Source of the DNA: an uncultured Verrucomicrobia subdivision 3 bacterium
GTDB taxonomy: Bacteria > Verrucomicrobiota > Verrucomicrobiia > Limisphaerales > UBA8199
Direction: 5' to 3'
DNA length: 46,863 nt
NCBI GenBank assembly: GCA_903913865.1
Contig: CAIWMU010000078.1
Location: 1 to 46,863 of the forward strand
Positions 1 through 46,863 of this stretch are shown here, piece by piece (within the stretch, counting starts at the first letter, position 1; every line of letters starts with the position of its first letter). Made by a program: the position numbers and the translations under genes. A model generated the notes under the pieces. That model was not told the origin of the DNA and did not search any database. It saw only the letters and a program-made list of their open reading frames with translations.

Positions 1-308
1 CAACCCCGATGGGGTTGTTGATATGTTGTGCATTTACCCGGGGTATCGCCTCGGCGGCGCAACCCCGGGCAATATGGCAGAATCCCGTTGGGATTCCGGG
101 AGGGCGATGGGGTAAGGTGTGGCCTTCGGCGTTTCCGGAGGGGGGATGGGGTAAGGTGTGACCTTCGGCGTTTCCGGAGGGGGGAATTGGTCCACGTCCA
201 TCCGCGCAGTTGCAATCCCGATTGGATTCCGGGAGGGCTGCAAGACCAGGGCATGTGTTCCCCCCTTCTGGAATTACAGGGGGGTCGCAGTGGGGAGGAA
301 TGTCTGCC
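1..308. repeat. Intergenic region with small palindromes and a 39-bp tandem repeat
   Basis: No convincing gene lies here. The stretch is built from short perfect palindromes with a 3-base centre: caacccc-gat-ggggttg at 1-17 and aatccc-gtt-gggatt at 81-95. A longer pair, cccgggg (37-43) and ccccggg (63-69), encloses a GC-rich loop. A 39-bp unit is then repeated in tandem at 106-144 and 145-183 with one visible base difference. Short frames that cross it are Arg/Pro/Gly-rich and overlap on both strands, as expected for non-coding repeats. It lies downstream of phoU and has the look of a dispersed REP-like element. Confidence 0.6.
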
Positions 309-989
309 CTATTTGCCGGTGGCGGAAAGGTTTTGCCGGGACTGGGTGTGGCGGATGTCTTCGGCTTCGCAGAGGTAAACGACTTCTTCGGCGATGTTCT
401 TTGCGTGGTCGGCGATGCGCTCGAGGCTTTTGGCGACGGTGATCAGATGCTGGGCGCGTTGGATATTGCCGGGGCTTTCCATCATGAGGGCGAGGAGGGA
501 TCGGTAGATTCGGCGGTTCAGTTCGTCGATCTCCTTGTCGAGGGGGATGATGGTGCGGGCGGTGGCGGCGTCGGACCGGACGAAGGCGTCGAGGGAGGCA
601 TTGAGGAGGTTTAGGGACAGGTCGGCCATGCGGCGCAGGTCGATATCGGTCTTGAGGGGTGGCTCCTGGGAGAGATCGAGGGCGCGCTTGGCGATTTTGG
701 TGGCCTCATCGCCCACCCGCTCGACGTTTTGGGAGAGGCGCATGGCCACGGTGATGAGGCGCAGTTGCGAGGCGAGGGGTGCCTTGGCAAGGAGGGTGAT
801 GGCGGCATCATCGACATCGACCTCGAAGCGGTCGATGATTTCATCATCCTGCTTCACTTTCTCAGCGAGGGCATCGTTGCGGTTGATGATGGCATCGACG
901 GCATTCTTGACGGACAACTCGGCATGGCTGGCCATGGTGAGCAGCATCTGCTTGAGGCCGGAGATTTCTCTTTCGAAATGGGTTTGCAT
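309..989 (-). CDS. phoU: Phosphate signalling/transport regulator PhoU
   Basis: A 226-residue all-alpha protein of normal PhoU length (two PhoU domains). PhoU is cytoplasmic; it links the PstSCAB transporter to the PhoR-type sensor kinase and damps Pho signalling and phosphate uptake when phosphate is plentiful. The start of the protein (MQTHFEREISGLKQMLL) matches the usual PhoU beginning. I chose the ATG at 989, 20 bp after the pstB stop. A TTG at 1013 overlaps the pstB stop and would add eight residues (MTPAFPHY) that do not look like PhoU. It is the last gene of the porin-pstSCAB-phoU operon, its usual place. Confidence 0.93.
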   Translation of the reverse strand: MQTHFEREISGLKQMLLTMASHAELSVKNAVDAIINRNDALAEKVKQDDEIIDRFEVDVDDAAITLLAKAPLASQLRLITVAMRLSQNVERVGDEATKIAKRALDLSQEPPLKTDIDLRRMADLSLNLLNASLDAFVRSDAATARTIIPLDKEIDELNRRIYRSLLALMMESPGNIQRAQHLITVAKSLERIADHAKNIAEEVVYLCEAEDIRHTQSRQNLSATGK

Positions 990-1009
990 GTAATGTGGAA
1001 AAGCGGGGG

Positions 1010-1822
1010 TCAACCGAACCGGCCGGTGACGTAATCCTCAGTCTGTTTGTTGGTGGGATTGGTGAATATTTTTGAGGTCTTATCGAACTCGACGAGGTTG
1101 CCCAAATAGAAGAAGGCGGTTTCATCCGAGATGCGTGTGGCCTGCTGCATGTTATGGGTGACGATGACGATTGTGAACTGCTGTTTCAACTCCAAAATCA
1201 ACTCCTCGATGCGGGCGGTTGCGAGGGGGTCGAGGGCGGAGGCCGGCTCATCCATGAGGATGATTTCGGGGCGGATGGCGATAGCGCGGGCGATGCAGAG
1301 GCGCTGCTGCTGGCCGCCGGAGAGGCCGAGGGCACTGGTGTGGAGGCGGTCCTTGACCTCGTCCCAGAGGGCGGCCTGGCGGAGGCTGCGCTCGATCACC
1401 TCGTCCAGTTCCGTCTTTGCCCTGGTGCCATGGAGCCTGAGGGCGTAGGCGATGTTCTCGTAGATGCTTTTGGGAAAGGGGTTCGAGCGCTGAAAGACCA
1501 TGCCGACCTGACGGCGCAGTTCGATGAGATCAACCTCCGGGGAATAGATATCCTCGCCGTTGATTTCGACCAGGCCGGTGATGCGGACACTGTCGATGAG
1601 ATCATTCATCCGGTTGAGGCAGCGGAGGAGGGTCGATTTGCCGCAGCCGGAAGGGCCGATGAAGGCGGTGACGACGTTCTTGCGGATGTCGATGCCAATG
1701 GATTTTAGCGCCTGGGATTGGCCGTAGTGCAGGCAGAGGTCGCGGGCGCGGATGATGACGGGGAAAGCCTCATCAGGTTCCGGACTGGCGGGAATGTGTC
1801 GGGATTGGATGGTTTCGGTCAT
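1010..1822 (-). CDS. pstB: Phosphate ABC transporter ATP-binding protein PstB
   Basis: A 270-residue cytoplasmic ATPase of the high-affinity phosphate importer. The Walker A motif GPSGCGKST is at about residues 56-64, the ABC signature LSGGQQQRL at about 167-175 and Walker B with [13 protein letters not shown] at about 187-199, all intact. The length is typical for PstB. The ATG at 1822 is preferred; a TTG at 1831 is possible and would add three residues. The gene follows pstA by about 10 bp, so translation is probably coupled. It powers phosphate import through the PstC-PstA channel. Confidence 0.96.
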
Positions 1823-1832
1823 GGCATTCAAA

Positions 1833-2783
1833 TTATTGGAGCATCCGGAGGGTTTTACGCATGCGGGCGCGGACGAGGATGGCGACGATGTTCAGGGCGA
1901 TCGTGAGGAGGAGGAGGACCAGCACGGTGGCGTAAAGGATGGGCCGGGTCTTTTCGATATCCGGGGACTGGGTGGAGAGGATGAAGACGTGATAGCCGAG
2001 ATCCATGAACTGGTCGGAGAGGCTGTGGGGGAGCTCGGCCATGTAATAGGCGGCACCGGTGAAGAGGATGGGGGCGACCTCGCCTGCCGCCCGGCTGATG
2101 GCGAGGATGGCACCGGTGAGGATGCCCGGGAGAGCCTGGGGCAGGACGATCTGGAGGATCGTCTGGAGCTTGGTGGCGCCGAGGGCGAGGCTGGCTTCGC
2201 GCAGGCCCTGGGGGATGGCGCGGAGGGATTCCTCGGTGGCGACGACGACAACCGGAAGGGTCATGACGGCCAGGGTGAGGGAAGCCCAGATCAGGGCGGG
2301 CTTGCCCCAGATGGTGTCGGCTCCATTGAAAAGACCATCGACATTGCGGCCAAGGAAGTTGATGAAGAACCCGAGGCCGAACAGGCCAAAGACGATGGAG
2401 GGGACGCTGGCCAGGTTGTTGATGGCGCCGCGGATGATGCGGGTGAGGCGGGAGGTTGCCGGGGCATACTCTGTGAGGTAAAGCGCGGTGATCACCCCGA
2501 TAGGCATCACGAAGAGGGTCATCAGGAGGACCCGGGCGGTGGTGCCGATGATCATCGGGAGGATGCCGGCCTTGTTGACATCGAACATGTCGCTCTGTGT
2601 TCCTCCTGTGACGAAGCGCCAGGAAAGGGAGGAACCGCCGATATAAATGACGTTGCCGAGGATGATGAGCAGGATGGCGATGATGAGAAAGGTGGCCAGG
2701 CCTGTGAGACCGGAGAACACAAAGGAGGGCAGGTCGAAGCCGCGCGAGCGGAACTTGACGATGGGGCGGGTGGCTGAGTTCAT
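1833..2783 (-). CDS. pstA: Phosphate ABC transporter permease PstA
   Basis: A 316-residue inner-membrane permease with about six hydrophobic segments. It carries the binding-protein-dependent transport signature near the middle/C-terminal half ([20 protein letters not shown], then a conserved [19 protein letters not shown] stretch), which contacts PstB. It pairs with PstC to form the phosphate channel. Its ATG overlaps the pstC stop codon by 4 bp (ATGA), a sign of translational coupling. Nothing is missing relative to the family. Confidence 0.95.
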
Positions 2784-3916
2784 CGCTTTCCTTCCATTTT
2801 GGATTTGAGGCCCCGAATGATCCGGTTGGCGGCGAGGTTGCTGAGGAAGGTGACGGCAAAAAGGAGGGTGCCAAGCATGAAGAGGATCCGGTAGTGATGG
2901 CCGCCGAAAACGGTTTCAGCGAGTTCCGCCGCGATGGTGGCGGTGACGGAGCGGGTGGAATCGAAGATGTTCCAGGAGACGATGCTGGCATTGCCGCTGG
3001 CCATGAGAACGACCATGGTTTCGCCGATGGCGCGGCCGAAGCCGAGCACCACAGCGGCGAAGACGCCGGGGAGGGCGGCGGGGAGGACGATCTGCCAGGC
3101 GGTCTGCCAGCGGGAGGATCCGAGGGCGAGGGCGGCCTGGGTGTAGCTGCGGGGGACGCTGGAGAGGGCATCCTCGGCGATGGAAAAGACGACGGGTATC
3201 ACCGCGAGGCCAAGGGCAATCCCGGCTACGAAGGAGTTCAGGCGGACCTGGTAGCCCAGAAGGTTCTGGAAAAAGCTGGCGAGAACGATGAGGGAGAAAA
3301 AGCCGAGGACCACGGAGGGGATTCCGGCGAGCAACTCGATGGCTGGCTTGAGGAGTTCTCTGGCCCGGTTGCCTGCGAGTTGGGAGACGTAAATGGCTGC
3401 GCCGAGGGCAATCGGGACGGAGAAGAGCAGGGCGACCAGAGTGAGCTTGAGGCTGCCGATGGCGAGCGGGATGATGTTGTATTTATGAATTTGGGAGACG
3501 GGCTGCCAGATGAAAACAGGGTGGTCGTAGTCGCTCCATTGATGGGGGAGGAGCATGTAACGCCATTGGGTGGTGTTCACAGCAGCATCCTTGTCCTTGG
3601 TGAGTTCCGAGGCGCCCTCGAGCTTCACTTCCATCAAGGCCTGGATGGCATCCCGGTCCAGCTCCCGAAACTGCTTCGGGGTGAGGCCGAGATACTTCTG
3701 CAATTCGGCCGGTGACAACGTGTCCATTTTGGCCACAGGCAGAACTTCCTGAACCAGGGAGCTGTTCGTCTGACCGAGAAATACGGGGAGGGCCTCGCGG
3801 GCCACGAACAGGAAGATAAGGAACACCATCAGGATCGCGCTGGTGGCGATCAGGAAAATGGCCCGTTCCACGATCCATTCGAATGGATTGGCGCGGTGCC
3901 CCCGTTTGAGGCCCAT
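2780..3916 (-). CDS. pstC: Phosphate ABC transporter permease PstC, with enlarged periplasmic loop
   Basis: An inner-membrane permease of 378 residues from the ATG at 3916 (392 from a GTG at 3958). The permease core is clear: an LLKPAIELLAGIPSVVLGFF stretch and, later, EDALSSVPRSYTQAALALGS, the PstB-contact loop. Between the first membrane helix and the permease domain there is a soluble segment of roughly 100 residues, rich in charged residues (for example MDTLSPAELQKYLGLTPKQF), that compact PstC proteins lack. It ends in a 4-bp overlap with pstA. An intrinsic terminator separates it from pstS upstream, so it is probably expressed at a lower level than pstS. Confidence 0.92.
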   Translation of the reverse strand: MGLKRGHRANPFEWIVERAIFLIATSAILMVFLIFLFVAREALPVFLGQTNSSLVQEVLPVAKMDTLSPAELQKYLGLTPKQFRELDRDAIQALMEVKLEGASELTKDKDAAVNTTQWRYMLLPHQWSDYDHPVFIWQPVSQIHKYNIIPLAIGSLKLTLVALLFSVPIALGAAIYVSQLAGNRARELLKPAIELLAGIPSVVLGFFSLIVLASFFQNLLGYQVRLNSFVAGIALGLAVIPVVFSIAEDALSSVPRSYTQAALALGSSRWQTAWQIVLPAALPGVFAAVVLGFGRAIGETMVVLMASGNASIVSWNIFDSTRSVTATIAAELAETVFGGHHYRILFMLGTLLFAVTFLSNLAANRIIRGLKSKMEGKR

Positions 3917-3968
3917 CCAGCCGATGCTGCGCTTACCTGTTTGTTGTTGGTGTGGCACGTGATTTTGT

Positions 3969-4010
3969 AAAAAACCGGGTGGGTGGGAGATTCAGATCCC
4001 GCCCACCCGG
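3969..4010 (-). terminator. Intrinsic terminator/attenuator between pstS and pstC
   Basis: On the minus strand a 14-bp stem (arms 3997-4010 and 3975-3988, one imperfect pair) encloses an 8-base loop and is followed at once by six T residues (3969-3974). It begins about 40 bp after the pstS stop and ends just before pstC. Since pstC-pstA-pstB-phoU have no other obvious promoter here, the structure most likely allows partial read-through. That would yield much more PstS than membrane components. Confidence 0.8.
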
Positions 4011-4051
4011 CTGGAGTTCCGCACGGGAGACCGTGGGGAACGGGGGCCAAG

Positions 4052-4909
4052 TTATTTGTTTCTGAGCGTTTCCGGAAGCGGATAATAGCCGATTTCCTTG
4101 ACGAGCTTCTGGCCTTCATCGCTGCGGAGCCAGTTGATGTAGGCGGCGGTCTCGCCCTTGTCGATGGCCGGGTTCACATAGATGTAGAGGTAGCGCCAGA
4201 TGGGGTATTTGGCCCCGACGACGGTTTCCTCGGTGGGTTCGATGGCCGGGGATTCAGGGGTGGCCTTGACCTTGAGGTGCTTCGCGCCGGCACCGTAGGC
4301 GGCGCCGCCATAGCCGATGCCGTTCTTGTCCTTGGCCACAGCCTGCAGGAGGGCTGCGGTGCCGGGCATGGTCTGGGCGCTGGCGGCGAAATCGGCGCCC
4401 TTCAGAACGTGCTCCTTGAAGAACTCGTAGGTGCCGGAGCTGTTCTCGCGGCTGTAAACCGTGATGGGGGCATCCGGGCCGCCGACAGCCTTCCAGTTCT
4501 TGATCTTGCCGGTGAAGATTTTCTCCAGCTGTTCCAGATCGAGTTCCTGGATTGTGTTTTCGGCGCTGACGTAGATGGAGAGCCCGTCGAGGGCCACCTT
4601 GTATTCCGTCGGGCGCTTGCCGAAGGATTTGATGCACTCGGCGATCTCCGCCGATTTGATCTTCCGGGAGGCGTTGGCGAGGTCGGTGGTGCGGTTCTGC
4701 AGCGCGGCAAAGCCGGTGCCGGAGCCGCCGCCGGTGACCTGGATTTTCGTGCCCGGGGTCTTGCCCATGTAAACCTCGGCCCATTTCTGGGCGAGGATGA
4801 CCATGGTGTCGGAGCCCTTGGCGGTGATGCTGCCGGCCAGGGCGGAGGGCATCGGGACCGCGAGCAGGAGGCCGAGAGCGGTGGTTTGAATGATGTTTTT
4901 CAGATTCAT
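4052..4909 (-). CDS. pstS: Periplasmic phosphate-binding protein PstS
   Basis: A 285-residue periplasmic binding protein. The signal peptide covers about residues 1-25 (MNLKNIIQTTALGLLLAVPM then PSALA, cleavage before GSITAKGSD). The mature start ITAKGSDTM and the later SRENSSGTYEFFKEHVL stretch are the phosphate-contacting loops of the PstS-like fold. It captures phosphate and delivers it to PstC/PstA. A longer frame reaches an ATG at 4960 inside the end of the porin gene, but only the ATG at 4909 places the signal peptide at the N-terminus. It follows the porin by 38 bp. Confidence 0.95.
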   Translation of the reverse strand: MNLKNIIQTTALGLLLAVPMPSALAGSITAKGSDTMVILAQKWAEVYMGKTPGTKIQVTGGGSGTGFAALQNRTTDLANASRKIKSAEIAECIKSFGKRPTEYKVALDGLSIYVSAENTIQELDLEQLEKIFTGKIKNWKAVGGPDAPITVYSRENSSGTYEFFKEHVLKGADFAASAQTMPGTAALLQAVAKDKNGIGYGGAAYGAGAKHLKVKATPESPAIEPTEETVVGAKYPIWRYLYIYVNPAIDKGETAAYINWLRSDEGQKLVKEIGYYPLPETLRNK

Positions 4910-4947
4910 GATAATGTCTTGTCTAAGGATTGTGAGGATGGGGGTGA

Positions 4948-6273
4948 TCAGAATTTCCACATGGCATCCACCTGGAGGCGACCGGCCTGGGTGTCCACGG
5001 TGGATGCCGGTTTGTCGATCAGCTCCATCATGAAGTAGGTGACGCCGAGGGTGAAGGAATCGAACGGGGAATAGGTGCCGCGCACCATGTGGCCCTTGAG
5101 GTTCGTTCCGGCGCGATAGCCGCTGGATCCGCCGATGGGGGCGACCGGGTAATAGGCGCCGGTGTCGGAATCAACCAACTCCTCGAACCATGCGTCGCTT
5201 TCGAGGTGCTTGTAGCGGTAGGTCAAATCCCAGGTGCCGCGCTTGCCCGATTTGCCAAAGCCGATTCCGGCGGAATAGCCGGTGTTCTGCCTGCTGGGGG
5301 CATCGGAATTGTTTTCGTAATCGCCGAAAGCGCGGATGGGGAACAGGCCCTTGTAGAGGGGGAAGGAATCGAGGGAGTAGGTGGCGGAGGCATCCACCAC
5401 CACAGGGCGGTAACCGTTGACGAGGGAACCATCCGCGCGGCGGGTATTGCCGGAGTTCTGGTTCGGAATGGAGGCCGTGGTCAACTGGTAGGCGCTCTCG
5501 ATGGAGTAGAAGGCGATGCCTGCGGAGGTCTGGAACTTGGGGGACCACTTGGAATCAACCCGGAACTGGCCGCCGAAGTAGTAGGGGTCGTTGGCGTCGG
5601 CGCTGATCTCGTTCAGGGAGAAGGCACCTGCAATCACCTTGAAGGTGTGCATGTCCTTGAGGGTATAGCTGATGGTGGCCGCAGCGCCTTCGGGGGTGTA
5701 ATCGTTATCGAACATGAGGTCCGAGGTGACGAACGGATTTTCCATCTTGCCGATGATCACGTTGCCGAGCCAGCCATCGGTGTGCAGGGGGGACCACTTG
5801 CCGTAGGCCTGCTCGATATAGACAAACTTCTTCGATCCATTGCTGGAGAAGGTGGAGTTGCCGGAGATGGGGTCGCCGCCGGTGCCGCCCGAGGCGGGAT
5901 CGGAGGAGGTGAGGCGGAAGCCGACCTCGAAATCATCCTTGAGCACGGCCACGGTGCCGAAGCGCATCCGGTAGCGGAAGCGGTTGCGGTCCGAAATGTT
6001 GGGGGCTTCGACGGTGATGGCTTCATAACGGCCCCGGAGGTCGCCGTTGAATTTGAGCGAGTTGACCCAGTCGGGCATGCCGCTCTTGACGGAGTAGGCG
6101 GAGTTGAAGTCCTTGTCGGTCTCCTCCCGGAGGTCGTTTGCCTCCTTGACGGTGAGGACGCCCTTGTCCACCAACTTGTTGATGAGCGCGTCGGACGATT
6201 GTGCCTGGCTGTTGCCAGCGAAGGCGGCTGTGGCGATTGCCGCAGCCACCACGGTTTTGCAGGTATTTTTCAT
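4948..6273 (-). CDS. Putative outer-membrane porin (Porin_5-like), first gene of the pst operon
   Basis: A 441-residue predicted outer-membrane beta-barrel. The signal peptide is MKNTCKTVVAAAIATAAFAG, ending near NSQAQ. The next stretch, SSDALINKLVDKGVLTVKEA, is the short N-terminal helix seen in many PVC and proteobacterial putative porins. The rest is rich in alternating aromatic/polar strands (NGDLRGRYEA, RFRYRMRFGTVAVLKDDFEV) and ends in Phe (MWKF), the usual barrel terminus. An upstream in-frame ATG at 6297 adds MNNTCKNQ, a near repeat of the start, and is a real alternative. Its position at the head of the operon, right behind a Pho-box-like array, suggests phosphate (or polyphosphate/organic phosphate) passage; that role is inferred. 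Confidence 0.85.
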   Translation of the reverse strand: MKNTCKTVVAAAIATAAFAGNSQAQSSDALINKLVDKGVLTVKEANDLREETDKDFNSAYSVKSGMPDWVNSLKFNGDLRGRYEAITVEAPNISDRNRFRYRMRFGTVAVLKDDFEVGFRLTSSDPASGGTGGDPISGNSTFSSNGSKKFVYIEQAYGKWSPLHTDGWLGNVIIGKMENPFVTSDLMFDNDYTPEGAAATISYTLKDMHTFKVIAGAFSLNEISADANDPYYFGGQFRVDSKWSPKFQTSAGIAFYSIESAYQLTTASIPNQNSGNTRRADGSLVNGYRPVVVDASATYSLDSFPLYKGLFPIRAFGDYENNSDAPSRQNTGYSAGIGFGKSGKRGTWDLTYRYKHLESDAWFEELVDSDTGAYYPVAPIGGSSGYRAGTNLKGHMVRGTYSPFDSFTLGVTYFMMELIDKPASTVDTQAGRLQVDAMWKF

Positions 6274-6324
6274 CTGGTTTTTACAGGTGTTGTTCATCTG
6301 TTGAGCAAACCATGCCAGAATGAA

Positions 6325-6364
6325 GTTACAAACAGGTTGTGGTTTTGTTACAATCGTGTGACAA
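6325..6364 (-). promoter_or_regulatory. Pho-box-like array of 11-bp direct repeats
   Basis: Read on the minus strand, TTGTCAC (6358-6364), TTGTAAC (6347-6353), a degenerate CCACAAC (6336-6342) and TTGTAAC (6325-6331) are spaced exactly 11 bp apart. PhoB boxes are 7-bp CTGTCAT-like repeats with 4-bp spacers, hence the same 11-bp period. The array ends about 27 bp before the upstream porin ATG (6297) and 51 bp before the ATG at 6273. It sits between the porin/pst operon and the divergent lipoprotein gene, so it may serve both. Confidence 0.7.
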
Positions 6365-6390
6365 ATTGTTTTTTGGAAAGGGCCTGTAAC

Positions 6391-6855
6391 ATGAAGAAGA
6401 TCATCCGCCTTTGCATCGTGCCGGTTCTGCTGGCCGCCGGTTGCGTCTCGCACGAGCGCAATTTTGACAGGCATTTTACTGATTTCAGTGAGCTGATCCG
6501 GGCCAGGTCCATCTCGGCGCGGTGGGAGGTCCGGTCGCCGGTTTTGAGTCCGGTTCCACCGCCGGTGACGCAGGTGGAGCCGGTAGTGAGCGCCCCCGTG
6601 GCGGAGGTTCCCGCCGCCCCGGCGCCGGTGGATGTTCCGGCGGCAGTGGTGGTGGAACCGGCCCGGGTTGCGGTGCCCGCGCCGGGCGGTGTTGAGTTGC
6701 GCACGAACAACCTTCCCCAGAGGGTGATCCGGGCGGCGAGCCCCGCACCGGTCACGGCCCAGAGGCCTGCCGGGTCGAAGGGATCGTTCAACAGCAGCAG
6801 CGGGGGGGCGGTTGTGCCATCGAGATCCAGCAGCAGCGGGTCGCGCGGGAGGTGA
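6391..6855 (+). CDS. Small Pro/Val/Ala-rich lipoprotein of unknown function
   Basis: A 154-residue protein with a lipoprotein signal: MKKIIRLCIVPVLLAAGC, lipobox LAAGC with Cys18. After a short charged segment (about 19-50) comes a long low-complexity region rich in Pro, Val and Ala, then a Ser/Gly-rich tail (SSSSGSRGR). It is probably an envelope-attached spacer-like protein; no enzymatic domain is visible. I start it at the ATG at 6391 because the longer open frame upstream is antisense to the porin. It diverges from the porin/pst operon across a 117-bp region that holds the Pho-box array, so phosphate control is possible. Confidence 0.7.
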   Translation: MKKIIRLCIVPVLLAAGCVSHERNFDRHFTDFSELIRARSISARWEVRSPVLSPVPPPVTQVEPVVSAPVAEVPAAPAPVDVPAAVVVEPARVAVPAPGGVELRTNNLPQRVIRAASPAPVTAQRPAGSKGSFNSSSGGAVVPSRSSSSGSRGR

Positions 6856-7113
6856 GGGGCAATTAGGAATTAAGAATTATGAATTAAGAATTGGGGAGGA
6901 GATGCAGATGTTGCGGGTATGAGCGATTTGGTCAGGGTCCTGCAACGACCCCCCACCCACGGACCGCACCAACGGTGCGAACCATGCCAGCCCGGGGCAA
7001 CGCCCCGGGAAATAGTCCCAAAATATAAAATGCCCTGAAGGGGCGTTCAAACCGGTGCCACAATCCCTCGCCCGCCTTTGCGTTCACCCGGTCCCCGTCG
7101 CCCGCCCCCCCCC
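6856..7113. repeat. Intergenic region with AT-rich direct repeat and GC palindromes
   Basis: No gene is visible. At 6861-6894 a strikingly AT-rich stretch contains the 12-mer gaattaagaatt twice (6867-6878 and 6881-6892). Further on are small perfect palindromes with the same AAC centre: gcacc-aac-ggtgc (6966-6978) and cccggggc-aac-gccccggg (6991-7009), then a weaker gccc-tgaag-gggc near 7033. The style matches the palindromes at the left end of the window, which suggests one dispersed family. The stretch lies between two convergent genes. Confidence 0.55.
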
Positions 7114-8991
7114 TCAGATCGAGATTTTGAAGATGCCATCGTTGGCGAGGACGAGGAGGCGGCCATCGCGGGGGTCGACGCCGTAGCCTGAGACGGAGCC
7201 CAGGGTGGAGGGGGTGCCCACCATTTCCAGTTCATGGAGATGTTCCGGACGGTTCAATTTCAACAGGAGGGCATGGGCGACAGCCGGCTTTTTTGCGTTG
7301 AGTTCCCTGCGGAGCACGATGACGAGCGCCCGGAGGGTGGGGTGGCGGAAGATGAGCGCGGGGCGGTTGGGGCGGAGGGTTCCGGGCTTGATGAGGCGCT
7401 GCCAGATGCCGGTCTCGAGGTTCACACTCCAAAGGTCGTCCAGAACATGAAAGAGGCCGTTGAAACCGGCGAGGTCGGGTTCCTCCTTTCCCTGCTTGCC
7501 GGTGGGGCTTCCGAGGCCGCCGATAAAATAAAGGTGGTTATCCCCCCGTCTTCCGGGGCACTGCAGGGCAATGATTCCGGCCCGGGGCCAGAACGGCCTG
7601 TTCAGGTCGTGCGGGTCCATTTGGATCCATTCTTTTCGCTGGATGTCAAATTCCCAACGGTCGTTCCGGACCTGGAACTTGCCGTAACCGGAGAGGATGC
7701 CGGCCCGGGCGGTGAACTGATTCCAGTAGGGCATGGCCTCGAAATGCTCCAAGGAGGGTTGTCCCCCGCCCAGATGGGTCAGCTCCCCCTCACCGGGTTT
7801 CCAGGAATACATGGGGCCCTTGCCGTTGCTGCTGCAGATGAGGAACTTGCGGGCGGGATCCCATGCAACGGCAATGACCTGCCGCGAGACCGATTGAACG
7901 CGGGTGGGGATGACCTCAAAAGTGTCGAGATTCACCGATTGCCCCATCGCTTTCAGGCCGATGGCGTGGTTGATGTTTCCAAGGGAATGCATGAAGCGCT
8001 GGCTCCAATCCACGGTCCACACATTGCCAGCCCAATTGTCCACGAGGAACCCGCTGGTTCGGACCCGCTCCCACTTCAGGGCATGGTCAGGCCGGTTCCT
8101 GGAGAGGATTGTGAGGCCGGTGGCGGCAGCGAGACCCGCGCCGATGGTCACCTTCAACCATACGCGCCGGTTCACAGGCACTCTGCCAATCTCGACATCC
8201 AGAAGGGCTTTTCCGAACTCCTCCGCAGAGGCAAACCGGTGCCCGTGTCGTCCGCCATCCGATCTTAGAATCAGTTCATTCAACCCCATCCCGTGTTTCT
8301 GCCAGTCGGGATCCAGCAGCAGGGCCTTTGGCAGGGAGGGAAACTCCAGGCGGTCCCGGCCCGTCCAGGCCTCATACAATGCGCGGCCGAGGGCAAAGAG
8401 ATCCGCGCCCGGGTCATTGGTTCCCTCAAGGGGTTGAAAACCTTCCGTGCCGCAAAAGTCCGGCTGTGTGCCGGGTTCGCCGACCAGGCCATAATCACCG
8501 AGCCGGGGAGTGCCATCGAGGAAGATGATGTTGGAGGGGTTCACATCCCGGTGAACGAGGCCGGACTGATGCAGCAAACTGAGGGCTGAACAGAGGCGCT
8601 GGCCCCACGCAGCGATCTGGATGGCAGTGGCCGGGCCCATCTCCTGCGTCCGGGTCCGGAGGGTCAGCGGTGTGTATTGTTGAACACCTGTCTCGGTTTG
8701 GAGGTCCGGCAGGCCGGGCAGGTTGTTCCCGAGCGGAAGCATCTGCCACAGCCATCCGCCGGGGGTCACGCCGTGGGCGAGGATCGGCAGAAGGCCGGGG
8801 CCACGGGAGAGTTCCTGCAGCCGGGCCTGACGCTTGAGAAGGTCAGGGGTGACGGTTCCGGAGGTGGGTCGCTCGAACTTGAGGACCTGAAGATTCCCAT
8901 CGCAGCGGACAATGTGGACCTTTGAGCGCTCCCGGTCTGAGAGCACCCGCAGATTCTGCGCACCGCATGCAAGGAAATCGCTATCGTTCAT
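7114..8991 (-). CDS. Transmembrane Ser/Thr kinase-like protein with C-terminal propeller-like sensor
   Basis: A 625-residue protein. Residues ~1-265 form a eukaryotic-type kinase domain: VLKFERP with the likely beta-3 Lys (about 38), HRDVNPSN catalytic loop (about 147-154), DYG in place of DFG (about 166-168) and DLFALGRALYEAWTG in the C-lobe. The glycine-rich loop is not recognisable. A single membrane helix follows (about 279-297), so the kinase is cytoplasmic and the C-terminal ~320 residues are external. The latter have Kelch/WD-like features (repeated W, GG and YxW patterns such as NHLYFIGGLGSPTG) and probably sense a ligand. I start at the ATG at 8991; a GTG sits one codon upstream. Kinase activity is likely but unproven because of the altered motifs. 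Confidence 0.82.
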   Translation of the reverse strand: MNDSDFLACGAQNLRVLSDRERSKVHIVRCDGNLQVLKFERPTSGTVTPDLLKRQARLQELSRGPGLLPILAHGVTPGGWLWQMLPLGNNLPGLPDLQTETGVQQYTPLTLRTRTQEMGPATAIQIAAWGQRLCSALSLLHQSGLVHRDVNPSNIIFLDGTPRLGDYGLVGEPGTQPDFCGTEGFQPLEGTNDPGADLFALGRALYEAWTGRDRLEFPSLPKALLLDPDWQKHGMGLNELILRSDGGRHGHRFASAEEFGKALLDVEIGRVPVNRRVWLKVTIGAGLAAATGLTILSRNRPDHALKWERVRTSGFLVDNWAGNVWTVDWSQRFMHSLGNINHAIGLKAMGQSVNLDTFEVIPTRVQSVSRQVIAVAWDPARKFLICSSNGKGPMYSWKPGEGELTHLGGGQPSLEHFEAMPYWNQFTARAGILSGYGKFQVRNDRWEFDIQRKEWIQMDPHDLNRPFWPRAGIIALQCPGRRGDNHLYFIGGLGSPTGKQGKEEPDLAGFNGLFHVLDDLWSVNLETGIWQRLIKPGTLRPNRPALIFRHPTLRALVIVLRRELNAKKPAVAHALLLKLNRPEHLHELEMVGTPSTLGSVSGYGVDPRDGRLLVLANDGIFKISI

Positions 8992-9035
8992 CACCTGAGC
9001 CTGGGGTCGTTCGGATGTCTCACCGTATCTTGAAT

Positions 9036-9099
9036 GGGGGTCGGGTGCCAGAAAAATATCGGTTCAAAAGATTTGGGTGGGACAGTATTTGTCCGACCC
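9036..9099. repeat. Palindromic REP-like element
   Basis: The divergent intergenic region between the kinase and the next gene holds an inverted pair, gggtcgg (9038-9044) and ccgaccc (9093-9099), with a nested ggac/gtcc pair (9080-9083, 9091-9094). The wording of this element (gggtcgg... gggacagtatttgtcc) resembles short palindromic elements linked to REP-associated tyrosine transposases, but no transposase gene is present in the window. Confidence 0.4.
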
Positions 9100-9124
9100 G
9101 GTGTGGCAGAGTGTGCGGGTTGCG

Positions 9125-10255
9125 ATGAATGAGTTCAAGCTATTGAACCGGCTGGATCCGGGACTGCTGCTGGACTGGCTGAGGCCGGTGTGGGGGTATC
9201 TGGCGGGGCGGGGTCTGGTGTGGCCGGAAGGGAGTGGGGCGGGGCCGGACTGCGACCGGCTGGCGGAGATCCTGATGGGGAGCGACGCGGGGATGCCGAG
9301 GGTGCTGGTGGATTCATTGTGCCTGGTGCAGGGGATGGCGACGGAGGCGGGAATGGATTTGCTGGTGGTGGCGGCGCGGGAGGAGGGGTTGGACCTGGAG
9401 AGCGGGGTGGAGCCGACACCTGAGAATGTGGCGGTGCGGGCGTGGCTGAGCTGCCCGGCCTTGATGGAGCGGGTGCATGCGTGCCATGTGGTGTCGCGGC
9501 GGAGGGCGTTCACCCATTTTTCGATGGCGCTGGATCCGCCGCCGGTGTTTCCGGCGCCGCTGCCGGTGAAATTGCGGGCGATCGAGAAGCGGCTGGATGA
9601 TTTTTACCGGGCCAGCAGCCGGGGAGGCGGGGCGCGGGTGTTTGCGTGTGCGCGGCCGAGGGAATGGTGGTTTGTGATCCGGCACGGGCTGGCGATGCGG
9701 CGGTTTGAATCGCTCACCGGGGGTGATCTTTCGACCGTCTGCTTCCGGCCGGTGGGGTATGATGTGCTGGCCTACGAGCCGGAGCGGGGATTGCTGCGGA
9801 TCCACTGCGGCACGGTGCGGGAGCGGACGGTGATCCTGAGGGCGTTCGGGAGCTGCTTCTTCGGGGATCCGGCGGTGTTTCCCCCCAGCTCCCGCTACAC
9901 ACTCGGGCCACTGCTGGAGCCTGGGAGGACATCCTTTGCCTGCGCGGGCATTCCCGGGGCGAGGAGTGTGCAGCTGACGGGGCTTGAGATCCATTCGCCC
10001 GGCTCGCCTTCAGGGCGCATCACAATTGATGCGGAGGATGTCTTCCGGTTTCTGTGCAGCGGTCGCGTTGAGCCGCCCCGGCATGGGGGGGACCTCACCC
10101 GGGCCACCTTCACCGTTAATTTTGCCGGGGAGATCCGGGCGAGGACGTTCAGCGTGATTCCCAGCAACAAACTGCTCTACAGCCGGGAGGCGGACAGCGA
10201 CTGGGTGGAGCCGTGGCTCGAGCAGCACGGTTTCGTCCACAGGACGGAATCGTGA
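9125..10255 (+). CDS. Conserved-looking protein of unknown function
   Basis: A 376-residue soluble protein that I do not recognise. There is no signal peptide or membrane helix. The N-terminal third is leucine-rich and helical (MNEFKLLNRLDPGLLLDWLR); the middle and C-terminus look mixed alpha/beta with several Trp and Arg residues (ARPREWWFVIRHGLAMRRFE). An in-frame start 48 bp upstream lies inside the palindromic element, so I prefer the ATG at 9125. Two more unassigned genes on the same strand follow at short distance (10294, 10604), suggesting one transcription unit. No function should be assumed. Confidence 0.6.
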   Translation: MNEFKLLNRLDPGLLLDWLRPVWGYLAGRGLVWPEGSGAGPDCDRLAEILMGSDAGMPRVLVDSLCLVQGMATEAGMDLLVVAAREEGLDLESGVEPTPENVAVRAWLSCPALMERVHACHVVSRRRAFTHFSMALDPPPVFPAPLPVKLRAIEKRLDDFYRASSRGGGARVFACARPREWWFVIRHGLAMRRFESLTGGDLSTVCFRPVGYDVLAYEPERGLLRIHCGTVRERTVILRAFGSCFFGDPAVFPPSSRYTLGPLLEPGRTSFACAGIPGARSVQLTGLEIHSPGSPSGRITIDAEDVFRFLCSGRVEPPRHGGDLTRATFTVNFAGEIRARTFSVIPSNKLLYSREADSDWVEPWLEQHGFVHRTES

Positions 10256-10293
10256 GACGAGATTTTTCAAACAACCAATCAGTAACACATAGA

Positions 10294-10524
10294 ATGAAAA
10301 CGATTGTTCAAGGCGGCAACCGGTCCGCAGGCTCCCTGGCCACCGTGCGGTTCCTCGAGATCCCGATTGGTGGGCGGTTCGAATTTCGGGGTCGTCGATA
10401 CGAAAAGGTGGGTGGCGGGTTTGCCTCGGATGAGGAGCGGATGGGGAACTGTTTCCAGGCCGACACTGAGGTGGTGATGGAGAGTGGCCGTGCGGGGGCC
10501 CGCTTCCATGCAGGCCGTTCCTGA
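10294..10524 (+). CDS. Small conserved-type protein of unknown function
   Basis: A 76-residue protein. Its core, FLEIPIGGRFEFRGRRYEKV, followed by an acidic FxADTEV segment, resembles small beta-rich proteins seen as hypothetical genes in several bacterial and plasmid/phage contexts; this is recollection, not a search. There is no signal peptide or membrane segment. It sits 38 bp after the previous gene and before the Cys-rich/HTH protein, so the three may be co-transcribed. Confidence 0.6.
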   Translation: MKTIVQGGNRSAGSLATVRFLEIPIGGRFEFRGRRYEKVGGGFASDEERMGNCFQADTEVVMESGRAGARFHAGRS

Positions 10525-10603
10525 GCCATGCCGCCCCGGGGCAGCGGGGGGTGGGGGATCGTTCTGGTCCGCCGTGGCCCGGCTGCCGTTTGGCGGGGGA
10601 GTG

Positions 10604-11680
10604 ATGGCGGATTGGCGGCGTGCGGCGGCGGGGCATTTGCCCCTGTTGCGCCCCTTTCTGAGGGTCGGGGCGGGGGAATCGGCCGGGTATCCCTGCCCGG
10701 CGGATCCTCCCTGCCACTGCCGCCATGAGGTGGTGGGGTGGGGGGATGAGAGGGTGGCGGTGTGCCGTTGCGGGGAATGCGATCCGGTGCGCCTGGAGCG
10801 GGGGGACCTGCAGATTTACAGGGTGGATGTGGCGGTGCTGGGGGAAGCGATCTGCGCCTTGCTGCCCTTCCGTGCCCACAGGGGAGTCCGGCCATGCGGT
10901 TCTGGAGGCGTGGCGGCCTTCTGGCAGATTGGCACATGGATGCCTCTGGCGGCCCCGGTCTATTTTGCATCCTGTGCAACCCATGCGGTCTGGAACGGGT
11001 GTGTGCATGCCGCGGGAGGGAGGCCCTTTGTGCTGCTTGCGACCGGGGTGGTGCCCGGTTTTGGTGCGCCGCCGGGGGCGGGGTTGCTGCTGGAGCTGGA
11101 GGTGTATCTGGGTGCATCTGTTCCCGGTGTGTTCAGCCTGCTGGAACCGCCGGGGCCGGTTCTTGACAGGTGGCGGGAGCAGGTTTCGGGCGGGGGTGGG
11201 GTTGCTCAAATCCTGAATGGCATACACCGGGAAATTGCGGGTGTCCGTGCCGATTTTGTGGCGCTCAAATCGGCCCGGGATCATCTGCAGCAGATGCAGG
11301 GGGCGGGTTTGCTGGACTTTGCGAGGCGTGTGGACATGGAATCGTTCAAGCAGCTCGCGGCGATCCTGGCAGAGGGGGATGTGGCCAAGGCAAGCCGGGC
11401 GCTGGGGATGAAGGATGCGACGCTTCGATCCGCCATGGCAACCTGGAGGGACCGGGGGCCGGCCTACGTGGCGATGCTGGAACTTGTGCGCTGGCGCAAG
11501 AAGACAACAGGCCGCGCGAAGGTGCCGCTGAATGAGGAGATCCTCCATGACCGTGCGGAGAGGACCGACCTGCCCGGCCTGCTCTCCGATGTGCTGGAGG
11601 GGCTTCTCTCGATGAACAATTCAAACTGGGAACAGCAGTGCGAGAATCTCAAGGACCTTCTGCGTTCAGCAGGGTCCTGA
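10604..11680 (+). CDS. Protein with N-terminal six-cysteine motif and C-terminal helix-turn-helix
   Basis: A 358-residue protein from the ATG at 10604, which has a strong GGGGGAG purine run just upstream. In-frame starts at 10508 and 10484 overlap the previous gene and are alternatives. Residues ~31-59 hold six cysteines in the pattern C-x5-C-x-C-x14-C-x-C-x2-C, likely a zinc site. The middle (about 75-190) is hydrophobic alpha/beta. Near the C-terminus, AEGDVAKASRALGMKDATLR followed by a basic helix (LVRWRKK) looks like a helix-turn-helix. It may be a DNA-binding or recruitment protein. I cannot name the family. Confidence 0.6.
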   Translation: MADWRRAAAGHLPLLRPFLRVGAGESAGYPCPADPPCHCRHEVVGWGDERVAVCRCGECDPVRLERGDLQIYRVDVAVLGEAICALLPFRAHRGVRPCGSGGVAAFWQIGTWMPLAAPVYFASCATHAVWNGCVHAAGGRPFVLLATGVVPGFGAPPGAGLLLELEVYLGASVPGVFSLLEPPGPVLDRWREQVSGGGGVAQILNGIHREIAGVRADFVALKSARDHLQQMQGAGLLDFARRVDMESFKQLAAILAEGDVAKASRALGMKDATLRSAMATWRDRGPAYVAMLELVRWRKKTTGRAKVPLNEEILHDRAERTDLPGLLSDVLEGLLSMNNSNWEQQCENLKDLLRSAGS

Positions 11681-11846
11681 TCACCGTTGGGTCTGTGGCG
11701 AACTTCGGACACAAGGTGCCATCTCGCCCTGAGGGGGAAGTGTGTGTGCAGGGGTTGACTGTCCTCCTGCGAGGAGTCCGTTCCCACTCGATGCTGCCTG
11801 GACTGCCGAACGGGTTTAACCGAACTACAAACCGACCGAATCCCCC

Positions 11847-12224
11847 CTATTTCTGGAGGATGCGGATGGTGTATTCAGGCGAGAGGAGGCTGTCCTGCTT
11901 GGGCTTGCCGAAGGCGTTGTAGTCGAAATTGAACTTGTAGCGGTAGCGGATGAGGGATGTTCCCGCAGGGACGGGGACGAATCCTTCCCAGCGGTTGGTC
12001 ATGAGCTGGGTGGGACGCATGGGGTAGAAATCGGTGCCGACGACGATTTGGGGATGGATGGATTCCCAGCGCATCGTCTGCTGGCGTGTGGAGATGGCGA
12101 CCTCGACCGGATACAAATTGTTGGGGTTGCGCTCCTGGCGCTGCGGGGTGAGGTTGGTCAGCGTGGTGGCACAACCCGACAGGAGGAGGGGCAGGGCAAT
12201 CAACGATACCAGTTTCTTCAGCAT
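11847..12224 (-). CDS. Small lipoprotein of unknown function
   Basis: A 125-residue predicted lipoprotein: MLKKLVSLIALPLLLSGC with lipobox LSGC (Cys18). The mature part is beta-rich (LYPVEVAISTRQQTMRWESI, later IRYRYKFNFDYNAFG) and ends LSPEYTIRILQK. A 12-strand-like amphipathic pattern and compact size suggest an envelope accessory protein; no known catalytic motif is visible. It is divergent from the PpiD/SurA-like gene across 126 bp, so both may act in the envelope, but this is only context. Confidence 0.75.
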   Translation of the reverse strand: MLKKLVSLIALPLLLSGCATTLTNLTPQRQERNPNNLYPVEVAISTRQQTMRWESIHPQIVVGTDFYPMRPTQLMTNRWEGFVPVPAGTSLIRYRYKFNFDYNAFGKPKQDSLLSPEYTIRILQK

Positions 12225-12350
12225 GGTTTAGAGCGTGGCAAAGCCCATTCTTCTTGTAAAGCGGCTTTTGTTGAGGCAATATGGACTTTTGCGTTTGACC
12301 ACCCGCTATAAAGCAGGGTAGGTTTCCCGCTCCTGATTACAATTTAGCCT

Positions 12351-14054
12351 ATGTTTGGGACCATTAGAAAGCATCAGACGTGGTTGTGGGTGGTTATCAT
12401 CACCCTGACCGTGATTAGTTTTGTCGTGTTCTTCAGCCCCTATAGTCGTGTCGACAACGACTCCAGGTCCGGCCGTTACGGGGTCGTGGACGGGCACCGG
12501 GTTACTGAGGAGGGGTATGGGAATGCCCAACGCGAGGTTTACCTGCGCTATTTCTTCAGTTCCGGCAAGTGGCCGGATGACGAGGCGCGGAAGTCCGGGT
12601 TTGACCCGTTGCGCGAGACCTATCAATGGCTGCTGCTGGTGAACAAGCAGGAGCAGTATGGTGTGAGCGTGGGACCGGATGTGGCTGCGCGTTTCGCCCT
12701 TGAGATGCTGCGCCCTCTGGAGCGCATGGGGGTGACCTCTCCCGATATTTTCTTCAAGCAGGTGCTTCAGCCGAGGGGCTTCAAGGTGGATGATTTTGAG
12801 CGGTTCGTTCGCCACTACCTCGGGATTCAGGAGTTGATTTCATCAGTTGGCATGAGCGGCAAGCTCGTGACGCCGGATGAGGCCAAGGGGTTGTATATCC
12901 GGGAGCGCCAGGAGATTTCGGCCTCCGCAGTGGTTTTTTCCCTCTCCAACTATCTTTCCAAGGTGACAGTCACGCCTGACTCGCTAATCCAGTTCTATTC
13001 GAACCGGCTTTCCAACTACCGCGTGCCGGACCGCGTGCAGGTCAACTATGTGAAGTTCAACGTGACCAACTACACCTCCGCCGCTGAGGCAGAGTTGTCG
13101 AAGACGAACCTGACCGAGATGGTGGAAGCCAATTCCCGCAGGCTGGGAACCAACTACTACGGGGATGCGAAGAGCCCTGAGGAGAGCAAAGCAAAGATCC
13201 GTGAGGAGATCATTCGCAGCCGTGCGTTGATGATGGCCCGCAAGCAGGGTGCAGAGTTCGCGAGTCCGCTGTTTGACCTCCAGCCGGTGCGTTTGGACAA
13301 TCTGGAGAAACTGGCCAAGGAAAAGGGCCTTACTGTGGCAAGCAGCAAGCCGTTTGACCGCGAAGAGGGCCCGACGGATTTGGAAGTGGGGCCGGATTTC
13401 GCGAAGGTGGCCTTTTCCCGAACCGATGATGAGCCGTTTTCCACCCCTGTCGTGGGAATGGACGGTGTTTATGTATTTGCTGTGACCAAGAGGATTCCCA
13501 GCGAGATTCCGTCGTTTGAAACGGTCAAGGACAAGGTGACCGCTGACTACCGTCATGCGCAGGCCGCGTCCTTGGCGCGGATGGCCGGGCAGGTGTTTCA
13601 TCCACAGCTCACGAACGGTCTGGCCCAGTCGAAGAGCTTTGAGGCCCTCTGCAAGGATGGCCAGGTCAAGCCCATCGAATTGCCTCCCTTCAGCCTCAGC
13701 AGCAGAGCATTGGGGGAGGTTGAGGAGAAGTTGAATTTGAATCAGGTCAAACAGCTGGCCTTTAGCACGGAACCGGGCAAGGCCAGTGCCTTCCAGATGA
13801 CGGCTGACGGAGGGCTGATCGTGTTCGTGAAGGCCAAGCTTCCGATCAATGACGAGAAGATGAAGACCGATTTTCCGGCATTCCTCTCCTATGTGCGCCA
13901 GACCCGCCAGAACGAGGCGTTCAACGACTGGTTCCGCAAGGAGGCTGATCGTGGTCTCCGGGATACCCCTCTGGCTCAACCCCAGCAGGATCCAGCTCAG
14001 GCCAAGAAGACCGCCACCCCGACTCCCCCGACCCCTCCGGCCAAGAAGTCCTGA
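12351..14054 (+). CDS. Membrane-anchored PpiD/SurA-like periplasmic chaperone
   Basis: A 567-residue protein with a short cytoplasmic N-terminus and one membrane helix (about residues 10-29, TWLWVVIITLTVISFVVFF), then a large periplasmic part. The early VVDGHRVTEEGYGNAQREVY segment and the helical block to about residue 190 match SurA/PpiD N-terminal chaperone domains. A clear PPIC (parvulin) active domain is not obvious; the region ~215-400 may be a degenerate one. The tail is Ala/Pro/Gln/Thr-rich. It probably helps outer-membrane and secreted protein folding. It is followed by a good intrinsic terminator. Confidence 0.8.
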   Translation: MFGTIRKHQTWLWVVIITLTVISFVVFFSPYSRVDNDSRSGRYGVVDGHRVTEEGYGNAQREVYLRYFFSSGKWPDDEARKSGFDPLRETYQWLLLVNKQEQYGVSVGPDVAARFALEMLRPLERMGVTSPDIFFKQVLQPRGFKVDDFERFVRHYLGIQELISSVGMSGKLVTPDEAKGLYIRERQEISASAVVFSLSNYLSKVTVTPDSLIQFYSNRLSNYRVPDRVQVNYVKFNVTNYTSAAEAELSKTNLTEMVEANSRRLGTNYYGDAKSPEESKAKIREEIIRSRALMMARKQGAEFASPLFDLQPVRLDNLEKLAKEKGLTVASSKPFDREEGPTDLEVGPDFAKVAFSRTDDEPFSTPVVGMDGVYVFAVTKRIPSEIPSFETVKDKVTADYRHAQAASLARMAGQVFHPQLTNGLAQSKSFEALCKDGQVKPIELPPFSLSSRALGEVEEKLNLNQVKQLAFSTEPGKASAFQMTADGGLIVFVKAKLPINDEKMKTDFPAFLSYVRQTRQNEAFNDWFRKEADRGLRDTPLAQPQQDPAQAKKTATPTPPTPPAKKS

Positions 14055-14084
14055 GGTCAGCGGGTTGGACAGGTTCGATTTGAG

Positions 14085-14110
14085 AAGGCGGCGCTTTGCG
14101 CCGCCTTTTT
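14085..14110 (+). terminator. Intrinsic terminator after the PpiD/SurA-like gene
   Basis: A perfect 10-bp stem (14085-14094 with 14098-14107) with a 3-base loop, aaggcggcgc-ttt-gcgccgcctt, is followed by further T residues to 14110. It lies 31 bp after the stop at 14054 and ends that transcript. On the minus strand, where the PHP phosphatase converges, there is no T-run, so it is probably one-directional. Confidence 0.85.
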
Positions 14111-14136
14111 CATTGGTGCGACTGGCGGGGCGCCCG

Positions 14137-14934
14137 TCAGAAGGGGATGGATGAGTATTTCCGCCCGCAGAAGGTGCGGCTTTCACGATAGCCGCAGCTC
14201 TTTGCCAGAGCTGTGGCAGCTTCGAAGTCCATGCCCGGCTCAGAGGCGGCGTGGGCGTCTGATCCGAACGTGATGGGGACACCTATTTCGGCCGCCAGCT
14301 GAAGGAACTCCCTTGAAGGATAGATTTCCCTGCATTCCTTGCGGAGACCGGCGGTGTTGAGTTCGATGGCCACATCGTTACGCTTCGCGGCTTCGAGAAA
14401 CCGGCGGTAAAGGGGGGTGCAATCCCCCTCCGGCCGGATGGAGAACTTTTTGCAGAGATCGGCATGGCCGATGATTTCGAACAGGCCCGATTCCGCCGCC
14501 ATGGTGAGCCTGTCGAAGTAGGTGGCCCAGATTTCCTTGGGACTCCCCTGCCGCCAGAGGGAGATCTGGTAGGGGTTGTCGATGGCGAAAGAATCGGAGA
14601 TGTAATGGACGGAGCCGATGAAATAATCCCAGGGATGGCGGTTGGCCAACTCCTTGATCCACTCCTCATGGCCGGGCAGGTAATCGACCTCCAGAGCGAG
14701 GCGGATGGTCAGTTGCGGGAATGCCCGGCGGGCCTCCTGAACCTTGGACACATAGAGGTCGAGATCCGCCTGATCCATACGCCAGTCATCGAAGTCATTC
14801 CTGAACATGGGGCTGTGATCGGAGAAGCCGATTTCCCGCAGACCCACTTTGACGGCATGCGCTGCGTATTCAATCGGCTCGCCACTCGCATGGCGGCACA
14901 GCGGGGTGTGCATGTGGTAGTCTGGAGGGATCAT
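14137..14934 (-). CDS. PHP-family histidinol-phosphatase (HisK-type)
   Basis: A 265-residue PHP-domain hydrolase. Metal-binding motifs occur in order: DYHMHTPLCRHA (residues ~5-16), FSDHSPM, LALEVDYLPGHE, SVHY, GHADL and GSDAHA near the C-terminus. These match HisJ/HisK-type histidinol-phosphate phosphatases, which make histidinol in histidine synthesis. A few related PHP proteins have other phosphoester substrates, so the exact substrate is inferred. The open frame extends upstream to 15189, but that part is antisense to the prepilin gene; ATG 14934 gives the normal start MIPPDYHMHT. No other his gene is nearby. Confidence 0.85.
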   Translation of the reverse strand: MIPPDYHMHTPLCRHASGEPIEYAAHAVKVGLREIGFSDHSPMFRNDFDDWRMDQADLDLYVSKVQEARRAFPQLTIRLALEVDYLPGHEEWIKELANRHPWDYFIGSVHYISDSFAIDNPYQISLWRQGSPKEIWATYFDRLTMAAESGLFEIIGHADLCKKFSIRPEGDCTPLYRRFLEAAKRNDVAIELNTAGLRKECREIYPSREFLQLAAEIGVPITFGSDAHAASEPGMDFEAATALAKSCGYRESRTFCGRKYSSIPF

Positions 14935-14972
14935 GGCGTCTGTGAAGCGGGTTTTTTGTTCGGGATACGGGT

Positions 14973-15015
14973 AAAAAAAGGCCCGGCCGGATCGGACAAG
15001 CCGATGGGGCCGGGC
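14973..15015 (-). terminator. Intrinsic terminator after the prepilin-like gene
   Basis: On the minus strand gcccggcc (15008-15015) pairs with ggccgggc (14981-14988), with an inner ccatcgg/ccgat stem, and is followed by seven T residues (14973-14979). It starts 18 bp after the stop of the prepilin-like gene and separates it from the PHP phosphatase downstream. Confidence 0.85.
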
Positions 15016-15032
15016 GAAGCTTGGTGCCTGTA

Positions 15033-15950
15033 TTAATTCCCCTTTCCGGAGGTGCGTTCGGCGATCCAGCTCCAGTCCACTTTGGAGCCGGTGATCGGGC
15101 GGCGGGAGACATTTCCGTTGACGACCTTGGTGGTCCCATCCCGCCAACGGTGGATTTCCGCGTGGCCGTCGAGGAAGGCGAAGAAGCAACCGTTGTTGTG
15201 GTAGGTGCCGGGCCAGTCAATCCACTCGGCACTGTTCAAGCCGACGGCGAAACCACCGTCGTTCAGGCTGCTTGCGTCTTCATCCAGGAACACCCACACC
15301 TTGGAGGGGCCAGGCGCACCGAGGCTTGTGGCTTTGCCGAAGGTGTTATAGGGGGCGCCGCGGCGGTGGCCGTGGCTGTTATCCAGCCAGGGGCCGTTGA
15401 CCGGCTTGTTCGGGGCGCCGCTGTGGCCACCGCCGGTATCAAAGGCACCGCAGATGGTTCCGACGGCCTGATTCATGGCAACGGTGCGTGCTGCGCCGAC
15501 GATCTTGCCCACGAGAGCTGGAACCGTTCCCTGATAGAGACCCACCCGCTTGTCAGCAGTGCACTTGAAGATGGATGGGTTCTTGCCGATGTAAGGTGCG
15601 AAGAGTGAGATTTTGGAATCCATGAGGATCTCAGGATTGAACTCGGCAGCCCCTCCCTTGCCGGCCTGACCGGGGCACCAGTTGTGGCCGGGAACAGTGT
15701 TGCCATCGTCGGGGTTTGGGGGGAAAAACTCCCTATTCTCGCCGGAATAGAGGGTCATGGACAGGATCATCTGCTTGCCGTTGTTCATGCAATAGATGTT
15801 CTGGGCCTTTTCCTTCGCCTTGCCCAAGGCGGGAAGGATCATGGCCGCGAGGATTGCGATGATGGCAATTACGACAAGGAGTTCAATCAGGGTGAACCCG
15901 GATTGGGTCCGGCCTGAAGAGCTTGATGAAGATTTGGGTTTTCCAAACAT
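15033..15950 (-). CDS. Prepilin-type N-terminal cleavage/methylation protein with H-x9-DG motif
   Basis: A 305-residue type II secretion/type IV pilin-like protein. A short Ser-rich leader ([18 protein letters not shown]) precedes the processing site [20 protein letters not shown], with the conserved Glu at mature position 5. The C-terminal half ends with an [13 protein letters not shown] segment, an exact H-x9-DG motif typical of the very numerous pseudopilin-like proteins of Verrucomicrobiota, Planctomycetota and Lentisphaerota. The protein is inserted in the inner membrane and may be assembled into a pseudopilus or serve as an extracellular/periplasmic factor. It is a single gene with its own terminator; no pilus assembly gene is near. 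Confidence 0.88.
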
Positions 15951-16162
15951 ATTGTTGCTACAAAGTTGATCGTTGTTCCAGTGTTCTGTTGAGCGCCAGT
16001 GAATGAAGTTAATCTAAGCTGCGGGATGGTTCAAGTAAACGAAAAAAAACGGGGGGGAGCGGGGTGAAATTGCAAACCCAATATTGTCAGGGCCTTTTGC
16101 AGACAGATGGCTGGCTGTGTTTTGCTGTGCACACCCCATGGGTTCGGCCGGATGGTGCTGCG

Positions 16163-16543
16163 TCATGGCAGGGTGGCGGGGTTGTGAGCCACAAGCGGCT
16201 TGATGGCCAGCCAGAGCCATCCGGCCAGGAGACTGACACCGCCGATGGGGGTTATGGCACCCAGCCACCGGATGTTTAGTGCGGCGAGGAGGTAAAGTGA
16301 ACCCGAAAAGATGAAGATGCCGGCAAGGAAACACCACCAGGGGCCAAACCCCGAGGTGAGGCGTCCCGCCAGCACATAGAGGACAATGGTGTGAATGAAG
16401 TGGTAAAAAACCGCCTTTTCCCAGATCGCCGTGGTGCCATTTGCCACCAGGGTGTCCTTCATGGCATGGGCGCCAAATGCGCCGAGGGCCACGGCGAGAA
16501 AGCCGAGAACTGCCGAAATTCGCAACGCCATTATCTGTGTCAT
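16163..16543 (-). CDS. DUF423 family small membrane protein
   Basis: A 126-residue inner-membrane protein with four hydrophobic helices. It carries the DUF423 (YgdD-like) hallmarks: LGFLAVALGAFGAHAMKD at the first helix and KAVFYHFIHTIVLYVLAG in the second. The function of this widespread family is not established. I chose ATG 16543 (MTQIMALRIS); ATG 16531 is also possible, while the longer frame from 16576 has no support. It diverges from the fucosidase gene. Confidence 0.88.
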   Translation of the reverse strand: MTQIMALRISAVLGFLAVALGAFGAHAMKDTLVANGTTAIWEKAVFYHFIHTIVLYVLAGRLTSGFGPWWCFLAGIFIFSGSLYLLAALNIRWLGAITPIGGVSLLAGWLWLAIKPLVAHNPATLP

Positions 16544-16684
16544 GCGCAGGAATGTAGGCTGGAACCGGTTTGGCACAAGTCACTCTTTTGAGATGGTTGA
16601 GGTGGTTCGGGGTGAAATTTTCTGCGTGGTGTGGGAACTTCTGAGCCTTGCGGCGGGGGTGGATGCTTGGCATTCTTTGGGGAT

Positions 16685-18157
16685 ATGATCTTGCGGCTTT
16701 TTCTACTGTGCACGTTCGGGTTGGCCCTAAACTCCGCTGTGTCCGCATCCTCAGCCCCACCGGTCCCTTATGGGCCGATTCCCACGCAACGGCAGTTGGC
16801 CTGGCACGAGATGGAGTTTTATGGCTTTCTGCATTTCACGGTGAACACCTTCACCGACAAGGAGTGGGGTTATGGGGATGAAAATCCTGAGGTGTTCAAC
16901 CCGACCGATTTTGACGCCGATCAGATTGTGACGGCAGCCCGGATGGCCGGGATGAAGGGGCTGATCCTGACGGCCAAGCACCATGACGGGTTCTGCCTGT
17001 GGCCCAGCAAGTTCACGGAGCATTCGGTGGCTGGCAGCAAGTGGAAGGGTGGCAAGGGGGATGTGGTGAAGGAGATCTCCGAGGCCTGCAGGCGGCAGAA
17101 GATGCGGTTTGGGATCTATCTCTCACCGTGGGACCGGAATAACAAGGATTACGCCAGCGCCGCCTACATCACCTACTACCGGAACCAGCTGCGGGAGTTG
17201 CTGACCAGTTATGGGGATGTGTTCACCGTCTGGTTTGATGGTGCGAATGGGGGGGATGGGTTTTACGGGGGGGCACGGGAGACACGGAAGATCGACAACC
17301 GCACCTATTACGACTGGCCGGTGACCCAGCAACTGGTGCGGGACCTGATGCCCGGAGCCTCGATGTTCAGCGATGCCGGGCCAGACTTCCGATGGGTGGG
17401 CAACGAGCGTGGCGTGGCGGGGGATCCCTGCTGGGCGACCTTGAACAATGAAGGACGCCGCCCCGGCGGGACCAGCGACGGGCTTAATTCGGGGGAGCGC
17501 CCGGGCACGCATTGGATTCCCGCCGAGTGCGATGTGTCGATCCGTCCGGGCTGGTTTTATCACTCCCAGGAGGATTCAAAGGTTAAGACCCCGGCGGAGT
17601 TGGTCGATCTCTATTACAAGTCGGTGGGTCGGGGGGCGTGCCTGAACCTGAACCTGCCGCCGGATCGCCGGGGGCGGATCCATGACAACGACATTGCCAG
17701 CCTGCGGGAGTTCCGGCGGATTCTGGATGCCACTTTTGCAAAAAATCTGGTGCGTGGTGCCAGAGTGACGGCTTCGAACGAGCGGAACGGTGGCAGTAGC
17801 TTTGCGGCGAAAAACCTGCTGGATGGGAAAAAAGGAACCTACTGGTCAACGGAGGATTCCATCACCACTCCCGAGGTGGTGCTCTCCTTCAAGCAGCCTG
17901 TGCGGTTCAACGTCGTGGACCTGCGGGAATACCTGCCCCTGGGCCAGCGGATCGAGGCATTTGCCCTGGACCAGTGGAAGGATGGACAGTGGGCGGAGTT
18001 TGCCCGGGGCACGAGCATCGGCAACCGGCGGCTGATCCGGTCCGGCTTTATCACGACCGAAAAGCTCCGCCTGAGGATCGTGGGTGCGCCGGTGGCACCG
18101 GCGCTGGCTGAACTGGGGCTCTACGCGGAACCGGAGGGTGTGAAGGCTGGTTCATAG
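16685..18157 (+). CDS. Secreted alpha-L-fucosidase (GH29) with C-terminal discoidin-like domain
   Basis: A 490-residue glycosidase. The signal peptide covers about residues 1-22 (MILRLFLLCTFGLALNSAVS). The GH29 domain spans ~30-345 with AKHHDGFCLW (about 97-106) and the nucleophile region DVFTVWFDGANG (Asp at about 185). After it comes a F5/8-type C (discoidin) domain, about 355-485 (VTASNERNGGSSFAAKNLLDG). It releases terminal L-fucose from glycans, probably fucosylated algal or host polysaccharides, outside the cytoplasm. ATG 16685 is chosen because it begins the signal peptide. It is followed 75 bp later by a glycosyltransferase gene. Confidence 0.93.
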   Translation: MILRLFLLCTFGLALNSAVSASSAPPVPYGPIPTQRQLAWHEMEFYGFLHFTVNTFTDKEWGYGDENPEVFNPTDFDADQIVTAARMAGMKGLILTAKHHDGFCLWPSKFTEHSVAGSKWKGGKGDVVKEISEACRRQKMRFGIYLSPWDRNNKDYASAAYITYYRNQLRELLTSYGDVFTVWFDGANGGDGFYGGARETRKIDNRTYYDWPVTQQLVRDLMPGASMFSDAGPDFRWVGNERGVAGDPCWATLNNEGRRPGGTSDGLNSGERPGTHWIPAECDVSIRPGWFYHSQEDSKVKTPAELVDLYYKSVGRGACLNLNLPPDRRGRIHDNDIASLREFRRILDATFAKNLVRGARVTASNERNGGSSFAAKNLLDGKKGTYWSTEDSITTPEVVLSFKQPVRFNVVDLREYLPLGQRIEAFALDQWKDGQWAEFARGTSIGNRRLIRSGFITTEKLRLRIVGAPVAPALAELGLYAEPEGVKAGS

Positions 18158-18232
18158 CCCGCCGGATTCGTGACCGCAGGGCGGAAAAGATCCCGGCGGC
18201 GGTCGTTTGAAGGTGTTTGACGCAAATGCGTA

Positions 18233-19495
18233 ATGACAAATGGGACACATTCCAGAGATGCCAGCACGCCGGCAGGCAAGCCGGTGAAGGTGCTGGTGTT
18301 TGCGCATGTCCCACCGCCGCACCACGGGCAGAGTTACATGGTGCAACTCATGCTGGATGGGCTCCGCCAGGGCGGGGGCGGGGCCGATCGGCCGGTGATC
18401 GAGTGTTATCATGTGGATGCCCGGATCTCCAAGGAACTTTCCGACATCGGCGATTTTCGTCTGGGTAAATTCCTGCTGCTCCTCTGGTTTTGTGTGAAGG
18501 CGGTTTACTACCGGTTCCGTTACGGGGTCCGGAATTTCTACTACATCCCCGCTCCCGGCAAGCGCTCGGCCTTGTATCGGGACTGGGTTGTGATGGGGCT
18601 TTGCAGGCCGTTTTTCAAGAACATCATCCTGCACTGGCACGCGGCGGGGCTGGCCAAATGGCTGGAGACAGTTGTTCAGATTCGCACCCGGCTCATCACA
18701 TTCCACTTTTTGAAGGAGGCGGATCTGAGCATTGTGCTTTCTGAGTACAACCGGCGGGATGCGGAGAAGCTGTTTGCGAAGCGCATCGCCGTGGTGGGGA
18801 ATGGCATACCGGACCCATGCCCGGAATTTGAGCGGGAGGTGCAGCCGAGGCGTTCAGCCCGGCGGGCGGTCCATGCCGCGCTGCTGGCTGGCAGAAGCCC
18901 TGCGGCGGCGGAACTGGCCGTGGCGGGGGAGGATGCCGGGGTGGTCCGGGTGCTTTACCTCGCCCATTGCACCCGGGAGAAGGGTTTGTTCGATGCACTT
19001 TCCGGGGTCTGCCTGGCCAATGCCGCGCTTGCGCAGCGGAAGTCGCGGCTCAGCCTGCGCATGGTGGTTGCGGGCAACTTTCTATCCAGCCGGGAACAGC
19101 AGGAATTTGAGGCGGAAGTGGTGAGGTTGGCTTGCGCCGCGAGCGTGGAATACCAGGGGTTCGTGGGCGGTGAAAAGAAGGCGAAACTGCTTAGGGACTC
19201 GGACCTTTTCTGCTTCCCGACGTTTTATCAAAATGAAAACCAGCCGGTGAACCTGATCGAGGCGATGGCCTTCGGCCTGCCGGTGCTCACCACCCGGTGG
19301 CGTTCATTGCCTGAGTTGCTCCCGGCGAATTATCCCGGCCTTGTTCCCATCCAGAATCCGGCGGCCATCTCCGCCGCCATTCTGCTCCTGCTCGAAACCC
19401 ACGACGGCGAAGGGTTCCGTGAACGATTCCTCAAGTTTTACACACTGGACCGCTACCTGAGCGAACTCGCCAAGGCGTTCGAGAGCCTCGGGTGA
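18233..19495 (+). CDS. GT4-family glycosyltransferase
   Basis: A 420-residue GT-B fold glycosyltransferase of the group-1/GT4 type. The N-terminal domain starts KVLVFAHVPPPHHGQSYMVQ; the second Rossmann domain begins VLYLAHCTREKGLFDAL. The E-x7-E motif is present in NENQPVNLIEAMAFGLPVLT (about residues 340-360). Such enzymes transfer a sugar from a nucleotide-sugar to a lipid- or polysaccharide acceptor; the donor cannot be read from sequence. It is cytoplasmic and stands alone between two glycoside hydrolases, so it does not obviously belong to a polysaccharide locus in this window. Confidence 0.88.
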   Translation: MTNGTHSRDASTPAGKPVKVLVFAHVPPPHHGQSYMVQLMLDGLRQGGGGADRPVIECYHVDARISKELSDIGDFRLGKFLLLLWFCVKAVYYRFRYGVRNFYYIPAPGKRSALYRDWVVMGLCRPFFKNIILHWHAAGLAKWLETVVQIRTRLITFHFLKEADLSIVLSEYNRRDAEKLFAKRIAVVGNGIPDPCPEFEREVQPRRSARRAVHAALLAGRSPAAAELAVAGEDAGVVRVLYLAHCTREKGLFDALSGVCLANAALAQRKSRLSLRMVVAGNFLSSREQQEFEAEVVRLACAASVEYQGFVGGEKKAKLLRDSDLFCFPTFYQNENQPVNLIEAMAFGLPVLTTRWRSLPELLPANYPGLVPIQNPAAISAAILLLLETHDGEGFRERFLKFYTLDRYLSELAKAFESLG

Positions 19496-19530
19496 CGGTG
19501 GGGCGCTGGTTGGCAGGGTTTCCCTGTGGT

Positions 19531-22500
19531 TTATCGGTGTGCGGCAGTTGCAGGGTTGAAAGGGGTTTCGAAAGTGTATGTTCCGGAAGTGACGGTGTAG
19601 AGGGATACCTCTTTTTCCGTGCGGAGGAATGTCACCCCTTTGGCTTTTGTCGCAGGGCGGCCTGATTCTGTGACTGCCCCGGGTTCCGTGGTGGGGAGAT
19701 GGAGTGTGGCGGTGGTATTGACCGGGATGGTGATTTCCAACCGCAGCCTGCCATTTTTAAGCTGCCAGTTACTCTCGATTTTTCCGTGGGGGGATGGGTT
19801 GGAGCATTTCACCCAGGTGAGGCCGTCCAGAATGGCGGGCTTGATGATGATCTGCTTGCCCGCCGGGGTTGAGGGATCGCGGCGGATGCCGCCCGGGGCC
19901 TGGTAGAGCCAGACACCGATGCAGCCGAGGGTGGGGTGGTTGCGGGATCCGCCCCCATCCCAGGCTTCCCAGATGCTGGTGCCGCCGTTGTTGAGCATGT
20001 GCAGCCAGCCTGGGAAATCCTCACGGGTCAGCATGTGCCAGGCCAGGTCATCGCGGCCATTTTCCATGAGGGTTTGAAACAGGTAGAGCAGGCCGACGAT
20101 GCCGGTTCCCACATGGCCCCTGCCTGTGGTTGTGATGCTTTCCACCAGACGTTCCATGACCCTGGGACGGAGTGCTTCCGGGACGAGATTGAGGGCGAGC
20201 GGGAGAGCCTGACCGGCCTGGGTCTTTGAGGCATACCAACCGGTGGCGGGATCCAGATTGGCCTTGTTGAACGCATCGCGGATGCGATCGGAGAGGGATG
20301 CGTAGGTGCGGGCCTCTTCGGTGCGGCCGAGGAGGGCCGCTGCCTGGCTGACGATGCGGGCCTGGTATGCGTAGGCAGCGGTGGAGATGTGGGTGAGAGG
20401 CGGCGCACCGGCCTTTGCACTGCCTGCGAGCCAATCACCGAGGCCCCAGTCAATGAGGTCCCCTTTGGCGGTGGTGCCGAGGTAATCCACGTAGGCCTTC
20501 ATGTTGGGGTAGCCCTCCTCCAGAACGCGGGTGTCGCCATAATGGAGGTAGAGTTTCCAGGGAGCCATGACGATGGCGCCGCCCCACCAGGGATCGGCCA
20601 TTTCGCCGGGGGATCCATCCTGCCGGGTGCGTCCCCAGCCGGAGGTGGGAACGAAGTCGGGCACATGGCCGTTGGGGTCCTGACCATCCATCATGTCATG
20701 GAACCACTTCCGGTAGAACAGGGGGGTGTCGAGGTTGTGAAACGCAGTTTCCATGCAGACGCAGCCGTCGTCCATCCAGCCCATTTTTTCCCGCTGCGGG
20801 CAGTCGGTGGGGATTCCGTGCATGTTGTTGAGGAGGGTGCGAAGCATCACCGCCTGGAGTTCGTTGATCCGTTCATTGGAGCAACTGAACTGTCCGGCCG
20901 GGTCCGGGGCGGTGGTGACCCAGCGGCCGGTCAGGCTGTCGAGTGTCGGCTTTTCGGCGAGGCCGGTCACCTGCACATAGCGGAACCCGTGGTAGGTGAA
21001 CCGGGGTTCGAAGGTTTTCAGACCGTTTCCATCCAGAATATATTCCTCGGTCTGGAACCGCCCGTGGGTGTGGCTGGTGAGGTGGCCCATGTTGACGGTG
21101 CCATCCTCGTTCAGGAGTTCATTGGACTGCAGCGTGATTTTCGTGCCACGAGGTCCCCGGGCGGAGAGCCTGGCCCAGCCGGAAATGTTGACGCCGAGGT
21201 CGAAGACGAAGGTGCCGGGCTTCGGTTCCGTGAGTTTGACCGGGCGGATGGATGCGGTGGCGCGGATGGGGGGATGCTGCTGGGAGACGAGCCTGCCTGC
21301 GGGGGGAGGCACGATGATGGCATTGGGCCATCGGGAGGCATCGTAATCCGGGAGGCTCCATCCCGGCTTGTCCTCGCGGGCATCAATGGTCTCGCCGCCC
21401 CGGATGCAGTTGAAGGTGATCGGGCCGGTGGACCATTTCCACGAGGGGTCGGAGACGATCACCCGGGAGGAACCATCGGCGAATTCGACGTGCAACTGGC
21501 AGAGCATTCTCGGGGAGGCGGACCAGGGGGCCTTCTCGAAGCCGAAGAGGTCGCCCGTGGCCAGGTTGAACCAGCCGCCGCCCAGCAGGACTCCCAGGGC
21601 ATTGTGTCCGCGCCGCAGGTTCGCTGTTACATCCCAGGTGCGGTAGAGCACGCGTTTGCTGTAATCGGTGAAGCCCGGGTCGATGACGTCCACCCCGATC
21701 TTGCGGCCGTTGATTTCAAGCTCGGAGCAGCCCAGACCGCAGAGGTAAAGGGTGGCGCGGGAAACCTTCTTTTCGATCTCCAGATCCTTCCGCAGGAGCA
21801 CGGCGGCGTTGCCGGGCCTTGCCGGGGCCCTGCTTCCCGGGGTGGTGAGCCGCTTTCCATCGGTCAGGAGCGGGAGACTCCATCCGGCACCCTCGACACT
21901 GTCCATCGCCCGAACGGGGGCTTTTAGGGCGATGTTCGTTCCTGCGGAGATCACTTCCAATTCTGCCAGGGCGAAGCAGAACGGTTTCAACCCGCTCTTC
22001 CGGTTCCAGAGTTTTGTGGCGGTGATCCGCACGTAACGGGCGAGGATGCCGCTGGCTGCGAACGTGCGGGATTCATTGCCCGGGCTCGGGTAATCGGCCC
22101 CGGTGAGATCGGCCACGGGGATGGGCTGCCGAAATTCGGGATCGTTGGAGGCCTCGATTTTGAAGCGCACAGGGAATCCGAAGCCCTGCACCTGCTCAAA
22201 ACCGGCGGGGGATGGGGGATGGAGTCTCACCTCATCCAGTGTGCGCTCGTTGCCAAGATCAACCTGAACCCACTTGAGTTCATCCTGCTTTTCCGCTTCC
22301 AGTGCATGGTATCCGGCGACTGCAGGCCCTGCGGGCGCGGTGAGTTCCCCGGTGGCGGCAATCCATCTGCCCTGCCAGTCGGATGGGATCATCAAGCCCA
22401 TCGACCACATTGCCGGGGCGCTCCAGCCGGAGGGCCTGCCCTCCTGGTCCCAGACGCGAATTTTCCAGTGGCAGCGGTCGCGGGATTTGAGCGGCCTGCC

Positions 22501-22848
22501 AGCGTATGGAATCTGAATCTGCCGGTCGGAGGTGGTTCTCCCGCTGTCCCAGAGATCCCCCTCGCCATGGGCGAGCTTTTCAGGCGTGCTTGCCACGAGG
22601 ATCTGGTAGGCGGACTGGGCCAACCCCCTTGCGGTGGATGGGGATGCTTCGAGAGTCCATGAGAGGCGGGGATCGGGAACATCAATGCCCAGGGGATCCC
22701 GCCCGAATTCGCAGGTCAGGTTGACGGGTTGGATGCCGGCCGCAAAGGCAGGCAGGGCGGCCAGCAGGCAGAGGGTTGCCAGAACCAGATTCAGAATCCC
22801 CGGTTTACGGAAGGAGATTCTGCAGGCAGCCAGTGAGTGGTGTTGCAT
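19531..22848 (-). CDS. Secreted alpha-L-rhamnosidase (GH78), multidomain
   Basis: A 1105-residue exo-acting rhamnosidase. The signal segment is near the N-terminus (ILNLVLATLCLLAALPAFAA). The order is: an Ig-like N-terminal domain (VNLTCEFGRDPLGIDVPDPR), a discoidin-like insert about residues 180-320, the GH78 N-terminal beta-sandwich (KKVSRATLYLCGLGCSELEI), a further sandwich, then the (alpha/alpha)6 catalytic domain with DCPQREKMGWMDDG (about 680-695), and a C-terminal beta domain (IKPAILDGLTWVKCSNPSPH). It removes terminal L-rhamnose from polysaccharides, pectin fragments or glycosides. ATG 22848 is preferred; 22878 is the longer option. It converges with the GT4 gene. Confidence 0.93.
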   Translation of the reverse strand: MQHHSLAACRISFRKPGILNLVLATLCLLAALPAFAAGIQPVNLTCEFGRDPLGIDVPDPRLSWTLEASPSTARGLAQSAYQILVASTPEKLAHGEGDLWDSGRTTSDRQIQIPYAGRPLKSRDRCHWKIRVWDQEGRPSGWSAPAMWSMGLMIPSDWQGRWIAATGELTAPAGPAVAGYHALEAEKQDELKWVQVDLGNERTLDEVRLHPPSPAGFEQVQGFGFPVRFKIEASNDPEFRQPIPVADLTGADYPSPGNESRTFAASGILARYVRITATKLWNRKSGLKPFCFALAELEVISAGTNIALKAPVRAMDSVEGAGWSLPLLTDGKRLTTPGSRAPARPGNAAVLLRKDLEIEKKVSRATLYLCGLGCSELEINGRKIGVDVIDPGFTDYSKRVLYRTWDVTANLRRGHNALGVLLGGGWFNLATGDLFGFEKAPWSASPRMLCQLHVEFADGSSRVIVSDPSWKWSTGPITFNCIRGGETIDAREDKPGWSLPDYDASRWPNAIIVPPPAGRLVSQQHPPIRATASIRPVKLTEPKPGTFVFDLGVNISGWARLSARGPRGTKITLQSNELLNEDGTVNMGHLTSHTHGRFQTEEYILDGNGLKTFEPRFTYHGFRYVQVTGLAEKPTLDSLTGRWVTTAPDPAGQFSCSNERINELQAVMLRTLLNNMHGIPTDCPQREKMGWMDDGCVCMETAFHNLDTPLFYRKWFHDMMDGQDPNGHVPDFVPTSGWGRTRQDGSPGEMADPWWGGAIVMAPWKLYLHYGDTRVLEEGYPNMKAYVDYLGTTAKGDLIDWGLGDWLAGSAKAGAPPLTHISTAAYAYQARIVSQAAALLGRTEEARTYASLSDRIRDAFNKANLDPATGWYASKTQAGQALPLALNLVPEALRPRVMERLVESITTTGRGHVGTGIVGLLYLFQTLMENGRDDLAWHMLTREDFPGWLHMLNNGGTSIWEAWDGGGSRNHPTLGCIGVWLYQAPGGIRRDPSTPAGKQIIIKPAILDGLTWVKCSNPSPHGKIESNWQLKNGRLRLEITIPVNTTATLHLPTTEPGAVTESGRPATKAKGVTFLRTEKEVSLYTVTSGTYTFETPFNPATAAHR

Positions 22849-23103
22849 AAGCTTTTGGGGATCGGGGGAAGGGGCCAATGACAGGAGGATGCCCGGGTTC
22901 CGTTTCTGCGGGGATCCTGAACAGAGGCTCGGGATGCGGTCCGGTCACCTTTTGTGAATGACACAAAAAGTGGGGATGAACTCCATGCCGCCCGGGGCTG
23001 GATGGCTGGCCTGTCTGGTGCCGGATCATTGGTTGTCCGTTCAGAATGGGCCGGAGGCTCTGATCCCGCGAGCCCCGATTCCCCTGGGGGGAACAGGGGC
23101 GGA

Positions 23104-24363
23104 TCAGCCCACGAACTTCCGGCCGATGACGCTCGCGTTATGGCCACCAAATCCGAAGGAGTTGTTGATGATGGCGTTGACCTTCCACTCGCGGGCGGTG
23201 TTGGGGACGTAATCGAGGTCGCAGAGCGGGTCCGGCGTCGTGTAGTTGATGGTGGGGGGCACGATGTCGGTCTGGAGTGCCTTGGTGCAGGCGATCATCT
23301 CGACGGCGCCTGCGGCACCGAGCATGTGGCCGGTGGCTCCCTTTGTGGAACTGACGACCAGATTGCGGGCGTGCGGCCCGAACACGGTCTTGACAGCCAT
23401 TGTCTCGGCGATGTCACCCTGCGGGGTGGATGTTCCGTGTGCGTTGATGTAGGAAATGCTTTCCGGGTTCATGCCGGCGCTGCGGAGGGCCATGCGCATG
23501 CAACGGGCCGCACCCTCGCCACCTTCGGAAGGGGAGGTGAGGTGGTAGGCATCGGCGGTGTTGCCGTAGCCGGCCAGTTCGGCATAGATGCGCGCACCAC
23601 GCTTGAGGGCATGCTGGAGTTCCTCCAGAAGGAGAACGCCGGAGCCCTCGCCCATGACGAACCCATCGCGATCCTTGTCGAAGGGGCGTGAGGAGGTTTT
23701 GGGGCTGTCGTTGCGCGTGCTCATGGCGCGCATGGCGCAAAAGCCGCCGATCCCGATGGGGACGATGGTAGCCTCGGCACCACCAGCGAGCATGAGGTTG
23801 GCATCACCCATCTTGATGGTGCGCCAGGCCTCGCCAAGGGCGTGGCTGGAGGTTGCGCAGGCGGAGCAGGTGGCAAAATTCGGTCCACGCAGGTTGTGAT
23901 ACATCGAGACGATGCCGGAGGCCATGTTCGAGATCAGCATCGGGATCATGAAGGGCGAGAGGCGACCCGGGCCACGCTCTAGAAGGATCTTGTGCTGCTC
24001 GGTGGTGGTCTGGAGACCGCCGATGCCGGAGCCGATGATCACCCCGAACTCGTCCAGATTCACCTGCGTCAGATCAACGCCGGAATCCTGAATGGCCTGC
24101 CAGGCGGCGTGAACGCCAAACTGGGTGTAGCGGTCGGTGCGGCGCACCTCCTTGGGGCTGGGGAAGGCCGGGGCGGGATTGAAATCCCGCACCTCGCCGG
24201 CTATCTGGGTGGTGAACGCCGTTGCATCAAAAGCGGTGATGCGATCAATACCGCACGCGCCATTGATCAGATTGTTCCAAAACGTCCCGACATCGTGCCC
24301 CAGAGGGGAAACGACACCCAGTCCCGTGATGACTACTCTGCGATCTGCCGGATTGATGGCCAT
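23104..24363 (-). CDS. fabF: Beta-ketoacyl-ACP synthase II
   Basis: A 419-residue KAS II condensing enzyme of type II fatty-acid synthesis. The start RRVVITGLGVVSPLGHDV is typical. Catalytic residues: Cys169 in SACATSSHALGEA, and the two His in NAHGTSTPQGD and KGATGHMLGAAGAVE. It extends acyl-ACP with malonyl-ACP in the cytoplasm. The ATG at 24363 gives the canonical start; the longer frame to 24426 reads through the hairpin. It follows acpP by about 100 bp, the usual acpP-fabF order, with a strong hairpin between. Confidence 0.96.
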   Translation of the reverse strand: MAINPADRRVVITGLGVVSPLGHDVGTFWNNLINGACGIDRITAFDATAFTTQIAGEVRDFNPAPAFPSPKEVRRTDRYTQFGVHAAWQAIQDSGVDLTQVNLDEFGVIIGSGIGGLQTTTEQHKILLERGPGRLSPFMIPMLISNMASGIVSMYHNLRGPNFATCSACATSSHALGEAWRTIKMGDANLMLAGGAEATIVPIGIGGFCAMRAMSTRNDSPKTSSRPFDKDRDGFVMGEGSGVLLLEELQHALKRGARIYAELAGYGNTADAYHLTSPSEGGEGAARCMRMALRSAGMNPESISYINAHGTSTPQGDIAETMAVKTVFGPHARNLVVSSTKGATGHMLGAAGAVEMIACTKALQTDIVPPTINYTTPDPLCDLDYVPNTAREWKVNAIINNSFGFGGHNASVIGRKFVG

Positions 24364-24372
24364 AAAATGATT

Positions 24373-24408
24373 CGGGGCAGCCTGCCTCGTAGAGTTCAGG
24401 CTGCCCCG
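24373..24408 (-). promoter_or_regulatory. 12-bp perfect stem-loop just upstream of fabF
   Basis: On the minus strand cggggcagcctg (24397-24408) pairs perfectly with caggctgccccg (24373-24384) around a 12-base loop. It ends 9 bases before the fabF ATG and lacks a run of six T, so it is not a plain terminator. It occupies or borders the ribosome-binding region of fabF and could lower fabF translation or act as an RNA processing/partial termination site that keeps acpP expression above fabF. Confidence 0.6.
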
Positions 24409-24461
24409 AGATCGTCCAAGTGACAATCTTATTTTTACTAGTGGATCTTCGGAGGGAAGGG

Positions 24462-24707
24462 TTACTTCTGTCCGGAATCCTCAATGTATTTGATCACATC
24501 GCCCACGGACTGCAGCTTTTCAGCCTGCTCGTCGGGGATTTCGTTGCCGAACTCCTCTTCAAGAGCCATGACCAATTCGACCGTGTCGAGCGAATCCGCC
24601 CCGAGGTCCTCAATAAATTTTGCATCCGGCGTCACCTGGTCGGCGGTGACTCCCAATTGCTCGACAATGATGTCTTTTACTCTTTGCTCAATAGTTTTTT
24701 CAGCCAT
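24462..24707 (-). CDS. acpP: Acyl carrier protein
   Basis: An 81-residue acidic helical protein of normal ACP length. The 4'-phosphopantetheine attachment Ser39 lies in [20 protein letters not shown]. It carries growing acyl chains between FabG, FabF and other fatty-acid enzymes. The start at 24707 is backed by a good Shine-Dalgarno sequence (tggaga, 6 bases upstream), better than most genes in this window, consistent with high expression. It sits between fabG and fabF. Confidence 0.97.
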
Positions 24708-24831
24708 GGTATTCTCCAGTTCTTATCGTTGCTGTGTGTCTATGCCACGCAGGCGAGGGCGTCAAGCCCTGAGTGACTGTTTTTTTCGACAGGCACGCTT
24801 CCGCCAGCGTGAAAATTCAAATCAAAGCCTA

Positions 24832-25575
24832 TTACATCACCATTCCGCCATCCACTGTCAACACCTGACCTGTGATGTATTTTGCCCCGGGCCCGGCCAG
24901 AAACAGAGCCGCCTCGGCGACATCCTCCGACTGCCCGATCCTGCCCAGCGGTATGTTTTTCACCAACTCCGCCTTGAGGGCATCGCTCAAACCGGACGTC
25001 ATGTCCGTCTCAATAAACCCGGGCGCCAGCGCGTTGACTGTGATGCCCCGGGAGGCCAGTTCGCGGGCGATGGACTTTGTAAAACCGATCAACCCGGCCT
25101 TGCTCGCCGCATAATTGCACTGGCCGGCGTTGCCGATCAGGCCGATCACGGAGGACACATTGATGATGCGTCCGGACCGTTGCTTGATCATGGAGCGGGA
25201 GAAGGCTTTGGTGAAGGAAAACGCCCCTTTGAGGTTCGTGTCCAGCACCGCATCCCAATCCGACTCACTCATTCGCATGAGCAGCGTGTCCCGTGTGACA
25301 CCCGCATTGTTGATCAGAATGTCCACTCTTCCGGACTCGGCAAGAATCTTTTCCGCCGCGCTGCCCACTGCGGCGGTATCCGCCACATCCACTGCCACTG
25401 CCCAGGCCTTGCGGCCCAGGGCACGAATCTCCGAGGCCACCCGCTCAGAGTTCTCCGCCGTGCGCGAAACGCACACGACATCGGCTCCCGCTGCGGCGAA
25501 CTTCAAGGCAATGGCTCGTCCGATGCCGCGACCGGCACCCGTCACGACCGCCACCTGGCTGGCTAATTGACTCAT
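24832..25575 (-). CDS. fabG: 3-oxoacyl-ACP reductase
   Basis: A 247-residue short-chain dehydrogenase. The NADPH-binding motif TGAGRGIG is at about 12-19, NNAG at 89-92, and the catalytic residues Ser142, Tyr155 and Lys159 (YAASK) are intact with Asn114. The C-terminus VDGGMVM is typical of FabG. It reduces 3-ketoacyl-ACP in fatty-acid elongation. It is the first gene of the fabG-acpP-fabF group; the 124 bp to acpP leave room for an internal promoter. Confidence 0.95.
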   Translation of the reverse strand: MSQLASQVAVVTGAGRGIGRAIALKFAAAGADVVCVSRTAENSERVASEIRALGRKAWAVAVDVADTAAVGSAAEKILAESGRVDILINNAGVTRDTLLMRMSESDWDAVLDTNLKGAFSFTKAFSRSMIKQRSGRIINVSSVIGLIGNAGQCNYAASKAGLIGFTKSIARELASRGITVNALAPGFIETDMTSGLSDALKAELVKNIPLGRIGQSEDVAEAALFLAGPGAKYITGQVLTVDGGMVM

Positions 25576-26034
25576 GCGCCAATCCTATTACGCCATCATT
25601 GGCGCCGGGGCAAGTCCCGAAAAAAGGGGTCAGTCCTCACTTTTGACAGTTGATGAGATCGTCCGTCCCACCCGGGAATGGCGGGAGGCCGAGAGCGGGA
25701 TCGTGCATAAGGGTCAAAATCATGGCCGTGGCCTTTAACCCGGGCTATAATATTGCAGGTATGAGGAGGTGAAAAGATCAGAACGGTTTGACGGGGGATG
25801 GCCCGGGAACAGGGGGGCAAATACTTGTTTGTTCAAGGCAGGCCAAAAAATGCTCAGCAAATGGCAATTCATGTGAAGTCTTCCGGGCAGGTTCCGGTAT
25901 CTTATGCGGAGACGTGGCGATCCCGGCCCTAGGTGGCCGGGGTGCTGTGTTTTAAGAACAACGATGAGCGATGGCTCCACATTTTATTTAGTGAAACCTG
26001 CCCGGCGGTATTCAGCCGTGGGGAAGCCCTGCAC
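25576..26034. promoter_or_regulatory. Divergent intergenic region between fabG and nuoH
   Basis: There is no convincing gene in these 459 bp; the short frames are overlapping and lack family features. A perfect TATAAT stands at 25746-25751 on the plus strand, without a good -35 at normal distance, and an aggaggtga string at 25764-25772 follows without a useful start codon. Near the fabG side, aaaaaggggtcagtcctcacttttgaca (25621-25647 region) resembles short repeats linked to REP-associated tyrosine transposases. The region must contain promoters for both flanking operons. Confidence 0.4.
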
Positions 26035-27036
26035 ATGAGCGTTCCGGAACCGTTTCGATTGATTTTGTTTGTGGCGGGCCTGATGGGGTTCGTCGGGTTC
26101 AACGCCGCCTACCTGGTCTGGGTGGAGCGCAAAGGCGCGGGCCGGTTCCAGCGGCGGCCGGGTCCCACCGAGGCCGGTTGGGCCGGGTTGCTGCAGCCGA
26201 TCGCGGATGCGGCGAAGCTTCTTTCCAAGCAGTTGATCGTTCCTGCCGGGGTGGACAGGACCCTTTTCCGGGCCGCGCCGTTGATGGTGATGGCCCCGGC
26301 GATGATCGGTCTGGCGGTGATTCCGTTCAGTGAGACGCTGGCGGCGAGGAATATCAATGTCGGGCTGCTGATGATTTTTGCGTTTGGCTCCATCAACGTG
26401 ATGGCGGTGATGCTCGGTGGATGGGCCTCCCGGAACAAGTATGCGATCATTTCCGCTGCGCGTGTGGTTTCACAGAACGTGGCATATGAGATTCCGATGC
26501 TGCTGGTCGTGGTGACGATGATCATGATGACCGGGACGATGAATCTGCAGGAGATCGTCCAGCAGCAGGCCGGCCCGATCTGGCACTGGAACATCTTCCG
26601 GGTGTGGATCAATCCTCTGGCACCCATTACCTTCTTGATTTTCTACATCTGCATGCTCGCGGAGACGAACCGTGCCCCGTTTGACATGGCGGAGGCCGAG
26701 AGCGAACTGGTGGCCGGGGCCTACACGGAATATTCGGGGATGGGTTTCGGGGTGTTTTTCATGGCGGAATATGCGAACATCCTGCTGGGCTGCAGCGTGG
26801 CCACGGTTCTGTTCCTGGGTGGTTGGCAGAGCCCGTTTGGCATCTGGTCAGGGGTGCTGTGGTTCCTGGCAAAGCTCTATTTTCTGGTGTTTTCAGTGGT
26901 GTGGATTCGTTGGACTTTTCCCCGGACACAGTTTTACGGGTTGCTGAACCTTTCCTGGAAGATCCTGATCCCTGTTTCTTTGTTTACCTTCATCCTTTCA
27001 AGCGCGATGATTAAGCTTTTAGGAAACAGGTTATGA
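26035..27036 (+). CDS. nuoH: NADH-quinone oxidoreductase subunit H
   Basis: A 333-residue inner-membrane protein with about eight helices, the quinone-site subunit that links the peripheral and membrane arms of complex I. Motifs include VWVERKGAGRFQRRPGPTEA near the first helix, EIPMLLVVV, and LAETNRAPFDMAEAESELVA with the conserved acidic residues. I start at the ATG 26035 (MSVPEPFRL), since the added N-terminus of the longer frame is not family-like. It is the first gene of the operon: nuoA-G are not upstream. The stop overlaps nuoI by 4 bp. Confidence 0.95.
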   Translation: MSVPEPFRLILFVAGLMGFVGFNAAYLVWVERKGAGRFQRRPGPTEAGWAGLLQPIADAAKLLSKQLIVPAGVDRTLFRAAPLMVMAPAMIGLAVIPFSETLAARNINVGLLMIFAFGSINVMAVMLGGWASRNKYAIISAARVVSQNVAYEIPMLLVVVTMIMMTGTMNLQEIVQQQAGPIWHWNIFRVWINPLAPITFLIFYICMLAETNRAPFDMAEAESELVAGAYTEYSGMGFGVFFMAEYANILLGCSVATVLFLGGWQSPFGIWSGVLWFLAKLYFLVFSVVWIRWTFPRTQFYGLLNLSWKILIPVSLFTFILSSAMIKLLGNRL

Positions 27037-27620
27037 GCAACGCTATTAAAGAAGTTTACGACGGTTTCAAGAGTCTGGTGACCGGGATGCGGATCACCAT
27101 AGGCCAGTTTTTCAAGCCGACGATCACGGTCCAGTATCCGCATGAGTCGCTGAAGATGCCGACCCGGTTCCGGGGGCATATTGAACTCGTGACGGATCCG
27201 GAGACCGGAAAGCCCCTCTGTTTTGCCTGCAAACTGTGCGAGCGGGCCTGCCCGAGCGATTGCATCACGGTGGAAGGTGCGAAGCTGGAGGGAGACAAGA
27301 AGAAATCGGTCACCGATTACAAGCTGGATTTCACGAAGTGCAGCCTGTGCGGCTCCTGCGTGGAGGCCTGCAGGGACGGGGCGATCCGGTACTCGCGAGA
27401 CTACAATCTGGCGAGCACCAGCAAGGAAGATTTCGTGATGGACCTCTTCAAGCGGCTTGAGCGGGAGCGCGAGGCAGTGGAAGGACCGACCGGTTCGGCA
27501 ATCCCCGCCGCCCAGAAGGCTCCCGAAGCCCCGGTCGCGGCAGTTCCCGCGCCCACCCCGGCGGCGGCGGCTCCAGCCCCGGCACCCGCCGCCCAGCCAG
27601 CAACACCCCAGGACAAATGA
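27033..27620 (+). CDS. nuoI: NADH-quinone oxidoreductase subunit I (two 4Fe-4S), with Pro/Ala tail
   Basis: A 195-residue iron-sulfur protein that passes electrons to the N2 cluster near quinone. The first cluster is CFACKLCERACP (Cys63, 66, 69, 73); the second is CSLCGSCVEACRD (Cys103, 106, 109, 113), where the usual Pro after the last Cys is Arg. After residue ~145 there is a low-complexity Ala/Pro tail of about 45 residues that classical NuoI lacks. The ATG overlaps the nuoH stop (ATGA) and its own stop overlaps nuoJ. Confidence 0.95.
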   Translation: MSNAIKEVYDGFKSLVTGMRITIGQFFKPTITVQYPHESLKMPTRFRGHIELVTDPETGKPLCFACKLCERACPSDCITVEGAKLEGDKKKSVTDYKLDFTKCSLCGSCVEACRDGAIRYSRDYNLASTSKEDFVMDLFKRLEREREAVEGPTGSAIPAAQKAPEAPVAAVPAPTPAAAAPAPAPAAQPATPQDK

Positions 27621-28150
27621 GCGAATTTCCCGCAGCCGGTCTCATCCTTAACATCGTTTTCGTGCTGGCGCTGGCCACCACCCTTGTGGGGGCGGTGCTG
27701 GCGGTTGTCACCACCCGCATCATCCGGAGCGTCTGCGGTCTGGCGATTTGCTGTGTCGGCCTGGCCGAGTTGTATTATTTCCTGCACAGCCCGTTTCTGG
27801 CGTTGATGGAGATCCTGATTTACGTCGGCGCGGTGTGCGTCACCATCGTGTTTGCGGTGATGCTTGCTGAACCGGAGGAGGCTGTGGTGGAGAAGAAGCG
27901 CGGGGTTGATTTTGCCTGGAGCGGCCTGGCGATGGTGGTTTGTGGTGCAATTTTCTTTGGCCTTTGGAGGCTGGGCTCCCAGCAGGACTGGACGGCCCTG
28001 ACCCCCCGGACCAATGACGGATCGATCCAGTCGATCGGCAAGGCGCTTCTCACGACCTACAGTCTTCCCTTTGAGATGATTTCCCTGGCGTTGCTGGTGG
28101 CCATTCTGGGTGCTCTGGCCGTTGCGCGGACCGGGAGGGACAAAGCATGA
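27617..28150 (+). CDS. nuoJ: NADH-quinone oxidoreductase subunit J
   Basis: A 177-residue membrane protein with five hydrophobic helices. The third-helix region LMEILIYVGAVCVTIVFAVM contains the conserved pi-bulge/Tyr element that takes part in coupling in complex I. It has 4-bp overlaps with both nuoI and nuoK, showing tight translational coupling. Confidence 0.94.
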   Translation: MSEFPAAGLILNIVFVLALATTLVGAVLAVVTTRIIRSVCGLAICCVGLAELYYFLHSPFLALMEILIYVGAVCVTIVFAVMLAEPEEAVVEKKRGVDFAWSGLAMVVCGAIFFGLWRLGSQQDWTALTPRTNDGSIQSIGKALLTTYSLPFEMISLALLVAILGALAVARTGRDKA

Positions 28151-28473
28151 ATCCGACCCTACTTTACGACAAACCCGAACTTTACATCATCACCGCAGCA
28201 CTACTGCTGGCCCTCGGTGTGTTCGGCCTCGTGCGTCGGCGCACGCTGATTGGCATGCTGATTGCGGGGGAACTCATTTTCTCCGCCGCCGCGCTTAATT
28301 TTATGGCGTTCAACCGGTTCCGGGCCGCGGATCAGAGCACGGGCCAGATTTTCGTCCTGTTCATCATGGGTCTGGCCGCTGCGGAAGTGGCGATTGCGCT
28401 GAGCATTGTGATCGCGGTTTACCGCAACTACCGCTCCGTGAAGACCCGGGAGCTTTCGGATTTGAATGGTTGA
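28147..28473 (+). CDS. nuoK: NADH-quinone oxidoreductase subunit K
   Basis: A 108-residue three-helix membrane protein. The conserved Glu residues of the proton path are present in LIGMLIAGELIFSAAALNFM and GLAAAEVAIALSIVIAVYRN. It links the quinone module to the antiporter-like subunits. Normal NuoK length. It overlaps the next gene by 8 bp if that gene starts at 28466. Confidence 0.95.
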   Translation: MNPTLLYDKPELYIITAALLLALGVFGLVRRRTLIGMLIAGELIFSAAALNFMAFNRFRAADQSTGQIFVLFIMGLAAAEVAIALSIVIAVYRNYRSVKTRELSDLNG

Positions 28474-29956
28474 CCCCATGGAAACGACAAACGACATACG
28501 CCTGCTTTTGGCAGTTCTGGCCCCCCTGATCGGAGCCGGTCTGGTGATGGCGACTGGAAAGAAGCCAAACGTGCGGGAGGCCTGCTCTGCGCTGGCGGCC
28601 CTGACCCTGTTTGGGATCATCGCCTCGCTGGTGCCGGATGTCCTTGCGGGCAAGCGGCTGGTTTGCACCGTCTTCAACCTGCTACCGAACCTCAGCTTCA
28701 CCCTGAGGGCGGATGCGCTTTCGATGGTGTTTGCGCTGGCGGCCTCGTTCCTCTGGGTTCTCACCGTGTTTTATTCCGCGGGTTACATGCGGGGTTTGCA
28801 CGAGCATGACCAGACCCGTTTCAACACCTGTTTTGCTCTTGCCCTGTTCGGGGCGATCGGCACCGCCCTTTCTGACAATCTATTGACGATGTATCTCTTC
28901 TACGAGATCGTCTCCGTCTGCACGTACCCGCTGGTGGCGCACCATCAGGATGAGGAGAGCTATGCCGGGGCCCAGAAGTACATGGTTTACCTGACGACCA
29001 CGGCGAAGGGGCTGATCCTTCCGGCCATGGTATTGATCTATGTGCTGAGCGGCACACTGGATTTCGCAACAAACGTCCACACCGGCATCATCCCGGCTGC
29101 GGCGAATGATTGCGTGGTCACGATTCTCTACGCCTGCTGCATCCTGGGATTTGCCAAGAACGGCATCATGCCCCTGCACAGCTGGCTGCCGAGTGCGATG
29201 GTGGCCCCCACACCTGTCAGCGCCCTGCTGCACGCGGTCGCCGTCGTGAAAGTCGGCGTGTTTTCAACCGTCCGGGTGATGCTTTATGTGTTCGGCGTGG
29301 ATCGGATGGACGCCCTGAACGTGGGGATGCCGACCGCCTATTTTGTTTCCATCACGATTGTGGTGGCCTCCATCATTGCGTTGAGCAAGGACAACCTGAA
29401 AGCGCGGCTGGCCTATTCCACAGTCAGCCAGCTCTCCTATGTGATTCTGGGTGTGGCGCTGCTCAAGCCGAGCGGGGTTGAGGGAGGGTTGATTCACATT
29501 GCCAACCATGCGTTCTCCAAGATCACGTTGTTCTTCTGCGCCGGGGCGATCTATGTGGCCACCCACAAGAAGAACATTTCCGAGATGCACGGCCTGGGTC
29601 GGGTGATGCCCATCACGTTCGGCGCGTTCGCGCTGGCATCGCTGAGCATGATCGGTGCGCCGCCGGTGGGCGGGTTTGTGACCAAGTGGTATCTGCTGAA
29701 CGGGGCGATGGATGCCGGATCGCTCGGCATTCTCCTGGTGCTGCTGGCGAGCACACTGCTCAACACGGCCTACTTTGCGCCGGTCGTTTACCATGGGTTT
29801 TTCGGAAAGCCGAATCCCTCGGATGCGGGGCATCATTACCATGAGGCGCCGCCCGCGATGGTGATTCCGCTGACGGTGACCGCTGTGATCTCGGTGCTGA
29901 TCGGCATTTACCCCAATTTCTTCATGCGCTTCGTGCAGGCGATTTACCCAACATGA
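28466..29956 (+). CDS. MrpD-like antiporter-type proton-pumping subunit (first)
   Basis: A 496-residue membrane protein of the NuoL/M/N-MrpD (Proton_antipo_M) family with about 14 helices. Key residues of the proton channel are present: the Glu in MYLFYEIVSVCTYPLV, the helix-7 Lys in FAKNGIMPLHSWLPSAMVAP and a Lys in HAVAVVKVGVF. It resembles MrpD-like subunits more than a classical NuoL, lacking a long C-terminal lateral helix. A downstream ATG at 28478 is an alternative start. It takes the place where nuoL is expected and would form one of the distal pumps. Stop overlaps the next gene by 4 bp. Confidence 0.88.
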   Translation: MVDPMETTNDIRLLLAVLAPLIGAGLVMATGKKPNVREACSALAALTLFGIIASLVPDVLAGKRLVCTVFNLLPNLSFTLRADALSMVFALAASFLWVLTVFYSAGYMRGLHEHDQTRFNTCFALALFGAIGTALSDNLLTMYLFYEIVSVCTYPLVAHHQDEESYAGAQKYMVYLTTTAKGLILPAMVLIYVLSGTLDFATNVHTGIIPAAANDCVVTILYACCILGFAKNGIMPLHSWLPSAMVAPTPVSALLHAVAVVKVGVFSTVRVMLYVFGVDRMDALNVGMPTAYFVSITIVVASIIALSKDNLKARLAYSTVSQLSYVILGVALLKPSGVEGGLIHIANHAFSKITLFFCAGAIYVATHKKNISEMHGLGRVMPITFGAFALASLSMIGAPPVGGFVTKWYLLNGAMDAGSLGILLVLLASTLLNTAYFAPVVYHGFFGKPNPSDAGHHYHEAPPAMVIPLTVTAVISVLIGIYPNFFMRFVQAIYPT

Positions 29957-30213
29957 AACTGGTGCGACTCATAGAATTTTTGCAGCAGCGGATGAAGCTG
30001 CTGATCAAGCTCAGCTACGTGGTGCTGGCGCTGCTGGTGGTGGCGGATGCCCTGCCATTCATCGTTCACAAGGAGCACGCCCACACCGCCCCCGAGCACA
30101 TCCCCGGTTTCTGGTCCGCTTACGGTTTTGTGGCCTGCGTCCTGATTATCATTGTTTCAAAATGGTTCGGCCACGCGGGGATCATGAAACGGGAGAATTT
30201 CTACGATGAATAG
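29953..30213 (+). CDS. Small two-helix membrane protein within the complex-I cluster
   Basis: An 86-residue protein with two hydrophobic helices (LLIKLSYVVLALLVVADALP and YGFVACVLIIIVSKWFGHAG) separated by a His-rich loop (HKEHAHTAPEH). It is not a classical Nuo subunit. It overlaps both neighbouring MrpD-like genes (4 and 8 bp), so it is very likely translated with them and may be an accessory part joining the two antiporter-like subunits. Confidence 0.8.
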   Translation: MKLVRLIEFLQQRMKLLIKLSYVVLALLVVADALPFIVHKEHAHTAPEHIPGFWSAYGFVACVLIIIVSKWFGHAGIMKRENFYDE

Positions 30214-32014
30214 CCCCTGGATCCATCCATCCCTGATCTTGATCGTCGGGGGGCTCCTGCTGCCCCTGATCCCCAAGGTCCTCAAGAAAGGCTACCTGCT
30301 GGGGGTGCCGATCCTTGTGTTTTTGTCCATCCTTGGCATGTCCAAGGGGGTTCATGGTCAGGTGCAGTTCCTGGACTGGACGCTGACGTTCGGCCGGGTG
30401 GACGCCCTGAGCAGCGTGTTCGGCTACATCATGTCCCTGATGTGCATCATCGGGACCCTTTACGGGCTGCACGTGAAGGAGGATGAGCAGCATATCGCCG
30501 CGTGGGTTTATGTGGCGGGCTCGATCGGGGCGATTTTTGCGGGGGATTTCATCACGCTCTTCCTGTTCTGGGAGATCATGGCGTTTTCATCCGTGTTCCT
30601 GATCTGGTTCCGGGGACGTCCGGAATCGATGGCAGCGGGCTACCGCTACCTGCTGGTGCACGTGGCGGGCGGGCTGGCGCTGCTGATCGGCATGGTTCTG
30701 CACTGCAAGAGTGTGGGCAGCTGGGAGTTTGGGCAGTTGGATGTGCATAATCCGACTCCAGCCGTGTGGCTGATCATGATCGGGTTCATCCTGAACGCCG
30801 CCGTGCCACCGCTGCATGCGTGGCTGCCGGATGCCTACGGCGAGGCTACTTTCAACGGTTCCGTGTTCATGTGCGCTTTCACCACCAAGACCGCTGTTTA
30901 CGCCCTGTGCCGGGGTTTGGCCGGGATGGAGATCCTGGTGCCGCTGGGCGTGATCATGGCCCTTTACGGTGTTGTGTATGCGGTGCTCGAGAACGACTGC
31001 CGCCGCCTGCTGGCCTACCACATCATCAGCCAGGTCGGTTACATGGTGGCGGGTGTCGGGTTGGGCACGGAAATGGCCATCAATGGTGCCTGCGCCCATG
31101 CCTTTGCGCACATCCTCTACAAGGGACTCCTGTTCATGGGTTGCGGCTCGGTTCTTTACATGACCGGCGAGAGCAAGTTCACGGAACTGGGCGGGCTGTG
31201 GCGGAAGATGCCCTACACGTTCCTGTTCACGCTGATCGGCGGTCTTTCCATCTCGGCCTTCCCGCTGTTCAGCGGATTTGTGAGCAAGTCGATGATCGTT
31301 GCGGCCGGGTTTGAGGATCACAAGCTCTGGGTCGGATTTCTCCTGATGCTGGCCTCGGCGGGAACCTTCCTGCACACCGGTTTGAAGGTGCCGTATTTCA
31401 TCTGGTTCGGCAAAAACAAGCCACGCCCCGAGGTGGAAGCCCGGGCCGGGGATCCGCCGTGGAACATGAATGTGGCGATGGCGGTTGCCGCGTTTCTCTG
31501 TATTTTCATCGGCAGCTACACCCCTTATCTCTACAAGATGCTGCCGTTTCCTGAAGTGGCTGAGGAATATTCGAAGGTGGTTTACGGGAGCTACCATGTG
31601 TCGGAGACCCTGCAGATCCTCCTCTTCACGGCGCTTGGATTCTTCCTGCTGCTGAAGAAGCTGACTCCGGAGCCGACTGTGAGCCTGGATCTGGACTGGT
31701 TTTACCGGATGGGCGGGAGGGCCTTTGGCCGCTTTGCACGCGGGCCGCTGCAGACGATGGACAATTTCGTCGGGGAGCTTTACCGGCTGGCCGGCACGGT
31801 GCCGCTGATGGTGTCCGCCCGGATTGCGGGAATTTTTGACAACAAGGTGATTGACGGGGCGGTGGATGGCGTGGCTTACGGTGTGGCCGCTGTCGGGCGC
31901 CGGTTGCGCGGCATGCAGCGTGGGCAGGTGCAGGAGAGCCTGGTGATCTCCTTTGCAGTGGCTGCCATTCTGATTATTGCCTTCCTGTTGTTCTCGAACG
32001 TCTTTACGCGATGA
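30206..32014 (+). CDS. Long MrpD-like antiporter-type subunit (second), helix-7 Lys replaced by Asn
   Basis: A 602-residue membrane protein of the NuoL/M/N-MrpD family. The helix-5 Glu (LFLFWEIMAF) and the helix-8 Lys (AFTTKTAVYAL) are present, but where NuoM/NuoN have Lys before the PxHxW motif (KxxxxPLHxWLPDA) this protein has Asn (LNAAVPPLHAWLPDAY). About 100 C-terminal residues beyond the core, beginning near DWFYRMGGRAFGRFARGP and ending in one more helix (LVISFAVAAILIIAFLLF), resemble the NuoL-type lateral extension. It is probably the most distal pump in the arm. It overlaps its neighbours by 8 and 4 bp. Confidence 0.88.
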   Translation: MNSPWIHPSLILIVGGLLLPLIPKVLKKGYLLGVPILVFLSILGMSKGVHGQVQFLDWTLTFGRVDALSSVFGYIMSLMCIIGTLYGLHVKEDEQHIAAWVYVAGSIGAIFAGDFITLFLFWEIMAFSSVFLIWFRGRPESMAAGYRYLLVHVAGGLALLIGMVLHCKSVGSWEFGQLDVHNPTPAVWLIMIGFILNAAVPPLHAWLPDAYGEATFNGSVFMCAFTTKTAVYALCRGLAGMEILVPLGVIMALYGVVYAVLENDCRRLLAYHIISQVGYMVAGVGLGTEMAINGACAHAFAHILYKGLLFMGCGSVLYMTGESKFTELGGLWRKMPYTFLFTLIGGLSISAFPLFSGFVSKSMIVAAGFEDHKLWVGFLLMLASAGTFLHTGLKVPYFIWFGKNKPRPEVEARAGDPPWNMNVAMAVAAFLCIFIGSYTPYLYKMLPFPEVAEEYSKVVYGSYHVSETLQILLFTALGFFLLLKKLTPEPTVSLDLDWFYRMGGRAFGRFARGPLQTMDNFVGELYRLAGTVPLMVSARIAGIFDNKVIDGAVDGVAYGVAAVGRRLRGMQRGQVQESLVISFAVAAILIIAFLLFSNVFTR

Positions 32015-33540
32015 CCACTCCCAGTTCAACCGGCTCCTGGCCGATCCTAAGCTTCCTGATTTTCAGCCCGCTTGCCGCGGCCGCTGTGGCCGCGTTCATC
32101 CGCGATGACCGCTGGGCGCGCTGGTGGGCGCTGGCCTTCACCACGGTGATCGCCGCCGTTTCACTAACGCTCTACACCGGTTTCAACACCGGAACGGCTG
32201 CCTTCCAGTTCACGGAGACGGCTAATTGGATTGCCGCGCTGAAAATTCAATATGCCATCGGGGTGGATGGGATAAGCCTGCTGCTGGTGCTCCTGACGAC
32301 CCTGATCATGCCTCTGTGCGTGCTGTGCTCCTGGAACTACATCCAGACACGGGTCAAGGAGTTCATGGTCTGCCTGCTGGTGATGGAGAGCGCGATGGTG
32401 GGTGTGTTCTGCGCACTGGATTTCGTGCTGTTTTTCGTGTTCTGGGAGGCGATGCTCATCCCGATGGCACTGTTGATCGGCATCTGGGGCGGCCCCAGGA
32501 AGATTTACGCATCCCTCAAGTTCTTCATCTACACCATGTCCGGCTCCGTGTTCCTGCTGGTGGCGTTGATCGCCCTGCGGCTGCAGGTCGGGTCGTTCTA
32601 CATCCCGGACATGATGGGCAAGCCCTACTCGCACGAGTTCCAGACCTGGGTGTTCCTGGCCTTCTTCATCAGCTTCGCGATCAAGGTGCCGATGTTCCCG
32701 TTCCATACCTGGCTGCCGGCAGCGCACGTTGAGGCCCCCACGGCGGGTAGCGTGATCCTGGCGAGCGTGCTCCTGAAGATGGGCACCTACGGCTTCCTCC
32801 GGTTTTCACTGCCGATCACCCCGTGGGCAGCTGCCTATTTCACACCGCTCGTCATGGGACTTTCGGTGGTGGCCATCACCTATGGCGGGTTGACGGCCCT
32901 GGGGCAGACCGATCTCAAGAAGCTCGTTGCTTATTCGAGTGTGGCGCACATGGGGTTTGCGACCCTTGGAATTTTTGCGATGAACACGATGGGGATTGAG
33001 GGGGCGATCATGGTGATGATCAACCACGGCGTGACCACGGGGGCGTTGTTCATCACGGTGGGAATCATTTACGAGCGGTTGCACAGCCGGGATCTGGGGC
33101 AGGCGGCGGGCATGGGCAAGCACATGCCGGTGCTGGCGGCCTTTGCGGGGGTCTTTTCCCTCTCCTCGCTGGCGTTCCCCGGAACGAACAGCTTCATCGG
33201 CGAGTTCATGGTGATGGCCGGTGGTTTTCAGTTTTCGCCTTTGATGATGGTGCTTGTGGCGCCGGGTGTGGTGCTGGCTGCGGCCTACATGCTGCGGATG
33301 CTGCAGAAGTTCGCCTACGGTTCCACAAAGAACCCTGACCACTCGAAGCTGAAGGATCTGGGCTTCCGCGAAGTCGCCACGCTGATGCCGTTGCTGATTT
33401 TTGTGTTCTGGATCGGGCTGCAACCGGAGCCGTTCACGCGTGTGATGAAGGCGAGTGTGGAGAATCTTCTCCAGCAGACCGCCCAGGCGCGGCCCCCCGC
33501 GGGAGTGGCGGTGGCGCAAATCCCTGTTGATTCGAAATAA
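32011..33540 (+). CDS. nuoM: NADH-quinone oxidoreductase subunit M
   Basis: A 509-residue antiporter-like membrane subunit. Typical NuoM features: VDGISLLLVLLTTLIMPLCV, the Glu in LFFVFWEAMLIPMALLIG, the helix-7 Lys in FAIKVPMFPFHTWLPAAHVE, and EAPTAGSVILASVLLKMGTY. It pumps protons (or Na+) in the membrane arm. ATGA overlap with the preceding MrpD-like gene; 2 bp before nuoN. Confidence 0.95.
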   Translation: MTTPSSTGSWPILSFLIFSPLAAAAVAAFIRDDRWARWWALAFTTVIAAVSLTLYTGFNTGTAAFQFTETANWIAALKIQYAIGVDGISLLLVLLTTLIMPLCVLCSWNYIQTRVKEFMVCLLVMESAMVGVFCALDFVLFFVFWEAMLIPMALLIGIWGGPRKIYASLKFFIYTMSGSVFLLVALIALRLQVGSFYIPDMMGKPYSHEFQTWVFLAFFISFAIKVPMFPFHTWLPAAHVEAPTAGSVILASVLLKMGTYGFLRFSLPITPWAAAYFTPLVMGLSVVAITYGGLTALGQTDLKKLVAYSSVAHMGFATLGIFAMNTMGIEGAIMVMINHGVTTGALFITVGIIYERLHSRDLGQAAGMGKHMPVLAAFAGVFSLSSLAFPGTNSFIGEFMVMAGGFQFSPLMMVLVAPGVVLAAAYMLRMLQKFAYGSTKNPDHSKLKDLGFREVATLMPLLIFVFWIGLQPEPFTRVMKASVENLLQQTAQARPPAGVAVAQIPVDSK

Positions 33541-33542
33541 CG

Positions 33543-35060
33543 ATGCAATCTCTCATGGCATATCTGCCGGAACTGGTCCTGCTGGCCGGGGCGCTCGGTT
33601 TGTTCGCCGTCACCCTGGGTGAATCGCGGGGTGGTCTGGCGCGTCAGGTCGCACTGGCTACCGCCGCTGCAACCATTCTTGCTGCTCTTGCGGCCTTCGG
33701 TCAGGAGGCGACCCTGTTCAGCGGCGCCTACCGGGTGGATGCCTTCTCGCAGATGCTGAAGCTGGTGTTTTCCTGCGGCTTTTTGCTGGTTATCCTGCTG
33801 GGTGGATCCCTCCCGGACATCCGCGAGGAGGTCAAGCCGGAGTATTACCTGTTCCTCGCCCTCAGCGTGTTCGGATTGGTGAGTTTGGTCAGCTGTATTG
33901 AACTGATGTCCCTGGTGGTGGCGCTGGAGGTTTCCGCCTTCCCGCTCTATCTGATGATCCCGATGCGCCGGGAGCGGGCCGGGCAACGGAGCCAGATGGA
34001 GTCGGCCATCAAATACATGATGTTCGGTCTGGCCGCCAACGGTGTGATGTTCTTCGGCATGAGCCAGATTTTCGGCATCACCGGTTCGACATCCATCCCG
34101 GTGGTGATGGAGAAACTGAAGCCGATTGCCACATCCCCCCTGGCCGTCACCGGCCTGGCGCTGATGTTCTGCGGGATGTATTACAAGCTCGCGATTTTCC
34201 CCTTCCACTTCTGGACGCCCGATGTTTACCAGGGTGCCTCAAATGAAACCGCCGGGTTGATTGCCTCGCTGCCCAAGATCGGCGGCGTGGCGGTGCTCGT
34301 CCGGTTCGTCTCCCTGGGCACTCCGGACAACCGGGCCATTGCGATGCTGTTGGGGATTCTTGCCGTTGGTTCCATGTTCTACGGCAACCTGATCGCCCTG
34401 ATGCAGAAGGATTTCAAACGGTTGCTCGGCTTTTCGGGTATCGCCCACGCCGGGTATGCGTTGGTTGGCTTTGTGGCGATGGACCAGGCCGGCTTCGCCG
34501 CCGCCCTCTACTACATCATCGGTTACCTGCTGATGGTGATGGCCTGCTTTGTAGTGATCTGCCGGGTGTCCAAGGACGGTGTGAACATCTCCATTGACGA
34601 GTTCGCCGGGTTGCACAAGCGGTCCCCGCTGCTGGCGGTTACTTTGGCAGTTGGCGTTTTCGGGTTGGCAGGCATTCCGCCGTTTGTCGGGTTCATGGGT
34701 AAACTGGGCCTCCTTTCGGCCGCACTGGCCCGGGGGCACATGGCGCTGGTCATTATCGCCGTCATCAATTCTGCGATCGCAGTTTACTACTATCTCTCCG
34801 TTGTCCGGGAATCCTGGTTCCGTGATCCCGAGGGGCGTCCCGCCATTCAGGTGGATCTCCCCACGCGGGTCCTGTGCGGGGCCCTGATAGGGGGCATTCT
34901 GGCCCTTGGCATCCTGCCCGGGCGTGTGATCGACTCCCTTTCCTCCTCCATCGCAAAGACCACGGCCCCGCAGGCAGCTGTTGTGGTCCTCCCCGCTGCG
35001 GCGCATCTGGCAGCCACCTTTAATGCCCTCCCGCCGGTCTCCGGCCGGGGAACCCCTTGA
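33543..35060 (+). CDS. nuoN: NADH-quinone oxidoreductase subunit N
   Basis: A 505-residue antiporter-like membrane subunit next to NuoK in the complex. The helix-7 Lys is in MYYKLAIFPFHFWTPDVYQG and the following GASNETAGLIASLPKIGGVA is the usual NuoN signature. Its C-terminal helices and length fit the family. It is the last gene of the tightly packed nuo block; the next gene starts 80 bp downstream. Confidence 0.95.
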   Translation: MQSLMAYLPELVLLAGALGLFAVTLGESRGGLARQVALATAAATILAALAAFGQEATLFSGAYRVDAFSQMLKLVFSCGFLLVILLGGSLPDIREEVKPEYYLFLALSVFGLVSLVSCIELMSLVVALEVSAFPLYLMIPMRRERAGQRSQMESAIKYMMFGLAANGVMFFGMSQIFGITGSTSIPVVMEKLKPIATSPLAVTGLALMFCGMYYKLAIFPFHFWTPDVYQGASNETAGLIASLPKIGGVAVLVRFVSLGTPDNRAIAMLLGILAVGSMFYGNLIALMQKDFKRLLGFSGIAHAGYALVGFVAMDQAGFAAALYYIIGYLLMVMACFVVICRVSKDGVNISIDEFAGLHKRSPLLAVTLAVGVFGLAGIPPFVGFMGKLGLLSAALARGHMALVIIAVINSAIAVYYYLSVVRESWFRDPEGRPAIQVDLPTRVLCGALIGGILALGILPGRVIDSLSSSIAKTTAPQAAVVVLPAAAHLAATFNALPPVSGRGTP

Positions 35061-35140
35061 TCCGGGGCTAATGGAGTCAATGAAGATGGCTTGCGCGACG
35101 GGCTCAGTTGTGCGATAGGAAAGCGGTGACCCAGAGCCGC

Positions 35141-36589
35141 ATGAGCAATCCCGCTTCAGATCCAGCCAATGCCCGGTTGGCTTGGCGTGAGCAGGTCCGG
35201 CAGGAACCCCCAAAGCGGCCCGTCTCCGAGCGGGTCCATGACTTTTTCGAGATCCACGGCATCTTCGACGAGAAGACCGCCCGCGAGCAAGCCAGCCGTT
35301 GCATCCAGTGCCCCAACCCCAGTTGCGTCTCGGGCTGCCCCCTCTGCAATCCCATACCCCAGTGGATGCTGCTCACTGCTGAGGGTCGGTTTCTGGAGGC
35401 CGCTGCCGTCATGGGTTCTGCCACCAGCATGGCCGAGGTTTGCTCCCGTGTTTGCGCCGCCGATCACCACTGCGAGCACACCTGCATTCTGGATTCCATA
35501 TCCGAGCCTGTGGCCATAGCGGGCATTGAGCGTTTTCTTGCCGATTACTCCCTCCGTCATGGTCTGGTCGGCACCGCAACCGCCCCCCCAAATGGATACA
35601 AGGTGGCTGTTGTGGGGGCTGGTGCCGGTGGTCTGACCTGTGCCGAATTGCTGGCCCGGCGCGGCTGCGCGGTAACCATTTTTGATGAATCGCTCATTCC
35701 CGGCGGACTGCTCGTCAACGGGTTGCCCGCCTTCAATATCGCCAATTCAGTGGTGGAGCGCCGGGTGGATTTGATCCGGAAACTCGGGGTCCGGTTCCAA
35801 CTTGGAGTGGAGTTGGGCAGGGGCTTGAACCTTGCGGAGCTTGGGGCCGGTCACGATGCCATTTTTCTGGGAATGGATTCCCGCACCTCGCGCACGCTGG
35901 AAGTTCCCGGCGCGGGCCTCAGCGGGGTGGTGCAGGCCCTGCCGTTTCTGCTCCAGAAGCGGACCTCTGTGGCGCTCGACATTCCAGCCCCTGAAGTCGC
36001 CGGGAAGCGGGTGCTGGTCCTTGGGGCGGGGGAGAGCGCGGTGGATTGCCTCAGGGTGGCCATCCGTTGGGGTGCCCGGGAGGCGGTGGGGGTCTATCGC
36101 AGGGGTGAGCCGGACATGCCCTGCGGCAAGGCCAACTACCAGAGCGCCATTGAGGAGGGGGCCAGGTTTGTGTTCAACGCCATGCCGAAGGCCATTCTGG
36201 ATGATGGCGCCGGGGGCGTGCGCGGACTGCGTGCGGTTCGCACGGCACCGGAAGGGCAGGATGTCCGTGGCCGGAGCGGTTTTGTGGAGGTTCCCGGGCA
36301 GGAGTTTGATCTCGAGGCGGACCTGATTGTTCTGGCTCTGGGTTTTGATCCCAAGCCATGCCTGCTCTCAAGCGAGTTCAGCGCCTTGCAGGTCAACGCC
36401 TGGGGCGGGCTGGTTGTGGATGCGAACCACATGACCAGTATGGCTGGGGTGTTTGCTGGCGGGGACATCGTGCGAGGCCCCAGCGTCGTGTTGGAAACCG
36501 TCCGGGATGGCCGCAACGCGGCCGAAGGCATCCTGCGCTACCTGGCCGCCAGGGATGGGAACACCCGCGCAGGCGCCACCCCCGCCTGA
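35141..36589 (+). CDS. GltD-like NAD(P)H-dependent iron-sulfur flavoprotein
   Basis: A 482-residue protein of the glutamate synthase small-subunit family. The N-terminal Fe-S domain has Cys in RCIQCPNPSCVSGCPLCNP (about 53-71) and CSRVCAADHHCEHTC. The FAD site is VAVVGAGAGGLTCAELLARR (about 152-171); the NAD(P) site is VLVLGAGESAVDCLRVAIRW; the C-terminal FAD motif is GVFAGGDIVRGPSVVLETV. Such proteins move electrons from NAD(P)H in glutamate synthase, NfnB-type transhydrogenases and other complexes. No gltB is present here; the gene lies 80 bp after nuoN on the same strand. The ATG at 35141 is preferred over 35108. Confidence 0.85.
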   Translation: MSNPASDPANARLAWREQVRQEPPKRPVSERVHDFFEIHGIFDEKTAREQASRCIQCPNPSCVSGCPLCNPIPQWMLLTAEGRFLEAAAVMGSATSMAEVCSRVCAADHHCEHTCILDSISEPVAIAGIERFLADYSLRHGLVGTATAPPNGYKVAVVGAGAGGLTCAELLARRGCAVTIFDESLIPGGLLVNGLPAFNIANSVVERRVDLIRKLGVRFQLGVELGRGLNLAELGAGHDAIFLGMDSRTSRTLEVPGAGLSGVVQALPFLLQKRTSVALDIPAPEVAGKRVLVLGAGESAVDCLRVAIRWGAREAVGVYRRGEPDMPCGKANYQSAIEEGARFVFNAMPKAILDDGAGGVRGLRAVRTAPEGQDVRGRSGFVEVPGQEFDLEADLIVLALGFDPKPCLLSSEFSALQVNAWGGLVVDANHMTSMAGVFAGGDIVRGPSVVLETVRDGRNAAEGILRYLAARDGNTRAGATPA

Positions 36590-37114
36590 GGTCTGGCCTC
36601 CGGTCGGTTGTTTCCTGGAGAAGCGGACGGCAAACTCCGGAAAGGTGGGGGGCACTTCAGGGATTGTTCCGTGTGCAGAGCCCGGGGGGCTCAGCCTCGA
36701 AGGTGGTCCAATTCCCCCCCGGTCGGGAAAATGACTGCACTCCCACTCCCGCGCTGTCTGTGCACCCCATATTCCACTCGCCCCGGGGCTCGCAACGGGA
36801 TGTGCAACCTTGTTCGCCCGTGTGGTGGTGCTGCCACGCCCGCAACCGGTAATGTTTCAGGGTGCCCCGAATGTTATGACTTTCCCATAATTGAGTCGGG
36901 TCAACTCTTACAGCTGACCACGGGGACGGTGTTGTGCTGCCTGTGATGACTGGATTCATTCATTATGATGGGAAACAGGTTCTTTTTATGGCTTGACGGT
37001 CTCTTGAGAAATCGTTATGAACCAATGAAGGCTGAGAGTATCAACCGGTGGAGCCTGCCCTTCCGGGATGCCGGGGCTGCTCGTCTGCAACTTTGGGGAA
37101 AATCGAATTAATCT
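36590..37114. other. Intergenic region before the giant repeat protein
   Basis: These 525 bp contain no frame with protein-like features; the longest ones are short, overlapping and low-complexity. GC-rich inverted fragments occur (cccggggggctc around 36683), but no clear terminator with a T-run follows the GltD-like gene. A promoter candidate lies near the right end. Confidence 0.5.
36993..37021 (+). promoter_or_regulatory. Candidate sigma-70-type promoter for the giant repeat gene
   Basis: TTGACG (36993-36998) and TATGAA (37016-37021) are separated by exactly 17 bp, close to the TTGACA-17-TATAAT consensus. The site is about 90 bp upstream of the ATG at 37115. The DNA here is less GC-rich than its surroundings. 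Confidence 0.45.
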
Positions 37115-40100
37115 ATGCAAACTATTGTCTGTGCAAACCATCCTTTCGCTCGAACACGCATCCATTCACACCTGTTTCGCGCCCTGTTCGCGGTCTGGAT
37201 GGTGATCTGCGCGATCCCCTTGGCGCGGGCGGCCACTGTGAACGTCACGTTCGACAGTCCCACGATTGAGTTTGCGGCGGATGGGGGAATCGATCATGTG
37301 ATGAATTTCGAGGTCCGGCAGGTCGGCATCAATTTCCAGCCCCGGGCCGGCATCATTTTCGATCTGTCGCTGGGGCTGGAGTTTCTCAGCGGCAACACCA
37401 ATCTGGGACTTTCCGGCGTTGCGCTGGTCATGGCTGGCAACCCTTACGCATACCGGGACAATGGCCACCCGCTCTATTTTGCGGGCACTGGCGATTCACT
37501 TTTCGGATCCCTCCGTTTCTCCAACAACCTCTTCGGGGCGGCAACCGTCCTGACACCCGGCACGACCCGTGTCACCCTGAGTGCGGAGGTGGCGGGGGAT
37601 TGGGATCCAGTGGGCACGAACCTTGCCTTCACCTCCGGTTCCGCACTGCTTGCCAGTGGCGCGAACCACATGGATGTCACCGTCACAAATCTGATCCTCC
37701 CCGGGACCACCACCACGCTGACCTCCAGCACCAACCCGACCACTTACGGCTCCAACGTCACTTTCACCGCCACGGTCTCGCCGGGTGCGGCCACAGGCAC
37801 GGTGGCATTCAAGGACGGTGCCACCACCGTGGGCACCGGCACCCTGAGCGGTGGAGTGGCCACATTCACCACCAATGGACTGGCTGTGGGCAGCCACTCG
37901 ATCACGGCGGAATACAGCGGCAGCAGCAGCCATGCTTCCAGCATCTCCAGTGCCCTGGGCCATACGGTGACCACCGTCCCCACGGTCTGGCTTTTCGACA
38001 ACCTCGGCACAGAGACGCTCACCGAGGCGATGTATGAGGGGGATACCTGGGGCGCATCCCAATTTACCACGGACGCACATGACTATGTTGTCAAAACAGT
38101 CGTGATCCGGATGTATCGCAGCGGACCCAGCACCGCCAGGGCGGATATCTTTTCCGATTCCGGGGGCCTGCCCGGAACATCACTCGGAACCCTCACCTCC
38201 GCCGACATTCCGCTGGACACCGCGGCCGATGTGACCCTCACAGGTCCCGGCGTTTCCCTGGCCGCCAACTCGACCTATTGGGTCGTGCTTCGGGCGGAAA
38301 CCGGACAGCTCTGGTGGAGCTATACGACCGACACCTCCGGCTCCGGCCCCGGCTTCAGCCCGCTTTATACGACCAGCAGTGACGCCGGAGTAACCTGGGA
38401 AGTGGCGGGCGACTCGATGCCAAACCAACTGCAAATAAGTGCCGAAATCGCACCTGTTCCCGACCCAACTGTGGTGGCGCTCTCGTCCAGCCCCAACCCG
38501 TCCACTTACGGCTCCAGCGTGACTTTTACGGCTACGGTCACGCCGGGTGCGGCCACGGGCACGGTGACCTTCAAGGATGGGACCAACACCCTGGGCACGG
38601 GCACGCTGAGCGGCGGCGTGGCGACGCTCGCCACCAACGGTCTGAGCGTCGGCAGCCACAGCCTTACGGCGGAATACGCCGGTGATAGCAGTTATCTCGG
38701 CTCCACGAACTCACCCGCCCTGACCCAGACGGTGGCCGCCGCAGGCTCGGCGAGTGTCTTGCTCGACAACACGGCAGCTACCACCCAACCCCTGCTGACC
38801 CCGGCCAGTTCAACTTCCCTCGCCACCGGCTTCGGTGGGTGGACGTTCACCGTGACGGGCCAGACGTGGACCGTCACGAGCGCCACCTTCGGGCTCTACG
38901 CCAACGTCACTGGCAACGCGAATGTCGGAGTCAATCTCTATAGTGGGACCGATGCGGTCGGCACTCCGCTTGCGAGTATCCCGGTAGCGTCTCTCAACCT
39001 GAGGTCGATTGCAGACGGGGCCGGCTACTACAGCTGGAACAGCCTCAATTGGAGTTTGCCGGCGGGTACCTACACCGTCGCGGCATCTTGGGATTTGGTC
39101 GGCAGCCCGACCCCCCGTCTCGCCGTCGTCGCCGATGCCAGTTCCATGAACACCGGGAGTGGCATCACCATCGTGCGGTCAACGAAACAGACATTGCCGG
39201 GCTTGTATTACTCCGTCCGGATCGAGGGCACCAGCGCGGGACCCACCACCACCCCCACCACCACGACGCTGGCTTCCAGCCTCAACCCCTCCATCTACGG
39301 GGCCAGCGTCACCCTGACGGCCACCCTCTCTACCAATGCTGCCACAGGGACAGTGACATTCAAGGATGGGACCAACACCCTTGGAACGGGATCCCTGACG
39401 AACGGGGTTGCCACTTTCACCACCAACCGGCTCAGTGCGGGCATGCATCTGCTCACGGCATCCTATGAGGGCGACAGTAGGTATGGTGGGAGCGTTTCAT
39501 CCACCCACACCCAGGTGGTGGCTAAGGCCACGGCGTCGGTCGAGTTGGCATCCCTGACGCCGACCTACACCGGATTGCCGCTTCCGATCACGAGTTGGAC
39601 AACGCCGAGCAACCTGACGTTGGTGGTGACATACAATGGATCGGCAACTGCCCCAACGGATGCGGGCAGTTACACGGTGGTGGCCACCATTTTGGACGCC
39701 AACTATGCGGGAAGCGTGACGAACACGCTGGTGGTGGGGAAGGCGCCCCTGCTGGTGGGTGCGGACTACAAGAGCAGGGTTTACGGGCAGACGAACCCCC
39801 TGTTTACGGCCAGTTACAGCGGCATTTTGACCAACAGAATCATTGTATCGGCGCCCAAGGGAGGCGGCGGCAAGGTGAAGCTCGGGCTCAATCCGCTGCC
39901 GTTCACCGGGACCCCGTCGTTGACGACCACAGCCGATGCGACAAGCCCTGTGGGTCCCTATGAGATTACGGCAGGCTTGGGATCGTTGGAATCCTCGAAC
40001 TACAACTTCTCCTTCACAAACGGGGTGCTGACCATCGAGCAGGCGATCGTGACCGTGGCAGCCGACAACAAGGCCCGGGCCTACGGCGTAACGAACCCTG

Positions 40101-43100
40101 TGTTCACGGCCAGCTACAGTGGCTGGTTGAACGGCGACACGGAAGCCGTCCTTGCCGGTGCCCCGGCCCTGACGACCACCGCCACGACGAACAGTGTGGT
40201 CGGAACCTACGCGATCACTGGTGCGGTCGGCACCCTGACTGCCACGAACTACAGCTTTGCGTTCACCAACGGGACATTGACGGTGGACAAGGCGGCGATG
40301 AGCATCACAGCCAATGCCACAAACAAGGTGTATGGGGCGGTGAATCCGGGCTTCACGGGCACGGTGGCGGGTGTGGTGAACAACGACAACATCACGGGCC
40401 TCTACACATCAGATGCAGATATCTATACCTGGGCGGGGACCTATGACATTGTGCCATCGCTCAGCGATCCGGATGGCAAGCTGGGCAACTACAGCGTCAC
40501 CACCAACAAGGCCCTTCTGACCATCACGAAGGCGCCGCTGCTGGTGATTGCGGATTACAAGAGCCGGGTTTATGGCGATACCAACCCGGTGCTGACAGCG
40601 AGCTACAGCGGGTTTGTGAACAACGAGGGTCCCGCCCCAACCGGGAAGGGCGGCAGCCGCAAGACTCCGTTGAAGCTGCAGCCTGTTGAAGGTTCCCCAT
40701 CCCTTACAACCACGGCGGATGTGAGCAGTCCCGTGGGGAGTTACACCATCACAGCGGAGCTGGGAAGCCTGGCCGCCTCGAACTACAGCTTCTCCTTCAC
40801 GAACGGGGTGCTGACGATTGAGCAGGCGGTGGTGACCGTGGCAGCCGACAACAAGAGCCGGGCCTATGGCGCAACGAACCCTGTGTTCACGGCCAGCTAC
40901 AGCGGCTGGTTGAACGGCGACACGGAAGCCGTCCTTGCCGGTGCCCCGGCCCTGACGACCGCAGCCACGACGAACAGTGTGGTCGGAACCTACGCGATCA
41001 CCACGGCGATCGGCACTCTGGCAGCGACGAACTACAGTTTTGCCTTCACCAATGGGACATTGACGGTGGACAAGGCGGCGATGAGCATCACAGCGAATGC
41101 CACGAACCGTGTCTATGGGGCGGTGAACCCAGCCTTCACAGGCACTGTGGCGGGTGTGGTGAACAACGACAACATCACGGGCAGTTACGCATGCGGGGCA
41201 ACCGCCCGCAGCCTTGTGGCCACGTATGACATCGTTCCCTCCCTGGTCGATCCTGACAGCAAGCTTGGGAACTACACTGTGACCACCAACAAGGCCCTGC
41301 TCACGGTGACCAAGGCCCCGCTGCTGGTGATTGCGGATTACAAGAGCCGGGTGTATGGGCACACCAACCCGGTGCTGACAGCGAGCTACAGCGGGTTTGT
41401 GGGCAACGAAGGCCCCGCATCCCTCGGCAAGGGTGGCAGTGGCAAGACTCCCCTGGCATTCTCTCCAGTGACCGGCGCAGCCTCCCTGACAACGACGGCG
41501 GATGTGACCAGTCCTGTGGGCGCCTACACCATCACGGTGGCCCTGGGCTCGCTTGAGTCCTCGAACTACAGCTTCTCCTTCACGAACGGGGTGTTGACGA
41601 TTGAGCAGGCGGTTGTGACCGTGGCAGCCGACAACAAGAGCCGCGCCTACGGCGCAACGAACCCTGTGTTCACGGCCAGCTACAGCGGCTGGTTGAACGG
41701 CGACACGGAAGCCGTCCTTGCCGGTGCCCCGGCCCTGACGACCGCAGCCACGACGAACAGTGTGGTCGGAACCTACGCGATCACCCCGGCGATCGGCACG
41801 CTTGCGGCCACCAACTACAGCTTTGCCTTCACAAACGGGACGTTGACGGTGGACAAGGCGTCAGCCGGTGTGCAGTTGGATTCGTTGACGCAGACCTACA
41901 ATGGAACGGCCCGGGAGGTGACGAGCTGGACAACGCCGAGCAATCTGACGGTCTCCGTGACCTACAACGGGTCGGGGGTGCTGGTGACGAACCCAGGCAG
42001 CTACACTGTTGTTGCCACCATTGTTGATGCCAACCATTTCGGAGGAGTGACCAACACGCTGGTTGTGGCCAGGGCAGAACCCATTGTAACAGTCTGGCCT
42101 GCGGCTGCATACATTATCGCTGGACAAGCTCTTTCATCGGGCGCCCTGACGGGAGGTTCGGCGTCAGTCCCCGGCGGTTTCGAATGGACGTTGCCTGCCA
42201 CGGTTCCCCTGGCTGGCACCAACCTCCAGAATGTCACGTTCACCGCCACGGATGCGGTTAACTACAGTGCCGTGACGGGGTCGGTCAGTGTGGTTGTCAT
42301 CTCGGCTCCCGCCGTGACGACACTCGCGGCCAGCCTTGTGACAAGCAATTCGGCCACCTTGAACGCCACCATCAACCCGGGAGGGCTTGCGGGTGCGTTG
42401 TTCCAGTATGGCACGAGCACGAATGGGGAGTTGGTCGTCAGCACGCTGGCAGGCTCCGGAACAGCTTCGTTTGCCAATGGTACCGGTGCGGCGGCGAGTT
42501 TCTCGAGACCGTTGGGTGTCGCTGTGGACATCAGTGGGAATGTGTATGTGGCGGATTATTCGAATAATCGCATCCGCAAAATCACCCCTGAAGGGGTTGT
42601 TACGACGCTGGCGGGCAGTGGAGCGGGAGCCTCGGGAGACGGTGCGGCATTGTCTGCGTCCTTCTTTGCCCCGGCGGGCGTCGCTCTCGATGCTGCCGGG
42701 AATCTGTTCGTGGCGGACAGTGGGAACAATCGCATCCGGAAAGTGTCATCGTTAGGAGTTGTTACAACTTTGGCGGGATCGTCATCTGGGTCTGCGAACG
42801 GTACAGGGTTTGTGGGGACGTTTAGCAATCCACGAGGTGTCGCTGTGGACGCCAGCGGGAATGTGTATGTGGCGGATTATGGGAACCACCGTATCCGGAA
42901 AGTGACCACCGGGGGACTTATTACAACGTTGGCCGGTTCAACTCAAGGCTTTGTGGAAGGCACGGGGACCGCTGCTGCTTTCAATTCTCCACGGGGGGTG
43001 GTTGTTGACGCCAATGGAAATGTGTATGTGGCGGATTATGGGAACCACCGCATCCGGAAAGTGACCTCCGAGGGTGTTGTTACAACGCTTGCCGGTTCAA

Positions 43101-46100
43101 CCGTGGGTTTTGCAGAAGGCACGGGCGAGTTGGCAAACTTCTCCTCACCTACTGGTGTTGCCCTGGACGGTGGTGGAAATGTGTATGTGGCGGATTATGG
43201 GAACCACCGTATCCGGAAAGTGACCTCCGGGGGAGTCGTTACGACGGTCGCCGGTTCCGGCACAAGCGGTTTTGAAGATGGTTCATCACTCACAGCAAAG
43301 TTTTTCAGCCCGGCTTCTTTGGTGGTGGATTCCAGTGGTAGCCTCTATGTGGCCGATTTTGGAAATCAACGGGTTCGGAAGGTGGCTGAATCGACCTTGC
43401 CGTTGTTTTTTGCCCAGGGCGATCTGGCTGGGACGGACCCTGTTCCTGCCAGCCTGAGTTTGACCAATTTGCTTCCTGAGACGACTTATTATTACCGTGC
43501 GGTCGGGACGAATGTGGCGGGGACCAATTACGGGGAGTTTTTGAGCTTCCGCACGCTGGCGGTGAACCAGGCACCGGTGTTGGCCTTGGCCGTCACCAAT
43601 CAGGCGGCCACCTACGACTCTGCCTTCAGCTACACCTTCCCTGAGGGGACGTTTACCGATCCTGACAACAACACCCTGGGCTACACCGCAACCGGTCTGC
43701 CGGGGGGGATCACGCTGAACTCTGGCACCCGGACCTTCTCCGGGACACCTTCGGCACCCGGGAGCAACTGGGTGACACTGGTGGCCAGTGACGGCACGCT
43801 GACGGCGACGAACACCTTTGCGATCGTGGTGGGCAAGGCTGCGGCGGCGGTGCATCTGGAGCGGCTGGAGCAGACCTATTCCGCGTCATTCCGGGAGGCG
43901 ACTGCCTGGACGACACCCAGCAACCTGATTGTGGTTGTGTCCTATGTGGGGATGGTGGAGCCGCCGGTGGATGCGGGCAGTTACACGGTGGTGGCCACCA
44001 TTTTGGACGCCAACTATGCGGGCAGCGCGACGAACACGCTGGTGGTGGGGAAGGCGCCCCTGCTGGTGGGTGCGGACTACAAGAGCCGGGTTTACGGGCG
44101 GACGAACCCCCTGTTTACGGCCAGTTACAGCGGCATTTTGACCAACAGAATCATTGTATCGGCGCCCAAGGGAGGCGGCGGCAAGGTGAAGCTCGGGCTC
44201 AATCCGCTGCCGTTCACCGGAACGCCGTCGTTGACGACCACAGCCGATGTGGCCAGCCCTGCGGGTCCCTATGAGATCACGGCAGCCCTGGGATCCTTGG
44301 AATCCTCGAACTACAGCTTCTCCTTCACAAACGGAGTGCTGACGATTGAGCAGGCGGTTGTGACCGTGGCAGCCGACAACAAGAGCCGGGCCTATGGCGT
44401 CACGAACCCTGTGTTCACGGCCAGCTACAGCGGCTGGCTGAACGGGGACACGGAAGCCGTCCTAGCCGGTGCCCCATCCCTGACGACCACCGCCACCACC
44501 AACAGTGTGGTTGGGACTTACGCGATCACCCCGGCGATCGGCACCCTCTCTGCCACGAACTACAGCTTTGCCTTCACCAACGGGACATTGACGGTGGACA
44601 AGGCGGCGATGAGCATCACGGCCGATGCGACCAACCGTGTCTATGGGGCGGTGAACCCAGCCTTCACAGGCACTGTGGCGGGTGTGGTGAACAACGACAA
44701 CATCACGGGCAGTTACGCATCCGGGGCAACCGCTCGCAGCCCTGTGGGCACGTATGACATCGTTCCCTCCCTGATCGATCCTGACAGCAAGCTTGGGAAC
44801 TACACTGTGACCACCAACAAGGCCCTGCTCACGGTGACCAAGGCGCCGCTGCTGGTGATTGCGGATTACAAGAGCCGGGTGTATGGGCACACCAACCCGG
44901 TGCTGACAGCGAGCTACAGCGGGTTTGTGAACAACGAAGGCCCCGCATCCCTCGGCAAGGGTGGCAGTGGCAAGACTCCCCTGACACCCTCTCCAGTGAC
45001 CGGCGCAGCCTCCTTGACAACGACGGCTGAGGTGACGAGTCCTGTGGGGACCTATACCATCACTGCAGCGCTGGGAACCCTTTCCTCTGTGAACTACAGC
45101 TTCTCCTTCACGAACGGAGTGCTGACGGTTGAACAGGCGGTTGTGACTGTGGCAGCCGACAACAAGAGCCGGACCTACGGCGCAACGAACCCTGTGTTCA
45201 CGGCGAGCTACAGCGGCTGGCTGAATGGTGACACCGAAGCCGTCCTTGCCGGTGCCCCGACCCTGACCACCAGTGCCACGACGAACAGCACGGTTGGAAC
45301 CTACGCGATCACCCCGGCGATTGGCACGCTGACTGCGACGAACTACAGCTTTGGCTTTACCAACGGGACATTGACGGTGGGTAAGGCGGAGTTGCTTGTC
45401 AGTGCCGATGCCAGGAGCCGTGCCTACGGGGTGACCAACCCGGTGTTGACAGCGAGTTACAGTGGCTATGTGAACGGCGAGACGAACAGCATCCTGACAG
45501 GATCCCCCGGCTTGAGCACCACCGCCGAGACAACCAGCCCGGTCGGTGAATACCCCATCACAGTGACCCGGGGCACCCTTGCGGCGGAGAACTACAACTT
45601 TGCCTTTACGAACGGGTTGCTGACGGTCGGGAAGTCCACGCTGACGGTGGCGGCTGACAGTGCCAGCCGGGCGTATGGCGCGGCGAATCCGGTGTTCACC
45701 GTGACCTACACAGGATGGATCAATGGGGACACGACCAACAACCTTGCCGGTGCGCCGGCTCTGGAGACCCTGGCGGCGACGAACAGCCCGGTTGGGGATT
45801 ACGCGATCACGGTGGCCGTTGGAACCCTGACTGCCGGGAACTACGACATGGTCTTCACGAATGGCACCCTGACGGTGACGCAGGCGGTCCTCACGGTTGC
45901 GGGGGACAACAAGAGCCGGATCTACGGCGCGACGAACCCGGTGTTCACGGCCAGCTACAGTGGCTGGGTGAACGGGGACACCGCCTCTATCCTGGCGGGC
46001 AGTCCCTCGCTCACGAGCACCGCTGCCACGAACAGTGTGGTGGGGAGCTATGCGATCACAGCCGCGATCGGCACCCTGACCGCGACGAACTACAGTTTTG

Positions 46101-46863
46101 CCTTCACGAATGGCACCCTGACAGTGGACAAGGCGGCGATGAGCATCACAGCCAATGCCACGAACAAGGTGTATGGGGCGGGGAACCCGGTCTTCACTGG
46201 AACCGTGGCGGGTGTGGTGAACAACGACAACATCACCGGCCTCTACAGCACGGCAGCGACAGGGGCGAGTGGTGTGGGGACCTACGACATCGTTCCATCT
46301 TTCAGCGATCCTGACAGCAAACTTGGCAACTACACTGTGACCACCAATAGGGCGCTGCTGACGGTGACCAAGGCCCCGCTGCTGGTGATTGCGGATTACA
46401 AGAGCCGGGTGTATGGGCATACCAACCCGCTGTTTACGGCCAGCTACAGCGGGTTCGTGAACAACGAAGGGCCTGCCTCACTTGGGAAAAGCGGGAGCGG
46501 CAAGACACCACTGCTGCGTGGCCCGGTGACGGGTTCGCCATCCCTGACAACGACGGCGGATGTGACCAGTCCTGTGGGTGCCTACACCATCACCTCCGCG
46601 CTGGGAACCCTGGCCGCGTCGAACTACAGCTTCTCCTTCACAAACGGGGTGCTGACCATTGAACAGGCGGTTGTGACCGTGGCAGCCGACAACAAGAGCC
46701 GGACCTACGGCTCGACGAACCAGGTGTTCACCGCCAGCTACAGTGGCTGGTTGAACAGTGACAATGAAACCATTCTGGGCGGCGCCCCCTCCCTGACCAC
46801 CACGGCAACAGCATCGAGCACGGTTGGCACCTATCCGATCACAGCGGCGATCGGCACCCTGAC
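37115..46863 (+). CDS. Giant secreted Ig/MBG repeat protein with NHL propeller (3' end beyond window)
   Basis: One open frame of at least 3249 codons runs from ATG 37115 to the window edge with no stop; an in-frame stop lies two codons before the ATG. The signal peptide spans about residues 1-39 (LFAVWMVICAIPLARA). Order: an N-terminal domain (41-195); three Ig-like domains of the TxTxLxSSxNPxxYGxxVTFTATV type (about 199-285, 452-543, 710-803) alternating with two anchor-type jelly-roll-like domains (290-447, 545-709); MBG domains (806-1657); a fibronectin-III-like domain split by six NHL blades (1730-2150, blades about 1773-2092); a cadherin-like stretch; then more MBG domains to the edge. 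It is probably a cell-surface or extracellular adhesin/structural protein. The C-terminal sorting or anchor signal is outside the window. Identical DNA repeats suggest that copy number may vary. Confidence 0.9.
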   Translation, partial: MQTIVCANHPFARTRIHSHLFRALFAVWMVICAIPLARAATVNVTFDSPTIEFAADGGIDHVMNFEVRQVGINFQPRAGIIFDLSLGLEFLSGNTNLGLSGVALVMAGNPYAYRDNGHPLYFAGTGDSLFGSLRFSNNLFGAATVLTPGTTRVTLSAEVAGDWDPVGTNLAFTSGSALLASGANHMDVTVTNLILPGTTTTLTSSTNPTTYGSNVTFTATVSPGAATGTVAFKDGATTVGTGTLSGGVATFTTNGLAVGSHSITAEYSGSSSHASSISSALGHTVTTVPTVWLFDNLGTETLTEAMYEGDTWGASQFTTDAHDYVVKTVVIRMYRSGPSTARADIFSDSGGLPGTSLGTLTSADIPLDTAADVTLTGPGVSLAANSTYWVVLRAETGQLWWSYTTDTSGSGPGFSPLYTTSSDAGVTWEVAGDSMPNQLQISAEIAPVPDPTVVALSSSPNPSTYGSSVTFTATVTPGAATGTVTFKDGTNTLGTGTLSGGVATLATNGLSVGSHSLTAEYAGDSSYLGSTNSPALTQTVAAAGSASVLLDNTAATTQPLLTPASSTSLATGFGGWTFTVTGQTWTVTSATFGLYANVTGNANVGVNLYSGTDAVGTPLASIPVASLNLRSIADGAGYYSWNSLNWSLPAGTYTVAASWDLVGSPTPRLAVVADASSMNTGSGITIVRSTKQTLPGLYYSVRIEGTSAGPTTTPTTTTLASSLNPSIYGASVTLTATLSTNAATGTVTFKDGTNTLGTGSLTNGVATFTTNRLSAGMHLLTASYEGDSRYGGSVSSTHTQVVAKATASVELASLTPTYTGLPLPITSWTTPSNLTLVVTYNGSATAPTDAGSYTVVATILDANYAGSVTNTLVVGKAPLLVGADYKSRVYGQTNPLFTASYSGILTNRIIVSAPKGGGGKVKLGLNPLPFTGTPSLTTTADATSPVGPYEITAGLGSLESSNYNFSFTNGVLTIEQAIVTVAADNKARAYGVTNPVFTASYSGWLNGDTEAVLAGAPALTTTATTNSVVGTYAITGAVGTLTATNYSFAFTNGTLTVDKAAMSITANATNKVYGAVNPGFTGTVAGVVNNDNITGLYTSDADIYTWAGTYDIVPSLSDPDGKLGNYSVTTNKALLTITKAPLLVIADYKSRVYGDTNPVLTASYSGFVNNEGPAPTGKGGSRKTPLKLQPVEGSPSLTTTADVSSPVGSYTITAELGSLAASNYSFSFTNGVLTIEQAVVTVAADNKSRAYGATNPVFTASYSGWLNGDTEAVLAGAPALTTAATTNSVVGTYAITTAIGTLAATNYSFAFTNGTLTVDKAAMSITANATNRVYGAVNPAFTGTVAGVVNNDNITGSYACGATARSLVATYDIVPSLVDPDSKLGNYTVTTNKALLTVTKAPLLVIADYKSRVYGHTNPVLTASYSGFVGNEGPASLGKGGSGKTPLAFSPVTGAASLTTTADVTSPVGAYTITVALGSLESSNYSFSFTNGVLTIEQAVVTVAADNKSRAYGATNPVFTASYSGWLNGDTEAVLAGAPALTTAATTNSVVGTYAITPAIGTLAATNYSFAFTNGTLTVDKASAGVQLDSLTQTYNGTAREVTSWTTPSNLTVSVTYNGSGVLVTNPGSYTVVATIVDANHFGGVTNTLVVARAEPIVTVWPAAAYIIAGQALSSGALTGGSASVPGGFEWTLPATVPLAGTNLQNVTFTATDAVNYSAVTGSVSVVVISAPAVTTLAASLVTSNSATLNATINPGGLAGALFQYGTSTNGELVVSTLAGSGTASFANGTGAAASFSRPLGVAVDISGNVYVADYSNNRIRKITPEGVVTTLAGSGAGASGDGAALSASFFAPAGVALDAAGNLFVADSGNNRIRKVSSLGVVTTLAGSSSGSANGTGFVGTFSNPRGVAVDASGNVYVADYGNHRIRKVTTGGLITTLAGSTQGFVEGTGTAAAFNSPRGVVVDANGNVYVADYGNHRIRKVTSEGVVTTLAGSTVGFAEGTGELANFSSPTGVALDGGGNVYVADYGNHRIRKVTSGGVVTTVAGSGTSGFEDGSSLTAKFFSPASLVVDSSGSLYVADFGNQRVRKVAESTLPLFFAQGDLAGTDPVPASLSLTNLLPETTYYYRAVGTNVAGTNYGEFLSFRTLAVNQAPVLALAVTNQAATYDSAFSYTFPEGTFTDPDNNTLGYTATGLPGGITLNSGTRTFSGTPSAPGSNWVTLVASDGTLTATNTFAIVVGKAAAAVHLERLEQTYSASFREATAWTTPSNLIVVVSYVGMVEPPVDAGSYTVVATILDANYAGSATNTLVVGKAPLLVGADYKSRVYGRTNPLFTASYSGILTNRIIVSAPKGGGGKVKLGLNPLPFTGTPSLTTTADVASPAGPYEITAALGSLESSNYSFSFTNGVLTIEQAVVTVAADNKSRAYGVTNPVFTASYSGWLNGDTEAVLAGAPSLTTTATTNSVVGTYAITPAIGTLSATNYSFAFTNGTLTVDKAAMSITADATNRVYGAVNPAFTGTVAGVVNNDNITGSYASGATARSPVGTYDIVPSLIDPDSKLGNYTVTTNKALLTVTKAPLLVIADYKSRVYGHTNPVLTASYSGFVNNEGPASLGKGGSGKTPLTPSPVTGAASLTTTAEVTSPVGTYTITAALGTLSSVNYSFSFTNGVLTVEQAVVTVAADNKSRTYGATNPVFTASYSGWLNGDTEAVLAGAPTLTTSATTNSTVGTYAITPAIGTLTATNYSFGFTNGTLTVGKAELLVSADARSRAYGVTNPVLTASYSGYVNGETNSILTGSPGLSTTAETTSPVGEYPITVTRGTLAAENYNFAFTNGLLTVGKSTLTVAADSASRAYGAANPVFTVTYTGWINGDTTNNLAGAPALETLAATNSPVGDYAITVAVGTLTAGNYDMVFTNGTLTVTQAVLTVAGDNKSRIYGATNPVFTASYSGWVNGDTASILAGSPSLTSTAATNSVVGSYAITAAIGTLTATNYSFAFTNGTLTVDKAAMSITANATNKVYGAGNPVFTGTVAGVVNNDNITGLYSTAATGASGVGTYDIVPSFSDPDSKLGNYTVTTNRALLTVTKAPLLVIADYKSRVYGHTNPLFTASYSGFVNNEGPASLGKSGSGKTPLLRGPVTGSPSLTTTADVTSPVGAYTITSALGTLAASNYSFSFTNGVLTIEQAVVTVAADNKSRTYGSTNQVFTASYSGWLNSDNETILGGAPSLTTTATASSTVGTYPITAAIGTL
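39662..40045 (+). repeat. D-C' MBG block, copy 1 (pair with 43973)
   Basis: This ~384-bp stretch, encoding the end of one MBG domain (DAGSYTVVATILDANYAG) and the next (PLLVGADYKSRVYG...), recurs 4311 bp downstream at 43973-44356. The first ~240 bp differ at only a handful of positions. The offset is a multiple of three. Confidence 0.85.
40046..41858 (+). repeat. 783-bp higher-order MBG repeat, array 1 (about 2.3 copies)
   Basis: Three different MBG domain types follow in fixed order: A (VTVAADNKSRAYG), B (MSITANATNKVYGAVNP) and C (PLLVIADYKSRVYG). Equivalent bases of unit A lie at 40088, 40871 and 41654, exactly 783 bp (261 codons) apart. Copies 1 and 2 are complete; the third has only A and then switches to a different MBG type at about 41861. 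Confidence 0.88.
42431..43390 (+). repeat. Six NHL repeats inside the giant protein
   Basis: Six repeats of about 50 residues share the pattern GVAVDxxGNVYVADYGNHRIRK followed by VTTLAGS (the last reads SLVVDSSGSLYVADFGNQRV). Six is the usual number of blades for an NHL beta-propeller. A partial first strand (VVSTLAGSG) precedes blade one and could close the ring. DNA such as aatgtgtatgtggcggatta recurs at 42540, 42864, 43020 and 43180. Confidence 0.9.
43973..44356 (+). repeat. D-C' MBG block, copy 2 (pair with 39662)
   Basis: Near-identical copy of 39662-40045, displaced by 4311 bp. Between the two copies lie array 1, a further Ig-like stretch and the NHL propeller. Confidence 0.85.
44357..45388 (+). 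repeat. 783-bp higher-order MBG repeat, array 2 (about 1.3 copies)
   Basis: Units A-B-C-A in the same order as array 1, with matching A bases at 44399 and 45182 (783 bp apart). The B-C part is closest to the second copy of array 1 (offset 3528 bp), whereas the D-C' block before it matches the beginning of array 1 (offset 4311 bp). Confidence 0.85.
45887..46863 (+). repeat. 783-bp higher-order MBG repeat, array 3 (cut by window edge)
   Basis: Units A-B-C plus the start of another A; matching A bases at 45929 and 46712 are again 783 bp apart. Two A-like but more diverged MBG units (about 45392-45883) separate it from array 2. The array continues beyond the window. Confidence 0.85.

Follow-up and report, generated by a model that had tools for sequence, protein, structure and literature searches.

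A verrucomicrobial operon that probably encodes the membrane arm of a green-type complex I with four antiporter-like subunits and without NuoEFG

In the canonical 14-subunit complex I, NuoL is the third antiporter-like subunit and the NADH module NuoEFG is present. Bioenergetics has yet to settle the number of ions that the complex transports for each electron pair, and whether it can gain subunits as modules. A cassette of two MrpD-like subunits with a small membrane protein (s) between them, here called X1-s-X2, is already known from nitrogen-fixing rhizobia, whose green complex I was described by Degli Esposti and Martinez Romero in 2016 (as cited in PMC9040806 and PMC7415380). According to PMC9040806, Complex_I_3 of Candidatus Manganitrophaceae combines two green-type MrpD-like subunits with two NuoM, giving five antiporter-like subunits, and carries a 26-aa insert in the lateral helix of X2; in the 2M complex I (Chadwick et al. 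2018, cited there) a second NuoM is added, NuoL is kept and the lateral helix has a long insert. Complex I forms of 11 subunits lacking EFG are reported from Desulfitobacterium (PMC11238625), with similar clusters in Desulfobulbus and Desulfovibrio (PMC3608642); for these forms ferredoxin has been proposed as the electron donor. On the Mrp side, PMC7784846 describes a group 3 Mrp locus of Ca. Nitrospira alkalitolerans with two extra antiporter-like genes after mrpD.

The window, that is the whole stretch of 46,863 nucleotides analysed, is contig CAIWMU010000078.1 of an uncultured Verrucomicrobia subdivision 3 bacterium. It holds nine tightly packed nuo- and MrpD-type genes at 26035-35060 on the + strand, which look like one operon since neighbouring ORFs share 4 or 8 bases at seven junctions out of eight and are separated by 2 bases at the last. 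Gene identities were assigned with NCBIfam models above their curated cut-off (H, I, K, X1, X2, M and N) and with Pfam. The nine genes and the one that follows them are:

26035..27036, +, nuoH, quinone-site membrane subunit (NF004741, 323 bits, cut-off 305; PF00146, 364 bits)
27033..27620, +, nuoI (TIGR01971, 117 bits, cut-off 113)
27617..28150, +, nuoJ (PF00499, 111 bits, cut-off 33)
28147..28473, +, nuoK (NF004320, 76.6 bits, cut-off 57)
28466..29956, +, X1, first MrpD-like antiporter-like subunit, 496 aa (NF006236, "monovalent cation/H+ antiporter subunit D", 820 bits, cut-off 663)
29953..30213, +, small membrane protein, 86 aa (without Pfam or NCBIfam family)
30206..32014, +, X2, second MrpD-like antiporter-like subunit, 602 aa (NF009310, "Na+/H+ antiporter subunit D", 754 bits, cut-off 564)
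32011..33540, +, nuoM (TIGR01972, 600 bits, cut-off 264)
33543..35060, +, nuoN (TIGR01770, 333 bits, cut-off 332.6)
35138..36589, +, GltD-like FAD/NAD(P)H oxidoreductase with N-terminal 4Fe-4S domain (PF14691 and PF07992)

A first-pass annotation had described the same gene content, and all nine genes were recovered at these positions and on this strand. The nuoH ORF is open from 25933 (GTG) with the in-frame ATG at 26035 as the likely start, and that of the GltD-like gene is open from 35108. By eye, NuoI has two 4Fe-4S ferredoxin motifs and a Pro/Ala-rich C-terminal tail; NuoJ scores under the NCBIfam cut-offs and above that of Pfam. Neither NuoL nor any of NuoA-G was detected among the nine genes with NCBIfam and Pfam, and the same holds for mrpB/E/G-type genes and MrpC. 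For the 86-aa protein two long helices are predicted (14-33 and 53-77), and its AlphaFold model has two long helices and a short one at a pTM of only 0.43. It gave no convincing match to PDB sequences (best E 0.076), and the model gave none in Foldseek, a lack of matches that carries no weight as evidence.

The gene set is conserved as a unit. X1 and X2 are adjacent in nearly every locus spanning both, and the small protein sits between them in nearly all loci, being undetected in L154. NuoM or NuoN occurs in the same locus in 72 of the best 80 public loci; two loci (L102 and L150) have A-K upstream and end just past X2. Among these 80 are 57 complete H-to-N loci, of which 53 have nuoD upstream and 50 have their genes strictly in the order D H I J K X1 s X2 M N. 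Twelve green-type loci of relatives were retrieved, and in 8 of them the quinone-module genes are contiguous with HIJK-X1-s-X2-MN. Judged by gene content, green-type complex I of this EFG-less kind, with its four antiporter-like subunits, occurs in Verrucomicrobiota and in Desulfobacterota-type bacteria; by record titles the 13-gene EFG-less form was seen in at least two phyla, including cultured sulfur bacteria. One of them, Desulfurivibrio dismutans AMeS2, has a cluster in the order ABCDHIJK-X1-s-X2-MN. An EFG-less Nuo cluster of this strain (tags RS03515-03575) is strongly raised in sulfur disproportionation according to the excerpt of PMC12142623, and the two clusters are presumably the same. 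A literature search of limited reach, covering sources in part, met no statement that an EFG-less operon carries the MrpD pair, nor a report of such an operon from Verrucomicrobiota.

The first-pass annotation had asked where nuoA-G lie and whether another nuo operon exists. In the same genome, a 95%-complete draft, nuoABCD are found on a different contig (C235), with no EFG seen beside them, and nuoEFG are located in a canonical-type nuo cluster on contig C57; the earlier statement that nuoA-G are missing thus applies to the operon only, since the genome does have them. Orthologues of the C235 nuoABCD stand immediately upstream of nuoH in 8 related loci. NuoD of C235 is 82, 84 and 86% identical to the NuoD at this position in three relatives; compared with these three, the other spare copy, on C127, reaches 40-42%. 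Besides the canonical-type complex I on C57 the genome encodes a 2M membrane arm with an extra subunit (C28), so that green-type, canonical-type and 2M-type arms are present side by side. The 13 antiporter-like genes of the draft genome (14 PF00361 rows, two of which are one ORF) all fall within four clusters, none of them outside nuo and hydrogenase-like clusters. As none is a spare NuoL and none comes from an Mrp operon, X1 and X2 are most likely part of the window's complex, although the draft state of the assembly could hide a NuoL or an Mrp operon.

In its AlphaFold model X2 has a predicted NuoL-type C-terminal lateral helix (498-570) and a terminal TM helix. Structure comparison matches this model to NuoL chains over about 480-510 residues with Z 44, and MrpD ties with NuoL (Z 43.9 over 441). 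Of 71 X2 from complex-I loci, 66 carry the NuoL-like C-terminal motif D-G/A/W-x-V/L/I/T-D/N-G, as against none of the 6 X2 that have visible Mrp genes, a contrast that holds within the single genome of Desulfurivibrio AMeS2, where both settings occur. This suggests that the C-terminus of X2 follows the partner complex. The span between the last two TM helices has a median of 112 in X2 (one value of 76 among 71 being an artefact) versus 102 in canonical NuoL, about 10 more, where the 13 comparison NuoL from relatives were identified from their length and C-terminal motif and not by family models. It is 134 in the 2M NuoL of the window's genome and 113-119 in Mrp-setting X2 (n=4); the E. coli value (136) was left out as the wrong TM helix had been picked. 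When superposed on E. coli NuoL, X2 has about 25 residues more from helix start to last TM. A motif-anchored count gives 74 for the window's X2, 74 for 2M NuoL and 49 for canonical C57 NuoL, which puts X2 25 above canonical (differences taken by hand), and an alternative anchor (ELY, hand count) gives no extension. Lateral-helix length was dropped as proof of a four-in-a-row arm, since besides the ELY result the span of X2 is only about 10 longer than in canonical NuoL, far shorter than in 2M NuoL and much like that of Mrp-setting X2.

We consider it likely, with a probability of roughly 0.75, that the product of these genes is the membrane arm of a green-type complex I that lacks EFG and has four antiporter-like subunits; for this complex we infer the following assembly, membrane order, donor, ion transport and ratio. 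NuoABCD from C235 and NuoHIJKMN would form the quinone-reducing core, and X1, the small protein and X2 would occupy the place that NuoL has in an ordinary complex I. X2 would lie at the far end, its lateral helix running back over X1 and NuoM. The electrons would come from a donor of low potential, for which reduced ferredoxin is the most likely candidate and which might receive them from the GltD-like flavoprotein encoded next door. They would enter at NuoI/NuoB and pass to quinone, and the released energy would drive ion transport via N, M, X1 and possibly X2. The earlier suggestions of a complex I variant with an extra pump-like subunit and of a hybrid with an Mrp-type module are both supported: there is one antiporter-like subunit more than usual, X1 and X2 standing in for NuoL, and the cassette is that of rhizobial green complex I as well as of certain Mrp operons. 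The changed ion-to-electron ratio suggested along with them would be a putative trait.

As to electron input, the GltD-like protein is a possible, unproven partner. Its gene scores below the cut-off of every NCBIfam model among the best 25 of 50, and it adjoins the operon also in L067, L069-L072, L084, L090, L095, L116 and L143; it has this position in only part of the Verrucomicrobiota. Among flanking-gene clusters up to 7 kb each side of the public loci no conserved electron-donor gene stood out; by eye the largest clusters look like a LysR-type regulator and housekeeping genes.

It is very unlikely that X1, the small protein and X2 make up an independent Mrp-like Na+/H+ antiporter, linked to the complex I by nothing but the shared operon, the complex I then having only M and N or a borrowed canonical NuoL. 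Such a role would agree with the position of X1-s-X2 downstream of mrpD in the Mrp operons of five loci (L080, L120, L123, L130 and L140; order E-G-A'-B-C-D-X1-s-X2), and with a tree in which the X2 of L123 is found beside the window's X2 (support 85). This quick tree, with SH-aLRT support only and two long hydrogenase-like rows of unsure place, resolves clades and leaves the relation of X1 and X2 to NuoL/M/N unresolved; X1 and X2 each form a clade of their own, apart from the two NuoL included. A separate antiporter is at odds with the lack of mrpB/E/G-type genes in the operon and of Mrp-operon antiporter-like genes in the draft genome, with the retention of the cassette beside nuo genes in 74 of the best 80 public loci, and with the unlike C-termini of X2 in the two settings. 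The counter-case raised in the first-pass annotation, one MrpD-like protein being an ordinary NuoL and the other belonging to a separate complex, likewise does not agree with two distinct clades, neighbouring genes and a genome in which no spare NuoL or Mrp operon was seen. Quite conceivable, if on balance doubtful, is a complex with four antiporter-like subunits in which X2 is a structural end cap and not a pump, leaving the ion ratio as in ordinary complex I. X1 is without a lateral helix; its TM5 Glu and the Lys of TM7, TM8 and TM12 are all retained, that of TM7 in 71/71 X1 covering the site. In the window's X2 the TM7 Lys is replaced by Asn197, and the site is Asn in 79 and Ser in one of the best 80 public loci and Asn also in the Mrp-setting X2 inspected. 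However, TM5 Glu, TM8 Lys and TM12 Lys are invariant in 53/53 aligned X2, and the canonical-type NuoM (C57) and one 2M NuoM (C28) of the same genome have Leu at TM7. Loss of the TM7 Lys therefore does not by itself demonstrate a dead channel, and we rejected it as proof that X2 does not pump; since X2 lacks this Lys, four pumps remain a putative count.

The preferred EFG-less complex would differ again if it used NADH through NuoEFG borrowed from the canonical C57 complex or through another NuoF-like gene, which appears unlikely. The genome does contain 6 NuoF-type matches (C57, C214, C23, C52, C250 and C265), and rhizobial green complex I has its own EFG. However, 55 of the 57 complete public loci have no E/F/G match up to about 10 kb either side of X2, and of the two NuoF surroundings inspected that on C57 is the canonical cluster and that on C214 a NiFe-hydrogenase cluster.

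The 13-gene EFG-less form with four antiporter-like subunits is a natural experiment on the ratio and modularity of complex I. A redox-driven pump and an antiporter share this cassette, and one genome has it in both settings, so its role is testable by swaps. Only tentatively do we extend this to a widespread ferredoxin-driven complex I without EFG, in which four working antiporter-like subunits might move about 5 ions per 2 electrons, NuoL would have been swapped for a movable cassette also exchanged with Mrp, the C-terminus of X2 would be remade for each complex, and a GltD-like flavoprotein might serve as electron source in some Verrucomicrobiota.

Compared with the canonical 14-subunit complex I, the operon is without NuoL and without NuoEFG. 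The 2M complex I likewise has four antiporter-like subunits, but the window has one NuoM and no NuoL. With Complex_I_3 of Manganitrophaceae, as far as the excerpts of PMC9040806 describe it, the window shares two green-type MrpD-like subunits, whereas it has one NuoM and an X2 of rhizobial length at the site of the insert. The five Mrp loci contain MrpB, C, D, E and G, no NuoH/I/J/M/N beside the cassette and an X2 without the NuoL-like motif. The EFG-less 11-subunit form (nuoABCDHIJKLMN in the excerpts) is also without NADH module, but has one NuoL where the window type has X1-small-X2, with 13 genes, of which A-D are on C235. Like the window, the rhizobial green complex I has two MrpD-like subunits where NuoL would be and the order J K X1 small X2 M N (Ensifer canadensis and Pararhizobium plasmids), with identities of about 50-54% for X2 and about 52-53% for X1. 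In these two plasmids, unlike the window, the operon continues A B C D E F G, and nuoI and nuoH lie on the opposite strand by a CBS-domain gene, whereas in relatives of the window type ABCD stand upstream of H. Between C235 and Ensifer, NuoD identity is only 45%. Because EFG is encoded with the rhizobial complex but not with that of the window, we file the latter as a variant and not as the rhizobial form.

The window's operon consists of nine genes, all on the + strand and head to tail. Gene coordinates and NCBIfam matches confirmed the first-pass annotation of nuoH-K, nuoM, nuoN, two MrpD-like antiporter-like subunits (here X1 and X2) and a small membrane-protein gene (s) in one operon:

26035-27036, + strand: nuoH
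27033-27620, + strand: nuoI
27617-28150, + strand: nuoJ
28147-28473, + strand: nuoK
28466-29956, + strand: X1, above the curated cut-off of NCBIfam NF006236 ("cation/H+ antiporter subunit D" type)
29953-30213, + strand: small gene s
30206-32014, + strand: X2, above the curated cut-off of NCBIfam NF009310 ("cation/H+ antiporter subunit D" type)
32011-33540, + strand: nuoM, passing the NCBIfam NuoM cut-off
33543-35060, + strand: nuoN, passing the NCBIfam NuoN cut-off
35108-36589, downstream of nuoN: GltD-like flavoprotein gene with a 4Fe-4S domain and an NAD(P)H/FAD domain

X1 and X2 match two different antiporter models, and the NCBIfam family models detected no NuoL among the operon genes. The proposed complex I variant with an extra antiporter-like subunit turned out to be of the green type, in which the cassette X1-s-X2 replaces NuoL. 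The complex is a variant of green-type complex I, a type itself already known, that appears to lack the NADH module NuoE, F, G (EFG). Upstream of the operon, fabF/acpP/fabG-like genes in opposite orientation were recognized by eye. NuoI (27033-27620) has a C-terminal tail rich in Pro/Ala.

The window's genome is a draft of 6.27 Mb in 267 contigs (95% complete). A profile search for the antiporter fold PF00361 returned 14 rows representing 13 genes in four clusters: three on contig C57, four on C28 (one ORF giving two rows), four on C78, the window itself, and two on C151. When searching for another nuo operon we found a canonical-type cluster on C57 (B, D, F, H, L, M, N by family searches; E, G, K by eye). 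The absence of nuoA-G noted at first pass therefore holds for the operon and not for the genome, which carries E, F and G in the C57 cluster and spare nuoABCD sets on C235 and C127 (B, D by family search; A, C by eye). C28 encodes a second membrane arm in the order H-J-K-L-M-M-N (J, K by eye). This arm (L016, 167-8997, - strand) is of the 2M type, with a second NuoM and NuoL kept; its NuoL has 718 aa, and nuoI is absent between H and J. The C151 cluster is hydrogenase-like (L017, 2001-10024, - strand), with NuoB-, NuoD- and NuoH-like genes and two antiporter-like genes, and adjoins a SulP-like transporter ORF (by eye).

No E, F or G was seen beside the spare nuoABCD sets on C235 and C127 (an 8.2-kb contig and an 18-kb stretch read), and the genome search gave no NuoF match on either contig. 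Six NuoF-type genes are present in the genome; the two surroundings read were the canonical-type cluster on C57 and a NiFe-hydrogenase cluster on C214. C235 NuoD shares 82, 84 and 86% identity with the NuoD encoded immediately before nuoH in three relatives, 69–77% with the NuoD of four loci further removed, and 45% with that of rhizobia; C127 NuoD shares 40–44% with the seven non-rhizobial ones. Judged by these identities, nuoABCD on C235 is most likely the missing quinone module of the window operon. By elimination, the C127 set may belong with the 2M arm on C28. No later nuo genes were seen beside the C127 set (L034, 5814-8700, + strand). C235 NuoC (L033, 1273-2097) has a long Pro/Ala-rich stretch ahead of its conserved domain.

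The X2 comparison covered 58 genomes no more distant than the same order: X2 is at least 67% identical in 13, counting the window's own, and 45–48% identical in three more. The 15 relative loci fetched comprised 12 green-type loci (L067-L075, L077-L079), two with X1-s-X2 and no nuo genes (L076, L080) and one fragment (L081). In eight of the 12, HIJK-X1-s-X2-MN is contiguous with genes of the quinone module, whose best matches are the C235 genes: C and D in all eight and A in seven, B forming no part of the query set. Three others begin at HIJK like the window, and one is too short to judge. Of 337 genomes sampled across the phylum, 15 passed the X2 family cut-off, the window's own counted.

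Scanning named bacterial genomes, we kept the best 80 of at least 575 relatives as public loci, judged by record title to be mostly from Verrucomicrobiota and Desulfobulbales/other Deltaproteobacteria, with one from Marinimicrobia. Some public loci duplicate relative loci fetched above, at the least L084, L085, L099 and L112, which repeat L067, L068, L075 and L079. Among these best 80, NuoM or NuoN lies in the same locus in 72, A-K lie upstream in two loci that stop after X2 (L102, L150), and Mrp genes are visible in four; L122 and L145 are fragments without M/N and without visible Mrp genes, L145 having NuoE/F-like matches downstream of X2. Again among the best 80, 57 loci are complete from H through N: nuoD is upstream in 53, 50 follow D H I J K X1 s X2 M N exactly, NuoM precedes X1 in two, and two (L089, L162) have an E, F or G match. 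In L110 and L111 the genes run H I J K M X1 s X2 N, with the cassette after NuoM, unlike other loci.

A hybrid with an Mrp-type module had also been suggested, and the same cassette indeed lies downstream of mrpD in Mrp operons (L080, L120, L123, L130, L140); L076 was counted as an Mrp setting by its MrpC-like and MrpD-like neighbours. Desulfurivibrio dismutans AMeS2 has both settings in one genome. Its second Mrp operon (L201, contig C28 of genome G393, 1550-9933) contains an MrpD-like, two X1-like and a weak X2-like gene. In the phylogeny of the MrpD-like proteins, proposed at first pass, X1 and X2 (16 rows each) form one clade each with support 100. Within both, rows from Mrp and complex-I settings are intermingled, and the window X2 is paired with that of an Mrp operon, L123 (support 85). 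At the sequence level, the C-terminus of X2 varies with the setting. It carries the NuoL-like motif D-G/A/W-x-V/L/I/T-D/N-G in 66 of 71 complex-I X2 (near variants in the other five) and in none of six X2 with visible Mrp genes; in this comparison, row L200 is a repeat of L130. The fragments L122 and L145 also lack it, and are not independent, having been placed with Mrp by likeness to L120. Since the motif follows the setting, we read X2 as contacting complex-I partners via its lateral helix.

AlphaFold modelled X2 (53 sequences, mean pLDDT 87, pTM 0.81) with a 73-residue helix at 498-570 (block pLDDT 57–82), followed by the last TM helix. The fit of the model is a tie between NuoL chains (Z about 44, 480–510 residues) and MrpD (Z 43.9, 441 residues). 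Superposition suggested about 25 extra residues from the helix start to the last TM, a figure depending in part on alignments with rmsd near 14 (519-528 fall on E. coli 561-569, and 594-595 on 612, the latter in those alignments). The span between the last two TM helices is 112 residues versus 102 in 14 canonical-type NuoL, i.e. about 10 longer, and is much the same in Mrp-setting and complex-I X2. A lateral-helix insert is described for 2M-type NuoL in PMC9040806; the C28 2M NuoL has a 26-residue insert relative to C57 NuoL.

Regarding pumping residues, X1 retains the TM5 Glu and the TM7, TM8 and TM12 Lys. X2 retains TM5 Glu123, TM8 Lys228 and TM12 Lys361, the TM7 lysine position being Asn197. 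Among the best 80 of at least 575 loci this position is Asn in 79 X2 and Ser in one, and the X1 lysine is present in all 71 X1 sequences covering the site, which three further X1 fragments do not reach (seven X2 and three X1 were judged by eye where the pattern missed). Because the TM7 lysine is also missing from the C57 NuoM and one C28 NuoM, its loss alone is not decisive on pumping by X2. These two (L015 5432-6955; L016 1630-3153) have Leu at the position of E. coli NuoM K234.

Most likely, a low-potential donor would give electrons at the ferredoxin-like subunit NuoI, quinone would be reduced at NuoB/D/H, and ions would be moved by N, M, X1 and possibly X2. At usual membrane potentials, the energy from NADH to menaquinone falls short of what five ions require, whereas that from ferredoxin to menaquinone about suffices; loss of the NADH module and gain of a subunit would therefore fit each other. 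The GltD-like protein may be a candidate electron input. Besides the window, its gene adjoins the operon in five of the best 80 of at least 575 public loci (L084 repeating L067) and in five of the 12 green-type loci from relatives; of the remaining seven, L068 and L075 at least stop close to nuoN. In Verrucomicrobiota it lies repeatedly beside the operon, downstream of nuoN or, as L095 and L143 show, ahead of nuoA.

Nuo clusters without EFG are given as A-D and H-K for Desulfobulbus and Desulfovibrio in PMC3608642. For AMeS2, PMC12142623 describes an EFG-less cluster, tags RS03515-03575, as strongly upregulated in sulfur disproportionation. In the genome we found A B C D H I J K X1 s X2 M N, and the tags amount to 13 genes if numbering runs in fives. 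As gene number and content agree, we infer that this cassette-containing cluster is the upregulated one. The literature searched, as far as its text was accessible, held no statement joining an EFG-less Nuo cluster with the MrpD-like pair and no earlier report of an EFG-less green-type complex I in Verrucomicrobiota, key original papers lying outside that search. A green-type pair of MrpD-like subunits is also described for Candidatus Manganitrophaceae (PMC9040806). The rhizobial green complex is upregulated in symbiosis according to PMC7415380. The homologues on rhizobial plasmids are about 50–54% (X2) and 52–53% (X1) identical, every match being below 60%. Plasmids of Ensifer canadensis and Pararhizobium share J K X1 small X2 M N with the window, but there A B C D E F G follow N, and nuoI and nuoH are on the opposite strand.
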